From positions 682,001-746,000 of the forward strand of contig NZ_JAUCGR010000002.1 in assembly GCF_030362815.1 (NCBI RefSeq): DNA of 64,000 nt. Reading direction: 5' to 3'. A model generated the notes under the pieces. That model was not told where the DNA came from, searched no databases, and worked only from the letters and a program-made list of their open reading frames with translations. Source of the stretch: Cellulomonas edaphi. Lineage in GTDB: Bacteria > Actinomycetota > Actinomycetes > Actinomycetales > Cellulomonadaceae. The translations under genes and the position numbers were made by a program. Shown piece by piece: positions 1-64,000 of the stretch. Position 1 is the stretch's first letter, and each line of letters opens with the position of its first letter.

Positions 1-167
1 GCGGCTCGGTCCATGACCGACAGCAGCGAGCGGCAGGCGAGGTCCTCCTCCGCCCACGGGTCCTCCAGCAGGATCTGCACGTGCACGTCGAGCAGGCGCG
101 CGGTGTCGTCGGCCCGCTCGACGTAGCGGCCGATCCAGAACAGGGACTCGGCGATGCGGCTGAGCAC
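1..167 (-). CDS. Alpha-E domain protein (DUF403), N-terminal part only
   Basis: The visible part is the first 55 or so residues of an alpha-E (DUF403) protein; the rest lies beyond the window edge. It begins VLSRIAESLFWIGRYVERA, the typical helical start of this family. The GTG start at 167 shares one base with the TAG stop of the upstream ATP-grasp gene (TAGTG), so the two are translationally coupled. Alpha-E proteins are nearly always encoded beside a circularly permuted ATP-grasp protein, often with a transglutaminase-like protein. They are thought to act with an amide- or peptide-forming ligase, but the substrate is unknown. The assignment rests on the motif and the neighbour. Confidence 0.88.
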   Translation of the reverse strand, partial: MLSRIAESLFWIGRYVERADDTARLLDVHVQILLEDPWAEEDLACRSLLSVMDRA

Positions 168-1735
168 TAGGCCTCCCTCTGCTGCTGCTGCTGCTGCATG
201 ACCTGGGCGCGCAGGTCGTTCGGGTTGCCCTCGATGGGCACCGCGCTGTCCACCGGCACGGACTGCGGGCGGTCCACCGAGCGCGCTGCTCCGCGCCACG
301 CGGGGTCGCCGCCGAGCACCCACGTGTCCTTGGAGCCACCACCCTGGGAGGAGTTCACGACGAGCTGGCCCTCGGGGAGCGCGACGCGCGTCAACCCGCC
401 CGGGAGCACCCACACGTCGTCGCCGTCGTTGACGGCGAACGGCCGCCGGTCGGTGTGTCGCGGCCGCAGGCGGTCGTCGATCAGCGTGGGGATGGTCGAG
501 AGCTGGATGACGGGCTGCGCGATCCAGCCGCGCGGGTCGTCCTGCAGCCTGCGGCGCAGCGCGTCCAGCTCCGGCTTCGTCGCGCGGGGGCCGACGACGA
601 GGCCCTTGCCGCCCGAGCCGTCGACGGGCTTGACCACGAGCTCGTGGAGCCGGTCGAGCACCTCCTCGAGCGCGCCCTCGTCCTCCAGGCGCCACGTGTC
701 GACGTTCGCGAGGATCGGCTCCTCGCCGAGGTAGTACCGGATCATGTCCGGCACGTAGGTGTAGACGAGCTTGTCGTCGGCGACGCCGTTGCCCACCGCG
801 TTGGCGATGGTCACCGAGCCGTTGCGTGCGCACGTCATCAGGCCGGGGCTGCCCAGGAGCGAGTCCGACCGGAACGCCACCGGGTCCAGGTACTCGTCGT
901 CGACGCGCCGGTAGATGACGTCGACCCGGCGCCGGCCCTGCGTGGTGCGCATCCAGACGCGGCCGCCCGCGCAGAACAGGTCGCGGCCTTCGACGAGCTC
1001 CACGCCCATGGTGCGCGCGAGCAGGGAGTGCTCGAAGTAGGCGGAGTTGAACACCCCGGGCGTCAGCACCACGACCGTCGGGTCGTCCACCCCGGCCGGG
1101 GCGGCGGCGGTCAGCGCCGCGAGCAGCCGCCGGGGGTAGTCCGAGACGGGCCGGATGCGCAGCGCGGCGAACAGCTCGGGGAAGGTCTGGGTCATGGCGC
1201 GGCGGTTGGACAGCACGTAGGAGACGCCGCTCGGCACGCGCACGTTGTCCTCGAGCACGCGCCAGCCACCCAGCGAGTCGCGCACCAGGTCGATTCCCGA
1301 CACGTGCACGCGCACGCCGTTGGGGGGCTGGATGCCCCGCGCGGCCCGGTGGAAGTGCGTCGACGAGACGATCACCGACCGCGGGATCACGCCGTCCGCG
1401 ACCGCCCGCTGCTGGCCGTAGACGTCGGCCAGGAACGCCTCCAGCGCCTTCACGCGCTGGGCCACGCCGGGCGCGACGCGGTCCCAGTCGTCGCTGCCGA
1501 TTACGCGCGGCACCACGTCGAGCGGGAACGGGCGCTCCTCGCCCGCGAAGTCGAACGTGACGCCCTGCGTCAGGTACGAGCGGGCCAGGGTGTCCGCGCG
1601 AGCCTGCAGCTCACCGGCGGTGAGATCGGCCAGCGCGGCGTGCACCCTGCGGTAGGCCGAGCGCGGGCCCGTGCGCGGATCGAGCATCTCGTCCCATGCC
1701 TGCCCGGCCGGATAGTCGTCGAACAGGTCTGCCAT
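167..1735 (-). CDS. Circularly permuted ATP-grasp protein
   Basis: A 522-residue protein of the circularly permuted ATP-grasp family (DUF404/DUF407 type), a predicted ATP-dependent carboxylate-amine ligase of unknown substrate. Seen in the sequence: an N-terminal segment with FLADVYGQQ; PNGVRVHVSGIDLVRD; RVLEDNVRVPSGVSYVLSNR, the conserved family core; NAVGNGVADDKLVYTYVP; and LVVKPVDGSGGKGLVVGP, the ATP-grasp phosphate-binding loop. The ATG at 1735 is chosen because a TAGGGT -10 hexamer lies 7 nt upstream (1748-1743), which gives a leaderless transcript; a longer reading frame upstream has no such support. The C-terminus ends in a run of six Gln, encoded by a CAG repeat. It is coupled to the alpha-E gene behind it. 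Confidence 0.9.
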   Translation of the reverse strand: MADLFDDYPAGQAWDEMLDPRTGPRSAYRRVHAALADLTAGELQARADTLARSYLTQGVTFDFAGEERPFPLDVVPRVIGSDDWDRVAPGVAQRVKALEAFLADVYGQQRAVADGVIPRSVIVSSTHFHRAARGIQPPNGVRVHVSGIDLVRDSLGGWRVLEDNVRVPSGVSYVLSNRRAMTQTFPELFAALRIRPVSDYPRRLLAALTAAAPAGVDDPTVVVLTPGVFNSAYFEHSLLARTMGVELVEGRDLFCAGGRVWMRTTQGRRRVDVIYRRVDDEYLDPVAFRSDSLLGSPGLMTCARNGSVTIANAVGNGVADDKLVYTYVPDMIRYYLGEEPILANVDTWRLEDEGALEEVLDRLHELVVKPVDGSGGKGLVVGPRATKPELDALRRRLQDDPRGWIAQPVIQLSTIPTLIDDRLRPRHTDRRPFAVNDGDDVWVLPGGLTRVALPEGQLVVNSSQGGGSKDTWVLGGDPAWRGAARSVDRPQSVPVDSAVPIEGNPNDLRAQVMQQQQQQREA

Positions 1736-1742
1736 GCACCGG

Positions 1743-1748
1743 ACCCTA
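1743..1748 (-). promoter_or_regulatory. -10 box of the ATP-grasp/alpha-E operon, leaderless
   Basis: TAGGGT read on the minus strand ends 7 nt before the ATG at 1735. That spacing puts the transcription start on or next to the A of the start codon. There is no ribosome binding site. Confidence 0.5.
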
Positions 1749-1842
1749 ATCCCGCCGTGTTGCGGGCACGTGTCGAGCGCTCGCGCCCTGGCGGTGCCGG
1801 CACGCGGGAGCCGTCGGCGGCCCTCCGGGGTACCGTCGCTGC

Positions 1843-2349
1843 GTGGCGACGACCGGACCGCGCGGGTTCCTGCACCGACTGCTCGCGCGGCTCTCCCGGC
1901 GTCCGCCGGCACCGCGCGGCCTCGCGGACTACCACGGCACGGTCCGCATCGAGTACGACCCGCATCCCGACGGCCTCGCCGACCCGGGCGAGATCGTGTG
2001 GACCTGGGTGCCGTACGAAGAGGATCCGGCCCAGGGCAAGGACCGGCCCGTGCTCGTCGTCGGGCGCGACGGCGCGGCGCTGCTGGCCCTGATGCTCACG
2101 AGCAAGGACCACTCGCGCGATCACGCGCGCGAGCAGCGCCGCGGCCGGTACTGGCTCGACATCGGGACGGGACCGTGGGACGCCAAGCGTCGACCGTCGG
2201 AGGTGCGTCTGGACCGCGTGCTGCGCATCGACCCGCGGGCCGTGCGGCGCGAGGGCTGCCGTGTGGAGCGCCCGCTGTTCGACAGCGTGGCGAAGGCGAT
2301 GGCTGTGATCCCCACCTCGGTGAGCTCCGGACACCGTAGGTCCTGGTAA
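1843..2349 (+). CDS. PemK/MazF-fold protein without adjacent antitoxin
   Basis: A 168-residue protein with a PemK/MazF-like core: [29 protein letters not shown] matches the family pattern of a GDIVW-like strand followed by a KxRPxLVV strand. [10 protein letters not shown] and [11 protein letters not shown] follow. Family members are usually ribosome-dependent or free mRNA interferases; here the chain is longer than classical MazF (about 110 residues) because of an N-terminal Arg-rich stretch and a longer C-terminus. No small antitoxin gene lies on either side, so a classical toxin role is doubtful. The GTG at 1843 follows a TACCGT hexamer (1831-1836) by 6 nt, so it is probably leaderless. The neighbours are the divergent ATP-grasp gene and rpsT. 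Confidence 0.75.
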
Positions 2350-2352
2350 TAT
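2344..2352 (+). promoter_or_regulatory. Extended -10 promoter of rpsT
   Basis: TGGTAATAT combines an extended -10 TGn with TAATAT (2347-2352). It overlaps the TAA stop of the PemK-like gene. No good -35 hexamer is visible at 16-18 bp. It would start a leader of about 130 nt ahead of rpsT. Confidence 0.5.
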
Positions 2353-2492
2353 CGACCCTCGCGTGTCCGCCCAGGTCGGCGGGCACTCGCCCAGCTCCTC
2401 TCCGAGGGTGTCCCCACGCCCCAGTCCCGGAGCTGAGCGCGCCCTCTACGACCTGTCAGATCGCTTCGGCGAACGCACAAGAGAGTCCACAC

Positions 2493-2753
2493 GTGGCAAA
2501 CATCAAGTCCCAGATCAAGCGCATCACCACCAACGAGAAGGCGCGCCTGCGCAACAAGGCCGTCAAGTCGGAGCTCAAGACGCACATCCGTCGCGTCCGT
2601 GAGGCCGTCGCCGGTGGCGACAAGGACGGCGCCCAGGCCGCGCTCGTCCTCGCGTCGAAGAAGCTCGACAAGGCTGCCTCGAAGGGCGTCATCCACGCCA
2701 ACCAGGCCGCCAACAAGAAGTCCGCGCTCGCCAAGTCGGTCGCCGCTCTCTGA
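2493..2753 (+). CDS. rpsT: Small ribosomal subunit protein bS20
   Basis: An 86-residue Lys/Arg/Ala-rich protein starting [21 protein letters not shown], the classic S20 N-terminus. It binds 16S rRNA early in 30S assembly. The start is GTG at 2493, with a weak GAGAG ribosome-binding site a few bases upstream. Length and composition fit the family. A terminator hairpin follows within 30 bp, so it is monocistronic. In many Actinobacteria rpsT lies beside holA, comEC and leuS, as here, although two EAL genes intervene. Confidence 0.98.
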
Positions 2754-2778
2754 GCCGACCGCCTTCGGGCAGCCACGC

Positions 2779-2808
2779 AAGGCGCCATCCCTTCGGGGGT
2801 GGCGCCTT
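2779..2808 (+). terminator. Terminator of rpsT
   Basis: Left arm AAGGCGCCA and right arm TGGCGCCTT are perfectly complementary, with an inner TCCC/GGGG extension and a TTCG tetraloop. No long U-tract follows, as is usual in high-GC Actinobacteria. Confidence 0.8.
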
Positions 2809-2930
2809 CGTCGTTCCCGGGCGGCGCGGGTGAAGTTCCCCGGTCGAGAGAGCGTTCTCCCACGCCACGAGGCCGCGCGCCCGAAATGGTCGATTGTCCT
2901 GATGGTTGTCCGGGCCTCTTATGTGGTCTC

Positions 2931-3668
2931 ATGGGTCCCATGACGCCGGACGATGGTGACGAGCGCTACGCGCGCCTCGCGGCCGCGGTCGAGGACGCGA
3001 TCCCCGCGGCACTCCGTCGCGAGTGGGAGCAGCGGTCGCTCGCTGCTCCTGTGCTCGTCGCCCGCCAGGGGATCTTCTCCCCCACCGGCTCGCCGGTCGC
3101 CTACCAGCTCTCCTACCGGTCCGCCGTCGAGCAGACGGCGTCGGCCACCACGTGGTCCGAGAGCCAGCACGACCACGCCACCGCGCACGTCCTCGACGCC
3201 ACGTTCGGACGTGCCGACCTCGAGAGCGTCGCGCACGGACGGCTCCTGTTCGTGCGGTGCACGCGGCCGTACCTGGTCGGTCGCCGCGCCGTCCCCGCTC
3301 GGCCGGACCGGCTCGTGATCGAGGTCCCGCACTGGGTCGACGTCGACCGTGACGTCGTGGCGGGCGTGCGACGGCTGCGCGACGCGGGCTTCCGCATCGC
3401 CGTCCCCTCGTTCGTCAGCACCGTGCACCAGCGGATGCTGCTGCCGCACGCCGACTTCGTGAAGATCGACGTCCGCGACCTCGACGTCGAGGGGCACCCG
3501 GTGGTCAGCCTCGCCCGTTCCTACGGTGCGACGCTCGTGGCCGAGTACGTCGAGACCCCGGAGCTTCACCAGCACGCGCAGGAGCTCGGATTCCGCCTGT
3601 TCCAGGGAAACCTGCTCGAGCGCGCGGGCATCCTTGACCGCGCCGGCGCCCGACCAGTGACGGGCTGA
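2931..3668 (+). CDS. Degenerate EAL-domain protein, first of a tandem pair
   Basis: About 245 residues resembling the EAL half of the EAL-HDOD (YuxH-like) family: APVLVARQGIFSPTGSPVAYQLSYRS at the N-terminus, then RLVIEVPHWVDVDRDVVAGVRRLRDAGFRIAVPSF, then MLLPHADFVKIDVRDLD, and LVAEYVETPE near the end. Active c-di-GMP phosphodiesterases need Glu in EAL and Asp-Asp in DDF. Here EAL is replaced by YQLSYR and DDF by PSF, so enzymatic activity is unlikely. It may be a c-di-GMP or protein-binding module (inference). The ATG at 2931 is preceded by a TTATGT hexamer at 6 nt; an in-frame ATG at 2940 is the alternative. The next gene is a paralogue 30 bp downstream. Confidence 0.72.
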   Translation: MGPMTPDDGDERYARLAAAVEDAIPAALRREWEQRSLAAPVLVARQGIFSPTGSPVAYQLSYRSAVEQTASATTWSESQHDHATAHVLDATFGRADLESVAHGRLLFVRCTRPYLVGRRAVPARPDRLVIEVPHWVDVDRDVVAGVRRLRDAGFRIAVPSFVSTVHQRMLLPHADFVKIDVRDLDVEGHPVVSLARSYGATLVAEYVETPELHQHAQELGFRLFQGNLLERAGILDRAGARPVTG

Positions 3669-3698
3669 CGCGAAGACCGCGTCGCGATCCGTCGTCCC

Positions 3699-4322
3699 GT
3701 GAGCATCCCCGCCACGCCACCACGACTGTCGCCGTCACCCCGGGTGGCGCGACAGCCCATCTGGACGCGCGACGGCGACCTCTACGCGCACGAACTCCTC
3801 TACCGCGCCCCCGACGGCCGTGCGATGGGCGTCGACCTCTGGCACGTGGACGCGCAAGACCTCGCCACCGCGGCCGTCCTCGACGCGCTGCGTGAGGGTG
3901 CGGCCTACCTGCGCGAGGGCCGCGCGTTCGTCAACGTGACGCGCTCGTTCCTGGTCGACGACCTGCAGCTTCCGGAGCCCCACGAGAACCTGGTGCTCGA
4001 GGTCGTCGAGACGGTCCCCGCCGATCCGGAGGTGATGGAGGGCCTCATCCGGCTGCGCGAGCTGGGCCACGCGATCGCGCTCGACGACTTCGCCGCCGAC
4101 GCCAACCAGGTCGCGATGCTGCCGTACGCCGACTACGTCAAGGTGGACTGCCGGGAGATGGTGCGCCGCGGCTCCGCGCTGGTGGACCTGGCCCGGCGCG
4201 ACGGCGCGACCCTGGTGGCCGAGCGCGTGAGCGACGTCGCGCTGCTCGACCGATGTCTCCAGCTCGGGTTCGACCTGCTCCAGGGCGACACGTTGGGAGC
4301 AGCGACGCTCAAGCACCCCTGA
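3699..4322 (+). CDS. EAL-like domain protein, second of a tandem pair
   Basis: A 207-residue stand-alone EAL-like domain: RVARQPIWTRDGDLYAHELLYRAPDG, FVNVTRSFL, LVLEVVETVPADPEVMEGLIRLRELGHAIALDDFAADANQ, YADYVKVDCREM, LVAERVSD, FDLLQGD. It keeps more catalytic-type residues than its upstream paralogue: the HELLYR glutamate, the Asn of the FVNV strand, DDF, and the Lys of VKVD. It is nevertheless shorter than the usual EAL domain of about 240 residues and lacks the HDOD half. GTG start at 3699, probably cotranscribed with the preceding gene. Whether it cleaves c-di-GMP cannot be told from the sequence. Confidence 0.72.
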   Translation: MSIPATPPRLSPSPRVARQPIWTRDGDLYAHELLYRAPDGRAMGVDLWHVDAQDLATAAVLDALREGAAYLREGRAFVNVTRSFLVDDLQLPEPHENLVLEVVETVPADPEVMEGLIRLRELGHAIALDDFAADANQVAMLPYADYVKVDCREMVRRGSALVDLARRDGATLVAERVSDVALLDRCLQLGFDLLQGDTLGAATLKHP

Positions 4323-4357
4323 CGCCATCGCGACGCCTGCCGCGAGTGCCGCACGCG

Positions 4358-5419
4358 TCAGGAGCCGCAGGCCTGCGCCACCCGGAGCACCGCTCGCTCC
4401 ACGGCGAACCGCGCGTCCCGGCTCTCGCCCTTGACCTCGGCGTCCGCCTGAGCCACCGCGCTGATCGCGGTCGCCAGTCCTTCCGGGGTCCAGCGGCGCA
4501 GCTCTCGGGTCGCCTTGTCGACCTGCCAGGGCGCGAGCCCGAGATCGCGCAGCGCACCCTGCCCGCGGCTGCGGACCGCGCCCACCTTGGCGAGCGTGCG
4601 CAGCTTCATGGCGAGCGCGGCCACCATCGGCACCGGGTCCACGCCGGTGGCCAGCGCGTGCCGCAGCAGGGCGACCGCCTCGCCCGCCTGGCCCGCCACC
4701 GCGGCGTCGGCCACCCGGAAGCCGGTGGCCTCGATGCGGCCGCCGTAGTAGCGCGCGACCACGTCCGCACCGATGAGGCCGGTGGTGTCGGCGACCAGCT
4801 GTGAGCACGCCGCGGCGAGCTCCCGCAGGTCGCTGCCCACGGCGTCGACGAGGGCCCGCACCGCCTCTCCGTCGGCGCGCCGGCCCGCACGACGCAGCTC
4901 CGCGCCGACGAAGGCGGTCTTGTCCGCGTCCGAGGTGATCGGGTCGCACGCGACCACGGGCACCTTTGCCGCCTTGAGCGCGTCGAGGAGCTTCTTGCCG
5001 CGTTGCCCCGAGCCGTAGCGCAGCACCATGACGACGCCTGCGGCAGGCGCGGCCAGGTAGGTCGCCGCCTCGGCGAGCAGCTCCTCGGTGCCGCGCTCGA
5101 GCCCGTCGACCACCACCACCTTGTCCTCGGCGAACAGCGAGGGACTCGTCAGCACCCCGAGGGCGCCGGCGGTGTACTGGTCCGCGTCGAAGCGCGTGAC
5201 CTCGACGTCCGGATCCGCCGCCTTGGCCAGCGCGACCAGCCGATCGACCGCCCGATCGGCGAGCAGGCCCTCCGCGCCCTTGACAAGGACGACCGGCGCG
5301 AGGGCGGCCTCCTCCCAGGACACCCCCTCGGTCGCGGTGCCGCGGCCCGAACGGGCGGACGGGCGTCGGGTTGCGGGAGGCACGCGCACAGCCTGCCAGA
5401 CGGCGGCGACACTGCTCAC
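4358..5419 (-). CDS. holA: DNA polymerase III subunit delta
   Basis: A 353-residue clamp-loader delta subunit, which opens the beta clamp within the replicative polymerase. After a short actinobacterial extension it reads APVVLVKGAEGLLADRAVDRLVALAKAAD, then an FDADQYTAGALGVLTSPSLFAEDKVVVVDGLE Rossmann-like core. LALKAAKVPVVACDPITSDADK and the helical C-terminal region with MKLRTLAKVGAVRSRGQGALRDLGLAPWQVDKATRELRRW follow. The GTG at 5419 overlaps the comEC stop in a GTGA arrangement and sits 6 nt behind GGAGG, which favours it over the GTG three bases upstream. Confidence 0.93.
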   Translation of the reverse strand: MSSVAAVWQAVRVPPATRRPSARSGRGTATEGVSWEEAALAPVVLVKGAEGLLADRAVDRLVALAKAADPDVEVTRFDADQYTAGALGVLTSPSLFAEDKVVVVDGLERGTEELLAEAATYLAAPAAGVVMVLRYGSGQRGKKLLDALKAAKVPVVACDPITSDADKTAFVGAELRRAGRRADGEAVRALVDAVGSDLRELAAACSQLVADTTGLIGADVVARYYGGRIEATGFRVADAAVAGQAGEAVALLRHALATGVDPVPMVAALAMKLRTLAKVGAVRSRGQGALRDLGLAPWQVDKATRELRRWTPEGLATAISAVAQADAEVKGESRDARFAVERAVLRVAQACGS

Positions 5420-7080
5420 CACCGACCTCCCGCTGCTTGCCCGGCGTCACGCCCCGCCGGCTCCACCGGAGCCGAGGTCTGGGGCGGCTCCGCGCGCGGC
5501 ATGAGCAGGCGGAGCACGCAGAGTCCCGCGACACCGAGCACCACGACGCCGGTCGCGCCGGGCAACCACGCGACGGTCGCGCCCGGTGCCCCGGCGGCGA
5601 CGCGTGCGACCTTCCCGATCCACCAGCACGCGGCGCCCGCCGCCCAGCCGAGCGGCTGCGCGGGCGAGGGCCACCAGGTTTCGAGCACGCCGGCGGCCAG
5701 GCCCAGGAGCGTCGCCGGAGCGACGGCCGGCGCAGCGACCACGTTGGCCACGACGGCGTACGTGCTGAACGAGGGGGTCAGTGCGGCGATCACCGGTCCG
5801 CACGCCAGCTGGGCCGCCACGGGCACGGCGAGGGCAGCGGCCGGGACGCGTCCCAGCCGAGGTGCCCAGCGCTCCGTCAGCGGGCCACCCACCAGCACGA
5901 TGGCCCCGGTCGCGACGACGGACAGCACGAAGCCGACCTCGCCCGCGAGCCACGGGTCCGCGACGAGCAGCACCACCACCGCCGCGGCCAGGGCGGCGGG
6001 GGCGCGGGCCGGCCGGCCCAGCAGCATGCCCCACACCCCCACCAGCCCCATCGCGGCGGCGCGCACCACGCTCGCGGAGGGGTGCACGAGCACCACCATG
6101 CCCACCATGGCGCCGACCACGAGCGTCGGTCGCCAGCGGCGCGGCACGCGCAACCAGCCGGCGAGGGTCACGGCGAGCATCGCGACCAGGGAGAAGTGCG
6201 CACCGGAGACCGCGGTGAGGTGCGTCAGACCCGCGGCGCGCATCGCCGCGCGCAGGTCGTCGGGCACCGCCGTGGTGTCGCCCACCGTGACTCCCGGCAG
6301 CAGCGCCCGAGCGTCGCCGGTGGACGCCGCGGCGAGCCGGTGCTCCGAGGCGCGCACGCCGAGGGCCGCGCGTTGCCACGGCGGCGGTCGGCCGACCACC
6401 ACGGGGTCGTCCGCACTCAGCAGCACCGCGACGGCCCGAGCACCCGGGCGCTCGGCGCGCAGCACGCCCGCGACGCGGACCCGCGCGTCGAAGGGCGGAA
6501 GGCGTGCCGCCGGTCCGATCACGCGCACGGGCGCCCGTGCGCGCTGCCGTGCGTGGGCCGTGCCGACCTCCTGGACGGTGAGCAGCCAGGCGGCCTGCTC
6601 CGGCGCGCCCGGCCACGACGGCGGCAGCAGGACGGGATCGCCGGCCACCCGACCGACCAGCGTCACCGGCTCCCCGACGAGTCGGCGCCACGGTCCCGAG
6701 TCACGCGAGGCGAGCTGCGCCGCACCGGCGGCGAGGACGAGGGCCGCCACGACGAGGGCGAACGCGCCGCTGCGCAGGAGGGGCGCGGCACGCCGTTCGG
6801 GCGGTGCTCCCCGCCTGGCAACGGGGTCGGCGCCTAGGCGCCGGCGCGGCACGCCCGCTGCCGCCGCGGCGCCGCACGCGGCCGCGAGGGCCGCACCTCC
6901 CGCGGCCGCAGCACCGGCGGCCGGCAGCCGCACCACCAGGAGTGCCGCCAGCCACGCCGCCGCCAGCGCGGGCGCGAGGCGCAGGTCGATCACGGTGCGC
7001 GAGTCGGCCGCGTCGACATTCGCGGCCGATGCCCGCGCCTCGACGGTCGCGGCGGACACCGGCGCGGCGCGACCCGGCAC
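5416..7080 (-). CDS. comEC: ComEC/Rec2 family DNA-uptake channel without metallo-beta-lactamase domain
   Basis: About 554 residues and polytopic. An N-terminal hydrophobic block is followed by a soluble OB-like segment (GEPVTLVGRVAGDPVLLPPSW). The ComEC competence core follows, with LTHLTAVSGAHFSLVAMLAVTLAG, VHPSASVVRAAAMGLVG and DPWLAGEVGFVLSVVATGAIVL. These are the signature blocks of the inner-membrane ssDNA import channel. The chain ends in more hydrophobic helices and has no C-terminal metallo-beta-lactamase domain, present in many full-length ComEC proteins of about 750 residues. GTG at 7080, 17 bp after comEA, is the chosen start; GTG at 7059 is possible. Confidence 0.88.
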   Translation of the reverse strand: MPGRAAPVSAATVEARASAANVDAADSRTVIDLRLAPALAAAWLAALLVVRLPAAGAAAAGGAALAAACGAAAAAGVPRRRLGADPVARRGAPPERRAAPLLRSGAFALVVAALVLAAGAAQLASRDSGPWRRLVGEPVTLVGRVAGDPVLLPPSWPGAPEQAAWLLTVQEVGTAHARQRARAPVRVIGPAARLPPFDARVRVAGVLRAERPGARAVAVLLSADDPVVVGRPPPWQRAALGVRASEHRLAAASTGDARALLPGVTVGDTTAVPDDLRAAMRAAGLTHLTAVSGAHFSLVAMLAVTLAGWLRVPRRWRPTLVVGAMVGMVVLVHPSASVVRAAAMGLVGVWGMLLGRPARAPAALAAAVVVLLVADPWLAGEVGFVLSVVATGAIVLVGGPLTERWAPRLGRVPAAALAVPVAAQLACGPVIAALTPSFSTYAVVANVVAAPAVAPATLLGLAAGVLETWWPSPAQPLGWAAGAACWWIGKVARVAAGAPGATVAWLPGATGVVVLGVAGLCVLRLLMPRAEPPQTSAPVEPAGRDAGQAAGGRW

Positions 7081-7097
7081 CTGGTGAGCGGCGCCGC

Positions 7098-8129
7098 TCA
7101 CACGCGCACCAGGTCGCGGAGCCGCTCGAGCACGGCAGGCCCGATGCCCGGCACGTCCTCGAGCTCGTCCACGGACGTGAACGGGTGTTCCGCGCGATAG
7201 TCGACGATCCGCTGCGCGAGCACCGGACCGATACCGGGCAGCGCGTCGAGCGCGGCGGCGTCCGCGGTGTTGACGTCCACCGGCTGCGCGGCGCCGGAGG
7301 ACGGCGATGCGGGGTCCGCGGGCGGCCCGGCGCCCGGCGCGGGCGCGGGCGCGACCGGTACCTGGCCCTCGCGAGGGACGACGATCTGCTCGCCGTCCAC
7401 CAGCACGCGCGCGAGGTTGAGACCGTCGAGATCGGCTCGGGACGTCGCCCCTCCGGCCGCGTCGACGGCATCGCCGACCCGCGACCCGGTCGGGAGCCGC
7501 ACGATGCCGTGGTGACGCACGGCTCCCACCACGTGCACGACGACCACCACCGCCGTCGCGGGTGCAGCGGACGCGGCCGGCGTGGTCGCCGCGGCGGTCG
7601 GAGGACGGCTGCAGGGAGTCAGGCACCCGGTGGTCCCCTCGGGCGACGGGATCGGCAGCACGACCGCCGGCCCGGCAGACACCGAGGCCGCGCGGATGGC
7701 CACCGCGCCCCCGACGATCGCCAGCGCGAGGACGGCCACACCCGCCGCGCGCCCCGTCACGGCCCAGCGGAGGCGGTGCCGGGCCGGCGGCGCGTGGTCC
7801 AGCGGATGACCGTGCTGCGCCGCGTACTCGCCACGGACCCGGCGCAGGGCGGCGCTCGTGGCGGGCTCGGCCGCGACCGGCCTGGCATCGGGTCCGAAGG
7901 CTCCGTCCTCCCCCCACGCACCCTCCGGCCCGGGCACCGCGGGCACCCACGCCGGTGCCGGCGGCACCGGCCCCACCCCGCCGGCGCGTCGGGCATGCCG
8001 GGGTGGAACGCCTGGCCCGACATCCGCCCAGCCGTCGCCAGGTGCCGGCTCGACCTCGGGCGGACGCCCATCCGCCAGCGCCGCGAGCCGCCGCTGCGCT
8101 GGGCTCGGGTGGGGCGAACGGCGGGGCAC
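7098..8129 (-). CDS. comEA: ComEA family DNA-binding competence protein
   Basis: A 343-residue membrane-anchored DNA receptor for transformation. It has a long cytoplasmic Pro/Ala-rich N-terminus (residues 1-120), one transmembrane helix around 125-150 (AAGVAVLALAIVGGAVAI), and a SLBB-like domain (VVVVVHVVGAVRHHGIVRLPTGSRVGDAVDAAGG). After a Pro-rich linker the C-terminal helix-hairpin-helix pair reads VDVNTADAAALDALPGIGPVLAQRIVDYR and FTSVDELEDVPGIGPAVLERLRDLV. HhH motifs bind double-stranded DNA non-specifically. Located directly before comEC, as in most bacteria. Confidence 0.93.
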   Translation of the reverse strand: MPRRSPHPSPAQRRLAALADGRPPEVEPAPGDGWADVGPGVPPRHARRAGGVGPVPPAPAWVPAVPGPEGAWGEDGAFGPDARPVAAEPATSAALRRVRGEYAAQHGHPLDHAPPARHRLRWAVTGRAAGVAVLALAIVGGAVAIRAASVSAGPAVVLPIPSPEGTTGCLTPCSRPPTAAATTPAASAAPATAVVVVVHVVGAVRHHGIVRLPTGSRVGDAVDAAGGATSRADLDGLNLARVLVDGEQIVVPREGQVPVAPAPAPGAGPPADPASPSSGAAQPVDVNTADAAALDALPGIGPVLAQRIVDYRAEHPFTSVDELEDVPGIGPAVLERLRDLVRV

Positions 8130-8238
8130 GCCTCGACCGTAGGATCACCCGCCGGACGAGCCTGGCGCGACGGTGCGCCCTGGGGACCACGCCGACCCAC
8201 GAGCGCCGTGTGGTCGCGTCGCGCGAGCGCGTGGACCG

Positions 8239-9162
8239 TCAGGCGTCCGTGACCACCACGGCGAGCAGCCCGGGACCGGCGTGCGCGGCGAGCACGGCGC
8301 TCGACTCGCACACCACGGCCTCGACGAGACGTTCTCCCGCCCAGGCGGTGAGCTGCTCGGCGATCGCCGCGGCCACGTCGGGCTGACCCAGATGGTGCAC
8401 GGCGATGCGCGCCGCCCCGCGCGCCCCGATGTCCTCGAGCGCGACGGCCTGTAACCGGTCGCGAGCGGCGCGGCGCGTGCGCACCTTCTCCGCGACCACC
8501 ACCTGCCCCTCGCCGAGGGTCAGCAGCGGGCGCAGACCCAGCACGGTGCCGATGGCGGCAGCGGGCGCGCTCAGCCGCCCGCCGCGGCGCAGGTGCTCGA
8601 GGGAGTCGACCAGGAACCACACGCCCGCGCCACCCGCGAGACCGGCGGCATGGCGGCCGACCGCCTCGCCGGGCGGCAGCGCGGCCGGCTCCGGTCGGCG
8701 GCGGTACCACCGCGGGGCGGGCGTCGGGGCCGACGGGGCGGGGCGCAGGAGCGAGGCGGGCGCGGGTGCGAGGCCCGCGGCGAGCCGCGCCGCGTCCAGC
8801 ACCGCGAAGCCGAGCGCCATCCCGACGGCGCGCGAGTCGACCACGTGCACCGGCAGCGGGGCCGACTCCGCGGCCAGCCGAGCCGCCTGCACGGTGCCCG
8901 ACAGCTCGCCGGAGAGGTGGATCGAGACCACGTCGCGGGCACCGCTGTCCGCGGCACGCCGGTAGGCGGCGGCGAAGGCTGCGGGCGAGGGCTGCGACGT
9001 GCTCACGCGTGCACCACGCTCCAGGGCCGCCAGCAGGTCGGACGACGAGAGGTCGACGCCCTCGGCGAGCCGCTCGCCGTCGATCACGACGTCGAGCGGA
9101 ACCACGCCGATCCCCCACCGCTCCGCCGCCCCGTCGGGGAGCGACGCGGTGGAGTCGGTCAC
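8239..9162 (-). CDS. DegV family fatty-acid-binding protein
   Basis: About 307 residues: VTDSTASLPD at the N-terminus, then RVSTSQPSPAAF, VVSIHLSGELSGTVQAARLAAE, VHVVDSRAVGMALGFAVLDAARLA and a C-terminal FLVDSLEHLRRGGRLSAPAAAIGTVLGLRPLLTLGEGQV. These are the conserved blocks of DegV/FakB proteins, which hold a fatty acid for a fatty-acid kinase. A Pro-rich insertion of about 40 residues (around APSAPTPAPRWYRRRPEP) is unusual. The GTG at 9162 is the only plausible start after the leuS stop, but it removes the first few residues of strand 1 (AIVTDS). Position 9162 is therefore uncertain by about 15 codons. Confidence 0.85.
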   Translation of the reverse strand: MTDSTASLPDGAAERWGIGVVPLDVVIDGERLAEGVDLSSSDLLAALERGARVSTSQPSPAAFAAAYRRAADSGARDVVSIHLSGELSGTVQAARLAAESAPLPVHVVDSRAVGMALGFAVLDAARLAAGLAPAPASLLRPAPSAPTPAPRWYRRRPEPAALPPGEAVGRHAAGLAGGAGVWFLVDSLEHLRRGGRLSAPAAAIGTVLGLRPLLTLGEGQVVVAEKVRTRRAARDRLQAVALEDIGARGAARIAVHHLGQPDVAAAIAEQLTAWAGERLVEAVVCESSAVLAAHAGPGLLAVVVTDA

Positions 9163-9212
9163 GATCGCGCTGGCGCCCGACCCGACCGGCCGGGACGCGC
9201 CGCGGACGCGGC

Positions 9213-12134
9213 TCAGGCCGGCACCACGTTGACGAGCTTGGGTGCGCGCACGATGACCGTCCGCACGCCGCGGCCGTCGAGCGCGCGCTGCACGCCCGCG
9301 TCGGCGAGAGCGAGCTCGCGCAGAGCGTCCTCCCCGATGCCGGCGGGCACCTCGGCCCGGCCGCGGACCTTGCCCTGCACCTGCAGGATGCAGGTCACCG
9401 TGTCCTCGACCAGGTAGGCGGGGTCGGCCACGGGGAAGGACTCGTGCGCGAGGGAGACGTCGTGGCCCAGGCGGGACCACAGCTCCTCGGCGACGTGCGG
9501 CGCGACCGGCGCGGTCATGAGCACGAGCGCCTCGGCGGCGGCGCGCGGCGTCACCGGCAGCGTGGTGAGGTGGTTGTTCAGCACGATGAGCTTGGCGATC
9601 GCGGTGTTGACGCGCATGTGCTCCATGTCGACGCGCACGCCGTCGACGGTGCGGTGCAGCAGGCGCACCGTGGCCTCGTCGGGCTCGTCGTCCGTGACCA
9701 CCAGCGCGCCGGTGCCCTCGTCGACGACGTTGCGCCACAGCCGCTGCAGGAAGCGCTGGGAGCCGACCACGGCGCGCGTCTCCCACGGCCGCGACAGGTC
9801 CAGCGGGCCCATCGACATCTCGTACACGCGCAGGGTGTCCGCGCCATACTCCGCGTACATCTCGTCGGGCGTCACCATGTTCTTCAGCGACTTGCCCATC
9901 TTCCCGTACTCGCGGTTGACGGCCTCGCCGTTCCAGCTGAAGCCGGTCGAGGAAGACGCGTCCTCCACCACCTCGGCGGCGGGCACGTGCACGCCGCGCG
10001 AGTCGGTGTAGGCGTACGCCTGGATGTAGCCCTGGTTGAACAGCTTGTGGAACGGCTCGGCGGAGCTGACGTGGCCCAGGTCGAACAGCACCTTGTGCCA
10101 GAACCGGGCGTACAGCAGGTGCAGGACCGCGTGCTCGACGCCGCCGACGTACAGGTCCACGCCGCCGACCGACCCGGGCTCCTGCGCACCGTGCCCGGGG
10201 CCCATCCAGTAGCGCTCGAGCTCGGGAGCCACCAGCGCGTCGTCGGCGTTCGGGTCGAGGTAGCGCAGGTAGTACCAGCACGAGCCCGCCCAGTTGGGCA
10301 TGGTGTTGGTGTCGCGGCGGTACTGCTTCGGGCCGTCGCCCAGGTCGAGCGTGACGGTGACCCAGTCCTCGTTGCGCCCCAGGGGCGGCTCGGGCGAGGA
10401 GTGCGCGTCCTGCGGGTCGAAGGTGCGCGGCGAGTAGTCCGGCACGTCGGGCAGGTTCACGGGCAGCGCGTCGTCCGGCAGCGCGACGGGCTGGTCATGC
10501 TCGTCGTACACGATGGGAAACGGCTCGCCCCAGTAGCGCTGCCGGCTGAAGAGCCAGTCGCGCAGGCGGTAGGTGATCGTCTCCTCGCCGACGCCACGCT
10601 CGCCGAGCCACGCGATGACTGCGGCCTTGGCGTCGGGCACCGACAGCCCGTCGAGGCTGATCGAGTCGTTCGACGAGTTGATGACCTCGCCGGGACCGGT
10701 GCGCGCGCCCTCGGGCGTGCCCTCCGGCGCGGCGGTCGTGTAGACGACGGGGAGCTCGTAGGCCTGCGCGAACGCGAAGTCGCGCTCGTCGCCGCCGGGG
10801 ACGGCCATGATGGCGCCCGTGCCGTAGCCCATGAGCACGTAGTCGGCCGTGAACACGGGCAGCAGCTCGCCGTTGACGGGGTTGGCGGCGAGGTGGCCGG
10901 TGAACACGCCGGTCTTGCGGCCCGCGTCGGCCTGCCGCTCGACGGCGGTCTTGGCTGCGGCCTCGGCGCGGTACGCAGCGACGGCGTCCGCGGGCGTGGC
11001 GTGGCCGCCCGTCCAGGCCCCGTGCGTGCCGTCGGGCCAGGCGGCCGGGACCTCGTCGAGCAGCGGGTGCTCGGGGGCGACCACCATGAACGTCGCGCCG
11101 AACAGCGTGTCCGGTCGCGTGGTGAAGACCTCGACGGTGTCCCCGCCCACGACGGCGAAGCGCACCCGTGCGCCCGACGACCGCCCGATCCAGTGCCGCT
11201 GCATGGACTTGACCTTCTCGGGCCAGTCGATGTGCTCGAGGTCGTCTGTCAGGCGGTCGGCGTACGCCGTGATGCGCATGTTCCACTGCCGCAGGCTGCG
11301 CTGGAACACGGGGAAGTTGCCGCGCTCCGAGCGTCCCTCCGAGGTGACCTCCTCGTTGGCCAGCACGGTGCCCAGGCCCGGGCACCAGTTGACCGGGGTC
11401 TCGGAGACGTACGCGAGGCGCTGCGAGTCGACGACGCGGCGGCGCTCGACGGGCGACAGGTCGGCCCAGGCCGTGTCGGCCGGCACGCCGTCGACGGCCG
11501 GGAGCGGACGCCCCGCGGCGTACGCCGCCTCGAGCGTCGCGATGGGCCGGGCGGCGCCGCGGCCACCGTCGGCTCGCTCCGCGTCCTCGTCGTACCAGGA
11601 GCCGAACACCTGCAGGAAGATCCACTGCGTCCAGCGCACGTAGGCGGGGTCGATGGTCGCGAACGAACGGCGCGAGTCGTGCCCCAGGCCCAGGCGGCGC
11701 AGCTGGCGCTTCATGATCGCCATGTTCGCCTCGGTGGTGGTGCGCGGGTGCTGGCCCGTCTGCACCGCGAACTGCTCGGCCGGCAGGCCGAACGCGTCGA
11801 AGCCAAGCGCGTGCAGGACGTTGTCGCCCTGCATCCGGCGGAAGCGGGCCACGACGTCGGTGGCGATGTAGCCGAGCGGGTGCCCGATGTGCAGCCCCGC
11901 GCCCGACGGGTACGGGAACATGTCCATGACGAAGAAGGGGTTCGCGCCCGGCGCGGCGTGCTCGCCCGCACCGTCCGTGAGGTCACCGACCGGGTTGGCC
12001 GCGAAGAAGGTGCCGCGCTCCTCCCACGCGTCCTGCCACCGCAGCTCGATGTCCTGCGCGAGGGCGGCCGTGTACCGGAACGGGACGTCGTCGTGCGCAG
12101 CGGGGGCGGGGGCGGAGGTGTCCTGCGAAGTCAC
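9213..12134 (-). CDS. leuS: Leucyl-tRNA synthetase
   Basis: A 973-residue class I aminoacyl-tRNA synthetase that charges tRNA-Leu. HIGH motif: [15 protein letters not shown]. The CP1 editing domain follows ([17 protein letters not shown] block, here [23 protein letters not shown]). The KMSKS motif reads [16 protein letters not shown]. The anticodon-binding domain contains [23 protein letters not shown]. The GTG at 12134 follows a TAAACT hexamer by 6 nt, so the gene is leaderless and cannot carry a T-box or other leader riboswitch. It is transcribed toward degV and the competence genes. Confidence 0.97.
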
Positions 12135-12175
12135 CCGGCGAGTTTACCGGCACGCCCGGACTCCGGTGACGGCCC

Positions 12176-13390
12176 TCAGACCCCCGCGCCGACCTGCTCG
12201 CGGGGGTGCGCGACCTGCGGCAGGGCCGGCGCAGGGCCCCGGCCCACGGCGAGGAACACGAGCAGGCCGAGGGCCGTGAGCGCGGCGCCCACCCATGCCG
12301 GCGCGAGGTAGCCCATCCCGGCCTCGATCACCAGACCGCCCAGGAACGCCCCGGACGCGTTGCCGAGGTTGAGCGCTGAGTGGCACAGGGCCGCGCCGAG
12401 CGAGGGGGCAGCGGGCGAGACGTCCATGAGCCGGGTCTGCAGGGACAGGCCGAGGATCTGCGAGGTCACGCCCAGCAGCACGAGCGCCGCGATGGCGGGC
12501 ACCGGGTACGGGCCCACGAGTGCGATGGCCACGAGCACGACGATGGTGGACACCATCCCGATCACGACGGTGCGCATGACCGACCTGTCGGCGAGCCGCC
12601 CGCCGATCACGGTGCCGACGGTCATGCCGATCCCGTACAGGGCGAGGACGACGGGCACCACCGCCACGGACACGCCCGTGACGTCCGTGAGCAGCGGCTT
12701 GACGTAGGAGTAGACCGCGAACATCCCGCCGAAGCCGATCGCGCCCGCCGCGAACGCGATCCACAGCCCGCGGTTCCGCAGCGCGGCGAGCTCCGTGCGC
12801 ACCGTCGCGCCCTGCAGCGGGGCCAGCGGCGGCGTCCAGGCGCGGAGGGCGAGCAGGGTGGCCAGCCCGATGACGCCGACGCCGACGAACGCCCAGCGCC
12901 AGCCGACGGCGTGCCCGACGATCGCGGTGAGCGGCACACCCACGGCGCACGCGATGGTGAGGCCGGCCATCATTGACGACACGGCTCGCCCTCGACGGGC
13001 CTGGCCGACCACGGCGGTGCCCATCACGGCGCCGACCCCGAAGAACGCGCCGTGCGGCAGGCCGGCCAGGAAGCGCGCGGCCACGAGGGTGGGCGCGCTG
13101 GGCGCGAACGCCGACAGCACGTTCGCGAGCGTGAACGCGAGCATGAGCCACAGCAGCAGCCGGCGGCGGTCCATCCGGGCGCCCAGGGCGGCGAGCGTGG
13201 GTGCTCCCACCACCACGCCGAGCGCGTAGGCGGTGATCGCGTGGCCGGCCACGGGGATCGACACCTGCAGGTCGTCCGCGATCTCGGGCAGCAGCCCCAT
13301 CGAGGCGAACTCGGTGGTGCCGATGCCGAAGCCGCCGAGGGCGAGCGCGAACAGCGCGGCGCGCGCCTTGCCTGTGGGCAGCGGGAGCAT
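12176..13390 (-). CDS. MFS transporter, AraJ/DHA1 type
   Basis: A 404-residue, 12-helix major facilitator. FALALGGFGIGTTEFASMGLLPEIADDLQVSIPVAGHAITAYALGVV is the AraJ/PbuE/YdhP-type N-terminus, followed by an RMDRRRLLLWLM motif-A loop and RFLAGLPHGAFFGVGAVMG. Such carriers are proton-driven drug or sugar exporters; the substrate cannot be read from the sequence. ATG at 13390 with AGGAGG 6 nt upstream. An inverted repeat 20-45 bp upstream may be an operator. The gene behind it on the same strand is leuS, which has its own promoter. Confidence 0.9.
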   Translation of the reverse strand: MLPLPTGKARAALFALALGGFGIGTTEFASMGLLPEIADDLQVSIPVAGHAITAYALGVVVGAPTLAALGARMDRRRLLLWLMLAFTLANVLSAFAPSAPTLVAARFLAGLPHGAFFGVGAVMGTAVVGQARRGRAVSSMMAGLTIACAVGVPLTAIVGHAVGWRWAFVGVGVIGLATLLALRAWTPPLAPLQGATVRTELAALRNRGLWIAFAAGAIGFGGMFAVYSYVKPLLTDVTGVSVAVVPVVLALYGIGMTVGTVIGGRLADRSVMRTVVIGMVSTIVVLVAIALVGPYPVPAIAALVLLGVTSQILGLSLQTRLMDVSPAAPSLGAALCHSALNLGNASGAFLGGLVIEAGMGYLAPAWVGAALTALGLLVFLAVGRGPAPALPQVAHPREQVGAGV

Positions 13391-13408
13391 GCGGTCCTCC
13401 TGTGTCGT

Positions 13409-13434
13409 GGGTCGACCTCGTATCGATTCGACCC
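13409..13434 (-). promoter_or_regulatory. Inverted repeat, candidate operator of the MFS gene
   Basis: The arms GGGTCGA (13409-13415) and TCGACCC (13428-13434) are perfect complements separated by 12 bp, centred 31 bp before the MFS start codon. Size and place suit a dimeric repressor. The regulator is unknown. Confidence 0.4.
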
Positions 13435-13501
13435 CGTGGCGGAGAACGCCGTCGTCAGCTCCGGTGGGTGGTGGCCAGCCTAGTTCACGCAGCGCGCGGG
13501 C

Positions 13502-14191
13502 TCACGGCTGGGCATCGGCGACGAGCCAGATGGCGCGTGCGGCGACCTCGCCGAGCTCGACGGCCCGCGCGTCCGGACCCACGCGGACCGAGACGACCCC
13601 GATCGCCTCGCGCCGCGCCACGACCTCGACGGCGGCGTCCAGCACCAGGTCGACCGACTCGACGTAGCGGAGCAGCTCCGGGTCGGCGTCGGAGATGCGC
13701 GCGACGTGCCAGCGCCCCGGCTCGACGTCCCACAGCAGCGAGGCGGGCGGCGCGTCGAACGAGCCGTCCGGGCCGGGGATCGGGTCACCGTGCGGGTCGC
13801 GCGACGGATGCCCCAGGTGCGCGGCGAGCCGCTCCACGAACACGTCGGACACCGCGTGCTCCAGAACCTCTGCCTCGTCGTGCACCTCGTCCCAGCCGTA
13901 GCCGAGCACCTCGACGAGGAACGTCTCCACGAGCCGGTGCCGACGCACCATCGCGAGGGCGAGCCCGCGCCCGGCGGCGGTCAGGCCCACGGCACCGTAG
14001 GGCTCGTGGGTCACCAGGCCGGAGTCGGCGAGGCGGCGGACGGTCTCGGAGACCGTCGACGCGCCCACGCCGAGCCGCGCCGCCAGCATCTTGGTGGTGA
14101 CCGGGCGGTCCTCCCACTCGGTCGCCGACCAGATCACCTTGAGGTAGTCCTGGCTCACCGACGACAGCTGGGCGGGCTCGGGTGTGCTCAC
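13502..14191 (-). CDS. DtxR/MntR family metal-dependent regulator
   Basis: A 229-residue iron- or manganese-sensing repressor. The N-terminal winged helix contains SQDYLKVIWSATEWEDRPVTTKMLAARLGVGASTVSETVRRLADSGLVTHEPYGAVGLTAAGRGLAL. The metal-binding and dimerisation region contains RHRLVETFLVEVLGYGWDEVHDEAEVLEHAVSDVFVERLAAHLGHPSRDPHGDPIP, with the His/Glu/Asp set typical of the family. An FeoA/SH3-like tail follows. Compared with IdeR, the tail and ligands look closer to MntR, but I cannot settle iron against manganese. GTG at 14191 follows a TACCCT hexamer (14204-14199) by 7 nt, so it is leaderless. Confidence 0.9.
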   Translation of the reverse strand: MSTPEPAQLSSVSQDYLKVIWSATEWEDRPVTTKMLAARLGVGASTVSETVRRLADSGLVTHEPYGAVGLTAAGRGLALAMVRRHRLVETFLVEVLGYGWDEVHDEAEVLEHAVSDVFVERLAAHLGHPSRDPHGDPIPGPDGSFDAPPASLLWDVEPGRWHVARISDADPELLRYVESVDLVLDAAVEVVARREAIGVVSVRVGPDARAVELGEVAARAIWLVADAQP

Positions 14192-14228
14192 GGCACCCAG
14201 GGTAGGTGGTGGGGTGCTCGTGGCGTGA

Positions 14229-15782
14229 TCAGTGGCCGTCGACGCTCCAGTGCCACGCCTCGCCCGGCAGGTTCTTCAGGCCGTAGTCCGACGCGTGCGC
14301 CACCATCCAGGCGTACCCCGCCGAGCTGTAGTCGAGCGAACGTCCCCCGACGGTGAAGTCGATGGCGAGCCCGCGCTCGTGCCGCGAGGTGCCGGGCACG
14401 GCGGTGCTGGGGCTGCAGCGACCCGCCGCGTCGCAGTTCTGCGCGCGCAGCGCACGCTGCTGGGCGTTGCTGCGCCACCCCCACCCGCCCAAGTCGATCC
14501 CGTCCGCATGTGCCGCGCCGACGAGCGCGTCGATCGCCGCCGCCATGCACGGGTGCACGCGGATGCCGGTGGACGTGAGCACCGTGGCCGCGAGCGGGAC
14601 GGGCGCGCTCACGTCCGCGCAGTCGGTCGCCGTCGTGCCCGGGCCGAGCGCGCCCTCCGGCACGTCGGCCCGCCACAGCTCCTGGCCGGTGGGCGCACGC
14701 AGCACGGCTCCCCCGGCGTCGAGCGCCAGCTGCGCGTGCCTGGTGCCCGACGTCTCGCTCGTCCAGTAGACGGCGTCGTCGGCGCCCTTGAGCACCAGGT
14801 CGCCGGTCTTGCGGAGCGTGAGTCGCAGGTCGTCGTCGGGAACCGCGGGAAGGACGGCCCACACCGCGCTCCCGTCCAGCTCCAGGCGCACGCCGTCGGC
14901 GTCGACCCGGAGCGTGAGCCGCCCGTCGGGCGAGTCCAGGCGGCCGCCGACCTTCAGCGAACTCCCCGCCTCGAGCGCCGACGGTCCCAGTGCGGTGCCC
15001 GTGTTCCAGAGCGCGTCACCGGCGCGGTCGACCAGCACGAGGTCGCCGTCGTCCTGGAGCACGAGGGTGGCGCCGCGGCCCGCCGTCCAGGTGCGCCACG
15101 TGGCGACGCCGTCACCCGTGCGGACCGCCAGCTCGCCGTCGTCGCTGAGCGCGAGCGTCGAGCCCGGCACGTCGGTCCCCGTGGACCAGCGGGTGCGTGC
15201 GTCCGGTCCGAGCAGCCGGAGGTCGCCGTCCTCGCCCATGACCAGCGTGTGCCGGCCGTCCGCCGAGGACAGCACGGCGCCGGACGCCAGCGTCGAGCCC
15301 GCGTCGAGCAGCGACGGGGGCGTGCGGGTGCCGCTCGACCAGACCACGGCGCCGCGCTCGTCACGGACCTGCAGGTCGCCGTCGTCCCGCACCACCAGGT
15401 GCGCGCCCACGGTCCCCTTCGTCTCGGTGTGCCAGCGCCGCTTGCCGCTCGGGTCCACGAGGCTGACGTCGCCGTCGTCCTGCACCACGAGCCGGGAGCC
15501 CGGGACACCCGGACCGCTGGTCCACCGCAGCTCGCCGTCCGCACCGAAGAGCGACAGCACGCCGCCCCGCTCGACGACGGCCACCTGGCCGCCGTCGTCG
15601 GAGACGAGCGACTGCGTGGCGGTCAGCGTCTCGCCCGGCCCCAGGGTGTCGTGGCCGGCCGCCGCCGCCGCGGGCAGGGCCGCGAGCCCCGCCCACGCCA
15701 GGGCGAGGCCGACCGGCAGCGTGACCGCCCGCAGCGCGCGCCGCCGCAGCCCGCCTCGCCGGAGCTCTCCCACGGCCACCAC
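14229..15782 (-). CDS. Secreted bulb-type lectin repeats fused to VanY D,D-carboxypeptidase
   Basis: About 517 residues. An Arg-rich N-terminus and hydrophobic stretch (TLPVGLALAWAGLAALPAAAAA) form a signal peptide. Residues of about 45-380 carry at least seven short repeats of the B-lectin type, each with a (D/E)DG(D/E)L core followed by a Trp 10-12 residues later. The mannose-site pattern QxDxNxVxY is degenerate. The last 110 residues are a VanY/LAS peptidase domain with the zinc and catalytic motifs SRHERGLAIDF (SxHxxGxAxD) and EAWHWSV (ExxWHW). Role: probably trims D-Ala from peptidoglycan at the cell wall. GTG at 15782 is chosen because GGGGGAG lies about 7 nt upstream; an ATG at 15839 is in frame but has no such site. 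Confidence 0.82.
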   Translation of the reverse strand: MVAVGELRRGGLRRRALRAVTLPVGLALAWAGLAALPAAAAAGHDTLGPGETLTATQSLVSDDGGQVAVVERGGVLSLFGADGELRWTSGPGVPGSRLVVQDDGDVSLVDPSGKRRWHTETKGTVGAHLVVRDDGDLQVRDERGAVVWSSGTRTPPSLLDAGSTLASGAVLSSADGRHTLVMGEDGDLRLLGPDARTRWSTGTDVPGSTLALSDDGELAVRTGDGVATWRTWTAGRGATLVLQDDGDLVLVDRAGDALWNTGTALGPSALEAGSSLKVGGRLDSPDGRLTLRVDADGVRLELDGSAVWAVLPAVPDDDLRLTLRKTGDLVLKGADDAVYWTSETSGTRHAQLALDAGGAVLRAPTGQELWRADVPEGALGPGTTATDCADVSAPVPLAATVLTSTGIRVHPCMAAAIDALVGAAHADGIDLGGWGWRSNAQQRALRAQNCDAAGRCSPSTAVPGTSRHERGLAIDFTVGGRSLDYSSAGYAWMVAHASDYGLKNLPGEAWHWSVDGH

Positions 15783-15901
15783 GCCCTTCTCCCCCTGATC
15801 GACGCGCCACGCCGCGCGTCTCACGCACCCCGGAGCCATGTCCGGAATGTGCGCTTCCTCACCGTAAGCCCCGAGCGCGCCGTGCACACGGGTGAACCCG
15901 G

Positions 15902-17575
15902 TCACGGCTGAGAAGGCACGCTCCCCGGCGACGGTGCGGACGTCGGCGTGGCGGGCGTCCCGCCGGGCGCCATCGACGAGGGCACGACCGGCACCGGGGT
16001 CGGCCACGTCGCGGGCCACCGCACGTGCGCCTTGGCGTCCGGGGTCACCTGGACCACCTGGTAGTCGACGATGCGGCGTGCGTCCGGGTCCCAGCGCAGC
16101 ACCGTCATCTCCGCCGTGCCGTGCAGCGGCCCGACGGTCGCCTGGTTGAGCGTCGCGCCGGCCGAGCTGGAGCTGATGTAGCGGATGCCAGATCCCACCT
16201 GCGTCGGGTCGGTCCGTCGGTGCAGGTGACCGGAGACCTGGGCGGGTGCGCATCCCGCCTCGAGGGTCGCGTCCCCCACCCACGGGGTGTGCACCAGCAG
16301 CAGGTCCACGCCCTTGTCGTCGTCGCACGCCGTGGCGGCCAGGTCGGCCCCCTCCTCGTCGGCGGTGCGCACCCCCGCGGACGTGCCCTGGCCGAGCCGG
16401 GTCTGGTTGGGGTCGTCGTCGCCGAGGATCCGGATGCCGTCGACGTCGACGACCTCGCCGTCCAGCACCTTCGCACCGGCGCGGGCGTACATCTGGGCCG
16501 TCTCGGCCGAGTCGTGGTTGCCCGGAGAGGTGACCAGCTCGACGCCGTCCGGGACCGCGTGCGCGAACGTGGAGACGCAGAACTGCTCCACGGACGTGCC
16601 GTTGATCGTGGTGTCGCCCGCGTCCAGCACCAGCGACGCGTCCGACCGCTCCACCAGGGTGGTGATCAGGGGCGCCATGCCCACGTTGCAGTGCAGGTCG
16701 GAGACCACGACGACCGTCACCAGCTCCGGGTCTGCCGTGCGCACCGACGAGTCCCCGGGGACGCTGCCGAAGAGCCGGTCGCGCTCGACCACGGCGGCCG
16801 ACGTCAGCTCCCACTGCGCGGCCAGCGACGCGTTCGCGCGCGCGTAGAACGCCTTGCTGCGCTCGTAGGCGTCGAGCGCGTTGCGCCCGTAGGTGTCGAT
16901 CACGCCGCCCAGTCGGCCGGTGACGCGGGCACCCTCCAGGGCCGTCCCGTCGAAGACCGACTCGGCGACGGCGGGCTCGGCGTCCTTGCGTGCCGCCTCG
17001 AGGCCGGAGGACGCGGCCAGCACGACGACGACCGCGATGGCCCCGCCCATCAGCAGGTGCCGCTCGTGCGGGCGGACCCTGTCGGCGAGCTCCCGTCGCC
17101 GCGCAGCACCGAGCAGCGTCGACCCGGCACCCCACGCGACGATGACCACGAGCAGCGCGACGAGCGTGCGCACGAGCGCGTCGAGCGCGAGCCCGCGGGC
17201 GACGTCGCGCACCACGGCACGCGGCGCCGAGAAGAACTGCACGTAGCTGCTGAGGTCGCCGGACAGCGCCTGCAGCGTGGTCGCCTCGTCCAGGCCGACG
17301 AACGACGCCGGGATCTCCTGGACCGTGATGTGCACCCCGAGGTCGAGCGGCAGGGTGGAGTCGATCTGCAGCGTGCCAAGCGGCCCGAGATCGACCGTCA
17401 CCGTGCCGTCGACCGTCACGTCGTACCGCGCCTCGTGCGGCCCGAGGCTGCCCGGGTACGAGGCCGTCGTGACGCCGAAGACGAGCGCGGCCACGACCGC
17501 GACCACGCCCAGCAGGAGGCGCGGCCACCAGCGGCGACGCCGCAGCGTCGGCTCGGGTGCGATCGCGTCACTCAT
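15902..17575 (-). CDS. Membrane-bound metallophosphoesterase
   Basis: A 557-residue protein with transmembrane segments near residues 18-40, 130-150 and 175-195, and a C-terminal calcineurin-like phosphoesterase domain. The domain carries the metal-ligand series VVVSDLHCNVG (DxH), LDAGDTTING (GDxx), SPGNHDS (GNHD), LLVHTPW and SGHLHRRTDP (GHxH). A Pro/Ser/Thr-rich tail follows. The topology suggests an extracytoplasmic catalytic domain. Substrate unknown. ATG at 17575 lies 8 nt behind a TAGGGT hexamer. It is divergent from the SRPBCC gene, with only about 40 bp between the start codons. Confidence 0.87.
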   Translation of the reverse strand: MSDAIAPEPTLRRRRWWPRLLLGVVAVVAALVFGVTTASYPGSLGPHEARYDVTVDGTVTVDLGPLGTLQIDSTLPLDLGVHITVQEIPASFVGLDEATTLQALSGDLSSYVQFFSAPRAVVRDVARGLALDALVRTLVALLVVIVAWGAGSTLLGAARRRELADRVRPHERHLLMGGAIAVVVVLAASSGLEAARKDAEPAVAESVFDGTALEGARVTGRLGGVIDTYGRNALDAYERSKAFYARANASLAAQWELTSAAVVERDRLFGSVPGDSSVRTADPELVTVVVVSDLHCNVGMAPLITTLVERSDASLVLDAGDTTINGTSVEQFCVSTFAHAVPDGVELVTSPGNHDSAETAQMYARAGAKVLDGEVVDVDGIRILGDDDPNQTRLGQGTSAGVRTADEEGADLAATACDDDKGVDLLLVHTPWVGDATLEAGCAPAQVSGHLHRRTDPTQVGSGIRYISSSSAGATLNQATVGPLHGTAEMTVLRWDPDARRIVDYQVVQVTPDAKAHVRWPATWPTPVPVVPSSMAPGGTPATPTSAPSPGSVPSQP

Positions 17576-17604
17576 ACGTCGTCACCCTAAGCGGGCCCTC
17601 TCCC

Positions 17605-17610
17605 TAGACT
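17605..17610 (+). promoter_or_regulatory. -10 box of the SRPBCC gene, leaderless
   Basis: TAGACT ends 6 nt before the GTG at 17617, so transcription would begin at the start codon. The divergent metallophosphoesterase has TAGGGT on the other strand at 17589-17584, giving a very compact back-to-back promoter. Confidence 0.45.
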
Positions 17611-17616
17611 CACCCG

Positions 17617-18087
17617 GTGCGTCAGCGTCGCTACCGCCTCTCCTCCACGTGGCTGCTCGCCGCGCCCGTCGGGACGTGCTGGGACGTGCTCGCCGACCCC
17701 ACCATGAGCTGGCCGCGCTGGTGGCCCGGCGTCCGCGCGCGCGACGTCGTGGCGACCACCGGGCTCGTCGGCAGCAGGGCGCACGTCGAGTTCGCGAGCC
17801 GCGCGCGCTACCGGCTGCGGCTCGAGCTCGAGGTCGCGCAGGCGGACGCCCCCCACCGCGTCGTGCTCGCGACGACCGGTGACCTGGTGGGCACCGCGGA
17901 CGTCGTGCTCGGTGAGGAGCCCGGACGGCTCACCCGGGTGGTCGTCGACTGGGACGTCTCCACCACCGTGCCGTGGATGAACCTGGCGGGCCCCGTCCTC
18001 GCCCGGCCGTTCGCCGCCTCGCACGCCGCCGTCATGCGCGACGGCGAGCGCGGCCTCACCGCCTACCTCGGTGCGCACACGCGCTGA
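17617..18087 (+). CDS. SRPBCC (START-like) family protein
   Basis: A 156-residue single-domain protein: YRLSSTWLLAAPVGTCWDVLADPTMSWPRWWPGVRARDV is the typical SRPBCC N-terminal helix-strand with Trp-rich pattern. Strands such as AHVEFASRARYRLRLELEVAQAD and TRVVVDWDVSTT follow, then the long C-terminal helix (FAASHAAVMRDGERGLTAYLG). The family binds small hydrophobic ligands in a cavity; the ligand here is unknown. GTG start, leaderless. Confidence 0.82.
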   Translation: MRQRRYRLSSTWLLAAPVGTCWDVLADPTMSWPRWWPGVRARDVVATTGLVGSRAHVEFASRARYRLRLELEVAQADAPHRVVLATTGDLVGTADVVLGEEPGRLTRVVVDWDVSTTVPWMNLAGPVLARPFAASHAAVMRDGERGLTAYLGAHTR

Positions 18088-18093
18088 GGTTGC

Positions 18094-18870
18094 TCAGCCC
18101 TGCGCGTCGCGCCAGGCCACCCACCTCGTCACGAGGTCGAGGTCGTAGTCGGGGCCGGAGACACCGATCGTGAACAGCGTCGCGCCCGCGGCGACCAACG
18201 GGTCGACGACCTCCTCCGGGGGTCGCGAGACCCCGACGGACCGCTCGACCAGCGACGCCGTGTCGCGACCGACCGCCTGACCGTGCTCGTCGAGGATCGC
18301 GCTCTTGCGGGTGAGCGACTCGACGTCGCCGAACGAGTGCCACGCGTCGGCGTGCTCGGCGACCACGCGGAGCGTCTTGCGCTCCCCGCCACCGCCGATG
18401 AGCACGGGGATGTCCCGCGTCGGGGCAGGGTTGGACGCTGCCCACCGCGTCTTGATGCGCGGCAGGGCCTGCGCGAGGTCGGCGATCCGCGACCCGGCCG
18501 TGCCGAACTCGTAGCCGAACTGGTCGTAGTCCTTCTCGAACCAGCCCGCGCCGATGCCCAGGATCAGGCGGCCGCCGCTGATGTGGTCGACCGTGCGGGC
18601 CATGTCCGCCAGCAGCTCGGGGTTGCGGTAGGAGTTGCAGGTGACCAGGGCGCCGATCTCGACGCGTTCCGTCTGCTCGGCCCACGCGCCCAGCATGGTC
18701 CAGCACTCGAAGTGCTTGCCGTCCGGGTCGCCGCTGAGCGGGAAGAAGTGGTCCCAGTTGAAGATCACGTCGACACCGGCGTCCTCGGCGCGGCGGACCG
18801 CGTCCCGGATCTGGCCGTAGTCGGCGTGCTGGGGCTGGAGCTGGACACCGATGCGCACGGGGAAGGTCAC
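18094..18870 (-). CDS. LLM class F420-dependent oxidoreductase
   Basis: A 258-residue luciferase-like TIM barrel: VRIGVQLQPQHADYGQIRDAVRRAEDAGVDVIFNWDHFFPL, then VEIGALVTCNSYRNPELLADMARTVDHISGGRLILGIGAGWFEKDYDQFGYEFG. This block is the hallmark of actinobacterial F420-dependent LLM proteins. IPVLIGGGGERKTLRVVAEHADAWHSFG follows. Physiological substrate unknown. It is on the short side for the family (commonly 260-340). GTG at 18870 follows a TACGCT hexamer by 7 nt. Its stop converges with the SRPBCC stop, leaving only 6 bp between the genes. Confidence 0.9.
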   Translation of the reverse strand: MTFPVRIGVQLQPQHADYGQIRDAVRRAEDAGVDVIFNWDHFFPLSGDPDGKHFECWTMLGAWAEQTERVEIGALVTCNSYRNPELLADMARTVDHISGGRLILGIGAGWFEKDYDQFGYEFGTAGSRIADLAQALPRIKTRWAASNPAPTRDIPVLIGGGGERKTLRVVAEHADAWHSFGDVESLTRKSAILDEHGQAVGRDTASLVERSVGVSRPPEEVVDPLVAAGATLFTIGVSGPDYDLDLVTRWVAWRDAQG

Positions 18871-18922
18871 GCTCCCGAGCGTAGGCGGGCTGGCCCGCCC
18901 GCGCGCTCGGGCCGGCTCGGCG

Positions 18923-18953
18923 TCTCAGATGTCGACGTCTCAGATGTCGACGT
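18923..18953. repeat. 15-bp direct tandem repeat
   Basis: GTCTCAGATGTCGAC occurs twice in direct succession in the spacer between the LLM gene start and the end of the downstream-facing lipoprotein gene. It is too short to be a mobile element footprint and may be a slipped-strand duplication. Confidence 0.55.
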
Positions 18954-18979
18954 CCGCCGGCACGGGACCGGCGGGCGGC

Positions 18980-20890
18980 TCACTGGTAGGTGACCAGGTC
19001 CGGCTTCGGTCGAATGGCGTAGGTCTTCCTCGGCGACAGCATGGGGTGGTCCTCGTCGACGAAGTTCTTCCATCCCCAGCGCACCTCGGGAGCACCCGCG
19101 CGGAGCGCCTTCCACGTGCCGCGCTTGGCCGGCTGCGTGCCCTGGCCGTCCACGTGGATGAGCAGCGCGAGCTCGTCGTGCGACGTGTCGAGCGCGTCCC
19201 GGTCGCTGATCATCCGGAGCGAGAACTGGTGCAGCACGAGCATCTTCTGCGGCAGGTGGCGGTGGGCCGTGAACTCGGCGAGCCAGTCGGCGACCGCGTT
19301 GACCTCGCCGACCTTGACCGAGCCGATCTGCTCGAGGTGCACCTGGTGCTTGGTGAGCCGCCACTCGGGGTCGAGCGCGAGCCCCACGTGGGGCAGCGCG
19401 AGCAGCGACGAGTAGCGCTTGGCCTGGGTGAGGAAGTCGGAACGGCCGGGCTGCAGGTCGAGCACCACGGCCACGCCCCTCTTCTGCGCCGCCCGGACGA
19501 TCGGCCGGAGCTCGGCCACGGACCGCTCGCGCGAGTAGTCCCCGTCGGAGCCGGGTCCCGCCGAGGCGATGGTCGCGATGACCTCGACCATCGGGACCAC
19601 GGTCGCCTTGGTCAGCGGCGCGTACCGGGCCGCGGTCTTCTTCGCCCGCGTCAGCGTCTTCGGCACCGACTGCTCCCCGAGCAGGCCCAGGGCCGCGCTC
19701 CCCGGCGTCCCGTACAGCGCGACGTACCGCTTGGTCCTCACGCCCGGACCGGTGGGGAACATGAGCTGGCCGCCGCCGGGGATCTGGACGCCCGTGCGGG
19801 CGGTCGCAATGCGCGCCGCCAGCGTGGCCGGCGAGCCGAAACCGGTGCCGAGCGCGAGCACGCGCTGCGGGTCGGCCGCCGCGACGGCCCGGACGGTCGC
19901 GGCCGTCGCGCGCGGGTCGCCGCCCGGCACCGCGACCACGGGGACCCCCGCCGCGCGCGCGGTCGCCAGGGCGGCCACGGGGGTGTGCCCCGTGCCGACG
20001 AGGGCGACCACGCCGGCCGGCGCCGTGGGGCGGCTCGGCGGCGCGGGCGTCGGCGGCGCGTCCACGCCCGCGCTCCCCTGGGACGACCGAGTGGCCGACG
20101 CGAGCGGGGTCGCGGTCGACGACGACGACGGAGTGGCCGACGAGAGCGGGGTCGTGGTCGATGAGGAGGACGGAGCGGCCGTCGGCGGGGTGGCGTGCGC
20201 CTTCTCTGCCGGCGCCTCCCCGCGGCCGTCGACGAGTGCCACCGGCGCGTCGCCCGCGAGCGCGGCCACGGCCCGGCTCCGCGCGGCGTTCCCCTTCTTC
20301 ACGGCCACCGCCGGCCGGAACGGCACGCCGGTCGCGGCGGCCAGCGCGCGCGCTCCCGCACCCGCGACGACGGGCAGCACCACGACCCCGGGCAGGTGCG
20401 GCGCCCGGCCGACGGTGACCACGCGCTTGGTGCCCAGCCGGCGTGCCTCGTCGGCGACCGTGGCGGCATCCACTCCTCCGCCGGTCAGCAGCATCGGTGC
20501 GCCGAGGGCGACGGCCGCCGACGCGGCGGTGAGCTGGCCGCGCGGGTCGTCGAGGGCGGCGAGCACCACCGTGGGTGCGGCGGCGAACAGCGCGCGAGAG
20601 GTCTCGAGCGCGGCCCGGGCGTCGGGGGTCGCGACGATCGTCGCCTCGGTGCGGGGCACCTGCACGGCCGAGCCGGGTGCGGCCTCGGGCGTGCCCGGCG
20701 CGTCGGGCGACGGGGAGGGCGATGCCGAAGGCGACAGGGAGGCGCGGGGCGACGCGGTCACCGACGCGTCCGCGCCCGGACGTGCCGCGGGCGGCGTGGT
20801 GCCGGCGGTGCACCCGGCGAGCAGGCCGAGCGCGACCAGGCCGGCCACGGCCGCCGCACGGCGGGCGCGACCGGGACGCGTGAACAGCAC
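18980..20890 (-). CDS. Lipoprotein with CWB2-like segments and Ser/Thr linker
   Basis: About 636 residues. The signal peptide ends in a lipobox, GLLAGC, so it is a predicted diacylglyceryl lipoprotein on the outer face of the membrane. Residues of about 60-200 resemble the cell-wall-binding repeat 2 fold: TVVLAALDDPRGQLTAASAAVALGAPMLLTGGG and DEARRLGTKRVVTVGRA. A Ser/Thr/Pro linker with a 14-residue tandem unit follows. The large C-terminal domain (TRAKKTAARYAPLTKATVVPMVEVIATIAS; VAVVLDLQPGRSDFLTQAKRYSSLLALPHVGLALDPEWRL) looks like a TIM-barrel-type module known from uncharacterised actinobacterial proteins. GTG at 20890 has AGGGAG 7 nt upstream. Catalytic function unknown. Confidence 0.7.
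   Translation of the reverse strand: MLFTRPGRARRAAAVAGLVALGLLAGCTAGTTPPAARPGADASVTASPRASLSPSASPSPSPDAPGTPEAAPGSAVQVPRTEATIVATPDARAALETSRALFAAAPTVVLAALDDPRGQLTAASAAVALGAPMLLTGGGVDAATVADEARRLGTKRVVTVGRAPHLPGVVVLPVVAGAGARALAAATGVPFRPAVAVKKGNAARSRAVAALAGDAPVALVDGRGEAPAEKAHATPPTAAPSSSSTTTPLSSATPSSSSTATPLASATRSSQGSAGVDAPPTPAPPSRPTAPAGVVALVGTGHTPVAALATARAAGVPVVAVPGGDPRATAATVRAVAAADPQRVLALGTGFGSPATLAARIATARTGVQIPGGGQLMFPTGPGVRTKRYVALYGTPGSAALGLLGEQSVPKTLTRAKKTAARYAPLTKATVVPMVEVIATIASAGPGSDGDYSRERSVAELRPIVRAAQKRGVAVVLDLQPGRSDFLTQAKRYSSLLALPHVGLALDPEWRLTKHQVHLEQIGSVKVGEVNAVADWLAEFTAHRHLPQKMLVLHQFSLRMISDRDALDTSHDELALLIHVDGQGTQPAKRGTWKALRAGAPEVRWGWKNFVDEDHPMLSPRKTYAIRPKPDLVTYQ
20083..20166. repeat. 42-bp in-frame tandem repeat inside the lipoprotein gene
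   Basis: Two diverged copies of a 42-bp unit (14 codons), plus a partial third, encode the Ser/Thr/Pro linker (SS-STxTPLxSAT pattern). The first copy starts near 20083 and the second near 20125. In-frame expansion changes the linker length without changing the domains. Confidence 0.65.
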
Positions 20891-20998
20891 GGCGGGACTC
20901 CCTCGGTCGATCCAGCCCGCCACTGTAGGTGCTTCGCGCAGACACGCCGACGACGGGACACGCCGACCCACGCGCCCGGGGCGCAGCGGGGCGAGCCG

Positions 20999-21640
20999 TC
21001 AGCCCTCGCGCGGCTGCTCCAGCTCGTTGACCCCGAGGCCGCGCAGGAACCGCGGCCCGCGGGCGGCGAGCTCCGCCTCGAACTGCGCCGCCCAGGGCCC
21101 GTACGGGCTCCGCGACAGGGCGTCGTTGGAGAACCGCTGGTCGTCGGTCACCTCGGTGACGCAGAACGCCGGGATCTGCAGGTCGGTCACCGGGCCGCCG
21201 CGCTCCACCTCGGCGACGACCAGCGGGGCGTTGTCGCCGCCGAACGTGTCGATGACCCACCCGTCCGCGCCCAGCCACGACGAGTGCCGCGTCTTGACGA
21301 TGCGCGAGCCGCCGCGCCGGATCATCTCCAGGCCCACCGCGACGTCGATCTCCCGCTCCGCCTCGTAGCGGGTGCCCTGGTTCATGGGCCCCTTGAGCGT
21401 GATCGCGCAGAAGTCGACCTGCTCCGCGCACGCGTCCAGCACCGTGAGCGGATCGAGCGACGTGTCCAGCACCGGCACGCCTCCCGAGGTCTGCGCCCGC
21501 AGCCGGATCGCGAAGCCCTCGTCGGCCAGGTAGTAGCTCTGCACGATCAGCGTGGGTGCACCGTCCACCAGCTCCAGGGGCAGGTCGCGCACCCAGAAGC
21601 GCCGCTCGAACTCGAAGTCTCCGTACCCCGTGTCGCTCAC
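20999..21640 (-). CDS. CYTH domain protein
   Basis: A 213-residue CYTH (triphosphate tunnel metalloenzyme-like) protein. DFEFERRFWVRDLP is the N-terminal ExExR/K signature, followed by QSYYLADEGFAIRLRAQ, FCAITLKGPMNQGTRYEAEREIDV, SRIVKTRHSS and DGWVIDTFGGDNAPLVVAEVERGG. The alternating charged strands line the tunnel that binds triphosphates and a divalent metal. The substrate (inorganic triphosphate, ThTP, CDP or other) is not known. GTG at 21640 follows a TACGCT hexamer (21652-21647) by 6 nt, leaderless, so it is transcribed separately from the ABC genes behind it. Confidence 0.87.
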   Translation of the reverse strand: MSDTGYGDFEFERRFWVRDLPLELVDGAPTLIVQSYYLADEGFAIRLRAQTSGGVPVLDTSLDPLTVLDACAEQVDFCAITLKGPMNQGTRYEAEREIDVAVGLEMIRRGGSRIVKTRHSSWLGADGWVIDTFGGDNAPLVVAEVERGGPVTDLQIPAFCVTEVTDDQRFSNDALSRSPYGPWAAQFEAELAARGPRFLRGLGVNELEQPREG

Positions 21641-21656
21641 ACCGTGAGCGTAGGCG

Positions 21657-24188
21657 TCAGTCGGTGCTCACGGCCTCGAGCACGGCGAGCCGCGCCGCGC
21701 GCACCGCGGGTCCGACGGCGGCGAGCACGCCGACGACGATCGCGAGCCCGAGCATCGCCAGCAGCGACGACCACGGCACGGCGAGCGTCCGCAGGCCCAC
21801 GTCCGCGAACACCGTGGGCAGGGTGGCCGCCAGCGCGACCCCCACGGCCAGCCCCACCACGGTGCCGAACAGCGCGGTGAGCACCGACTCCGCGGTGATC
21901 GTCGCCGCGAGCTGGAACCGCCCGAGACCGACGGCGCGCAGCAGGCCGATCTCCCGGGTCCGCTCGATCACGGAGAGCGCGAGCGTGTTGACGATCCCGA
22001 GCACGGCGATCACCACGGACAGCCCGAGCAACGCGTAGAGGATCACCAGGACGCGGTCCACCTGGTCGGACAGCTCGGAGACGAACTCGTCGGGATCCAT
22101 GACCGTGACCACCACGTACGGCCGCACGGTCGCGGTGAGCTGCTCGCGCACCGTGGCGAGCGACGCCCCCGGCACCACGGTCACGAACACCGTGAGCACC
22201 TGCTGCTGCGCCGCCGGCACCAGCGAGTCGAGCAGCGACTCAGGCACCACGAGGGGCACGCCGAACGCGGGCGAGTCGATGACCGCGCCGATCACCGCCG
22301 TGCGCGACCCCCGCTCACCGGCGAGCGTCACACGGTCGCCCACCGACCAGCCGTGGTCCTCGGCGGAGGTCCGCTGCACCGCCACCTGACCTGACGCCAA
22401 CGCCGGACCCAGCTCGCCGGCGACCGACTCGACGTCGATGCTGCGCCCCGCCGCGCCCGGGTCGATGCCGGAGACGGCGGTCGACGACCCGTCCACCAGC
22501 AGCGCCGCGTTCGCGAAGGCGTCCGCGGCCCGCACGTCCGGCAGCGCCCGCACGTCGTCGAGCGCCTGCGTCGGCACGTTCGAGGACGGCGGGGCCCTCA
22601 GCACGAAGTCGGCCGTCGCCTCCTGCGACACGATCGCGCGCGTCGAGGCCTGCGCCGTGGAGGCGATGACCGCGGAGGCGCCCACCAGCGCCATGCCGAT
22701 CAGCAGCGCCCCCGCGGTGTTCGCGGTCCGGCGCGGGTTGCGCGTGACGTTGCCCCTGGCCAGGCGACCGACGGGGCGCAGCGGCAGCAGGACCGCGCCC
22801 AGCACCCGCAGCACGGAGCGGGCCAGCACGGGCGAGACCGCCAGCACGCCCAGTACCACGCCCGCGGCTCCGTAGCCGAGCAGCGCACCCGCGTGGTCCG
22901 ACCCCGGCCGCGCCATGGCCAGCCCCACGCACCCGACCCCGAGCACCAGCAGCACCACGCCGACCGCGGCACGGCGCCGCAGCGAGCGCTCGGGCACGGT
23001 CACCTCGTCGCGCAGCGCCTCGACCGGCGGGACCAGGGCCGCCCGCCGTGCGGGGACCGCCGCTGCCGCGACGCTCACCAGCGTGCCGATCAGCACCGAC
23101 ACCAGCACGGTGAACCCGTCGAGCGGGATGCGCCCGGTGAGCTCCATGCCGAGACCGGCGAGCACCCGACGCAGCACCACGACGAGCCCGAGACCGGCCA
23201 GCACGCCGCAGGCGGCACCGACCAGCCCGACGACGACCGCCTGCAGCACGATCGACGCGAACACCTGGAGCGGGGAGGCGCCCACCGCCCGCAGCAGCGC
23301 GAGCTCACGCGTGCGCTGCCGCACCCACATCGAGAACGTGTTGGCGATGATGAACGCGCCCACGAACAGCGAGATCCCCGCGAACACCAGCAGGAACGTG
23401 GTGATGAACCCGAGCACGCGGTCGATCGAGGCCGTCGTCTCCGCGCGCACCTGCTCGCCCGTGACGGCTTCCGCGTCGCTGCCCACCACCGGGGCGAGCC
23501 TGTCCACGAGCTCGTCCTCCGAGACGCCGTCGCCCGCGTACACGCCGATCGACGGCACCTCGCCGTCGGGTGCGAACAGCTGCGTCGCGGTGCTCGTGTC
23601 GACGAAGACCACGGTCGCGCCCGCCAGGGCCGAGCCGAGCCCCACCTCGCCCACCACGCGGACGTCGCGCACCTCGCCCGCGAGCACCACCTGCGCCGGG
23701 CCACCCAGCGCGAGGCCCGAGGAGGCCAGCGTCGCGGACTCGAGCGCGACCTCGTCGGGGCCGCGCGGCGCGTGGCCGGCCACGAGGGCGAGCGCGGGGT
23801 CGCGGGGGTCGTAGGCGAGCGCGAAGCTGGGCGCCTGCGTGCTCTGCACGGCCGTGCCGTCCGCGCCCACGAGGACCGCCGGGCCCTGCAGGTCGGGGAG
23901 CACCAGCTCGACCCCGTCGACGCGCTCCAGCGCCGGGACCAGGTCGAGCGGCACGAGGGTGCGGCTCGCCGAGCCGAGGCTGCCGGTCACCGATGCCGCC
24001 TCGTGCGCTCCCCGGACGTAGGCGTCGCCGAGGGTCGTGGTCGCCACGATGTCCGTGAACGTGGAACCCAGCATGGTCCGCAGCGCGAACGTCCCGGCGA
24101 CGAACGCGACGCCCAGCGTCACGGCCAGCACCGAGAGCAGGAACCGGACGAGGTGCGCGCGGATGCCCCGCAGCGCGACGCGGATCAT
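21657..24188 (-). CDS. ABC transporter permease, two FtsX/MacB domains
   Basis: An 843-residue integral membrane protein. Helix 1 (LVRFLLSVLAVTLGVAFVAGTFAL) is followed by a periplasmic MacB-like domain, then three helices of the first FtsX domain (ISLFVGAFIIANTFSMWVRQRTRELALLRAVGASPLQVFASIVLQ). A second extracytoplasmic domain follows, then a second FtsX domain (LSVVIAVLGIVNTLALSVIERTREIGLLRAVGLGRFQLAATITAES). The NTF/NTL and RxRExALLRAVGA coupling helices are typical of LolE/MacB-type exporters. The ATG at 24188 overlaps the ATPase stop as ATGA, so the two are made together. Substrate unknown. Confidence 0.92.
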   Translation of the reverse strand: MIRVALRGIRAHLVRFLLSVLAVTLGVAFVAGTFALRTMLGSTFTDIVATTTLGDAYVRGAHEAASVTGSLGSASRTLVPLDLVPALERVDGVELVLPDLQGPAVLVGADGTAVQSTQAPSFALAYDPRDPALALVAGHAPRGPDEVALESATLASSGLALGGPAQVVLAGEVRDVRVVGEVGLGSALAGATVVFVDTSTATQLFAPDGEVPSIGVYAGDGVSEDELVDRLAPVVGSDAEAVTGEQVRAETTASIDRVLGFITTFLLVFAGISLFVGAFIIANTFSMWVRQRTRELALLRAVGASPLQVFASIVLQAVVVGLVGAACGVLAGLGLVVVLRRVLAGLGMELTGRIPLDGFTVLVSVLIGTLVSVAAAAVPARRAALVPPVEALRDEVTVPERSLRRRAAVGVVLLVLGVGCVGLAMARPGSDHAGALLGYGAAGVVLGVLAVSPVLARSVLRVLGAVLLPLRPVGRLARGNVTRNPRRTANTAGALLIGMALVGASAVIASTAQASTRAIVSQEATADFVLRAPPSSNVPTQALDDVRALPDVRAADAFANAALLVDGSSTAVSGIDPGAAGRSIDVESVAGELGPALASGQVAVQRTSAEDHGWSVGDRVTLAGERGSRTAVIGAVIDSPAFGVPLVVPESLLDSLVPAAQQQVLTVFVTVVPGASLATVREQLTATVRPYVVVTVMDPDEFVSELSDQVDRVLVILYALLGLSVVIAVLGIVNTLALSVIERTREIGLLRAVGLGRFQLAATITAESVLTALFGTVVGLAVGVALAATLPTVFADVGLRTLAVPWSSLLAMLGLAIVVGVLAAVGPAVRAARLAVLEAVSTD

Positions 24189-24937
24189 CCGTCGCGCTCG
24201 CGCGGGCCACCCGTGAGCGCACCGAGCCTGTCCAGCACGGCCGCGCGCGTGGGCGCACGCAGCTCGTCGACCACCCGTCCGTCGGCCAGGAAGAGCACCC
24301 GGTGCGCGTAGCCCGCGGAGGTCGCGTCGTGCGTCACCATCACCACCGACTGGCCCAGCTCGTCGACGCTGCGGCGCAGGAATCCCAGCACCTCGGCCGC
24401 CGACGTCGAGTCCAGGTTGCCCGTCGGCTCGTCGGCGAAGACCACCGCTGGTCGCGCCACCAGCGCCCGTGCGCAGGCGACGCGCTGCTGCTGGCCCCCG
24501 GACAGCTCGGCGGGGCGGTGCCCCAGCCGGTCGGTCAGTCCCAAGGTCCGCACGACGAGGTCGAGGTGGTCGGTGTCGACCGGGCGCCGGGCGATGTCGA
24601 GGGGCAGCGTGATGTTCTCCAGCGCGGTCAGCGTCGGCACCAGGTTGTACGCCTGGAAGACGAAGCCCACCCGTGTCCGCCGCAAGGTCGTCAGGCGGCG
24701 CTCGGACATCTCGCTCACGGGCTCGCCGTCCACCACCACCGATCCCGACGTCGGCCGGTCGAGCCCGGCGAGGCAGTGCATCAGGGTCGACTTGCCGGAG
24801 CCGGACGCGCCCATGATCGCGGTCAGCTCGCCGCGCACCAGGTCGACGTCCACGCCGTCCAGGGCACGCACGGCCGTCGGGCCCTGGCCGTAGACCTTGA
24901 CGAGGTCGCGCGCGGAGGCGACGACGGACGGCGGCAT
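24185..24937 (-). CDS. ABC transporter ATP-binding protein, LolD/MacB type
   Basis: A 250-residue ATPase with Walker A GASGSGKST, Q-loop FVFQAYNLVPTLTALENITLPL, signature LSGGQQQRVACARALV, Walker B VVFADEPTGNLDS and H-loop VMVTHDA. The sequence AYNLVPTLTALENI is diagnostic of the MacB/LolD/FtsE-like subfamily that drives FtsX-type permeases. It overlaps the permease by 4 nt. ATG at 24937 is used; about 250 bp separate it from the divergent DEAD-box gene. Confidence 0.93.
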   Translation of the reverse strand: MPPSVVASARDLVKVYGQGPTAVRALDGVDVDLVRGELTAIMGASGSGKSTLMHCLAGLDRPTSGSVVVDGEPVSEMSERRLTTLRRTRVGFVFQAYNLVPTLTALENITLPLDIARRPVDTDHLDLVVRTLGLTDRLGHRPAELSGGQQQRVACARALVARPAVVFADEPTGNLDSTSAAEVLGFLRRSVDELGQSVVMVTHDATSAGYAHRVLFLADGRVVDELRAPTRAAVLDRLGALTGGPRERDG

Positions 24938-25193
24938 GGTGGACCTCGTGACCTCGGGTGCGGGGAGTCGATCGTCTCGCCTCGCGCGCCACGGCGCGAC
25001 GGCTCGCGTGTCTTTCGTCACCCGGCACCGGCCCGGGCGGCGGAGTGTGAGATGGTGGGGCCTCCGGGAGCGCCGCACGTCTGCGCGCGCCCCGCGTCGT
25101 GGAGATCGCCCGAGCCCGCACGTCTGACTGATGACGGACTGACTCGGTTGCTTACGCGGCGATCCCGACCCCAGCCCCGAGAGGCCTACTGCT

Positions 25194-26648
25194 GTGACGA
25201 CTTTCGCCGACCTCGGCGTGCCCGCTGCCCTTGTCCGCACCCTGACGGACCAGGGCATCACCGCGCCCTTCCCCATCCAGACCGCCACCCTGCCCGACTC
25301 GCTCGCCGGCACCGACGTGCTCGGCCGCGGCCGCACGGGCTCCGGCAAGACCCTCGCCTTCGCGCTCCCGCTCGTGGTGCGCACCGCCGCCGCCAAGGCT
25401 CGCACGGTGGCACGGCGCCCGCGTGCGCTGGTCCTCGCCCCCACCCGTGAGCTCGCCACGCAGATCGACGCGACCGTGGCCCCGCTGGCCGCGGCGCTCG
25501 GCCTGTCGACCACGACGATCTTCGGCGGCGTCGCCCAGTCGCGCCAGGTCACCGCGCTCGACCGCGGCGTGGACATCGTCATCGCCTGCCCCGGTCGGCT
25601 CGAGGACCTGCTGAAGCAGCGCCTCGTGTCGCTCGACGACGTGCAGATCACCGTGCTCGACGAGGCCGACCACATGGCCGACCTCGGCTTCCTGCCGGTG
25701 GTCAAGCGCCTGCTCGACCGCACCCCCACGGGCGGCCAGCGCCTGCTGTTCTCCGCGACGCTGGACAACGGCGTCGACGTGATCGTCAAGCGCTACCTGC
25801 GCACGCCGGTCGAGCACGCCGTGGACAGCGCGGCCTCGCCCGTCTCGACCATGACCCACCACGTGCTCGAGGTCCGCGACGCCGAGACCAAGAAGGCCGT
25901 CGTCGCCCAGCTCGCCTCGGGCACGGGCCGCCGCGTGCTGTTCATGCGCACCAAGCACCACGCCAAGAAGCTCGCCAAGCAGCTCACGGCCGACGGCATC
26001 CCCGCGGTCGACCTGCACGGCAACCTGGGCCAGGGCGCGCGCGAGCGCAACCTCGAGGCGTTCTCCTCGGGCGCGGTCAAGGTGCTCGTCGCGACGGACA
26101 TCGCCGCGCGCGGCATCCACATCGACGACGTCGAGCTGGTCATCCACGTGGACCCGCCCGCCGAGCACAAGGCCTACCTGCACCGCTCGGGCCGCACCGC
26201 GCGGGCCGGTTCCGGGGGCGACGTGGTCACCCTCGTCCTGCCCGAGCAGCGGGGTGACGTCCGAGCCCTGACGCGGGCCGCGAAGATCACCGCGCAGCCC
26301 CAGCAGGTCCTCCCGGGCGACGCGGTGCTCACGCGCCTCGTCGGCGAGGTGGCGCCGCACGTGCGCCCCGCGCCCGTGCAGGCGCAGCCGGCGGCGCGCC
26401 CGAAGTCCGGCGCGTCCGCGGGCCAGCGTTCGGGTCGCGGCCGCGGCCAGGGCTCCGCCCCCGCCGGCCAGCGCCGCACGGGGACCACCACGTACACGAC
26501 GTCGACCGGCCAGGCGCCCGGCGCCCCCACGCCCGGCTCCTCCTCGTCCGCGGGTCAGGCCCGCGCGGCGGGTGACGGCGCCGCGCGCCGCCGCCGTCGC
26601 GGCGGCCGCGGCCGTGGTGCTGCGGCTCCCCGCTCCGCGGGGGCCTGA
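25194..26648 (+). CDS. DEAD-box RNA helicase
   Basis: A 484-residue RNA helicase: Q motif FPIQTATLPDSLAG, motif I GRGRTGSGKT, Ia PTRELATQI, II VLDEADHMADLGF (DEAD), III SATLD, IV-V VATDIAARGIHIDDVELVIH, VI HRSGRTARAG. The C-terminal 110 residues are Ala/Gly/Arg/Gln-rich low complexity (RSGRGRGQGSAPAGQRR, then RRRRRGGRGRGAA). This RGG-like tail is typical of RNA-binding helicases. GTG start at 25194. The 256-bp region ahead is long for this compact genome and may contain a structured leader, as seen for cold-shock helicases (inference). Confidence 0.94.
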   Translation: MTTFADLGVPAALVRTLTDQGITAPFPIQTATLPDSLAGTDVLGRGRTGSGKTLAFALPLVVRTAAAKARTVARRPRALVLAPTRELATQIDATVAPLAAALGLSTTTIFGGVAQSRQVTALDRGVDIVIACPGRLEDLLKQRLVSLDDVQITVLDEADHMADLGFLPVVKRLLDRTPTGGQRLLFSATLDNGVDVIVKRYLRTPVEHAVDSAASPVSTMTHHVLEVRDAETKKAVVAQLASGTGRRVLFMRTKHHAKKLAKQLTADGIPAVDLHGNLGQGARERNLEAFSSGAVKVLVATDIAARGIHIDDVELVIHVDPPAEHKAYLHRSGRTARAGSGGDVVTLVLPEQRGDVRALTRAAKITAQPQQVLPGDAVLTRLVGEVAPHVRPAPVQAQPAARPKSGASAGQRSGRGRGQGSAPAGQRRTGTTTYTTSTGQAPGAPTPGSSSSAGQARAAGDGAARRRRRGGRGRGAAAPRSAGA

Positions 26649-26681
26649 GCCTCCGCCTACCCACGCACTCGGGCGCCCGCT

Positions 26682-28352
26682 TCACGCGGTCAGGAACGTG
26701 GCGACCCACACGAGCGGCGCGTTCCAGCGGATGCACACGTCGTTGGTGACCTCGGACGTGGGCTCGTCCAGGTAGCAGAGCTGCGGCGGTAGCCCTCGCA
26801 GTCTGTCGTCGTACGGGAAGTCCGGGACGGGGACCGAGTTGGCGCCCCCCGCCAGGGCTCCGGGCGGCGGTGGAGGCATGGCCGGGTCGAGGTCGTGGCC
26901 GAACTGGCGCGTGCGCTGGTGCCGGCTGTCGTCGGTGCCGTAGCCCGTGACGTAGCTCTGCCCCAACGCGTTGCGGCCCAGCAGGTAGTCCGCGCCGATC
27001 GCGACCGCGTCCGCGTAGCTGCGCTCCCCGGTGACGAGGTGCGCCATCCCGAGCACCACGAGGTTGTTGAGGACGCGGCCGTTCGACCCCCATGCCCAGC
27101 CCGAGGCGGGCGCGTACGGCTGGCCCCACGGCTGGTCCGCCTGGAGCGCGAGCAGCCGGTCCGCGCCCGCCCGGAGCCGGTCGACGATCTGGTCGTGGCC
27201 GGTGAGTGCCGAGCCGTGCAGCGCGAGGTCGAGCTGGGCGGGGGCCGCCACGGCATCGAAGTCGAACCCGGCAGGGTCGAACGGGTCGCGGCCGTGCTCG
27301 TGCGCACGCGGCAGCTCGGACTCGTACGCGCTGTCGCCCGTGGCGAGCCAGAGCTCGGACGCGGCCCAGGCGCGGTCGTCGGCGATCACGTCGTCGTGGT
27401 ACGGCCCGCCGCCGTGCCGCGCGTGGTCGTCCGGTGCGAGGAGCGCCGGCGCCGACCGTGCGGCGTCGAAGGCCGACCGCGCCGCGCGCTCGAGCCGCGC
27501 GGCGTAGGCGGGGTCGAGACGTCGCAGGTGCCGCGCGCCGGCTGCTGCCGCTGCTGCCAGGTGCAGCGTTGCGGTCGTCGACGGCCGGTGCAGCACGCGT
27601 TCGGTGGCGTCGAGGTGGGGCCAGCAGGGCAGCGGCGGCCAGGTGGAGCCGTGCACCCGGTGGAACGCCATGCCGGCGAGCGGCCGCCCCGGCGGGACCT
27701 GCATGCGCAGCAGCCAGTCCAGCTGCCATCGGCACTCGTCCACGACCGCCGGGTCGTCCGGAGTGAGGTCGAGGGTGCCGAGCAGCTGCCACACGGCGAT
27801 CGCGCCGCTCGTCACGTACTTGCCGTAGTCGCCCGCGTCGTACCAGCCGCCCGACACGTCGTACGCGGCGTCGTCGTGCCAGCCGGGGTACAGACGCTCC
27901 GCGTCGGGGCCGGTCCACGCGGGCACCGACGTGTCGGGGTGACCCGCGGGCCGCTCGTAGCCCGGCGCCGCGATCTCGGTCCCGGAGCGCATGAGCGAGA
28001 AGAAGCGCAGCGCGTCGGTCCGCAACCCGGCGTACAACCGGTCCTCCACGCTGAAGGGGTGACTGCGAGACGAGCCCGCGGCGACCGAGTAGGTGCCGGC
28101 CGGGAGGTCGCCGAGGTCGAGCACGTGCACCGGCAGGCCCGAGGTCGGCTCGGGCCGGACCGGCCACGGCTCGGACACCCCCCGGTGCACCACGCGCTCG
28201 TCGGCGCGCACCACGACGAAGGGCAGCGGATCGACGTGCTCGGCGACCAGCGTCGCCCGCATCGGCCGGCCGGGCAGGTAGCCCAGCTGGTTGACCCGCA
28301 CGCGCGGCCGGCGGGCAAGCACCTCGTCCGACGACCACCGTGGCCAGCTCAC
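26682..28352 (-). CDS. Glycoside hydrolase family 9 protein, no signal peptide
   Basis: About 556 residues. An N-terminal cellulase Ig-like domain (RVRVNQLGYLPGRPMRATLV) precedes an (alpha/alpha)6 GH9 catalytic domain with DVSGGWYDAGDYGKYVTSG (DAGD; the catalytic base Asp is here), LLGRNALGQSYVTGYG with HQR soon after, and SEVTNDVCIRWNAPLVW at the end. GH9 enzymes cleave beta-1,4-glucans by inversion. In the C-terminal signature (PS00698) the general acid is Glu in an NE dipeptide; here it is ND, and the aromatic four residues earlier is Glu. There is no secretion signal, so if active it probably works on imported oligosaccharides or a different substrate. GTG at 28352 is used; an in-frame ATG at 28415 would add 21 residues. 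Confidence 0.85.
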   Translation of the reverse strand: MSWPRWSSDEVLARRPRVRVNQLGYLPGRPMRATLVAEHVDPLPFVVVRADERVVHRGVSEPWPVRPEPTSGLPVHVLDLGDLPAGTYSVAAGSSRSHPFSVEDRLYAGLRTDALRFFSLMRSGTEIAAPGYERPAGHPDTSVPAWTGPDAERLYPGWHDDAAYDVSGGWYDAGDYGKYVTSGAIAVWQLLGTLDLTPDDPAVVDECRWQLDWLLRMQVPPGRPLAGMAFHRVHGSTWPPLPCWPHLDATERVLHRPSTTATLHLAAAAAAGARHLRRLDPAYAARLERAARSAFDAARSAPALLAPDDHARHGGGPYHDDVIADDRAWAASELWLATGDSAYESELPRAHEHGRDPFDPAGFDFDAVAAPAQLDLALHGSALTGHDQIVDRLRAGADRLLALQADQPWGQPYAPASGWAWGSNGRVLNNLVVLGMAHLVTGERSYADAVAIGADYLLGRNALGQSYVTGYGTDDSRHQRTRQFGHDLDPAMPPPPPGALAGGANSVPVPDFPYDDRLRGLPPQLCYLDEPTSEVTNDVCIRWNAPLVWVATFLTA

Positions 28353-28468
28353 GCGCGGAAGCCTATGCCGACGAGGCGCGGCAGCGTCTAGCGCGCCGGC
28401 GCCGTCCCGGGTCATGATGTCTCGACGCCGAGCCCGGGAGACACCATGCCCCACCTGCAGGAAGACTG

Positions 28469-29071
28469 ATGGCGATCGTCTCGCGCGGCTTCCGCGGCAG
28501 GCGCGTCGCCGATCCCCGACTCCCGCCGGGCCAGTACCTCGAGCGCGGGTTCCCCGTGCTGTCGGCGGGGCCCACGCCACGGGCCGACCTCGCCTCCTGG
28601 ACGTTCTCCATCACCGCGCAGGGCACCACGCGCGCGTCCTGGACCTGGGCGGAGCTGCAGGCGCTGCCGGCCGAGGACATCGTCAAGGACATCCACTGCG
28701 TGACCAAGTGGACCAAGCTCGACAGCGTGTGGCGCGGCGTCAGCCTCGACACCCTGCTCGACGCCGTCGAGATCGCCCCCGAGGAGCAGTTCGCCCTCGC
28801 GCACTGCGACGGCGGGTACACCACCAACGTCCCGCTCGCGGACCTGCGGGGCGGGCAGGCGTGGATCGCCTACGGGTACGACGGAGCGCCCCTGCGCCCC
28901 GAGCACGGCGGTCCGGCACGGCTGCTGATCCCGCACCTGTACTTCTGGAAGTCCGCCAAGTGGGTGCGCCGCATCGACCTGGGCACCACGGACACGCAGG
29001 GCTTCTGGGAGCAGCTCGGGTATCACGCCTACGGCGACCCGTGGAAGGAACAGCGGTACTGGGGTGACTGA
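28469..29071 (+). CDS. Molybdopterin-dependent oxidoreductase, sulfite-oxidase-like
   Basis: A 200-residue protein made of one oxidoreductase molybdopterin-binding domain. DIHCVTKWTKLDSVWRGVSLDTLL contains the Cys expected to ligate Mo. AHCDGGYTTNVPLADLRGGQAWIAYGYDGAPLRPEHGGPARLLIPHLYFWKSAKWVRRIDL is the strongly conserved cofactor pocket. It resembles the YuiH/MsrP-like short form without a dimerisation domain. There is no Tat signal, so it is probably cytoplasmic. Its stop overlaps the next gene, a flavin reductase, by 8 nt, which suggests the two form an electron-transfer pair. Substrate unknown; S- or N-oxide reduction is possible. Confidence 0.9.
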   Translation: MAIVSRGFRGRRVADPRLPPGQYLERGFPVLSAGPTPRADLASWTFSITAQGTTRASWTWAELQALPAEDIVKDIHCVTKWTKLDSVWRGVSLDTLLDAVEIAPEEQFALAHCDGGYTTNVPLADLRGGQAWIAYGYDGAPLRPEHGGPARLLIPHLYFWKSAKWVRRIDLGTTDTQGFWEQLGYHAYGDPWKEQRYWGD

Positions 29072-29864
29072 GGCTCCCGACGAGGTCGCCGACCTGGTCC
29101 CCGACGAGGTCCCGCACGCCCTCCCCTGGCGCGTCGCCACGCTCGTGCACCGGCGCCAGGAGACCCCCACCGCGGCGACGCTCGAGCTCGACGTCCCCGG
29201 CTGGCGGGGCGCGCTCGCCGGCCAGCACGTCGACGTCCGACTGACCGCCGAGGACGGGTACTCGGCGCAGCGCTCCTACTCGCTCGCGTCGCCCGCGTCG
29301 ATGGGCCTGCCGGTGGCGGGTGCGGGCACCCCGCGCATCGCGCTCACGGTGCAGGTGGTCGACGACGGCGAGGTCTCGCCGTACCTGACCGACGACCTCG
29401 GGATCGGCGACCAGATCGAGCTGCGCGGGCCCATCGGGAGCTGGTTCGTGTGGCACGCGACAGACCCTCGGCCCGTGCAGCTGGTCGCGGGCGGCTCGGG
29501 CCTGGTGCCGCTCATGTCCATCGCGCGCACGCACGCCGCCTGCGGCTCGTCGGCGCCGCTGCGGCTGCTCGTCTCCGTGCGCTCGCCCCAGGACGCCCTC
29601 TACAGCGAGGAGCTGGACCTGCTGGCGCCGGGCGTGCAGGTCACGCGCGTGTGGACCCGCTCGGGGCCGCCCGCCTGGTCGGGACCGGTGGGCCGCATCG
29701 ACGCCGACCTGCTCCGGGCCACGTGCCTGCCGCCCGACCAGAGCCCACGCGTGTACGTGTGCGGCCCCACCGCGTTCGTCGAGGCCGTCGCCGACGCGCT
29801 CGTCGACCTCGGGCACGACCCCGAGCTCATCCGCACCGAGCGCTTCGGCCCCACCGGGACCTGA
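29064..29864 (+). CDS. Ferredoxin-NADP reductase-like flavin oxidoreductase
   Basis: A 266-residue FAD- and NAD(P)H-binding reductase. The FAD domain contains QRSYSLASPA (RxYS motif); the nucleotide domain contains VQLVAGGSGLVPLMSIAR and ends VYVCGPTAFVEAVADALVDLGHDPELIRTERFGPTG. It lacks the C-terminal 2Fe-2S domain present in many class IA oxygenase reductases. It overlaps the molybdopterin oxidoreductase gene and probably feeds electrons from NAD(P)H to it (inference from gene order). Confidence 0.9.
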   Translation: MTEAPDEVADLVPDEVPHALPWRVATLVHRRQETPTAATLELDVPGWRGALAGQHVDVRLTAEDGYSAQRSYSLASPASMGLPVAGAGTPRIALTVQVVDDGEVSPYLTDDLGIGDQIELRGPIGSWFVWHATDPRPVQLVAGGSGLVPLMSIARTHAACGSSAPLRLLVSVRSPQDALYSEELDLLAPGVQVTRVWTRSGPPAWSGPVGRIDADLLRATCLPPDQSPRVYVCGPTAFVEAVADALVDLGHDPELIRTERFGPTGT

Positions 29865-29889
29865 CGCCGTCGCCGGCCGCGCGGGCATG

Positions 29890-29925
29890 CCGGCGAGGCC
29901 GAAGGAGCTCCTTCAACCTCGCCGG
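29890..29925. terminator. Bidirectional terminator between reductase gene and ppc
   Basis: Outer arms CCGGCGAGG and CCTCGCCGG enclose the perfect palindrome GAAGGAGCTCCTTC. It lies between two convergent stops (29864 and 29939), so it can stop transcription from both sides. Confidence 0.75.
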
Positions 29926-29938
29926 TCGGTCTGCGCGG

Positions 29939-32614
29939 TCAGCCGGTGTTCTGGACGCCGGCGGCGACGCCGTTCACGCTCAGCAGCAGCAGCCGGCGCA
30001 GGTCGTCCGCCTGCTCGGGTGCGTCGCCCGTGCGCAGGCCGCGCAGCGCGCGCAGCTGGAGCAGCGAGAGCGCGTCGACGTAGGGGCTGCGCAGCTGGAC
30101 CGCGCGGCCCAGGATCCGCTTGCGCGACAGCACGGCGTCGGAGTCGGTGATGGCCAGCACCCAGCGCCGCGTCAGGGCCATCTCCTCGAGCACCTGGCTC
30201 GCCAGGTCGTCCCGGTCACCGAGTGCCAGGTAGCGAGCCGCGATGCGCTCGTCGGTCTTGGCGAGCGACATCTCGACGTTGTCGATCATGGTCGCGAACA
30301 AGGGCCACTGGGCGTACGCCTCGCGCAGCTCGGCCAGGTCGTTGACCGACTCGAGCGCGGTGCCCAGGCCGTACCAGCCGGCCAGGTTGATGCGGGCCTG
30401 CGACCACGAGAACACCCACGGGATGGCGCGCAGGTCGTCGAGCGACGAGACGGACAGCCCGCGGCGCGCCGGTCGTGAGCCGATCGGCAGGAGGCCGATC
30501 TCCTCGAGCGGCGTGACCTCCGCGAACCACTGCGGGAAGCCCTCGGCCCGGACCAGGCCGTGGAAGCGGGCCCGCGAGGCCTCGTCCAGGCGGGCTGCCA
30601 GCGCCGCGAACCGCTCGGTCGCGGCGGCGTTGCGCTCCTCGACCGACGGCGTGCCGGCCAGCAGCGTCGCGGCCACCACCTGCTCGATGTGCCGCGCGGC
30701 GATCACCGGGTCGCCGTAGCGGGCGAAGATGACCTCGCCCTGCTCGGTGAGCTTGAACCGGCCGTCCACCGAGCCCGGGGGCTGCGCGAGCACCGCACGG
30801 TTCGCGGGGCCGCCCCCGCGCCCGAGCGCGCCGCCGCGGCCGTGGAAGAGCGTGAGCGCGATGTCGTGCCGGTGCGCCCACTCCGTGATGCGCGCCTGCG
30901 CCGCGTCGAGCGCGAGCGTCGCCGAGACCGGCCCGACGTCCTTGGAGGAGTCGGAGTAGCCGAGCATGACCTCGATGCGACGACCGTTGGCGGCGAGGCG
31001 CTGCTGGACTGCCTCGAGCTCGAGCGACTTCTCCAGGATGTCGACGCTCGCGTCGAGGTCCGCGAAGGTCTCGAACAGCGGGATCGCGTCGATCACGGGG
31101 CGCTCGTCGGAGCCCGCGAAGGCGTAGTCGGCGAGCTGGTACACCGCGGCCAGGTGCTCGGCCGACTGCGTGAACGAGACGATGTAGCGGCGGGCGGCGC
31201 GCGGCCCGAAACGGCGCTGCACGTGACCCAGGGCCCGGAACGTGTCGAGCACCTCGACGGTCATCGGCTCGAGGACACCGTCCACGCCGTTCTTCTCCAG
31301 GTCGGCGAGAGCCGCCTCGTGCACCTGCGAGTGCTGCCGCACCTCGAGCTCGGCGAGGTGGAAGCCGAACGAGGCCACCTGCCACAGCAGGCGCTGCACG
31401 TCGCCGTACGCGGAGCGCTTGGCTCCGGCGGCGTCGAGCGAGCGCTGCACCACCTGGAGGTCGGCCTCGAGGGCGTCGGGGCCGGGGTACGCGAGGTCCG
31501 CGTCCCGCCGGCGCGTGGCGGCGATGCGCTCGGCGACCACGAGGATCACGCGGCGGTGCGGCTCGTTCGGCGCGTCCGCGGCGACCCGCGCCGTGATCTC
31601 GTCGGAGAGCGCCCGCTGGCGCTGCCACAGGCTGCTGAGCTCGGCCGAGGCCGGCGTGCCGTCGCCGTCGAGCGTGAGCCCCTCGGCGGCACGCCGCGCC
31701 GACGCCTCGAGCGCGACGAGCACCTGCTCGGAGAGCAGCAGCGCCGCGGCGCGCGTCACCTCTGCGGTGACGTTCGGGTTGCCGTCGCGGTCCCCGCCGA
31801 TCCACGTGCCGAGGCGCGCGAAGGGGCGCACCAGCGGAGCCTGGGTGCCCGCGGCGTCGCCCAGCAACCAGTCGTCGAGCCGGCGGTAGACCGCGGGCAG
31901 GACATCGGCGAGGGTCGACTCGAACACCGCGAGCACCGTGCGGACCTCGTCGAGCACCGTCGGCTTGGCCTGGCGCAGCGGCGCGGTGCGCCACAGCGTC
32001 TCGATCTCGGACAGCAGGCGACGCTCGTTCTCGACCAGCGACATGCCGCCGATGTTGCGCGCGTCGCGCTCACCGAGGAGCTCCGCGATCCGGCGGATGG
32101 AGCGGGACACCGCCCGACGGCGCGCCTCCGTGGGGTGCGCCGTCAGGACGGGACGGAACTCGAGCTCCTGGAGCCGGCGCCGCGCCTCGTCGTCGCCCAG
32201 CTCGTGCCGGACCTTGACCACCGCGGCAGGCAGCGAGTCGTCGGGAGCGAGGGTGTGCGGCTCGAGGTTCGCCTCGCGGTCCCGCAGGACGCGGATGCGG
32301 TGGTACTCCTCGGCGGTGTTCGCCAGGTGGAAGTAGCACGTGAACGCGCGCGCCACCTGCTCCGCCCGCTCGAGCGAGAAGCTCGCCACGAGCGCCTCCG
32401 CCTGCGAGAGCGCGTCGCTGGTCGGGTCGGTGTGCGCGTGGATCGCGAGCTCGCGCAGGCGCTCGACGTCGGCGAGGAGGTCCTCCCCGCCCGCCTCGGC
32501 CAGCACACGGCCCAGGAACTCGCCCAGCACGCGCACGTCGTTGCGCAGGGGCTCCGGCAGGTCGTGGCTGGCGCGGACCCGAGGGAAGTCGCGCGGAGGA
32601 AGAGGTGCTGTCAC
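29939..32614 (-). CDS. ppc: Phosphoenolpyruvate carboxylase
   Basis: An 891-residue anaplerotic enzyme that converts PEP and bicarbonate to oxaloacetate. Seen: VLTAHPTEARRRAVSRSIRRI with the catalytic His; GSWIGGDRDGNPNVT (here GTWIGGDRDGNPNVT); VMLGYSDSSKDVGPVSA, the second signature; FHGRGGALGRGGGPANRAVLAQPPGSV, the mobile loop; and the C-terminal NG-type end, here VAAGVQNTG. The length is normal. GTG at 32614 follows a TAGTTT hexamer (32626-32621) by 6 nt, so it is leaderless. Confidence 0.97.
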   Translation of the reverse strand: MTAPLPPRDFPRVRASHDLPEPLRNDVRVLGEFLGRVLAEAGGEDLLADVERLRELAIHAHTDPTSDALSQAEALVASFSLERAEQVARAFTCYFHLANTAEEYHRIRVLRDREANLEPHTLAPDDSLPAAVVKVRHELGDDEARRRLQELEFRPVLTAHPTEARRRAVSRSIRRIAELLGERDARNIGGMSLVENERRLLSEIETLWRTAPLRQAKPTVLDEVRTVLAVFESTLADVLPAVYRRLDDWLLGDAAGTQAPLVRPFARLGTWIGGDRDGNPNVTAEVTRAAALLLSEQVLVALEASARRAAEGLTLDGDGTPASAELSSLWQRQRALSDEITARVAADAPNEPHRRVILVVAERIAATRRRDADLAYPGPDALEADLQVVQRSLDAAGAKRSAYGDVQRLLWQVASFGFHLAELEVRQHSQVHEAALADLEKNGVDGVLEPMTVEVLDTFRALGHVQRRFGPRAARRYIVSFTQSAEHLAAVYQLADYAFAGSDERPVIDAIPLFETFADLDASVDILEKSLELEAVQQRLAANGRRIEVMLGYSDSSKDVGPVSATLALDAAQARITEWAHRHDIALTLFHGRGGALGRGGGPANRAVLAQPPGSVDGRFKLTEQGEVIFARYGDPVIAARHIEQVVAATLLAGTPSVEERNAAATERFAALAARLDEASRARFHGLVRAEGFPQWFAEVTPLEEIGLLPIGSRPARRGLSVSSLDDLRAIPWVFSWSQARINLAGWYGLGTALESVNDLAELREAYAQWPLFATMIDNVEMSLAKTDERIAARYLALGDRDDLASQVLEEMALTRRWVLAITDSDAVLSRKRILGRAVQLRSPYVDALSLLQLRALRGLRTGDAPEQADDLRRLLLLSVNGVAAGVQNTG

Positions 32615-32691
32615 GGGCTCAAACTAGGCCACGGGCGCCCGGATGCGTCCAGTGGTCCAGGCGTTGGGCGCTGTGACGCGCGTCTCGTCCC

Positions 32692-33540
32692 TCAGCCCCG
32701 TGCGAGCTCCTCGATCAGCGTCGGCCGGCTGGGACGCCAGCCGAGGGCGCGCGCCTTGGCGCCGCTCGCCTGCTGGTCGAGCAGGAGCGCGTCGGCGAAC
32801 GGCGCGCCGAGGCGTGCCCGCGTCGCCTCGACCGGCTCGGGCGCCACACGCCCTGCCGCCGCCTCGGCCACCTCGCGCGCCGTCGGGTTGTGCCCGCCCG
32901 CACCGATGAACCGCTCACCACGCGGCGCCGCCTCGAGGATCAGGGCGTACAGCTCGGCGAGGTCGTCGCGGTGCACGGTGCTCCAGTGCTGCGCCCCTTC
33001 GCCCACCAGCAGCAGCGCGCCGTCGTCGTCGCGCGGGCCACCCGCGACCACCCCCACGGGGATCCCGCCGCCGTGGCCGTAGACGATGGCCGGGGCGACG
33101 ACGGACACGCGCAGGTCCGACGCGAGCAGACGCGCCTCGCGCGCCAGGCGCCACTGCACGATGGCCGGCGGGTCGAGTGGTGCGTCCTCCGTGACGTCCG
33201 CGGACGACCCCCACACCCACACGCCGCTCGTGTGCAGGTAGGGCTTCTCGGTCCCGCCGAACGCCTCCAGCACCGCGTCGATCACGCCGTCGTCCAGCTG
33301 CGCCGAGGTGCCGTCGTCTGCCGCGGCGGTGTGGATCGCGCCGTCGACCGAGCGCAACCGCTCGACGAGCCAGGCCGTGTCGCCGAGGTCCCCCACCACC
33401 GCCGTCGCGCCCGCCGACCGGACCTTGTCGGCAGCGGCGTCGCTGCGGACGAGCGCGAGCACGTCGTGCCCGCGCTCGAGCAACGCGCTCAGCACCGCCG
33501 ACCCCACGTAGCCGGTCGCCCCCGTGAGCAGCACCTTCAT
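32692..33540 (-). CDS. NAD-dependent epimerase/dehydratase family protein
   Basis: A 282-residue extended short-chain dehydrogenase-like protein. The Rossmann motif KVLLTGATGYVGSAVLSALLERGHDV (GxxGxxG) opens the chain; VVGDLGDTAWLVERLRSVDGAIHTAA and LHTSGVWVWGSS follow. The usual Tyr-x-x-x-Lys catalytic pair is not evident at the expected place, so it may be an atypical member or a reductase of unknown substrate. ATG at 33540 has GAGGGGA upstream. It is divergent from the alpha/beta hydrolase gene. Confidence 0.85.
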   Translation of the reverse strand: MKVLLTGATGYVGSAVLSALLERGHDVLALVRSDAAADKVRSAGATAVVGDLGDTAWLVERLRSVDGAIHTAAADDGTSAQLDDGVIDAVLEAFGGTEKPYLHTSGVWVWGSSADVTEDAPLDPPAIVQWRLAREARLLASDLRVSVVAPAIVYGHGGGIPVGVVAGGPRDDDGALLLVGEGAQHWSTVHRDDLAELYALILEAAPRGERFIGAGGHNPTAREVAEAAAGRVAPEPVEATRARLGAPFADALLLDQQASGAKARALGWRPSRPTLIEELARG

Positions 33541-33672
33541 GGTCGTTCCCCTCGTCGCACGTCACTGGTCGAGCGCAACAACCCACGAGGCGCCCAGGCT
33601 GTTCCCAGGGTCCGGAGCTAGCCTGGAGATCCCCACCAGAACCCGGAGCCCGTCATCACCCCTCGGCCCATC

Positions 33673-34299
33673 GTGCTCGTGCACGGCACACGCACCTCGT
33701 CGGCGATCTGGACCCACCAGGTCGACGCCCTCGAGCGCTCCGGGCACCCCACGCTCGCGCTCGACCTGCCGGGTCACGGCACCCGGTCGGACGAGCGGTT
33801 CAGCCTCGACGGGGCCCTCGCCGCGATCGACGACGCCGTCGACAGCTTCGCCGTGCCGCCGCTCCTGGTCGGGCTGTCGCTGGGCGGGTACACGAGCCTG
33901 GCGTACGCCGGGCGGCACCCCGCCAAGGTCGCGGGCGTCGTGCTCGCGGGCTGCTCCACGGAGATCAAGGGCAAGCCGCTGCACACCTACCGCCGGCTCT
34001 CCGGGTTCGTGGCCGGGATCGCGCGCGCGGGCGGCGGCACCTGGCACGTGGTGACGGACATGCTCGCGGCACTCGCCGGCTACTCCCCGCTCGCCGACCT
34101 GCGCCGCACCCGTCTCCCGGTGTGGCTCGTGAACGGAAGCCGCGACCCGCTGCGGATCGACGAGCGCCGCTACCTGGCGGCCCGCCCGGGCGCGCGGCTC
34201 ACGGTGGTGCCCGGGGCCGGGCACGACGTGAACTCCCACGCGCCCGTCGCGTTCAACCGCGTCCTGCTCGACGCGCTGCACGAGCTGCGAGCGGCCTGA
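33673..34299 (+). CDS. Alpha/beta hydrolase
   Basis: About 208 residues with an alpha/beta-hydrolase fold: LVHGTRTSSAIW oxyanion region, LALDLPGHGTRS, nucleophile elbow VGLSLGGYTS (GxSxG with Ser), VWLVNGSRDPL (acid Asp) and VPGAGHDVN (catalytic His). The annotated GTG at 33673 starts inside the first beta strand. The frame is open upstream and gives ITPRPIVLVHG with an ATC preceded by GGAG at 8 nt, so a non-canonical ATC start near 33655 is possible. Substrate unknown. Confidence 0.82.
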   Translation: MLVHGTRTSSAIWTHQVDALERSGHPTLALDLPGHGTRSDERFSLDGALAAIDDAVDSFAVPPLLVGLSLGGYTSLAYAGRHPAKVAGVVLAGCSTEIKGKPLHTYRRLSGFVAGIARAGGGTWHVVTDMLAALAGYSPLADLRRTRLPVWLVNGSRDPLRIDERRYLAARPGARLTVVPGAGHDVNSHAPVAFNRVLLDALHELRAA

Positions 34300-34308
34300 A
34301 CGCCTCGC

Positions 34309-34851
34309 TCACGCACCCCGCAGCGGCTTGGGCTGGGGCGCCTTCATCACCTCGGCGGCCGGCGGGCAGCGGATGCCGCGCACCACGGTGACCTCGGCGC
34401 CCTGGATCGTGTAGACGAAGCACCGGGTCGCCGCGCCGTCCACCTGCCGGTCGGGCCCCCAGAGACGGTCCGAGCTGATCGCGACGTCGACGTCGATGCG
34501 CATCGTCACGCGCGCACCGCCCGAGCTCGCCGTGGTGCCGCTCCACCCGACCGGCGCGGTCGTGATGGTGCCCGACGTCCGGGCGGGCAGGGCCAGCACC
34601 ACGACGCCCTTGCTGTCCGCCCCTCGCTCCGCCAGCAGCGCGGCCACCAGCTGCTTGCCGGAGTACTTCTTGTCGCTGGGAGGGGTCAGCCAGCGACCCA
34701 CGTCAAGCGACCGGGCCTGGGCGTAGCGACCGGCCGCCGAGTCGCCCTTGCCCACCGACGGCTGCCCGAGCACGCGCGTCGCTGCCGCGCCGCTGGTGAG
34801 GACCACCGCGAGCGCACCGACGAGGACGCCTGCGGTCAGCTTTGTCCCCAT
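34309..34851 (-). CDS. Predicted secreted or membrane-anchored protein of unknown function
   Basis: A 180-residue protein that I do not recognise. An N-terminal hydrophobic stretch (TAGVLVGALAVVLTSGAAATRVLG) suggests a signal peptide or anchor. The rest is soluble: DVGRWLTPPSDKKYSGKQLVAALLAERGADSKGVVVLALPAR, then an extended beta-rich part ending with two Cys (RCFVYTIQG and GIRCPP) that could form a disulfide. ATG at 34851 follows a TACGAT hexamer (34864-34859) by 7 nt, so it is leaderless. It converges with the hydrolase gene. Confidence 0.72.
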   Translation of the reverse strand: MGTKLTAGVLVGALAVVLTSGAAATRVLGQPSVGKGDSAAGRYAQARSLDVGRWLTPPSDKKYSGKQLVAALLAERGADSKGVVVLALPARTSGTITTAPVGWSGTTASSGGARVTMRIDVDVAISSDRLWGPDRQVDGAATRCFVYTIQGAEVTVVRGIRCPPAAEVMKAPQPKPLRGA

Positions 34852-34970
34852 TTGCCGGATCGTAGACCCGGCCCGAGCCGGGGCGCAGCGGAGTCGCGGA
34901 TGAACTCGTGTGAGCCACGACGCTGCGCGAACCCGCGCGCGGCGGGCACGTCGTCGGCCAGGATCGAGGC

Positions 34971-35747
34971 ATGGCGAACGAGGGACGACCCGTGCTGGTC
35001 ACGGGCGGGACCGGCACGCTGGGCCGGGCGCTGGTGACCACCCTGCTCGAGGACGGACGCGCGGTCCGGGTGCTGAGCCGACAGCCGCGACCCGCGTCCG
35101 CGGCGCCCGCGGTGGAGTGGGCGGTCGGCGACCTGCTCACGGGCGAGGGCCTGGCCGCCGCGACCGACGGCGTCGGCGCGGTGGTCCACTGCGCGAGCAA
35201 CCCGCGCCGCCCCGCCGAGGACGTCGAGGCCGCCGTGCAGCTGACGCTCGCGGCCCGTGCCGCGCAGGTGCCGCACCTGGTCTACATCTCCATCGTCGGC
35301 ATCGAGACGGTGCCCACGCAGTACTACGCCGCCAAGCTCCGGGTCGAGGAGCTGGTCGAGGACAGCGGGATCCCGTGGACCGTCCTGCGCGCCACCCAGT
35401 TCCACGACTTCGTCGCGTTCCTGCTCGACGCGCTGTCCCGCACGCCCGTGGCCTTCGTCCCGCGCGGCGTGAGCGACCAGCCGGTCGACGTCCACGAGGT
35501 CGCCCAGCGCCTGGCCGCACTGAGCACCGGAGCGCCCGCGGGCCGCGTCGAGGACATGGGCGGACCGCAGGTGCTGACCGCCATGGAGCTCATGCGCACC
35601 TACCTCGCGGGCACGGGTCGCCGTCGCTGGGTCTGGACCGTGCCGCTGCCCGGCCGCATCCGCGCGTTCCGGGCCGGAGGCCACCTGACCCCCGAGCACG
35701 CGACGGGCCGGCTCACGTTCGCGGAGTGGCTCCAGGGTCGCCGCTAG
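34971..35747 (+). CDS. SDR family NAD(P)H-binding protein (NmrA-like)
   Basis: A 258-residue atypical short-chain dehydrogenase: RPVLVTGGTGTLGRALVTTLLEDGRAVRVLSRQPR with a GxxGxxG loop and an Arg that favours NADP, VEWAVGDLLTGEGLAAATDGVGAVVHCAS, HLVYISIVGIE, YYAAKLRVEELVEDSGIPWTVLRATQFHDF. This matches the NmrA/YtfG-like group, which senses or reduces unknown substrates. Its TAG stop is shared with the stop of the convergent gene on the palindrome CTAG. Confidence 0.88.
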   Translation: MANEGRPVLVTGGTGTLGRALVTTLLEDGRAVRVLSRQPRPASAAPAVEWAVGDLLTGEGLAAATDGVGAVVHCASNPRRPAEDVEAAVQLTLAARAAQVPHLVYISIVGIETVPTQYYAAKLRVEELVEDSGIPWTVLRATQFHDFVAFLLDALSRTPVAFVPRGVSDQPVDVHEVAQRLAALSTGAPAGRVEDMGGPQVLTAMELMRTYLAGTGRRRWVWTVPLPGRIRAFRAGGHLTPEHATGRLTFAEWLQGRR

Positions 35748-36325
35748 CGCGCGTCGACCGCCGCCAGGAACGCGAGCACGCGCTCCATGAGCAGGCTCGC
35801 GGCCTCCTCGTCGTACTCCTCGAGGCTGCTGTCCGCGAACAGGTGGGCGTCCCCCTCGTAGAGGAACAGCTCCGCGCCGGCCACCTTCTCGAGCTCCCGC
35901 GCGGCGTCCAGGTCACCCTCCTCGACGAACAGCTCGTCGTCCGCCATGGCGTGCACCTGCACGGGGACTCCCGCGGGCCACTCGTCGGCGAACTCGGTGG
36001 GCGGCACGCAGGAGTGGAAGAACAGGGCGCCGAGCGCGCCCGGCTTGGTCTGCGCGACCGCCTGCGCCGGGAGGACGCCGAGCGAGAAGCCGGCGTAGAC
36101 GACCTCGCCCGGCAGGTCCTCGATGGCGTCCTGGCCGCGCTTGAGCACCGTGCCGAAGCCCACCGTGTCGGCGTACTCCAGCCCGTCCTCGAGGGTGTCG
36201 AACGTCCGACCCTCGTACATGTCGGGGACCGTCACGACGTGACCCGCGGCGCGCAGGGCGTCGGCGAACTCCCGCACGCCCTCGGTCAGGCCCTGGGCGT
36301 GGTGGAACAGGATGATCTCGGCCAT
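35744..36325 (-). CDS. Dienelactone hydrolase family protein
   Basis: A 193-residue alpha/beta hydrolase of the dienelactone-hydrolase group: MAEIILFHHAQGLTEGVREFADALRAAGHVVTVPDMYEG, then VVYAGFSLGVLPAQAVAQT (nucleophile elbow GFSLG with Ser rather than the classical Cys), LGALFFHSCVPP, VQVHAMADDELF (acid Asp) and LFLYEGDAHLFAD (catalytic His). ATG at 36325 has AGGAG 7 nt upstream; an upstream in-frame ATG is less likely. It is convergent with the SDR gene and shares its stop site. Confidence 0.87.
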   Translation of the reverse strand: MAEIILFHHAQGLTEGVREFADALRAAGHVVTVPDMYEGRTFDTLEDGLEYADTVGFGTVLKRGQDAIEDLPGEVVYAGFSLGVLPAQAVAQTKPGALGALFFHSCVPPTEFADEWPAGVPVQVHAMADDELFVEEGDLDAARELEKVAGAELFLYEGDAHLFADSSLEEYDEEAASLLMERVLAFLAAVDAR

Positions 36326-36412
36326 CGATGGCTCCTCGTGCAGTCTCGGTCCTCGGTGCAGCCTAGCCACCGCGGGTCCCGGCCGGCAGCCGACGCATGT
36401 CCGCCTTGCCCC

Positions 36413-36445
36413 GTTCGCTCCCCGCTCATCCGGTTGTCACCTGCG
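36413..36445 (+). promoter_or_regulatory. Candidate PhoP (PHO) box upstream of alkaline phosphatase
   Basis: Three 11-bp direct units, starting at 36413, 36424 and 36435, read GTTCGCT, GCTCATC and TGTCACC at their first seven positions, close to the actinobacterial PhoP unit GTTCACC. The third unit covers a -35-like TTGTCA (36434-36439). A TACCTC hexamer follows after 16 bp (36456-36461). This predicts phosphate-starvation activation of the next gene. Confidence 0.55.
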
Positions 36446-36501
36446 CCCTGTCGACTACCTCGGGCGACGAGCGTCGCCGGCAGACCGGGAAGAGGACAAC
36501 G

Positions 36502-38217
36502 ATGAGAACACGCGCATTCCGTTCGTTCGCCGCGGCCGCAGTCGCGGGCGGCCTCGTCATGGGTGCGGCCGCCAGCTGGGCCGTCACCACCGACCTGACC
36601 GGGCACGGCGACGCCCGCCGGCTCGCCGGCGACCAGACCTCCGCGATCCGCGCCCAGATCAAGGGCGGCCACGCCAAGAACGTCATCCTGCTCATCGGCG
36701 ACGGGATGGGTGACTCCGAGATCACGGTCGCCCGCAACTACGCCAAGGGCGCGGCCGGCCGCTTCGCCGGCATCGACGCCCTGCCCCTGACCGGGCAGTA
36801 CACCACCTACGCCCTCGACAAGAAGGACGGCCTGCCGGACTACGTGACCGATTCGGCGGCCTCCGGTTCGGGCTGGGCGACGGGCACCAAGACGTACAAC
36901 GGCGCGATCTCCGTCGACGTGAACGGGACGCCGCAGCGGTCCCTGCTCGAGATCGCCCGCGCCAACGGGCTGCGCACCGGCGACGTGAGCACCGCCGAGC
37001 TGCAGGACGCCACGCCCGCCGTGCAGGTGGCGCACGTGACGGACCGCGGCTGCTACGCGCCGTCGTCGACGCTCGCCAAGTGCCCCGCCAACGCGCTGCA
37101 GAACGGTGGCCTCGGCTCCATCACGGAGCAGCTGCTCGAAGCCCGGGCCGACGTCACCCTCGGCGGCGGCGGCACCTCGTTCAGCGAGTCGGCGGCCGCC
37201 GGCCAGTGGTCGGGCAAGACGCTCCTGCAGCAGGCAGCGGCGCGCGGCTACCAGGTGGTCACGGACGCCGCCGGCCTGGCGGGCGTCCAGCGCGCCGACC
37301 AGAAGAGCCCGGTGCTCGGGCTCTTCGCGCCCGGCAACCTGCCCGTGCGCTGGGTGGGCCCGGCCGCGACGCACACCGGCGGGACCGAGGCGCCCGTGAC
37401 GTGCACGCCCAACCCGAAGTACCTGGCGACGACGCCCACGCTCAAGGCCATGACGGCAAAGGCGATCGCCCTCCTGGACCGCCCGTCGGGCAAGGGCTTC
37501 TTCCTGCAGGTGGAGGGCGCCAGCATCGACAAGCAGGACCACGCCGCCGACCCGTGCGGCCAGATCGGCGAGACCGTCGACCTCGACGAGGCCGTCCAGG
37601 TGGCGCTGGACTTCGCCAAGCGGGACGGCCACACGCTCGTCGTCCTGACCGCCGACCACGGCCACTCGAGCCAGATCGTCTACCCGAACACGCTCACGCC
37701 CGGCCTGACGCGCACGCTCCTCACGGCCGACAACAAGCCGATGACGGTCGCCTACGGCACGGCCGACACCGGCGGCTCCCAGGACCACACCGGCACGCAG
37801 GTGCGGATCGCGGCCTACGGCCCGCGGGCCGCGAACGTCGTCGGGCTCACCGACCAGACCGACCTGTTCTTCACCATCCGTGACGCGCTCCGGCTGGACG
37901 CGGACAAGCCGTCCCCCGGCGCCCCGGTCATCCAGAACGTGACCGTCATGGAGGGCGCGACCCTCAAGGGGAAGCAGACCGTGCGCGTCACGCTCGACAC
38001 CGAGCCGCGGTACACCTACATCGAGCTCAACCGCGCCGGGCAGTGGCTGACGGACAACACCAAGGCTCCCGGCAGCTCCACCGCGGGCAAGAAGCCCACG
38101 CTCGTGCTCGACACGCGCGACTACCCGAACGGGACCTACCAGCTGAAGATCGATGCGGTCGGCATCGACGGGCGCACCACCGAGAAGGTCGTCGGGTTCA
38201 CCATCGCGAACCGTTGA
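36502..38217 (+). CDS. phoA: Secreted alkaline phosphatase
   Basis: A 571-residue secreted phosphomonoesterase. Signal peptide at residues 1-28 ([21 protein letters not shown]). [21 protein letters not shown] is the first metal site. [23 protein letters not shown] holds the nucleophile Ser (DSAAS). [18 protein letters not shown] and [10 protein letters not shown] carry further zinc ligands, and [16 protein letters not shown] the final His. The last 90 residues form an extra beta-sandwich-like domain ([31 protein letters not shown]) not found in the E. coli enzyme. ATG at 36502 has GGGAAGAGGA upstream. It frees phosphate outside the cell; the PHO box fits this role. Confidence 0.95.
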
Positions 38218-38226
38218 CGAGCACCT

Positions 38227-38266
38227 GAGCGACGGACCGGGCCCTTGGCGGCCCGGTCCGTCGCTC
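38227..38266. terminator. Terminator between alkaline phosphatase and ROK gene
   Basis: A perfect 17-bp stem (38227-38243 with 38250-38266) around a 6-nt loop lies between the convergent stops at 38217 and 38269. It is strong enough to act in both directions. Confidence 0.85.
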
Positions 38267-38268
38267 GG

Positions 38269-39543
38269 TCAGCTACCGAGCGCCCGCAGCTCGTGGACCT
38301 GGGCCGGCTCGTCGTTCTCGCCACCAGTCCCCCGCCGCGCGTCGAGCGTGCCCGCGGGATCCTCGAGCGCGTCGGCGAACGCCACCTCTGCCGCGCCGAC
38401 CAGCTGCGCGTCAGAGGCGAGCTCGGACCGCACCAGCAGCGCCTGCTCCCGGTTGGGGCCGAGCGTGCGGGCGTAGCCCTGCACGAGCGTCGCCTCCATG
38501 GTGGGGTAGAGCGCACCGATGGTTCCCCCGAGCACGACGATGCGCGGGTTGAAGATGTTCACCAGGCTGGCCAGGCCCAGGCCGACCCACTCCCCGGTCT
38601 TGCGCACCCCGGCGATCGCGCGCCTGTTGCCCACCGCGACGTCGTTGATGACGTCCTCGATGTCGGACTCGCGCGGGTCGCGGCCCACCGAGCGGATGAC
38701 CGCGGCGTCACCCACCTCCGCCTCCCAGCAGCCCTTGGCACCGCAGGAGCAGAGCCGGCCGCCCGGCTTGACGAGCAGGTGGCCCACCTCGCCCGCGTAG
38801 CCGCCCGAGCCCTTGAGCAGCTCGCCGTCCACCACGACGCCGCCCGCGACGCCGGCCTCGCCGCGCACGTACAGCACGTCGCGCTCGCCGCGCGCCGCAC
38901 CGCGCAGGTACTCGGCCACGACGCCCAGGTCGCCGTCGTTGCCGACCGTGATCGGCACGTCGTCACCGATCGCGTCGCGCAGCAGGTCGGCCAGGTGCAC
39001 CTCGTACCAGCCGAGCGGGGGCGAGCGGCGCACCAGCCCGTCCGGCTGGCGCACGCTGCCCGGCACGGAGACGGCGATGCCCAGGCACACCGAGGCGGGG
39101 TGCGCGCGGGCCTGCATCTCGGCGACGAGCGTGGCGATGAGCTCGACCACGGCCGGCACGTCGTGCGGCGGCGCCGAGTGCAGCCGGCGCCGCATCTGGA
39201 GCATGTAACCGCCGAGCCCGACGCGCGCGGCGCCCACCGTCGACGTGGTGACGTCGAACGCGAGGACGTGCGCGCTGGTGCTGACCGGCTCGACCACGTT
39301 CGACGGGCGACCCTTGCCGCGCACCTCTCCCGGCCGCTCGCGCACCAGCCCGAGCTTGACGAGCTCGGAGGTGAGCGACCCGACGGTCGAGCGGTTGAAC
39401 CCGGTGCTGGCCACGAGGTCCGAGCGGGTGGCCGGGCCGTGGAAGTGCAGCAGGCGCAGCACCGCGGAGAGGTTCGCGCGCCGGACGTCGTCCTGCGCGG
39501 AGGCGTCCGCGCGCCGGACGGGTGGACCGGACCCGAGTCGCAC
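38269..39543 (-). CDS. ROK family transcriptional repressor (XylR/NagC type)
   Basis: A 424-residue repressor. The N-terminal winged helix reads RRANLSAVLRLLHFHGPATRSDLVASTGFNRSTVGSLTSELVKLGLVRER. The ROK sugar-binding kinase-like fold follows: GIAVSVPGSV, ITVGNDGDLGVVAEYLRG, YVRGEAGVAGGVVVDGELLKGSGGYAGEVGHLLVKPGGRLCSCGAKGCWEAEVG with the zinc-binding CxCGxxGCxE motif, and NIFNPRIVVLGGTIG. GTG at 39543 has GGGAGG upstream. It is the last gene of a binding protein-ATPase-permease operon and most likely represses it, released by xylose or a related sugar. Confidence 0.92.
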   Translation of the reverse strand: MRLGSGPPVRRADASAQDDVRRANLSAVLRLLHFHGPATRSDLVASTGFNRSTVGSLTSELVKLGLVRERPGEVRGKGRPSNVVEPVSTSAHVLAFDVTTSTVGAARVGLGGYMLQMRRRLHSAPPHDVPAVVELIATLVAEMQARAHPASVCLGIAVSVPGSVRQPDGLVRRSPPLGWYEVHLADLLRDAIGDDVPITVGNDGDLGVVAEYLRGAARGERDVLYVRGEAGVAGGVVVDGELLKGSGGYAGEVGHLLVKPGGRLCSCGAKGCWEAEVGDAAVIRSVGRDPRESDIEDVINDVAVGNRRAIAGVRKTGEWVGLGLASLVNIFNPRIVVLGGTIGALYPTMEATLVQGYARTLGPNREQALLVRSELASDAQLVGAAEVAFADALEDPAGTLDARRGTGGENDEPAQVHELRALGS

Positions 39544-39563
39544 GCAGACCTCCCTGGCTCGAC

Positions 39564-39601
39564 CGACGACCTAGCCTCGCCCGACGACCTAGCCTCGCCC
39601 G
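39564..39601. repeat. 18-bp tandem duplication at permease stop codon
   Basis: The unit CGACGACCTAGCCTCGCC is present twice with an exact 18-bp period. The copy at 39582-39599 contains the permease stop codon (39591-39589, minus strand); the copy at 39564-39581 lies in the spacer before the ROK gene. Confidence 0.6.
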
Positions 39602-40866
39602 GCCGATCGCGCCCGACGACGGGAGATCGCGTCGACCGACGCGGCGGCTGCCAGCACGCCACCCGTCACGACGTACTTGACGCCGGAAGAGTAACCCAGC
39701 AGCGCCATCCCGTTGTCGATGACGGCGATGACCGCCGCGCCGATGAGCGCGTCGATGATCCGGCCCTTGCCGCCGAACAGCGAGGTGCCGCCGATGACCG
39801 CCGCACCGACCGCGTACAGCAGCACGTTCGAGCCACCGGCGTTCGGGTCGACCGAGGTCGCGCGGGACGCCGCGAAGATGCCCGCCACCGCCGCCATGGT
39901 CGAGCAGATCATGAAGCAGGCCATGCGCACGGTCGCGACCCGGATGCCCGCGCGCCGGGTCGCCTCCGCGTTCCCGCCGACCGCGTACACGTGGCGGCCG
40001 AACGCCGTCCGCGTGAGCACGAAGCCCAGCACGAGCGCGAGCGTCACGATGACCGGCACCACGATCGGCACGCCGATGATCGACGTGCGCAGCGGGTTCA
40101 GGCTGCGCTCCTGGTTGAGGATGGCGACCATGCCCAGCACCAGGAGCCCGATCGCCGCGATCTTGATGGCGATCACGCCCGCGGGCGCGGCGAGCAGCCC
40201 GCGCCTGCGGCGCAGCTGCCACGTCCGCAGGGTCGCGACGCCGTAGCCGACGACGGACAGGATCCCGATGGCCCAGCCGAGCGCGGGAGGGACGTTCTTG
40301 TTCTGGATCGCGAGGATCACCGGGTCACTGATGGAGATGTTGCCGCCGGTGCCGATGATGAGCAGGACCACGCCCTGCAGCGCGAGGAACGCGGCCAGCG
40401 TCGCGATGAACGACGGCACCCCGAGACGCGCGACGAGCGTGCCCAGCACCAGTCCGATCGCCAGACCGGTCACCAGCGCAGCGGCCACGGCGGCGTACCA
40501 GGACCAGCCGTGCTGGGTGAGCACGGTGGCCAGCACCGCCCCGCAGGTACCCGACGTGAAGCCGGCCGACAGGTCGATCTCGCCGAGCAGCAGGACGAAG
40601 ACCAGGCCCATGGCGATCGTGGCGACCACGGCGCCCTGCTGGAACAGGTTCGCGATGTTCAGCGTCGAGGGGAACGTCTCGGGCTTGAGGATCACGAAGA
40701 TCGAGAGCAGCACGAGGAGCGCCAGGATGGCGGGCAGCGACCCCATGTCGCCTCCGCGGACCTTGCTGACGTAGTTGGTGACGGCCTCGCCGAACGTGGG
40801 CTGCTCGACCGAGCCGGCCAGGAGCGAGGGCGGCGCGTCGTGGCGCGAGGCGGTGTGCGTGCTCAT
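39589..40866 (-). CDS. Sugar ABC transporter permease, XylH type
   Basis: A 425-residue carbohydrate permease with about ten helices: LPAILALLVLLSIFVILKPETFPSTLNIANLFQQGAVVATIAMGLVFVLLLGEIDLSAGFTSGTCG is the N-terminal block of XylH/RbsC-type proteins (EIDLS motif). GRHVYAVGGNAEATRRAGIRV is the EAA-like coupling loop and GGTSLFGGKGRIIDALIGA the C-terminal signature. ATG at 40866 overlaps the ATPase stop (ATGA). Imports a monosaccharide, probably xylose given the binding protein. Confidence 0.93.
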   Translation of the reverse strand: MSTHTASRHDAPPSLLAGSVEQPTFGEAVTNYVSKVRGGDMGSLPAILALLVLLSIFVILKPETFPSTLNIANLFQQGAVVATIAMGLVFVLLLGEIDLSAGFTSGTCGAVLATVLTQHGWSWYAAVAAALVTGLAIGLVLGTLVARLGVPSFIATLAAFLALQGVVLLIIGTGGNISISDPVILAIQNKNVPPALGWAIGILSVVGYGVATLRTWQLRRRRGLLAAPAGVIAIKIAAIGLLVLGMVAILNQERSLNPLRTSIIGVPIVVPVIVTLALVLGFVLTRTAFGRHVYAVGGNAEATRRAGIRVATVRMACFMICSTMAAVAGIFAASRATSVDPNAGGSNVLLYAVGAAVIGGTSLFGGKGRIIDALIGAAVIAVIDNGMALLGYSSGVKYVVTGGVLAAAASVDAISRRRARSAGRG

Positions 40867-41693
40867 GCGGTGGTGCTCCCGTTCGCGTTCGTGGTGGACA
40901 GCGTCGCCGCGGCGGCCGCCCCGGCGGGCAGGGAGCCGCTGGTGATCAGCTCGATGACCTCGCTGCGGCTGGTCTCCCTGGTGCGCACCTGCGCCGCCGT
41001 CTGCCCGAGGTACAGCACGTTGATCGCGTCGGCGACCTCGAACACGTCGTTCATGTTGTGCGAGACGAGCACCACCGCGAGACCCGCGTCGGCGAGCCGT
41101 CGCACCAGCTGCAGCACCTGCTCGGTCTGGGCGACGCCGAGGGCCGCCGTCGGCTCGTCCAGGATCACGAGCTTGGAGTTCCACAGGACCGCGCGCGCGA
41201 TGGCGACGGTCTGGCGCTGCCCGCCGGACAGGCTGGCGACGTGCTGCCGGATGGATCGCACGGTCCGGACGGACAAGGAGGCGAGCACCTCGGCCGCACG
41301 CGTCTCCATCGCCGACTCGTCGAGGCGGAAGCCCTTCTTCAGCTCCCGGCCGAGGAACATGTTGTGGACGATGTCCAGGTTGTCGCACAGCGCGAGGTCC
41401 TGGTAGACGACCTCGATGCCCAGCGCGCTCGAGTCGGCGGGCGACGAGATGTGCGTCTGCTCCCCCTCGAACAGGACCTCACCGGCGTCGAAGGCGTGGA
41501 TGCCCGCGACGCACTTGATCATCGTCGACTTGCCGGCGCCGTTGTCGCCGACGAGCGCGGTGACCTCGCCCGCGCGCGCCACGAGGTCGACGCCACGCAG
41601 CGCGTGCACCGCGCCGAAGTTCTTCCGTCCACCGCGGACCTCGAGCGTCGGTGGAGGGGCCAGGTCAGGGGCGCTGTGCGCTGTTTTCGTCAT
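40863..41693 (-). CDS. Sugar ABC transporter ATP-binding protein, single domain
   Basis: A 276-residue ATPase: Walker A GDNGAGKSTMIK, Q-loop IEVVYQDLALCDNLDIVHNMFLGRE, signature SLSGGQRQTVAIARAV, Walker B LVILDEPTAALG, H-loop VVLVSHN. E. coli XylG and RbsA carry two ATPase domains in about 500 residues; this is the one-domain form common in Actinobacteria and in FrcA-like systems, presumed to act as a dimer. ATG start behind a GAGGCGG site. It is 174 bp after the binding-protein gene, with hairpins between. Confidence 0.92.
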   Translation of the reverse strand: MTKTAHSAPDLAPPPTLEVRGGRKNFGAVHALRGVDLVARAGEVTALVGDNGAGKSTMIKCVAGIHAFDAGEVLFEGEQTHISSPADSSALGIEVVYQDLALCDNLDIVHNMFLGRELKKGFRLDESAMETRAAEVLASLSVRTVRSIRQHVASLSGGQRQTVAIARAVLWNSKLVILDEPTAALGVAQTEQVLQLVRRLADAGLAVVLVSHNMNDVFEVADAINVLYLGQTAAQVRTRETSRSEVIELITSGSLPAGAAAAATLSTTNANGSTTA

Positions 41694-41771
41694 CGTCCGC
41701 CTCGTTGCGTGTTCATCCGGTTCGCCCCGCGCTGCCGCGGGTCTGTGCAGAGTGCTCTCGCCCGCGACCGT

Positions 41772-41813
41772 CCGGCGAGGGCCGAGCCGCGCGGGCGGAC
41801 CGGCCCTCGCCGG
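41772..41813 (-). terminator. Second intercistronic stem-loop before the ATPase gene
   Basis: A 12-bp perfect stem (41772-41783 with 41802-41813) encloses an 18-nt GC-rich loop. It lies in the leader of the ATPase gene. With the hairpin at 41828-41858 it probably reduces read-through or protects the upstream mRNA end. Confidence 0.55.
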
Positions 41814-41827
41814 GGTGCACCGGCGAC

Positions 41828-41858
41828 CGCCGGTGGCCGCAGGGCGCGGCCACCGGCG
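41828..41858 (-). terminator. Attenuator-like hairpin after the sugar-binding protein gene
   Basis: A 13-bp perfect stem (41828-41840 with 41846-41858) with a 5-nt loop begins 9 nt after the binding-protein stop codon. Placed inside an operon, it would let binding protein be made in excess over the membrane parts. Confidence 0.7.
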
Positions 41859-41867
41859 TCATGGTGA

Positions 41868-42989
41868 TCAGGAGATCCCGGCCTCGGCGCACTTGGCCGC
41901 GAAGTCGGCGGTGCAGACCTTCTCCTTGGTGGTGTAGCCGTCGGCGATGACGTCCTTGACGTTGTCGAAGTAGATCGCCTGCGGATCCAGCAGCACCGCC
42001 GAGACCTTCTTCTTGGTCGTCGAGTCCTCGACCTCGCCGGTCGCGACGCCGGAGGTGTCGGCGCCCTGCGCCGCCGCGATGGCGAGCGCCGCCGCCGCGT
42101 CGGCCTCCTTCTTGACGGCCTTGTACACGGTCATGCACTGGTCACCCGCGAGGATGCTCTGCAGACCCTGGTCGGTCGCGTCCTGACCCGTGACGGGGAT
42201 GGTGCCGTTCGCCCCGTTCTTCTTCAGGATGGCGATCGCCGCGTTGCCCAGCCCGTCGTTCGCGGCCAGCACGCCGTCGATCTTGCCGCCGGTCTCCGTG
42301 TACATCTGCTCGAAGATCGTCCCGGCCTGCTGGTTGTCCCAGTCCGGGACCGCCTGGTCGGCGACGACCTTGTAGTCGCCGCTGTCGGTCTTGGCCTTGA
42401 GCGCCTGCACGGCCCCGGCCTTGAACAGGGTGGCGTTGTTGTCCGTCGGCGAGCCGTTGAGGAAGACGATGTTCGCCTTCGTCTTGCCGGCGTCGTCGAG
42501 GCACTTCTGCAGGCCCTGGCCCTGGAGCTCGCCCACCTTGGTGTTGTCGAACGACACGTAGTAGTCCGCTCCGCCGCCCAGGGTGAGCCGGTCGTAGTCG
42601 ATCGTCGCGATGCCCTGCGCCTTCGCCTTGGCCAGGACCGCCTTGCCCGAGCCCGAGTCGAGGTTGACGATCATCAGGACGTTGACCCCGTCGGCGATCA
42701 TGCCGTCGGCGATCGTCTGGAACTGCGCCTTGTCGTTCTGCGCGTTCTGGATGTCGTAGTCCACCCCGGCGGTCTTGAAGGCCTCCTCGAGGTACTTCCT
42801 GTCTGCCGTCTCCCACCGGGCGGAGGACTTCGTGTCGGGCAGGATCACCCCCACCTTGGCCTTCGCCGCCGCCGGCGAGCCGCTGCCCGTCGTGCCATCG
42901 CCGCCCGGCGTGTCGCTGCCCGCACAGCCGGCCAGCAGAAGCCCGGAGGCCATCACCGCCGCCGACGCCATAACCATGCTCCGTCGCAT
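41868..42989 (-). CDS. xylF: D-xylose-type substrate-binding lipoprotein
   Basis: A 373-residue solute-binding lipoprotein. The signal peptide ends in the lipobox LLLAGC. The mature part is a type I periplasmic-binding fold: KVGVILPDTKSSARWETADRKYLEEAF, DYDIQNAQNDKAQFQTIADGMIADGVNVLMIVNLDS, then IATIDYDRLTLGGGADYYVSFDNTKVGELQGQGL, the block typical of XylF. VDGVLAANDGLGNAAIAIL and PVTGQDATDQGLQSILAGDQCMTVYK follow. ATG at 42989 sits behind GAGAGGGAG. It is the first gene of the operon ending in the ROK repressor. The ligand is most likely xylose; ribose or another pentose is possible. Confidence 0.9.
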   Translation of the reverse strand: MRRSMVMASAAVMASGLLLAGCAGSDTPGGDGTTGSGSPAAAKAKVGVILPDTKSSARWETADRKYLEEAFKTAGVDYDIQNAQNDKAQFQTIADGMIADGVNVLMIVNLDSGSGKAVLAKAKAQGIATIDYDRLTLGGGADYYVSFDNTKVGELQGQGLQKCLDDAGKTKANIVFLNGSPTDNNATLFKAGAVQALKAKTDSGDYKVVADQAVPDWDNQQAGTIFEQMYTETGGKIDGVLAANDGLGNAAIAILKKNGANGTIPVTGQDATDQGLQSILAGDQCMTVYKAVKKEADAAAALAIAAAQGADTSGVATGEVEDSTTKKKVSAVLLDPQAIYFDNVKDVIADGYTTKEKVCTADFAAKCAEAGIS

Positions 42990-43054
42990 CGTTCTCCCTC
43001 TCGTGACGACGCCTCGTTGCGCTCGTCTCCCCCCGGCGCTGCAGGCGCTCGGAC

Positions 43055-43098
43055 TATGTTGCGGGCGCCAACATATTGGCCCCGCGCGTGGGTCACAA
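43055..43098 (-). promoter_or_regulatory. Promoter of the xylose-type operon with ROK operator on the -10 box
   Basis: On the minus strand TTGTGA (43098-43093) and TATGTT (43075-43070) are separated by 17 bp. The -10 hexamer is the outer part of a perfect 7-bp inverted repeat, TATGTTG and CAACATA (43055-43061 and 43069-43075), with a 7-bp spacer. A repressor bound here would block RNA polymerase directly. It starts a leader of about 75 nt before the binding-protein gene. Confidence 0.65.
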
Positions 43099-43188
43099 GG
43101 GGAATCGGGGTGTTCGTGGTCAAAACGTGACCAATTCGCCCACATCGGGCGCGATCAGGCCGCTCCGCGCGCGGCCGAGGGCCAGAGG

Positions 43189-43209
43189 ATTGTTCGCCCG
43201 CGCAACAAT
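43189..43209 (-). promoter_or_regulatory. Second, distal operator-like inverted repeat
   Basis: The arms ATTGTT (43189-43194) and AACAAT (43204-43209) share the TGTT-N9-AACA core spacing of the promoter-proximal site, 134 bp away centre to centre. It could support looping by a tetrameric ROK protein. Confidence 0.5.
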
Positions 43210-43242
43210 GCGCCGCGGTGACGTGGGGTCCGTCGCACAGCA

Positions 43243-43278
43243 CACAGGCCGGCCCCCTGCGATGAGGGCCGGCCTGTG
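43243..43278 (-). terminator. Terminator of the GH92 gene
   Basis: A 13-bp perfect stem (43243-43255 with 43266-43278) around a 10-nt loop begins 15 nt after the GH92 stop codon. Confidence 0.8.
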
Positions 43279-43293
43279 CGTATGGCGTCGGGG

Positions 43294-46200
43294 CTAGCGC
43301 CGGACGTGCACCGCGATCGTCGAGGACGTCCTGCCGGTCACGGTCGAGGGCGAGCTCGGCAGGAACTTCGCCTTGACCCGGATGGAGGAGGAGTACCGAT
43401 GGGGCAACGTCACGGCGACCTTGCCCTTCGCGCCGGCGTACAGCGTCACGGTCTTCGCCACCCGGCCCCCCACGTACACCACGACCTTGCCCGTCGGGGC
43501 GCGCCCGTTCGAGAGCGTCGCGACGGCGACGTGCACCGTGGGCCGCGTCCGCTTGGTGAACGCCCGCGCCGAGACGGACACCTTGGACGTGGTCGCCTTC
43601 ACGACCGTGAACACGGCCGCCGACCTCGGTGACGTCACCGTGGTCTTGCCCGTCACGATGGTCGCGGTGAGGCCCTTGTAGCTGCCCACCGCCAGGGTGG
43701 CGGACAACCGAGCGGTCGCGGTGTAGGCCGTGCCCACCTTGACGACCGAGGCGGTGCCGAGCACCTTCGAGCCCGCCTTGAAGGTGACCTTCCCGCTCGT
43801 CGCGTTCTTCACCGTCGTCGTGATGGTGGCGAGCCGGGCCGTGCTGGAGCCGTAGACCTGCGAGGCCTTGCTCAGCACGGGGGCCGAGAGCGACACCTTG
43901 GCCGGGACCGGCGGGACCGGCCGGGCCGTGACCGTCACCGTGACCGCCGCCGACGTGCTGGCGCGGTACCAGCTGTCCCCGGCGTAGACCGCCGTCAACG
44001 AGTGGGCCCCCAGAGCCAGACCCGTGACGGTGAAGCTCGCCGACGAGGCTGCTGCGTCCACCGTGGCGCTGCCGAGCGACGTGGCACCGTCGTAGAGCGT
44101 GACGGTGCCCGTCGCGCCCGCCGTGACACCCACGGAGACCGGGAGGACGTCGCCCTGGGTCACCGTCGCGGGCACGCCCAGGAAGGCCGTCTCCGAGGCC
44201 TTCATGACCTTGACCACCACGACGTCGGCGGTCGCAGGCACGCGCGTCGTGGCACCGACCGCACTGACCCGGTAGGTGCCGTCCGGCGTGGTCCGCGGGA
44301 TCGTGACCGCGGTGGTCACCGAGCCGTCGCCGCCGGCGGTCGCCTTCCAGGACGCCGTGAGCGCGGGGGCGCCGGTCCAGGAGAAGGTCACGACCTCGGA
44401 CGGAGCGAAGCCGGAACCGGACAGCACGACCCCGTCCTTGACGCCCGGGTCGACCTGCGCCGGCGCGGTGAGCACCGTGTGGGCCTTGACCGTGACCGTC
44501 ACGGGAGCAGACGTGCTCGTCGCGTACCAGCTGTCGCCCGCGTAGACGGCCCGGAGAGCGTGAGCGCCGACGCTCAGCGACGAGACGTCGAACGAGGCGG
44601 CCGATCCCGCACCCAGCGTGGACGAACCGAGGGACGTCGCCCCGTCGAACAGCTCGACCGACCCCGTCGCTCCGTCGGTCACGGCGACCGTGACGGGAAC
44701 GACCTGGCCGACGGTGACCGTCGTCGGTGCGTGGAGCGAGGTCTGCGAGGGCCTCATCACCTTCGCCACCACCACGTCGGTGGTGGCAGGGACCTCGGAG
44801 ATCGCGCCGACGGCACGGAGCTCGTAGGTGCCGTCACCGGTGAGCCGCGGGAACGTCACGGTGGTCGCCACGTGCCCGTCGTCGTCTGCGACGACCGTCC
44901 ACGGCACGGTCGGAGCCGGGTCGTGCGTCCACGAGAAGGTCACGGTCTCGCCCGGCTCGAAGCCCGAGCCGGACAGAGCCGCGAGCACGCCCGGGTCCAC
45001 CGACTCCGGAGCGTTCAGCGCCGTGCGGTAGGCCGCGTGCAGGCTCTCGTACGCCGAGGCGAGGTTCGCCAGCCCCGACTGGTACGCCTCGTAGCCGCTG
45101 TCGCCGTCGAGCGCCTTCGCCGTCCGGAGCGCCCCCTGCAGCGTCGCCCAGGACGCGGGGCTGTAGTCCGCGTCGCTCAGGGCTTCGACGGTCGTGACGA
45201 GCTCGGCGACCTGCTTGACGACCTTCCAGCGGAGCTGGCCGGCCGAGAGGGTCAGGTCACGCGTCGCCTTCGTGACGTCCGCCGCCGTGGCGGAGGGCGC
45301 CGTCAGCAGCGCGCGGCCCGCGGCCAGCGCGCGCGTGTAGACCGCGAACTCCGCCGCGACGTAGCGGTCACCGTAGTCCTCGAGGTTCGAGCTGGCGGCG
45401 ATGGCGGCACGCAGTGCGGCCTTGTCCGCGCCGTAGCCCAGCGAGAACCAGTCGAGGTTCCCGACGGACGGCTGGTCCGCTGTCGGCGTGCTCAGCAGCG
45501 TGACGTAGAGCGTGTGCGTGCCGGTGAGCTCCGACGGCAGCACGACGCTGGTCGTCCGGTACGTGCCCCATGTGGATCCCGTGGGGGCCAGGTCGACGGT
45601 GACGAACGGCTCGCCCTCCAAGGAGTCCACGTGCACCGCGAGCCTGCCCTTGCTGACCGCGGTGGAGGGCGCGTCGTAACGCACGTTCAGCGACGTGGCG
45701 TACTTCGACCCCAGCTTGACCCCGGGGTACCGGACCCAGCTGCCGTCGACGCCGCCCGCGAGCTGGCCACCGACGCTTCCCGTCTCGGTCCTGAGCGCGC
45801 TGCCGGAGTAGTCCACCCCGTCGACGAGACCCGCGGCCGCGTCGTCGAGGTTGCCGTACCCGGAACGGATCGACTCGAACTGCACCGTCTTCTCGGTGGG
45901 CACGGCCGTCGTCGAGTCGCCGAACTGGAACCACGCGAAGTTGCCGACGTACGGGGCCGACTGGGTCGTGTTCACCGGGCTCATCCGGAACACGATGTAG
46001 ACGTCCTGCGTCCCCGTGAACACCGCCGGGTTCACGCTGAGCGTGCGGGACTGGTAGTGGCCCCAGCCCGTCCCGGTGGTCGGCAGCGTGCCCGACGAGG
46101 CGACGGTCGGACCCGTCGCGCTGCCCAGCCGGATGTCGAACGACGTGCCCGCCTGCGACTTGTCGGTCGGCTTGTCGTAGCTGTACGTGAACGTGTCCGC

Positions 46201-49200
46201 CCCGTTGGGCCCGAACTGCACCGCCCCGTACTTGATCCACTCCTCGTTGTGGGTGTTGCCGAAGTTGGTGTAGTTCGGCGCCGCTCCGTCGCGACCGACG
46301 TTCGGGCCGACGGTCATCACGTTGACCGGCGTGAGCTTGGTGAAGGCGAACTGCTCGTCACCGCCACCGGTCGCCACGGGCTGGAACTGGACGTAGTCGA
46401 TGTTCGCGACCCACGCCTTGTCGGCGCTGCCCCGGAACACCAGGTAGACGTCGTTGACGCCCGCCAGCGCCGCGACCTCGCCGGCGGTGAACGTGTGCTT
46501 GGCCTGTGCGAACGTCGTCCACGCGCCCGTCGTCGGGAGATCGACGGTGGTGACCAGCGGTCCGGTCGCCGAACCGGTGCGGATCTCGACCTTCGCGCTG
46601 CCCGAGGCCGAACCGGGGTTGTGCGCGTAGCTGACCTGGACCGACTGCAGCGCAGCATCGGTGAAGTCGAGACCGCGGTAGGCGATCCACGAGTCCGGGG
46701 AGACCCCCGCGAGCACCGTGCCCGTCCCGCCGCTCTCGGTCTTGAGCGAGCCACCCGACCATGCGTCGTAGGCCTCACCCTGCAGCACGCGGTAGCCGCC
46801 CTCGCCGATCGTGAGCCCGTCGAGCGCGGACCGGAGGTTGACCAGCGCCTGGGTCAGCACGAACTCCGAGGCGTCCGCGTCGGCCAGGACCGTCCTGGCG
46901 CTCGCCACCGCCGTCGACAGCGCGGTGTACGAGGCGGCGGAGTAGCTCCCCGCACCGATGAGACGGGCGTCGTCGTACAGCGCCTTCAGGTCGGCGCGCG
47001 TCGTGGAGGCGGGCGTCAGCGTGAACGGCTCGAACGACGAGGTGCCCGGACCGGAGACCTGGGCCGCCGCGACCCCTGAGAGGGCGGCGTCGGACAGCCG
47101 CAGGAAGAACCGCGTGACCGAGGTGCTGGTCGGCCGGCCCGTGAAGGCGACCCGGGCCGTGGTGGCGCCCGTGCGCGTGACGACGGCCGTGACGCCGTGG
47201 TCCAGGCTGGGGAACGTGATCGATCCGGCCGGGATCGTGCCGGCGAAGGTTGCCCCGCCGGTGAGCGTGAGGTCGACGGTCCGGTCGACCGTGCCGTCGC
47301 CCGTGACGGCGAGCGCCGTCGTGCTCGGCGTGATGCCGTACCCCGTGAAGCGGACCTTGAGCGCGAGCTCCCGGTCCTGCGCGCTCGGCACGGTGCCGGT
47401 GAAGGCACCCTCGGCGAGCGTCACCACGAGGCCGTCGGTCGAGTCGTCGAGCTGGTGCTGGTCGGCCTTGCCGGTGAGCGTCAGGCTCAGCGTGCTCGCG
47501 CCCGTGACGACGGCCTTGACCGCGAGTCCCTCTGGCAGCCCGGAGGCGGTGACCTCGGAGGTCACGTCCGCACCGATCTCGCCGTCGAACGTCGCGCCCG
47601 TCACCGACACGGTGATCGCGTTGCCGATCGAGCCGTCGTTCGCGTCGGACTCGACGAACGCCTGCGTCGCCGTGGCTACGGCGCTCGACCGGTCGTAGAC
47701 CGAGCTCGGGACCTCGTCGCTCATCGAGTACGCCATGGGGCTGTCGACGCCCCAGCTGGAGGGCGTGCTGCCCATGTCGAAGCGCACCGTGCCGCCGGCC
47801 ATGAGCTCGTCGTACGTGAGCCACGTGCGGTGCAGCGGGCTGCCGTTGAGCGTCGCGCCCTGGATGTAGAGGTTGCTCGCGTCGGTGCCGTCCGCCTCGA
47901 TGACGAAGTCCGTGCCGCCCGGGTAGTGGAGCGTGACCTTCTCGAAGACCGGCGAGCCGATCTGGAACGAGTCCGCGCCCGAGGTGACGGGGAACAGACC
48001 CAGGGCGCCCGAGACGAACACCGAGGACATCGTCGCCGCGTCGTTGTCCATGGTCTGCAGGAAGCCCTTGGTGGCGTTCTGGTACGTCATGAGCTTCTGG
48101 GGGGTGGTGTACTCCCCCTTGCCGTTGAGCCCCTGCGGGCCGCTGCTCGAGTCCTTCGCGGCGGCATAGCGCTGGCAGGTCGGCGTCGTGAGGATGCTGC
48201 GCGCCCAGTACTGCGTGCGGCTGGGCGCGCCCACGTAGTTGAACAGGTACGGCGACTGCAGGTCGATCTCGTTGGAGTTGAGGTGCAGCATGCGCGTGCA
48301 GTCCTCGGGCGCCTGCTCGCCGTAGAGGTAGCTCAGCGCCGTCCGGGCGCCGGCCTTGCCGCCCATGAGCTCGATCATGCCGCCCATGTCCTGGGCGTCG
48401 TACCAGTTGTACTGCCAGAGCGTGCCCTGGTAGAGGCCCGCTCCGGGCGCCTCGAACACCTCGGGGTCGACGTTCGCCGTCCAGCCGCTCGCGGTCCTCG
48501 GCATGAGCAGACCGACGTTCTCCACGCCGGTACCGGAGGCAAGTGCCTGCGGGTTGGTGGTCAGGGCCGCCTTGTTGAACAGGTTGACGTAGTTCGTCGA
48601 GCGCTTGAGGAACTTCGCCGCGTCGGCGCTCTTGCCGAGCTTCGTGGCGATGACCGACATGGCCCAGTCGTCGTACGCGGTGCCGACCGTGTCGGCGACC
48701 GAGCCCGAGATGAACCCGAGCGCCTCGTTGGTGGAGCTGTAGCCGCCGTTCGAGGTCTTGACGAGCGACGGATACGCCGCCTCCAGGCCCTCGAGCTCGG
48801 CCCCCTTGTTCAGCGCGTCCGCGATGACGACCGCGGACCGCTCCCACCGCACGGTCGGGACGGACTGCATGAGGCTGCCCACGGAGCTCGCGCCGCTGTT
48901 CGTCATGCGGGCATACAGGTCGACGAGCGACTGCGCGATGTCCCGGTACACGTCCGGGTAGATCGCGGCGATCGAGGAGTACTTGTGGAAGTCGTCCCAC
49001 AGCGACCACGAGTCGTAGTGCGTGTAGCCGTCGGCCTCGTAGATCTTGCCGTCGACACCGCGGTAGGTCCCATCGGTCGACGTGGCGTTGAGCGGCGAGC
49101 CGTTCATGCGGAAGAGGTGCGTGTAGAACTGCGTCTTCAGGTCGCCGGTGGGGTCGTCGTCGGCACCCTCGGAGATCTCGACCGCGCCGAGCGCCGCGTT

Positions 49201-50175
49201 CCACTCCGCCGTCGCGGCGGCGCGGACGTCGCCGAAGCTCTTCGCACCGATCTCGGCGCCCTGGTCACGGGCCGCCTGCGCCGAGCTGATGGGCGAGAGC
49301 GTCACCTTCAGGCCGACGTGGTCGCCCGCGGCGACGTCGAACGACAGGATGGCGCCGATGTCGGTGCCGTCCTGCGCCTTCGTGGCCGAGCTCAGACCCG
49401 CCGCGCCCCAGGTGCTGACCGCCGAGGTCGGCACCGTGGTCTCGGCGTAGTAGTAGAGCGTCGAGGCCGAGTTGTAGAAGTAGCTCTTCAGCGAGCCGGA
49501 CAGGGTCGTCCTGCCGTCGGCGGTCCTGCCGACCGCGAGCGTCGCGCCCTGGCGCGTGCCGAAGTTGTTGGCCAGGTCGACGACCAGCGAGCCCGTGCCC
49601 GCGCTGCCGAACGTGTAGTCCTCGACGCCGGTCCGCGTGTCGGCCGTGACCCGGGCGTCGATCGTCTTGCCCGCCTCGGTGAGGCCCACCCGGTAGTAGC
49701 CGGGCGCCGCCGACTCGTTGCTGTGCGAGTACGCCTTGTCGTAGCTGCTCGTGCTCGGTCGTGCCGTGTAGGTCTGGTAGGTCGGCGAGACCAGGAAGTC
49801 GCCGCCGGCGCCGGCCGCGCCGACGCCGTCGAGCGTGACGGACGTGAAGCCGCGCAGGGACGAGGACGCGTAGTCGTAGCCGACGTGGTTGCGGGGGTTG
49901 GTCAGCGGGGTGATCTTCGCGAGCCCGTGTGGCGTGAAGGCACCCGGACCGTCCTGGCCGAAGTCGCCCTCGGTGCCGATGAACGGGTTGACGAACTGGG
50001 TGTAGTCGGCGGCCGGCGCAGGCTCGGCCGCGGAAGCCGGAGCGGCGAGAGGGACCGCGAGCGCCGACGCGACGAGCGCGAAGGTGGTCGTCAGGGAGAC
50101 CCGGCGGGCGCGGGGGGCTCGTGCCCTGGACGGGGAGCGATCAGGGGCCGGATCACGGTGCGACATCGTTGTCAT
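43294..50175 (-). CDS. Secreted multidomain GH92 alpha-mannosidase family protein, Gln at acid position
   Basis: About 2,293 residues. Signal peptide at 1-50 (TTTFALVASALAVPLAAPASA). GH92 module at about 55-815: QFVNPFIGTEGDFGQDGPGAFTPHGLAKITPLT, SLWDDFHKYSSIAAIYPD, LYQGTLWQYNWYDAQDMGGMIELMGG, TMDNDAATMSSVFVSGALGLFPV (DND, base region) and GSPVFEKV. A beta-rich region and FIVAR helices follow, then three CBM6-like beta-sandwich modules (about 1125-1270, 1273-1420, 1428-1580), more FIVAR helices, Ig-like repeats (about 1728-2080) and a beta C-terminal domain. GH92 enzymes are calcium-dependent inverting exo-alpha-mannosidases. The usual general acid Glu (EGN-WQY) is Gln583 here (YQGTLWQY), which from memory matches mannose-1-phospho-6-mannose hydrolase CcGH92_5 of Cellulosimicrobium. 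ATG at 50175 is leaderless. Confidence 0.9.
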   Translation of the reverse strand: MTTMSHRDPAPDRSPSRARAPRARRVSLTTTFALVASALAVPLAAPASAAEPAPAADYTQFVNPFIGTEGDFGQDGPGAFTPHGLAKITPLTNPRNHVGYDYASSSLRGFTSVTLDGVGAAGAGGDFLVSPTYQTYTARPSTSSYDKAYSHSNESAAPGYYRVGLTEAGKTIDARVTADTRTGVEDYTFGSAGTGSLVVDLANNFGTRQGATLAVGRTADGRTTLSGSLKSYFYNSASTLYYYAETTVPTSAVSTWGAAGLSSATKAQDGTDIGAILSFDVAAGDHVGLKVTLSPISSAQAARDQGAEIGAKSFGDVRAAATAEWNAALGAVEISEGADDDPTGDLKTQFYTHLFRMNGSPLNATSTDGTYRGVDGKIYEADGYTHYDSWSLWDDFHKYSSIAAIYPDVYRDIAQSLVDLYARMTNSGASSVGSLMQSVPTVRWERSAVVIADALNKGAELEGLEAAYPSLVKTSNGGYSSTNEALGFISGSVADTVGTAYDDWAMSVIATKLGKSADAAKFLKRSTNYVNLFNKAALTTNPQALASGTGVENVGLLMPRTASGWTANVDPEVFEAPGAGLYQGTLWQYNWYDAQDMGGMIELMGGKAGARTALSYLYGEQAPEDCTRMLHLNSNEIDLQSPYLFNYVGAPSRTQYWARSILTTPTCQRYAAAKDSSSGPQGLNGKGEYTTPQKLMTYQNATKGFLQTMDNDAATMSSVFVSGALGLFPVTSGADSFQIGSPVFEKVTLHYPGGTDFVIEADGTDASNLYIQGATLNGSPLHRTWLTYDELMAGGTVRFDMGSTPSSWGVDSPMAYSMSDEVPSSVYDRSSAVATATQAFVESDANDGSIGNAITVSVTGATFDGEIGADVTSEVTASGLPEGLAVKAVVTGASTLSLTLTGKADQHQLDDSTDGLVVTLAEGAFTGTVPSAQDRELALKVRFTGYGITPSTTALAVTGDGTVDRTVDLTLTGGATFAGTIPAGSITFPSLDHGVTAVVTRTGATTARVAFTGRPTSTSVTRFFLRLSDAALSGVAAAQVSGPGTSSFEPFTLTPASTTRADLKALYDDARLIGAGSYSAASYTALSTAVASARTVLADADASEFVLTQALVNLRSALDGLTIGEGGYRVLQGEAYDAWSGGSLKTESGGTGTVLAGVSPDSWIAYRGLDFTDAALQSVQVSYAHNPGSASGSAKVEIRTGSATGPLVTTVDLPTTGAWTTFAQAKHTFTAGEVAALAGVNDVYLVFRGSADKAWVANIDYVQFQPVATGGGDEQFAFTKLTPVNVMTVGPNVGRDGAAPNYTNFGNTHNEEWIKYGAVQFGPNGADTFTYSYDKPTDKSQAGTSFDIRLGSATGPTVASSGTLPTTGTGWGHYQSRTLSVNPAVFTGTQDVYIVFRMSPVNTTQSAPYVGNFAWFQFGDSTTAVPTEKTVQFESIRSGYGNLDDAAAGLVDGVDYSGSALRTETGSVGGQLAGGVDGSWVRYPGVKLGSKYATSLNVRYDAPSTAVSKGRLAVHVDSLEGEPFVTVDLAPTGSTWGTYRTTSVVLPSELTGTHTLYVTLLSTPTADQPSVGNLDWFSLGYGADKAALRAAIAASSNLEDYGDRYVAAEFAVYTRALAAGRALLTAPSATAADVTKATRDLTLSAGQLRWKVVKQVAELVTTVEALSDADYSPASWATLQGALRTAKALDGDSGYEAYQSGLANLASAYESLHAAYRTALNAPESVDPGVLAALSGSGFEPGETVTFSWTHDPAPTVPWTVVADDDGHVATTVTFPRLTGDGTYELRAVGAISEVPATTDVVVAKVMRPSQTSLHAPTTVTVGQVVPVTVAVTDGATGSVELFDGATSLGSSTLGAGSAASFDVSSLSVGAHALRAVYAGDSWYATSTSAPVTVTVKAHTVLTAPAQVDPGVKDGVVLSGSGFAPSEVVTFSWTGAPALTASWKATAGGDGSVTTAVTIPRTTPDGTYRVSAVGATTRVPATADVVVVKVMKASETAFLGVPATVTQGDVLPVSVGVTAGATGTVTLYDGATSLGSATVDAAASSASFTVTGLALGAHSLTAVYAGDSWYRASTSAAVTVTVTARPVPPVPAKVSLSAPVLSKASQVYGSSTARLATITTTVKNATSGKVTFKAGSKVLGTASVVKVGTAYTATARLSATLAVGSYKGLTATIVTGKTTVTSPRSAAVFTVVKATTSKVSVSARAFTKRTRPTVHVAVATLSNGRAPTGKVVVYVGGRVAKTVTLYAGAKGKVAVTLPHRYSSSIRVKAKFLPSSPSTVTGRTSSTIAVHVRR

Positions 50176-50182
50176 GGCGAGG

Positions 50183-50211
50183 AAGGTACGCACCGGAACG
50201 GGGCCGGTCAA
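50183..50211 (-). promoter_or_regulatory. Promoter of the GH92 gene, leaderless
   Basis: TTGACC (50211-50206), a 17-bp spacer and TACCTT (50188-50183) precede the ATG at 50175 by 7 nt. No ribosome binding site is present. This decides the start at 50175 over the ATG nine bases further in. Confidence 0.6.
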
Positions 50212-50350
50212 CGTCGGCATCCCGTATGGACGGAATGTGCCGGTTCGATGTCTTCCGCCCTGCGGCGCTCGTCCGCGGGGACGAGACCGCGCCCCGCCGG
50301 TGGAGGTCTCCACCGGCAGGGCACGGATCACTCGGGTCGTCCGTCAGCGC

Positions 50351-50450
50351 GGCGGCCGTCAGTTGGGACGGCGGCCGTCGGTCCCGACTGGCAGCCGTCG
50401 GTCCGCAGTGGCAACCGTCGGTCAGGACGGCGGCCGTCCGTCAGGACGGC
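50351..50450. repeat. Five degenerate 19-20-bp tandem units
   Basis: CCGTC recurs at 50356, 50375, 50395, 50415 and 50434, that is every 19 or 20 bp, inside a unit close to GGCGGCCGTCGGTCNGGAC. Several units can fold as small hairpins (for example CGTCC-GTCA-GGACG). The array fills the space between the GH92 promoter and the end of the Hsp20 gene. No gene is visible in it. Confidence 0.65.
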
Positions 50451-50468
50451 AGCCCGGAGATCGGGTCG

Positions 50469-50909
50469 TCAGCTCCCGGCGGGAGCGGACGCCGTGATCT
50501 GGCTGGCTCCCGAGGCACGCTGGACCTCGATGCGCCGGGGCTTCGCCTCTTCAGCGACGGGGATCGTGAGCGTGAGCACGCCGTCCTCGTACGTCGCCGA
50601 GATGGCGTCGAGCGCGAGACCGCGCCCCACGGTGAGCTGCCGGGCGTACGTGCCGACGGGTCGCTCCTTCGCCAGCCACTGCACGTCCTGATCCGTGTGG
50701 GCCGTGCGCTGCGCGCGGATGGTGAGCGTCCGGTCCTCCACGTTGACGTCGATGGTCCCGGGGTCGGCACCGGGAAGGTCGACGTGCAGCACGTAGTGGT
50801 CGCCCGAGCGGTACAGGTCCATCGGCACCGTGGCCGACGCCCGCTCGGCCGAGATCACCTGGCCCACCAGACGCTCGAACTCCCGGAACGGGTCGCTTCG
50901 CGTAGCCAT
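50469..50909 (-). CDS. Hsp20/alpha-crystallin family chaperone
   Basis: A 146-residue small heat-shock protein that holds unfolding proteins without ATP. N-terminus MATRSDPFREFERLVGQVISAERASATVPMDLYRSGDHYVLHVDLPGADPGTIDVNVEDRTLTIRAQR is the start of the alpha-crystallin domain. YARQLTVGRGLALDAISATYEDGVLTLTIPVAEEAKPRRIEV contains the conserved A-x-Y-x-x-G-V-L-T-L-x-I-P signature. ATG at 50909 has GGAGG 8 nt upstream, preferred over an in-frame start further out. A CIRCE element lies about 100 bp before the start. Confidence 0.95.
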   Translation of the reverse strand: MATRSDPFREFERLVGQVISAERASATVPMDLYRSGDHYVLHVDLPGADPGTIDVNVEDRTLTIRAQRTAHTDQDVQWLAKERPVGTYARQLTVGRGLALDAISATYEDGVLTLTIPVAEEAKPRRIEVQRASGASQITASAPAGS

Positions 50910-51004
50910 GACCGTCACCTCCTCCACGTCGGGGCGCAGGACCGTCCGGCACCCCCGATCCTGCTCGGTCCTCGCGTCGGACCGAGCCGGCTACACCACA
51001 ACAA

Positions 51005-51031
51005 TTAGCACTCTCGCGCCGAGAGTGCCAG
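51005..51031 (-). promoter_or_regulatory. CIRCE element (HrcA operator)
   Basis: TTAGCACTC, a 9-bp spacer and GAGTGCCAG match the CIRCE consensus TTAGCACTC-N9-GAGTGCTAA at 16 of 18 arm positions. The element lies 96 bp before the Hsp20 start codon on the minus strand. HrcA binding here would repress the gene until heat stress. Confidence 0.85.
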
Positions 51032-51172
51032 TCTTTCGAAACCAATTCGTCTCCCCCCGTGGGAGCGGGGCAGGCTCTCCGCCCTGCGGATCCCGGCGCA
51101 CGCTGCGATGCTCGTCTCGGTGATGCAGCTCGCCGACCGGCCGTCCGTCACGCGGGTTGTCAGGAGGACCTC

Positions 51173-51709
51173 ATGACGTCGCATCCCATGAACAGCACGC
51201 CGCGCGGCCTCGCGAGCGCACTCGAGACCGCCACGGCGCTCGACGCCTCCGTCGGGCTGCTGGAGCGCGTGAGCCGCCCCCTCGTGCAGCGCCCGCGGCT
51301 CGCGGCGGCGCTGCGCGGTTCCGCTCTCGGCCATCCCGCTCACCCGCTCCTGACCGACGTCCCGCTCGGCCTGTGGATCAGCAGCACCGTGCTCGACCTC
51401 CTGGGCCCCGCGGGGTCCCGGCCCGCCGCCACCCGGCTGCTCGGCCTCGGCGTGCTCGCCTCCGTTCCCACCGCGCTGACGGGTCTCGCGGACTGGGCCG
51501 CCTCCGGCTCGCGCGTCCGACGCGTCGGCGCGGCGCATGCCGCACTCAACTCGGCCGCTCTCGGCCTCTACGGCGCGTCGTGGCTGCTGCGTCGCCGGCG
51601 CCGGCACGCGGCGGGGGTGGCACTGTCCCTCGTGGCTGGCGGCGTGGTGGGGGCGAGCGGCTACCTCGGTGGGCACATGGCGTACGTCCAGCGCGCTCCG
51701 CAAGGCTGA
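51173..51709 (+). CDS. DUF2231 domain membrane protein
   Basis: A 178-residue protein. After a soluble N-terminus, GSALGHPAHPLLTDVPLGLWISSTVLDLLG is the conserved DUF2231 opening (GHPxHPxLxxxPxG). Three further helices follow (LLGLGVLASVPTALTGLADWA, HAALNSAALGLYGASWLL, GVALSLVAGGVVGASGYLGGHMAY). Relatives are often fused to, or beside, a Rieske 2Fe-2S domain; none is present here. The function is unknown, perhaps redox or heme-related. ATG at 51173 has AGGAGG 5 nt upstream. Confidence 0.87.
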   Translation: MTSHPMNSTPRGLASALETATALDASVGLLERVSRPLVQRPRLAAALRGSALGHPAHPLLTDVPLGLWISSTVLDLLGPAGSRPAATRLLGLGVLASVPTALTGLADWAASGSRVRRVGAAHAALNSAALGLYGASWLLRRRRRHAAGVALSLVAGGVVGASGYLGGHMAYVQRAPQG

Positions 51710-52116
51710 CCGTGGCCGCGCCGACCGTCGACGCGGTGGTCGTCGGCTGGATACTGCCCGCCCCGTGCAGCGCTGGCAGCACCGACCGCGGCCTGCACGG
51801 CACAAGCGCGCGTCGCGCGCGACCCGCGCTCGCGGCGGAAAACCCGCGGTCGGCGGACGTGCTCGGTCGTCGGCCCGCGAAGGAGCCCGAGCAGCGTCGG
51901 AGCAGCGAACCGGCACGCCGACGAGCGCAGACCGGCCCTGAGCGCAACGCGCTCACCGAGCGCTGGAGCGCGGCGCGAGCGCGCGTCGCACGGCGCGAGC
52001 GCGCGGCGCGCGCGGCTAGCAGTCGGGGCGCGCGACCCGCGGTCGGCGAGTGCGCGGTCGCGCGATGCCGCTCGACGCCCCGACGATGACCACCACCCGG
52101 GGCCGGCGCGCTCCGC
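51710..52116. other. 407-bp non-coding stretch between convergent genes
   Basis: No coding frame here looks real on either strand; the open frames are GC-driven and Arg/Ala-rich. The part around 51960-52030 is unusually dense in CGCG and GCGC. The 14-mer ACCCGCGGTCGGCG occurs twice (near 51843 and 52037). No clear terminator was found. Confidence 0.4.
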
Positions 52117-52569
52117 TCATGCGGCGGGTACCGAGCCGGCCCGACCGCGCGCGAGGTTCTCCAGTCGCTGCAGACTCTCGACGTTGCGCGGCGTGAGCAG
52201 CGCCGCGAGCACCGGCTTCGGCACCAGGGTTCCCGGACCCCGCACGGCGTCCTCGACCATCCGGACCAAGCACCCGCCGCCGCGCTCCTCGACCTCGAGG
52301 GAGATGGCGGCCTCCCCCATCGGCCACCCCCTCGCCTGCAGGACGATCCCGTGCGCGGGATCCCACGCACGCACGATGGTCACGTCGTCGATGGTCGCGG
52401 GCCACACCCCGAACGAATGGGCGATCTTGCTCCCGGGCGCGGGCCAGGCGACGTCGACGCTGCGGATCCGGGAGGTCCCCACCACCCACGTCGCGTAGCT
52501 CCAGCCGTCCGCGAGCACACCGAGGACCGCCTGAGCCGGGCAGGCCATGGTCCGGACGACGGTGGTCAT
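52117..52569 (-). CDS. SRPBCC family (polyketide cyclase-like) protein
   Basis: A 150-residue START-fold protein: VVRTMACPAQAVLGVLADGWSYATWVVGTSRIRSVDVAWPAPGSKIAHSFGVWPATIDD, ending in a long C-terminal helix (PVLAALLTPRNVESLQRLENLARGRA). Ligand unknown. Its ATG overlaps the stop of the alcohol dehydrogenase gene (ATGA), so both are made from one mRNA, and a shared pathway is likely. Confidence 0.82.
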   Translation of the reverse strand: MTTVVRTMACPAQAVLGVLADGWSYATWVVGTSRIRSVDVAWPAPGSKIAHSFGVWPATIDDVTIVRAWDPAHGIVLQARGWPMGEAAISLEVEERGGGCLVRMVEDAVRGPGTLVPKPVLAALLTPRNVESLQRLENLARGRAGSVPAA

Positions 52570-53777
52570 CGCGCCGCTCCGGTGCCGGCCGCCGGGTCGA
52601 GCACCACCTTGATGCAGCCGTCCTCCTTGGCCTGGAACATCGCGTACGCGCGGGGCGCCTCCTCCAGCGGGAGTCGGTGCGTGGCGAGGTCGAGGACCCC
52701 GAGCGGGTCGTCGTCGGCCGACACCAGCGGAAGCAGGTCGTCGACCCAGCGTCGGACGTTCGCCTGCCCCATGCGCAGAGCGACCTGCTTGTCGAAGAGC
52801 TCCATCATCGGCATCGGGTCCACGGCGCCGCCGTACACGCCGGAGATCGACACCGTCCCGCCTCGACGCACCAGCGCGATCGCCGTCTCCAGGGCCGCCA
52901 GCCGGTCGACCCCCGCCTTCTCGGTGGCCCGGCGCGCCAGGGCGTCCGGCAGGAGGCCGGCCGCCTTCTGCGCTCGCGCGGCCATGGGCGACCCGTGGGC
53001 CTCCATCCCGACCGCGTCGATGGTGGCGTCGGCACCGCGACCGTCGGTCAGGTCGAGGACAGCGTCGACGACGTCGTCCACGGCGCTGATGTCGATGACG
53101 TCGATCCCGTGCCGCTGCGCCATCGCCAACCGCTCGGGGACCAGGTCGAGGCCGATGACCCGCGCGGCTCCCCGGTGCGCCGCGATGCGCGCGCTCATCT
53201 GACCGATAGGCCCCAGGCCCACGACGACGACGCTCCCGCCGCGAGGCACCTGCGCGTACTCGACTGCCTGCCACGCGGTCGGCAGCACGTCCGACAGGTA
53301 GAGGTACCGCTCGTCGGGCGACCCGTCGTCGGGCACCACGACCGGCCCGAACTGCGCCTGCGGCACTCGCAGGTACTCGGCCTGCCCGCCGGGCACCTGG
53401 CCGTAGAGCTTGGTGTAGCCGAACAGCGCGGCCCCCTTGGAGTGCTCCCGGACCTGGGTCGTCTCGCACTGGGACATCAGCCCGCGGGTGCACATCCAGC
53501 ACGTTCCGCAGGCGATCCCGAAGGGGACCACGACGCGGTCGCCCGGCCGCAGCCTGGTCGCGGCGGGGCCGACAGCCTCGACGATGCCCATGGTCTCGTG
53601 CCCCAGCACGTCGCCCTTGTCGAGGTACATCCCCAGGATGCCGTACAGGTGCAGGTCGGAGCCGCAGATGGCGGTCGAGGTGACGCGCACGATCGCGTCG
53701 GTCGGCTCCTGGATGGTCGGGTCGGGGACCGTCTCCACCCGGAGGTCCTCGCGTCCCTGCCAGGTCAGTGCGCGCAC
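52566..53777 (-). CDS. Zinc-dependent alcohol dehydrogenase
   Basis: A 403-residue medium-chain dehydrogenase. STAICGSDLHLY and GDVLGHETMGIVEAVG hold the catalytic zinc ligands (Cys, His-Glu). The structural zinc site has Cys in GIACGTCWMCTRGLMSQC. The Rossmann motif is VVVVGLGPIGQMSARIAAHRGAARVIGLDLVPERL. The length and the GMEAHG segment place it with glutathione-independent formaldehyde dehydrogenase-like and threonine dehydrogenase-like enzymes. GTG at 53777 has GGAGG 8 nt upstream. The substrate is not determined. Confidence 0.92.
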   Translation of the reverse strand: MRALTWQGREDLRVETVPDPTIQEPTDAIVRVTSTAICGSDLHLYGILGMYLDKGDVLGHETMGIVEAVGPAATRLRPGDRVVVPFGIACGTCWMCTRGLMSQCETTQVREHSKGAALFGYTKLYGQVPGGQAEYLRVPQAQFGPVVVPDDGSPDERYLYLSDVLPTAWQAVEYAQVPRGGSVVVVGLGPIGQMSARIAAHRGAARVIGLDLVPERLAMAQRHGIDVIDISAVDDVVDAVLDLTDGRGADATIDAVGMEAHGSPMAARAQKAAGLLPDALARRATEKAGVDRLAALETAIALVRRGGTVSISGVYGGAVDPMPMMELFDKQVALRMGQANVRRWVDDLLPLVSADDDPLGVLDLATHRLPLEEAPRAYAMFQAKEDGCIKVVLDPAAGTGAAR

Positions 53778-53956
53778 CAGTCGTCCCTCCGCTCGAGCGT
53801 CGGGCGGCCGGTCTGCACCCATGACGATCGTGCGCCAACCTCGGATCGCGCGCGACCGGGGCGAGCGCCTCCACCGCTGGTGGATGACCCCCGCCGGGGC
53901 TAGCGTGTGCGGCCACGGTCCAGGATCGGCCCTCGCGCACGTGTCACGAGGTGCCC

Positions 53957-54931
53957 ATGCGGACGCACGACGACCACGAGCCGCCGCTCGAGTACGTCCT
54001 CCCCCTGCGCTGGAGCGACGACGCCGAGGCCGACGAGCTCACGCACTACCTCGCTCAGCTGGCCGAGCAGGTCCCGGTCACGGTGGTGGACGGCTCGCCG
54101 CCCGACCTCTTCACTGCGCACGCGGCACGCTGGCGCAGCATGGTCCGCCACGTGCCGCCGGACTCCTGGCCGGGCGGCAACGGCAAGGTCGCGGGAGTGA
54201 TGACCGGCGTCCGCCTCGCGCGCTCCGAGGCGGTGGTGATCGCGGACGACGACGTGCGATGGGATGCCGAGCAGCTGAGCAGGGCCGTCGCACTCCTCGC
54301 GGACGCCGACGTGGTCCGCCCGCAGAACGTGTTCTCGCCGCTCCCCTGGCACGCCCGCTGGGACAGCGCCCGGACGCTGGTCAATCGCGGGGTGCACTCG
54401 GACTTCCCCGGGACCCTCGTCGTGCGCCGGTCCGCGCTGCTCCGGGCCGGCGGCTACCGCGGCGACGTGATCTTCGAGAACCTGGAGCTGGTCCGCACGC
54501 TGCGGGTTGCGGGCGGGCGCGAGGTCCGCGCCGATGACCTCGCCGTGGTCCGCCGGCCACCGACCGCAGGCCGGTTCTGGCAGCAGCGCGTCCGGCAGGC
54601 GTACGACAGCTTCGCCCAACCAGCTCGCCTGGTCGCCGAGGCGAGCGTCGTGCCGCTCGTCGTCCTGTCGGCCTTCCGCCGCCGCCCCGCGGTGCCCGTC
54701 GCCCTCGCGCTGACCGTGACCGCGCTGGCCGCCCGGGGACGGGCGCGGCCCGGGGCGGACGTCATCCCCGTGTGGACCGTCGCGCTCGCGCCGCTGTGGC
54801 TGGCCGAGCGGGCGGTCTGCTGCTGGGGTGCGGTCGCGATGCGCGCGACGGGCGGTGTGCGCTATCGCGGGCGACGGATCCGCGGCGCGGCCTCGTCCGA
54901 GCGCGCCCTGCGCCGTCGCGCGACGCTGTGA
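53957..54931 (+). CDS. Family 2 glycosyltransferase
   Basis: About 324 residues with a GT-A nucleotide-sugar fold: YVLPLRWSDDAEADELTHYLAQLAEQVPVTVVDGSPP, GKVAGVMTGVRLARSEAVVIADDDVRW (DDD metal motif), PQNVFSPLPWHARWDSARTLVNR, FPGTLVVRRSALLRAGGY, then QQRVRQAYDSFAQPARL (Q-x-x-R-like) and C-terminal helices that suggest membrane association. The product may be a glycolipid or cell-surface glycan. ATG at 53957 sits behind GAGGTG; a GTG at 53951 is the alternative. TAGCGT at 53901-53906 is a candidate -10. Confidence 0.83.
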   Translation: MRTHDDHEPPLEYVLPLRWSDDAEADELTHYLAQLAEQVPVTVVDGSPPDLFTAHAARWRSMVRHVPPDSWPGGNGKVAGVMTGVRLARSEAVVIADDDVRWDAEQLSRAVALLADADVVRPQNVFSPLPWHARWDSARTLVNRGVHSDFPGTLVVRRSALLRAGGYRGDVIFENLELVRTLRVAGGREVRADDLAVVRRPPTAGRFWQQRVRQAYDSFAQPARLVAEASVVPLVVLSAFRRRPAVPVALALTVTALAARGRARPGADVIPVWTVALAPLWLAERAVCCWGAVAMRATGGVRYRGRRIRGAASSERALRRRATL

Positions 54932-55041
54932 ACGTGGGGTGACGAGCCTGACGAGCACGACGAGCGGAAGCGCGGCACGCGCGCCGGGTGGGTCGGGTCG
55001 AGCGACGGCCCCGGGACCAGCTGGACGCTGACTGCCCGGAG

Positions 55042-55170
55042 GTGCACGGTGGTCCACGCCTCCCTTCGGCGAGCGTGACCTGCTCGGCACGGTCGCGCGC
55101 GTCCACCGACGTCCCCAACGTCGTCGAGAAGGTCGCGGGCGCCGTCCAGGACAAGCTGAACAGGGAGTGA
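55042..55170 (+). CDS. Possible small protein, unrecognised
   Basis: An open frame of about 42 codons ends DVPNVVEKVAGAVQDKLNRE, an amphipathic helix with a codon pattern unlike a random frame. A strong hairpin follows the stop by 10 nt, which argues for a real gene end. The start is unclear: GTG at 55042 overlaps a GGAGG motif, and GTG at 55075 is also in frame. It may be the tail of a decayed gene. No family recognised. Confidence 0.25.
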   Translation: MHGGPRLPSASVTCSARSRASTDVPNVVEKVAGAVQDKLNRE

Positions 55171-55180
55171 GTCGGTCGCA

Positions 55181-55207
55181 GGACCGGGGCGACGGCGGCC
55201 CCGGTCC
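55181..55207 (+). terminator. Hairpin after the small ORF
   Basis: GGACCGGGGC and GCCCCGGTCC are perfect complements separated by 7 nt. Confidence 0.65.
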
Positions 55208-55364
55208 CGCGTCGCCTCGCTCAGCACACCCCGTGGCGCTGGGACCTTCATGGGACGTCCTCGGCCGACGGTCCGGCACCCCACGTTCTCGGCGGCGGGA
55301 CCGGTTTCCAGGCTGGCACACCCCACCCCGGCCGCAAGTTCGCGCGGGGCGATCTCTGCAACGG

Positions 55365-55392
55365 TTGCGCGCCTGCCCCCGCGGGCTAGCGT
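55365..55392 (+). promoter_or_regulatory. Promoter candidate of the DUF4142 gene
   Basis: TTGCGC (55365-55370), 16 bp, then TAGCGT (55387-55392). The sequence GCGGG(C/T)TAGCGT around the -10 recurs before the PAS-ANTAR-STAS gene (TAGCGT at 56170-56175), and GGGGCTAGCGT lies before the glycosyltransferase (53901-53906). A common sigma factor is possible. Confidence 0.4.
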
Positions 55393-55457
55393 CGAGTCAG
55401 GTCGAGCGCGCGGCCGCCCGCGTCGGCCCCCGGGGCCGCCGAAGCCCGGGAGGCTCG

Positions 55458-56129
55458 ATGCGACGACTGCTCCGACCCCTCATGCTCGCCACGACCGCGG
55501 TCGTGGGGCTGCTCGCCGTGACCGCTGCGGCACCCGCCCAGCCGAGCGCCGAGGACAGCGCCTGGCTCGTCGAGGCGCACCAGCGCAACCTGGCGGAGAT
55601 CGCCAGCGGCGCGGCCGCCGTGGAGCTGGCCAGCGCACCGGCCGTGCGCGAGCTGGGCCGCATGGTCGAGGCGGACCACCGCACGCTCGACACCGACCTG
55701 CAGTCCGTCGCGACCGAGCTCGCGGTGGTGCTGCCCAGCGAGCCGCGAGAGGACCAGCGCACCTCGCTCGCGGCACTGCGCGCGATCCGCACCGAGGAGT
55801 TCGACCGGGCCTGGGTCGCGTCGCAGATCACCGCGCACCGCGCGGCGTTGGAAGCCGCCTCCGCACGGGCCGCGAGCGGAGGGGACCCCGCCGTCGTCGC
55901 GCTCGCGGACGCTGCGGCGCCCGTGGTGCAGCACCATCTGCGTGCGCTCGAGGCCGCCGCGGACGCCCCGGACTTCCAGGAGGGTGGCGAGACGCCGGAC
56001 AACGGCGCATCGACGTGGCCGACCGCAGCGGTGATCGCCGTCGTGATCGTCGTGGTCGGCGTGGTGGCCTACGTCGTGGCGCGCAGGACCGGGCGACTGC
56101 GTCCTCGCGGGCGGGACGGGCGAGCCTGA
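55458..56129 (+). CDS. DUF4142 secreted protein with C-terminal membrane anchor
   Basis: A 223-residue protein. Signal peptide at 1-28 (LMLATTAVVGLLAVTAAAPA). The DUF4142 helical bundle follows (EDSAWLVEAHQRNLAEIASGAAAVELASAPAVRELGRMVEADHRTLDTDLQSVATEL; FDRAWVASQITAHRAALEAAS), a ferritin-like fold with His/Glu positions that resemble metal sites. A C-terminal transmembrane helix (AAVIAVVIVVVGVVAYVV) and an Arg-rich tail hold it at the cell surface, unlike many purely secreted members. ATG at 55458 behind GGGAGG. Role unknown; the family is often stress-linked. Confidence 0.85.
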   Translation: MRRLLRPLMLATTAVVGLLAVTAAAPAQPSAEDSAWLVEAHQRNLAEIASGAAAVELASAPAVRELGRMVEADHRTLDTDLQSVATELAVVLPSEPREDQRTSLAALRAIRTEEFDRAWVASQITAHRAALEAASARAASGGDPAVVALADAAAPVVQHHLRALEAAADAPDFQEGGETPDNGASTWPTAAVIAVVIVVVGVVAYVVARRTGRLRPRGRDGRA

Positions 56130-56252
56130 TCACCGCGCTTCTCGGCCTGCGAACCGCGGCTGCGCGGGTTAGCGTTCCTCGGTAGCAGATCCCTCGCGCA
56201 GATCTGCAGGGTTCGGAAGCAGCCCACTTGATGACACAGCGCGGAGGTCATC

Positions 56253-57212
56253 ATGCATACGCCCACCGAGCCCCAGGTCGGCCGCTTCCGCTACAACCAG
56301 CCGGACGGCCGCTGGTGGTGGTCCGACGAGATGTTCCAGATCCACGGCATGGAGCCGGGTGCCGTGCTCCCCACGCTGGACGTCCTCGAACGGCACGTCC
56401 ACCCCGACGACCGGGACAGGGTACGAACCGCCCTCGATTCGCCCGCCCAGCCAGGCGAGCCCGCCGCTGTCCAGTATCGGCTGCTGCAGCTGACCGGCGA
56501 CGAGCACGTCGTCACGATGACGGCAGGGCCGTCCCTCGGCGACGAGCAGATCGAGGGCGTCGTGGTCGACGTCACGCGCGCGATGCAGGACGTGATCGCC
56601 AGTCGCGTGAACGCCGAGCTGAACCAGGCGCTGTCCTCGCACGCCACCATCGACCAGGCCAAGGGCATCTTCATGCTCGGGTACGGCATCGACGAGGCTG
56701 CGGCGTTCGAGCTGCTGCGCTGGAGCTCGCAGCAGCGCAACGTGCGGCTGCTGACGCTCGCCGAGCGCGTGATCTCCGCCGTCGGGGCGTCGGGGGGCCT
56801 GGGCCCCGAGATGCGGCAGCGTTTGGACGACTACTTCTTCTCGAGCATCTTCGCCGACCGGCCGCTGTCGGCCGCACCGGGATCGCAGCTCGCGACGCGC
56901 TTCTCCACGAGCGGCGACGCACCGACGCTGAGCGTCGCGGGCCCGGTCGACCTGGCCACCGCCGGAGAGTTCGCCGCCGCCCTCACCGAGCTCGCTCGCC
57001 GTGCCCCGGACGCCGGGACGGTGGTCGTCGACCTGCGCGGCGCCGACCACGTCGGCTCTGCCGGGGTGTCCGCGCTCAGCGCGGCCCAGCGGCGGTGCCG
57101 TGCCAACGGTGTCAGGATGCGGGTAGTGCTAGGAGCGGAGTCCCGTCTCGCCGTCGCCGGACACGGGCTCGACGTTCTGGAGGACGAGCCCAGCGCGGTC
57201 AGATCGCGGTGA
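56253..57212 (+). CDS. PAS-ANTAR-STAS signalling protein
   Basis: A 319-residue, three-domain regulator. PAS fold at about 10-110 (WWWSDEMFQIHGMEPG, HPDDRDRV). ANTAR RNA-binding helices at about 115-175 (NQALSSHATIDQAKGIFMLGYGIDEAAAFELLRWSSQQRNVRLLTLAERV, with the Ala/Lys/Gly AKG motif). STAS at about 222-318 (VAGPVDLATAGEFAAAL, VVVDLRGADHVGSAGVSAL), where Ser269 is in the phosphorylation position of RsbV-type anti-anti-sigma proteins. ANTAR domains bind paired hairpins and prevent termination. Here RNA binding could be gated by the STAS phosphorylation state and a PAS ligand (inference). ATG at 56253 has GGAGG upstream. It lies 17 bp before the PP2C-HATPase-STAS gene. Confidence 0.88.
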   Translation: MHTPTEPQVGRFRYNQPDGRWWWSDEMFQIHGMEPGAVLPTLDVLERHVHPDDRDRVRTALDSPAQPGEPAAVQYRLLQLTGDEHVVTMTAGPSLGDEQIEGVVVDVTRAMQDVIASRVNAELNQALSSHATIDQAKGIFMLGYGIDEAAAFELLRWSSQQRNVRLLTLAERVISAVGASGGLGPEMRQRLDDYFFSSIFADRPLSAAPGSQLATRFSTSGDAPTLSVAGPVDLATAGEFAAALTELARRAPDAGTVVVDLRGADHVGSAGVSALSAAQRRCRANGVRMRVVLGAESRLAVAGHGLDVLEDEPSAVRSR

Positions 57213-57229
57213 CGACCTAGGAGCCCGCG

Positions 57230-59098
57230 ATGAGCGACGGCGAAGCAACGGAGATGACGCTCCGCGCCGCGTCCGCCGCTGACGGTGCATGGGTCGTGCT
57301 GCGAGGTGGGGACCTGCGCCTCGTGCACGCGAGCGCGCAGGCCCGTGCCCTGTTCGGGCCGGACCTCCAGCTCGACGCCCCGCTCCCGGAGCAGCGCCGC
57401 GGGCTCGGTGCGGCCCACGGGTGGTTGGCCGCGGCATTCGCCGGTTCTCACGAGCAACCCGACCCGCCGGTCGTGCCCGTGGGAGACGGCGCGAACGGTC
57501 GCTGGTTCCAGATCGAAGCCAGTCCCCAGCGCGACGACGCGGGCCAGGTGCACGGGCTCCTGGTGCGTGCCACCGACGTGACCGCGCTGGTCGGTGAAGC
57601 GCGCTCCGCCCGGCGCCAGGCGGAGGCCGCGGACGAGCGGGCCAGGCGGGCGACCGACACCGTCGAGAGCCTCAGCACGACGTTGCTCCCGGCGACCCTG
57701 CCACTGCTCGCGCGCGTCGACGTCGCCGCGCACTCGCTCGTGCTCGACCCCTCCGGCATCGCGGGTGGCGACTGGTACGACGCCGAGGTGCTCCCCGGAG
57801 GGCTGCTCGCGCTCACCGTCGGGGACGCCGTGGGCCACGGGATCGCTGCGGCGGCGGCGATGGCGCGGCTCCGGACGGTCGCGGCGGCAGCGCTGTCGAG
57901 CGGCGCGAGCCTGCTGTCCACGCTCAGCACGGTGGATTCCTACGCGAGGCGAGAGGCGTCCGCGTTCGCGGCGACCGCGTGCGTCGCGATCCTCGACCCG
58001 GCGACCGGCGATCTCAGGTACGTGACGCGCGGCCACCCGTCACCGGTGGTCGTCGGTGCCGACGGCGTCCGCCAGCTGGCGTCCACGTCCGGAGGCCCGC
58101 TGGGCACCGGAACGCCGGGCAGCGAGGGTCGCGACCGCGTGCAGGACGGCGAGCTGCTCCTGATGTTCACGGACGGGTTGGTGCAGGCGGGCTCCCGGGC
58201 GCTGGGGCCCGGTGTCGCCGCGCTCGAGCGGGCGGCGCTGGACGCCGTGCGCGAGGCGTTTGGGTCCGGGGACCTCGCCGAGGTCGGCGGCACGATCGTC
58301 GCGAGGATGGGCGAGGGCGGATTCGCGGACGACGTCACGCTCCTGGCCGTGCTGCGACGTCCCGCTCCCGCTCCCCTGGCCGTGTCCTTCCCGGCGCGGG
58401 CGGGCACGCTCGCGCAGGCGCGGGCCGCGGTGGACGCGTGGTGCCGCCGCCTCGGCCAGGACGACGACGGCCGACGCCGCGTGGTGCTGGGGGTGAGCGA
58501 GGCCGTCGCCAACTCCGTCGAGCACGGGTACCGCGCTCGCGAGGACGGCCACGTGGAGGTGACCGGGAGGGTGCGCGACGACGGCGCCGTCGAGATCTGC
58601 GTGGCGGACACCGGCGCCTGGCGCGAGCCCACGGCGGAGCCGGGCGGTCGAGGGCGCGGCTTCGCCATGATGGCGTCGGTGGGTCTGGAGGTCGACGTGC
58701 AGGCCACCGGTGAGGGTACGCGCGTCACGATCGCGCACCCGCTCCGTCGCGCCGTCGTGGCGTCCGCCGAGGTGCCGCCGCCCGGCACGCGCACCGGCGA
58801 CGGCGTGGAGGTGACCTCCGACCCGCAGTCCGCCCACGTGGTGCGAGCCGACGGACCGATCGCCGACAGTGCGGCGGCCGCGCAGGTGGAGGCCGAGGTG
58901 CTCAGGATGTCGCGGAACGGCTGGGTACCGGTGACGATCGACCTGTCCGCGGTCACCCACCTGGGCAGCGCGGGCGTCCGGGTGCTCGAGATGCTGGTCC
59001 GCACGGTGGCCGGCCTCCGGGTGGTCGCGCCGTCCGGATCACCGGCCGACCAGACGCTCGTGGTCGCCGGGATGGCGCACGATCACGCGGTGGACTGA
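57230..59098 (+). CDS. PAS-PP2C(SpoIIE)-HATPase-STAS fusion (RsbU-RsbW-RsbV in one chain)
   Basis: A 622-residue protein. PAS-like domain at about 15-120, coiled coil at 122-150, PP2C/SpoIIE phosphatase at 155-375 (GGDWYD at 179-184, VGDAVGHG, FTDGL, FADDVTLL, the metal-site residues). An RsbW-like HATPase at 385-505 carries the N-box SEAVANSVEHGYR, G1 VADTGAW and G2 GRGRGFAMM. The STAS domain at 525-620 has THLGSAGVRV with Ser580 at the phosphorylation site. In partner switching a kinase inactivates a STAS protein and a phosphatase reactivates it; all three activities are combined here. ATG at 57230 with AGGAG upstream. It is cotranscribed with the PAS-ANTAR-STAS gene, whose STAS domain is a likely target. 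Confidence 0.92.
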   Translation: MSDGEATEMTLRAASAADGAWVVLRGGDLRLVHASAQARALFGPDLQLDAPLPEQRRGLGAAHGWLAAAFAGSHEQPDPPVVPVGDGANGRWFQIEASPQRDDAGQVHGLLVRATDVTALVGEARSARRQAEAADERARRATDTVESLSTTLLPATLPLLARVDVAAHSLVLDPSGIAGGDWYDAEVLPGGLLALTVGDAVGHGIAAAAAMARLRTVAAAALSSGASLLSTLSTVDSYARREASAFAATACVAILDPATGDLRYVTRGHPSPVVVGADGVRQLASTSGGPLGTGTPGSEGRDRVQDGELLLMFTDGLVQAGSRALGPGVAALERAALDAVREAFGSGDLAEVGGTIVARMGEGGFADDVTLLAVLRRPAPAPLAVSFPARAGTLAQARAAVDAWCRRLGQDDDGRRRVVLGVSEAVANSVEHGYRAREDGHVEVTGRVRDDGAVEICVADTGAWREPTAEPGGRGRGFAMMASVGLEVDVQATGEGTRVTIAHPLRRAVVASAEVPPPGTRTGDGVEVTSDPQSAHVVRADGPIADSAAAAQVEAEVLRMSRNGWVPVTIDLSAVTHLGSAGVRVLEMLVRTVAGLRVVAPSGSPADQTLVVAGMAHDHAVD

Positions 59099-59235
59099 GG
59101 GCGCGACGGGGAGAAGCGGTTCGAGTCGCGGCTCTCGGAGAAGTGCTTCACAGTGGTCCTCGGAGCCGACCCGCTCCGAGCAGCGCACCGTGTGGAGCCG
59201 ACGCACGAGGACCACCGGTGAGAGGCCTGCCACTC

Positions 59236-60427
59236 ATGCGTGTCCTGGGCATCAACGCGATCTACCACGACCCTTCCGCGGCCCTGGTCGTCGACGGCCA
59301 CGTCGTCGCCGCGGCCGAGGAGGAACGCTTCAGCCGGCGCAAGCACGGCAAGCGGCCGGTCCCCTTCTCCGCCTGGGAGCTGCCCGAGCAGGCGATGCGC
59401 TGGTGCCTCGACCACGCGGGCCTGAGCCCGCGCGACGTCGACGCGGTGGCCTACGGGTGGGACCCGGCGCTGGCCAAGAACGCCGAGGACCTGGGCCTCG
59501 ACGACCCGTGGGACCACCTGCGGACCACGTACGCGGAGCAGGTGCCGGGCTTCCTCGCGACGGCCCTGCCCGGCATCGACCCGTCCGTCGTGCGCTACGT
59601 CCCCCACCACGTCGCGCACGCCGCGTCGGCCGCGCTCGCGTCGCCCTTCGACGAGAGCAGCGTCCTGGTCCTGGACGGGCGCGGCGAGCGCGCCTCCCAC
59701 CTGGCCGGCCACTACTCCGGGGGCCGGCTCGACGTGCTCTCCACCCAGGAACTCCCCCACTCCCTGGGTCTGCTGTACGAGTCGCTGACCGCCCACCTGG
59801 GCTTCCTGCGGTCGAGCGACGAGTACAAGGTGATGGCGCTCGCGTCCTACGGCCGCCCGCGCTTCCTCGACGACCTGCGCGACCTGGTGTACGCGACCGA
59901 CGACGGCGGGTTCGTCGCGGAGGTGCCCGACTGGGACCGCTGGGTCCCGGCTCGCGTAGACGACGGGACGTGGGGCGGGGAGCACGCCGACCTCGCGTGC
60001 TCCGTCCAAGCGCGGCTCGAGGAGGTCCTGGTGGACCTCGCGCGGTGGCTCCACGAGCGGACGGGCGACCGCGCCCTGACGATGGCCGGTGGCATCGCCC
60101 TGAACTGCGTCGCCAACTCGCGCATCTGGCGGGACAGCGGCTTCGAGACCATGTGGGTGCCGCCCGTCGCGCATCTCGCGACCGCGCTGGGCACACGCTC
60201 GGTCCCCCTCTTCGGCCCGGTCTCCCCAGCGCAGTGGGGGCCTGCCGTGGACCCCGAGCGCCACCACGTGCTCTGGAACGGCTCCCGCGCCGTCGGAGAC
60301 CCGCACGGTGACGAGCTCGACCCCGCGCTGGCCTCGATCAGCGTCGACCAGGTGTGGTCGGCCGTGGCGGCGGCGCTGACCGCCGACGAGCCGGGCGAGG
60401 AGCCGGCCGGCGAGGAGCCGGCCGGTG

Positions 60428-60444
<17 letters not shown>
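59236..60444 (+). CDS. Carbamoyltransferase, C-terminally truncated
   Basis: A 402-residue protein of the NodU/CmcH O-carbamoyltransferase family. MRVLGINAIYHDPSAALVVDGHVVAAAEEERFSRRKHGKRPVPFSAWELP is the family N-terminus. YVPHHVAHAASAALASPFDESSVLVLDGRGE, SLGLLYESLTAHLGFLRSSDEYKVMALASYG and MAGGIALNCVANSRI follow. Full-length members are about 570 residues, with a Carbam_trans_C domain for carbamoyl adenylate transfer. Here the family GDAG-type segment is altered to VAHLATALGTRSV, the C-terminal domain is absent, and the end is an EEPAGEEPAG repeat. The stop overlaps the convergent epimerase gene by 17 bp. It may be inactive. ATG at 59236 is preferred over an in-frame ATG 93 bp upstream. Confidence 0.85.
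60391..60424. repeat. 15-bp tandem repeat at the end of the carbamoyltransferase gene
   Basis: GAGGAGCCGGCCGGY occurs twice in tandem and encodes EEPAG twice, next to the point where the family's C-terminal domain is missing. Confidence 0.55.
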
Positions 60445-61414
<970 letters not shown>

Positions 61415-61766
61415 GGCACGTCCTTCGGGCGACACCCGGACCGCGCGTGCTCGACGGCTCTCGCCAGCCTCACACCTTCGGGGCCGCGCGCAACCGGAAC
61501 GGGCCCTCGCTCCTCTCCTCGCGGTGGGCCGCCGCTCAGGTGGCAGCCCCCGCGGGAGCGATCTACCGTGCCAGAAGAGGGCCTCACGAGGCCCGCGCCG
61601 GCAACGAAGGTCGGCGAGGAGGCCGGGACGAGTCCCGCGGCCCGGAGGCGTCGAGATGAGGCGCACGAAGCACCGCCCGTGCGGAACATGCGGGCCCATG
61701 CGGCCAGGAGGCCGACCCAGCACCCGTGACCACCGATGTGTGTCACGTGGGGAACAGGGGCATCAG
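61415..61766. other. 352-bp intergenic region between divergent genes
   Basis: It holds the promoters of the epimerase (minus) and of the 61.8-63.6 kb operon (plus). The only -10-like hexamer I can point to on the plus strand is TACCGT at 61564-61569, with a poor -35, about 200 nt before the start codon. No gene or strong hairpin is recognised. Confidence 0.35.
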
Positions 61767-62627
61767 ATGACGCAGCAGGACAACGTGACGACGCCCGATC
61801 TGGGGGCGTCGACGATCGACCCGGTCGGGACGGGCACGAGCACTCCGCTCGGCGGTTCCACGACCTCGGGCACGGGGCAGACCGGCAGCGGGAGCCCGTC
61901 GGAGGGCAGCACCAAGGACCAGGCGAAGAACGAGGCGGCCGCCGTGGGCGGTACCGCTGCGGAGGCGGGGAAGAACGTGCTGGGCACCGCGCGCTCGGAG
62001 CTCGCGGGCGTCGCCGAGGAGGCCGGCTCGCAGCTGAGCGACCTGTGGTCCCAGGCGCGCACCGAGCTCACGGACCTCGCGAGCGGTCAGCAGAGCCGGC
62101 TCGCCGAGTCGCTGCAGGCCTTCGGGTCCGACCTGTCCGACATGGCGTCGGCCTCGGAGCAGCAGGGCGCAGCGGCGGGGGTCGTCCGAGCCCTGGCCGA
62201 GCGGACCCAGGGAGCCGGTTCCTGGCTCGCTGACCGCGACGGCGGCCAGGCGATCGACGAGCTCCGATCGTTCGCGCGGCGACGCCCGGGCACCTTCCTG
62301 CTCGTGGCGGCGGGCGCGGGCATCCTCGTCGGCCGCCTCACCCGCGGCCTGCGTGACGCACCGCCGCAGACGGGCGGCACCGCGCGGACGTCCAGCGGCT
62401 CGAGCACCGCGACGGCCGGCCTCGGAACCTCCGCGTACGAGACCGAGGGCGTCGCAGGCACGCGCTGGACGCCGACCACGGCCACCACCGGCAGCACCGG
62501 CACGAGCACGGGGACGAGCTCCGGCCTCGGCACCAGCGCGAGCGGTGCGACGGTCGGCACCGCGTCCGGGCTCGACGAGGCGGACGCCTGGTCGGCCTCG
62601 GGCGGCGACGAGCGGATCGCGCCATGA
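61767..62627 (+). CDS. Ser/Thr/Gly-rich protein with one membrane helix, unrecognised
   Basis: A 286-residue protein that I do not assign to a named family. Residues 1-60 and 205-286 are low-complexity Ser/Thr/Gly. Residues of about 60-170 form predicted amphipathic helices (NVLGTARSELAGVAEEAGSQLSDLWSQARTELTDLASGQQSRLAESLQAFGSDLSDMA). One transmembrane helix lies near 180-198 (GTFLLVAAGAGILVGRLTRGL), a pattern also seen in ElaB/YqjD-like and DUF3618 proteins. ATG at 61767 with AGGGG upstream. It overlaps the next gene by 4 nt. Probably an envelope or stress protein (inference). Confidence 0.75.
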   Translation: MTQQDNVTTPDLGASTIDPVGTGTSTPLGGSTTSGTGQTGSGSPSEGSTKDQAKNEAAAVGGTAAEAGKNVLGTARSELAGVAEEAGSQLSDLWSQARTELTDLASGQQSRLAESLQAFGSDLSDMASASEQQGAAAGVVRALAERTQGAGSWLADRDGGQAIDELRSFARRRPGTFLLVAAGAGILVGRLTRGLRDAPPQTGGTARTSSGSSTATAGLGTSAYETEGVAGTRWTPTTATTGSTGTSTGTSSGLGTSASGATVGTASGLDEADAWSASGGDERIAP

Positions 62628-63040
62628 GCGCGGGCTACGAGGAGGGGCGCACCGCCGACTCCGCGTCGGTCGGTCAGCTCTTGGGCGAGGTGACCCGCGA
62701 CCTGTCCACGCTGATGCGCCAGGAGGTGGCGCTCGCCAAGGCGGAGCTGCAGGAGTCCGTCAAGCAGGGCCAGAAGGGCGTCGGGATGTTCGCCGGCGCG
62801 GGCATCGCCGGTCACATGGTGCTGCTGTTCCTGTCGATCGCGCTGTGGTGGGCACTCGGGAACGTCACCGGCTGGTCCTGGTCGGCCGTCATCGTGGCGG
62901 TCGTCTGGGGCGTGATCGCCGCCGTCCTGGCGCTGCGCGGCCGCGCCGAGATGCGCCGCGTCCGCGGCCTGCCCGACACGGCCGACTCCGTGAAGAAGAT
63001 CCCCAACGCACTGCAAGGCAACGAGGAGAAGAACCGATGA
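62624..63040 (+). CDS. YqjE/phage-holin-like (DUF1469, Phage_holin_3_6) membrane protein
   Basis: A 138-residue protein. SVGQLLGEVTRDLSTLMRQEVALAKAELQESVKQGQKGVGMFAGAGIAGHMVLLFLSIALWWALGN is the family signature: an amphipathic helix (RQEVxLAKAEL) and then two membrane helices (the second around SAVIVAVVWGVIAAVLAL). Despite the holin name, chromosomal members are not lytic and accompany DUF3618 proteins. Overlaps both neighbours by ATGA. Confidence 0.9.
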   Translation: MSAGYEEGRTADSASVGQLLGEVTRDLSTLMRQEVALAKAELQESVKQGQKGVGMFAGAGIAGHMVLLFLSIALWWALGNVTGWSWSAVIVAVVWGVIAAVLALRGRAEMRRVRGLPDTADSVKKIPNALQGNEEKNR

Positions 63041-63621
63041 GCACAGACCCGGACCAGATCCGCTCCGACATCGAGTCCACGCGTGCCGAGCTCAGCGCCG
63101 ACGTCGACGCCCTCACGGACAAGGTCAACCCCACGCACGTGGCGCAGCGTCAGGCCGAACGCCTCCGCTCGACCGCCACGCGCGCGAAGGACCGCGTGAT
63201 GGGCGCCGTCTCGGACGCCGGCAGCTCCGTGGGCTCCGCAGCGGGATCCGTGGGCGAGAGCGCCGGATCCCTCCCGCAGACGGTCAAGTCACGCGCGGAG
63301 GGCAGCCCGCTCGCCGCCGGACTGATCGCGTTCGGCGCGGGCCTCCTGGTTGCCGCTCTGCTCCCGAGCACCCGGCCGGAGCAGCAGGCCGCCCAGGCCG
63401 TGAAGGAGCAGTCCGCACCGATGGTCGACGAGGTCAAGGGCGCGGCCCAGGAGGCCGCCCACAACCTCGCCGAGCCCGCGAAGGACGCCGCGAGCGCCGT
63501 CCAGGAGCGCACGACCCAGGCGGTCTCGGCCGTGAAGGACGAGGGTCAGTCGGGCGTCGAGGACGTGCGGTCGCGGGCCGCCGAAGCCAAGGACACCGTG
63601 CAGGAGAGCGCACAGTCCTGA
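63037..63621 (+). CDS. DUF3618 domain protein
   Basis: A 194-residue protein. The first 45 residues, DPDQIRSDIESTRAELSADVDALTDKVNPTHVAQRQ, are the DUF3618 motif. An Ala/Ser-rich linker and one membrane helix (SPLAAGLIAFGAGLLVAALLP) are followed by a long Lys/Glu/Ala helix region resembling LEA-like coiled coils. It forms the last part of a three-gene operon with the YqjE-like protein. The function is unknown; the group is associated with membrane organisation under stress. Confidence 0.9.
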   Translation: MSTDPDQIRSDIESTRAELSADVDALTDKVNPTHVAQRQAERLRSTATRAKDRVMGAVSDAGSSVGSAAGSVGESAGSLPQTVKSRAEGSPLAAGLIAFGAGLLVAALLPSTRPEQQAAQAVKEQSAPMVDEVKGAAQEAAHNLAEPAKDAASAVQERTTQAVSAVKDEGQSGVEDVRSRAAEAKDTVQESAQS

Positions 63622-63627
63622 GGCCGT

Positions 63628-63674
63628 CCGGCGGGTGCTGGCGGACGATCCGGCAGTCCCCCGGCACCCGCCGG
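63628..63674 (+). terminator. Terminator of the DUF3618 operon
   Basis: CCGGCGGGTGC (63628-63638) pairs perfectly with GCACCCGCCGG (63664-63674) around a 25-nt loop, 7 bp after the stop codon. Confidence 0.65.
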
Positions 63675-63754
63675 CCGTTGTGCTCCGCACCGTGGGCGCA
63701 GCTCGGCGAGGGCGCGCTCGTCCGCCTGCAGCCGGGGAAGCAGCACCTCCAGCC

Positions 63755-64000
63755 TCATGACCGTTCACCGGCGAGCACCACGTCGTCCGACTCGGCGTCC
63801 GGACCCCCGGTCGTCACAGGACCTCCACCGTCCAGCGGCGCGGACGCCGCGGTGGTCGGTGCCCGCGAGACGCCACCCTCGTCCCCGGCGACGGCCGTGA
63901 CCTGCGCGGCGGCGGTCTTGAACAGCGGCTGCTTGGACACCGGGTCCCATGCGGTCGGGGTCAGCTCGTTGGCTGCCCGAGCACGCGCCGGGTCGTCGGC
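63755..64000 (-). CDS. Molybdopterin oxidoreductase, C-terminal end only
   Basis: The window ends inside this gene; 81 codons and the stop are visible. ANELTPTAWDPVSKQPLFKTAAAQV is the usual C-terminal segment of molybdopterin oxidoreductases of the nitrate reductase/formate dehydrogenase class (NxLT..xxDPxSKxPxFK, end of the dinucleotide-binding domain). A non-conserved tail of about 45 residues follows. Which enzyme it is (assimilatory nitrate reductase, formate dehydrogenase-like or other) cannot be told from this piece. Confidence 0.72.
   Translation of the reverse strand, partial: ADDPARARAANELTPTAWDPVSKQPLFKTAAAQVTAVAGDEGGVSRAPTTAASAPLDGGGPVTTGGPDAESDDVVLAGERS

Follow-up and report, generated by a model that had tools for sequence, protein, structure and literature searches.

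Partner switching is the textbook means by which general-stress sigma factors are controlled. In the sigma-independent SypA/SypE and SiaABC partner switches, the logic of kinase, phosphatase and STAS protein serves to control something that is not a sigma factor, as we propose for the locus described below; neither is known to have an ANTAR protein, or an RNA-binding protein of another kind, as its final target. The ANTAR effector domain itself is present in EutV, NasR, AmiR and Rv1626, whose inputs are response-regulator-type or ligand-binding domains and not STAS domains of the RsbV type. In PAL (PAS-ANTAR-LOV) of Nakamurella multipartita RNA binding is gated by light; the LOV domain follows PAS-ANTAR at the C-terminal end, and darkness is proposed to keep RNA binding in an autoinhibited state (PMC12797116). 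Rv1364c of Mycobacterium tuberculosis carries PAS, PP2C, kinase and STAS domains in one chain; Ser600 of the STAS domain is phosphorylated by the kinase of the same protein, and that protein's phosphatase takes the phosphate off again (PMC9138534). In mycobacterial RsfB, Ser63 controls the antagonist function, and Thr32 is needed for function (PMC7693655). RsfB, RsbV and SpoIIAA are stand-alone STAS proteins acting on sigma via its anti-sigma factor.

The two genes of interest here, ORF1 and ORF2 of Cellulomonas edaphi, are located in the 64-kb stretch of DNA analysed (the window). The original prediction had read them as a PAS-ANTAR-STAS gene beside a PAS-PP2C-HATPase-STAS gene, and this reading holds, since all the domains exceed their Pfam cut-offs and the genes lie on the same strand, 17 bp apart. 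A literature search found no paper on this combination of ANTAR-STAS and kinase-phosphatase proteins. The parts of the locus are as follows.

56253-57212, plus strand: ORF1, PAS-ANTAR-STAS regulator of 319 aa, from Pfam domains
56313-56528, plus strand: ORF1 PAS_3 domain, aa 21-92, above the Pfam cut-off and also in the predicted fold
56616-56774, plus strand: ORF1 ANTAR domain, aa 122-174, 63.6 bits against a Pfam cut-off of 27.3
56913-57128, plus strand: ORF1 STAS domain, aa 221-292, above the Pfam cut-off, by sequence and fold
56958-56960, plus strand: ORF1 Thr236 codon; RsfB Thr32 is its counterpart in the alignment, along which the position was counted by hand
57057-57059, plus strand: ORF1 Ser269 codon TCT, predicted phospho-acceptor, opposite Ser63 of RsfB in the alignment, likewise counted by hand
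57219-57223, plus strand: AGGAG, Shine-Dalgarno-like, inside the 17-bp gap before the ORF2 start, read by eye
57230-59098, plus strand: ORF2, PAS-PP2C(SpoIIE)-HATPase-STAS protein of 622 aa with Rv1364c-type architecture, from Pfam domains
57287-57589, plus strand: ORF2 PAS_4 domain, aa 20-120, above the Pfam cut-off
57797-58351, plus strand: ORF2 SpoIIE/PP2C phosphatase domain, aa 190-374, above the Pfam cut-off, acidic motifs intact
58388-58732, plus strand: ORF2 HATPase_c_2 (RsbW/SpoIIAB-like) kinase domain, aa 387-501, N-box and G-boxes intact
58829-59044, plus strand: ORF2 STAS domain, aa 534-605, above the Pfam cut-off, with the Ser580 codon at 58967-58969

The four-domain order of ORF2 is that of Rv1364c, whose structure 3ke6 is also its best solved relative (E 7e-53, over PP2C and kinase). 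The PP2C domain retains its Asp motifs intact, as the kinase domain does its N-box, SEAVANSVEHGY, and comparison of domains, motifs and structural relatives places a PP2C phosphatase, an RsbW-like kinase and a STAS antagonist all in this one chain. What differs is the company kept: Rv1364c is tied to SigF, whereas no SigB/F/G factor exceeds the cut-off here and the constant neighbour of ORF2 is the ANTAR-STAS protein. ORF1, in turn, finds its best match in both sequence and fold in PAL (6hmj), over PAS and ANTAR, and the predicted structure model gives its ANTAR helices as aa 108-144, 148-162 and 166-179. Where PAL carries its flavin LOV domain, the C-terminus of ORF1 gives a STAS domain with a predicted phospho-serine in sequence and fold alike, and no flavin LOV was found there. 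The best sequence match of this STAS domain is RsfB (8ih8), Ser63 and Thr32 included. Residue 269, for which a phosphorylatable position had been claimed, is indeed a serine aligned with RsfB Ser63 and is the predicted phospho-acceptor; it sits in LRGADHVGSAGVSALSAAQR, and the matching serine of ORF2 is Ser580. In contrast to the stand-alone STAS proteins, that of ORF1 is fused to a domain of the RNA-binding type.

The suggested search for ANTAR-STAS fusions and their neighbourhoods bore out the pairing. In 221 genomes of the family, the best 19 PAS-ANTAR-STAS matches listed (E < 1e-128) are each followed directly, on the same strand, by an ORF2 homologue, with gaps of -4 to 109 bp by our start calls, and nothing but the pair stays constant across the fetched stretches, which show at least six gene neighbourhoods. 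At most nine candidates per genome were scored in one pass and five in another, so that further ORF1-type copies are likely beyond these 19. The linked copies fall into two adjacent groups (7 and 12 rows); the part of the tree around them is not resolved and contains 7 unlinked copies as well. Being thus related, the linked copies are not independent of each other. Outside the family, a phylum-wide search (396 genomes, five candidates per genome) listed one match reaching well into the STAS domain, in genome G359, where the 10 kb fetched around it contain no ORF2 homologue; a search for related loci in genome contigs gave seven, five of them Streptomyces matches to PAS-ANTAR, one confined to PAS and one to STAS, and these were left out of the further analysis. 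Comparative genomics supports the view that ORF1 and ORF2 would function as a working pair.

The putative phospho-site follows this linkage. Ser269 is kept in 19/19 linked copies of ORF1 vs 3/30 of the unlinked ones examined, the motif GSxG[VIL] in 19/19 vs 0/30, such that the three unlinked copies with serine in this column all lack the motif, and Thr236, the counterpart of RsfB Thr32, in 19/19 vs 8/30. Conservation is relaxed across the whole STAS domain of the unlinked copies, and by entropy difference Ser269 ranks 22nd among the STAS columns. "Unlinked" here means a copy not beside an ORF2-type fusion gene, a definition that leaves room for separate kinase or SpoIIE genes nearby, as at three loci. 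In the counter-example G081 (L096) the phospho-site is Pro, yet the copy adjoins a separate gene for an RsbW-like HATPase_c_2 kinase with a SpoIIE gene beside it, and in G058 (L078), with Ala at the phospho-site, and G059 (L104) a SpoIIE gene with neither kinase nor STAS matches lies slightly downstream. These counts leave out the STAS-less second copies in L068, L082, L083, L084, L096 and L098, the G059 copy in L104 (by a length rule) and a second match in L122; L140-L143 also stand outside them, L141 and L142 stopping before the STAS domain and L143 being cut by a contig end, by our gene calls. In a 50-row protein alignment, with linkage known for a minority of the rows, the serine is present in 48 rows and GSxG[VIL] in 45.

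For ORF2 we compared 20 homologues, comprising the 19 pairs and that of G055, which lies near a contig end. The kinase N-box is kept in all 20, the acidic motifs of PP2C in 19 and the equivalent of Ser580 in 19, while the protein's own STAS domain shows a drifted motif in eight and is lost in one. In G034 both the PP2C motifs and this STAS domain are lost and the kinase is retained beside an intact ORF1 STAS domain. The first half of the original prediction, that the kinase/phosphatase chain sets the phosphorylation of the ANTAR-linked STAS domain and that no sigma factor is the evident target, has fared well: the linkage, the retention of Ser269 and Thr236, the lack of SigB/F/G and the G034 locus lend it good, albeit indirect, support, and ORF2 probably acts on ORF1 in this way. 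For the second half, a switch in transcript antitermination, what can be adduced is the ANTAR domain and the precedent of PAL, and such control by the pair has accordingly to be put as a conjecture.

We propose a course of events running from the signal to the target RNAs, the direction of the switch being part of the proposal. A signal would be sensed by the PAS domain of ORF2, and its PP2C phosphatase and RsbW-like kinase would then set how far Ser269 of ORF1, and Ser580 in ORF2's own STAS domain, are phosphorylated. In its unphosphorylated form the ORF1 STAS domain would bind to the kinase domain of ORF2, and once phosphorylated it would be released. Whether through this binding and release or through the phosphate as such, the PAS-ANTAR core could be masked or freed, in a manner comparable to the role proposed for the LOV domain of PAL, and RNA binding and expression of the target transcripts would be altered, by antitermination or at the level of translation. 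That ORF1 and ORF2 form one signalling unit, a partner switch with an ANTAR effector in place of a sigma factor, we regard as an evenly balanced proposition.

One competing explanation is a classical partner switch, in which the ORF1 STAS domain is an anti-anti-sigma factor, the ORF2 kinase holds a sigma factor other than SigB, of the WhiG/FliA or ECF type, and ANTAR is no more than a dimerising helix. The known targets of RsbW-type kinases, SigB/F/G, are below cut-off: in this genome no match to the model exceeds it (all 20 candidates scored), nor does any in the 221 family genomes (up to 12 candidates scored per genome), vs 31/60 genomes in a phylum control. At E <= 1e-40 the model is matched in three of the 221, none of them bearing the pair. 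The claim that no sigma factor is nearby also stands, in that none of this genome's eight matches at E <= 0.01, which include a primary sigma, a WhiG/FliA-like one and shorter ECF-like matches, falls inside the window. A WhiG/FliA-type sigma is, on the other hand, above cut-off in 18/19 pair-bearing genomes, and ORF2 shares its architecture with Rv1364c, a protein that acts on SigF; but just 11/19 of these genomes have a further, FliA-like match (160-170 bits). At locus L087 of G073 a FliA-like gene, identified by eye, lies about 2.4 kb from an ORF2-like gene, with no ORF1 homologue in the stretch fetched. In one clade, moreover, which accounts for 9/19 pair loci, the opposite strand carries a zf-HC2 anti-sigma gene adjacent to ORF2 or one gene further away, followed in seven loci by an ECF sigma gene, and another ECF-type sigma gene is found several genes upstream of the pair. 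However, zf-HC2 anti-sigma factors belong to a kind other than RsbW, and anti-sigma/ECF genes are not among the clustered neighbours of the other ten pair loci. ANTAR is also the most conserved part of the linked ORF1 copies (mean entropy 0.50, vs 1.03 for PAS and 1.06 for STAS), which speaks against a mere dimerising helix, as this would not need such conservation. We consider a classical switch of this kind unlikely.

The remaining partner-switch components of the genome likewise lack a SigB/F/G target, which weighs against the one-unit reading. In another arrangement ORF1 stands upstream, its PAS domain sensing and its RsbR/RsbS-like STAS domain tuning the kinase or the phosphatase of ORF2, the real substrates being other STAS proteins. 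ORF1 does own a PAS sensor, and the genome encodes two STAS proteins that stand alone and bear the classical phospho-site motifs FMDSTG and FIDSSG, as well as further SpoIIE proteins (seven SpoIIE matches in all). Yet neither these STAS genes nor the further SpoIIE genes are beside the pair, and ORF1 retains, together with the PAS-ANTAR core of PAL, 4/6 RNA-binding residues of NasR, so that this arrangement appears quite improbable. The other phosphorylatable STAS proteins of the genome may nevertheless be co-substrates of ORF2.

The NasR residues kept in ORF1, out of six mapped, are Lys347, the aromatic 362, Arg366 and Asn373. Arg340, which is essential for RNA binding in NasR, is His130 in ORF1, and Lys345 is Gln135. 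His130 occurs in 19/19 linked copies and in 23/30 others, whereas PAS-ANTAR relatives without STAS have Arg at this place in 10/11, as does the ANTAR helix of PAL. A third explanation would see the pair as co-inherited, with an ANTAR domain that no longer binds RNA, so that the output would be some protein-protein interaction. The lack of convincing ANTAR hairpins near the loci scanned also favours it. Nevertheless AmiR, a proven antiterminator, has Gln at the corresponding position of the printed alignment, conservation is strong throughout the remainder of the ANTAR domain and PAL-type ANTARs may use other RNA shapes; we judge a loss of RNA binding to be about as improbable as an upstream role of ORF1.

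Scans for the hairpins that the original prediction proposed to seek in nearby leaders gave no convincing ANTAR double hairpin. Under strict rules (stems >=4, A1 and G4 in the loop) there were 0/351 at the gene starts of 20 loci vs 2.0 expected from shuffles. With rules relaxed to a total stem of >=8, the window and 59 loci gave 15/693 gene starts vs 14.3 expected, with no conserved site among the 15, although longer stems exceeded expectation (10 vs 5.7 at >=9; 6 vs 1.3 at >=10). In two cases (L112/L106 and L108/L106) close relatives share an orthologous site among the 15, and three of the 15 precede ORF1-type genes (L098, L119 and L123) vs about 1.2 expected, because such genes are 56 of the 690 called; these three hairpins lie at differing distances and are not common to close relatives. 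The scans covered the fetched loci and the window without a positive control, and the shuffles keep dinucleotides only roughly. We do not take the excess as a signal, yet the scan is not a clean negative. Rfam at its gathering thresholds gave nothing in the 64-kb window.

Somewhat short of an even chance, in our estimation, is the fuller picture in which bacteria of the Cellulomonas type couple an Rv1364c-type sensor, through an RsbV-type STAS domain at the place of PAL's light sensor, to a PAL-like PAS-ANTAR core, such that stress signalling would control RNA and not the choice of promoter. If true, a lineage nearly devoid of SigB/F/G would have a complete switch stably joined to ANTAR, the same protein logic driving control after transcription start, and ANTAR regulators would gain a new kind of input, a phospho-switch of the anti-sigma-antagonist type. 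ORF1 and ORF2 constitute a compact two-gene unit amenable to purification and testing. The switch best known for the control of sigma factors may here control RNA, as the linkage in close relatives suggests.

On the plus strand of the window, in a 3.37-Mb genome of 5 contigs that is 99.97% complete, lie two adjoining genes:

56253-57212, plus strand: ORF1, 319 residues, PAS-ANTAR-STAS, each domain above its Pfam cut-off
57230-59098, plus strand: ORF2, 622 residues, PAS-PP2C-HATPase-STAS, each domain above its Pfam cut-off

Both domain architectures, the common reading direction and the 17-bp gap, in which AGGAG precedes ORF2, agree with the original prediction, as does the phosphorylatable position, residue 269 of ORF1 being the serine of a GSAGV motif with Ser580 as its counterpart in ORF2. 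The claim that phosphatase, kinase and antagonist are joined in one chain likewise holds for ORF2, all the catalytic motifs inspected being intact, and among solved structures ORF2 is closest to Rv1364c (3ke6, E 7e-53, spanning PP2C and kinase), the STAS domain of which is described in a review as phosphorylated on Ser600 by its own kinase domain and dephosphorylated by its own phosphatase domain (PMC9138534). Where the source names the organism, the STAS-bearing homologues of ORF1 come from Cellulomonas, and the window is accordingly read as DNA of a probable Cellulomonas-type bacterium.

The search for further ANTAR-STAS fusions and their neighbourhoods covered 221 genomes of the family, and the best 19 PAS-ANTAR-STAS matches (E < 1e-128), drawn from 19 genomes, all have an ORF2 homologue directly downstream on the same strand, at distances of -4 to 109 bp by our own start calls; G055, a twentieth genome, has its ORF2 homologue close to a contig end. 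Clustering of the neighbours distinguishes at least six arrangements (loci L105-L113; L114 and L120; L115-L119 and L124; L121, from this genome; L122; L123), in which the pair is the sole constant element. In seven genomes, and for second copies in two, the stretch examined around an ORF2 relative contains no ORF1 homologue; by our start calls most of these relatives begin near the PP2C domain.

Around the pair in the window, a secreted-looking protein is encoded upstream (55482-56129), with a look-alike by eye in G058 (L078 2000-2665) adjoining a PAS-ANTAR-STAS paralogue that is unlinked, that is, not beside an ORF2-type gene. At 59236-60444 is a NodU/carbamoyltransferase-like gene of 402 aa, which may be without its C-terminal part, since a look-alike in G037 (L083 661-2307; both by eye) has 548 aa. 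Further off, a minus-strand open frame of 2,345 aa (43294-50331) is overlapped by long plus-strand frames.

The predicted phosphorylation site itself was compared between the 19 linked copies of ORF1 and 30 unlinked ones. At the Ser269 column every linked copy has serine, as against Pro 13, Ala 10, Ser 3, Thr 2, Arg 1 and Lys 1 in the unlinked ones, and the motif GSxG[VIL] is present in 19/19 and 0/30, respectively. The best sequence match of the STAS part is RsfB (8ih8), and by positions counted along that chain, rather than along the M. smegmatis RsfB sequence, Ser269 corresponds to Ser63 and Thr236 to Thr32; in M. smegmatis RsfB, regulation is reported to act through phosphorylation of Ser63, and reporter expression is abolished by T32A (PMC7693655). 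Thr236 is found in all linked copies and in 8 of the 30 unlinked. Relaxation in the unlinked copies extends over the entire STAS domain (mean entropy 2.21 versus 1.06 in the linked), and by the entropy difference Ser269 comes no higher than 22nd among the STAS columns. In the tree the linked copies form neighbouring groups of 7 and 12 rows inside a 26-row part that also holds 7 unlinked copies, the branch order being unresolved. The pattern at Ser269 and Thr236 is evidence of a function kept in the linked lines, and not of 19 independent events. In G081 (L096 2530-6999) a Pro-bearing copy adjoins a separate small HATPase_c_2 kinase gene, itself next to a PAS-GAF-SpoIIE gene; the locus also carries a second gene of PAS-ANTAR type.

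Two PAS-ANTAR-type genes per locus are found in G023, G036, G037, G048 and G081, as well as in the genome of the window (G000). There, a second PAS-ANTAR-STAS paralogue with proline at the phospho-site (contig C2, 782740-783717, plus strand; loci L004 and L068) faces a PAS-ANTAR-like gene (784416-784850, minus strand) with a degenerate-looking ANTAR part. Other unlinked paralogues (e.g. L069, L070, L072, L074, L076) stand back to back with a recurring gene pair, the first of ~232 aa and the second of ~216-248 aa by our gene calls, sensor-like by eye.

All 20 ORF2 loci have an intact kinase N-box, and 19 have intact PP2C acidic motifs; ORF2's own STAS keeps GSAGV in 11, has drifted in 8 and is missing from 1, G034. 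There the phosphatase motifs of ORF2 have gone too, and the kinase and the ORF1 STAS (GSVGV) are retained. From these counts and this case, the ORF1 STAS is the better-kept partner. That ORF2 acts on the STAS domain of ORF1 is well supported, if indirectly, by comparative genomics.

Partner switching usually ends on a sigma factor, and the statement that none is nearby holds in a search with the SigB/F/G model: it gives 8 matches in the genome, all scoring under its cut-off of 234 bits (133 at best) and all outside the window. By our reading the three strongest are a primary sigma factor, a WhiG-like one next to a recombinase gene and, next to a flagellin gene, a FliA-like one. With up to 12 candidates scored per genome, the cut-off is exceeded in 0/221 family genomes, and E 1e-40 is reached in 3, which belong to a single genus and do not carry the pair; in a control of 60 genomes across the phylum the corresponding figures are 31 and 42. 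The genome has other partner-switch parts, namely a SpoIIE-HATPase protein flanked by a STAS gene on either side (contig C1, ~27000-30020; L145, L150, L154) and two stand-alone STAS proteins whose phospho-site motifs are of the classical kind; one of the two lies at this cluster. Given these parts and the family-wide lack, the absence of SigB/F/G is a property of the lineage and not peculiar to the pair. Sigma factors of other kinds are present: one of WhiG/FliA type exceeds the cut-off in 18 of the 19 pair-bearing genomes. One clade also has what may be a further regulator linked to the pair:

L105 12159-13387 (matching genes in L106-L113), strand opposite the pair: zf-HC2/ECF genes, close downstream of the pair

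At 9 of the 19 pair loci at most one gene separates the zf-HC2 anti-sigma gene from ORF2, the zf-HC2 gene being followed in 7 of these by an ECF sigma gene; neighbour clustering finds neither gene cluster at the remaining 10, the window included.

On the output side, an AlphaFold2 model of ORF1, from an alignment of 50 rows (ORF1, 48 database proteins and the same-genome paralogue; mean pLDDT 88.2, pTM 0.56), comprises PAS (8-106), a long helix (108-144), helices at 148-162, 166-179 and 187-199, and STAS (214-310), the inter-domain arrangement being uncertain at this pTM. The best solved relative by sequence, 6hmj (E 6e-34, spanning PAS and ANTAR), is PAL, an RNA-binding light-oxygen-voltage receptor, chains of which take ranks 1-4 in the fold search, with 8ih8 at 31 and 39. 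ORF1 shares the order of the PAS-ANTAR core with PAL, whereas PAL has LOV where ORF1 has STAS, C-terminal to PAS and ANTAR; for PAL, autoinhibition of RNA binding in the dark state has been proposed (PMC12797116). From these matches and this domain order, ORF1 resembles a PAL core in which STAS takes the position of LOV.

Residues needed for RNA binding by NasR (PMC7496416) were mapped onto ORF1 by alignment with an inferred numbering offset of 27: Lys347, Trp362 (as Phe), Arg366 and Asn373 are kept, Arg340 becomes His130 and Lys345 becomes Gln135. His130 is shared by all 19 linked copies and by 23 of the 30 unlinked ones, whereas PAS-ANTAR relatives without STAS have Arg there in 10/11. The change, which accompanies most of the STAS-bearing line, may reflect altered or lost RNA recognition. 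In the same alignment AmiR has Gln in the place of Arg340. AmiR is an antiterminator. Scans near the loci for the double hexaloop hairpins expected of ANTAR targets gave nothing convincing, and 'RNA control' is a safer wording than 'antitermination' for the output of ORF1.

A literature search for ANTAR with STAS (alone or together with PAS), anti-sigma factor antagonist or partner switching, its coverage excluding most subscription journals and supplements, returned no relevant paper, and an ANTAR survey of actinobacteria mentions Cellulomonas and STAS nowhere in the main text. In the model originally put forward, the kinase/phosphatase chain of ORF2 sets the phosphorylation of the ANTAR-linked STAS and so switches antitermination; comparative genomics backs the first part well, the second is a proposal, and the model is the best available explanation. 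We rate the pair as partner switching in a new form, with the ANTAR-STAS protein as its proposed target.
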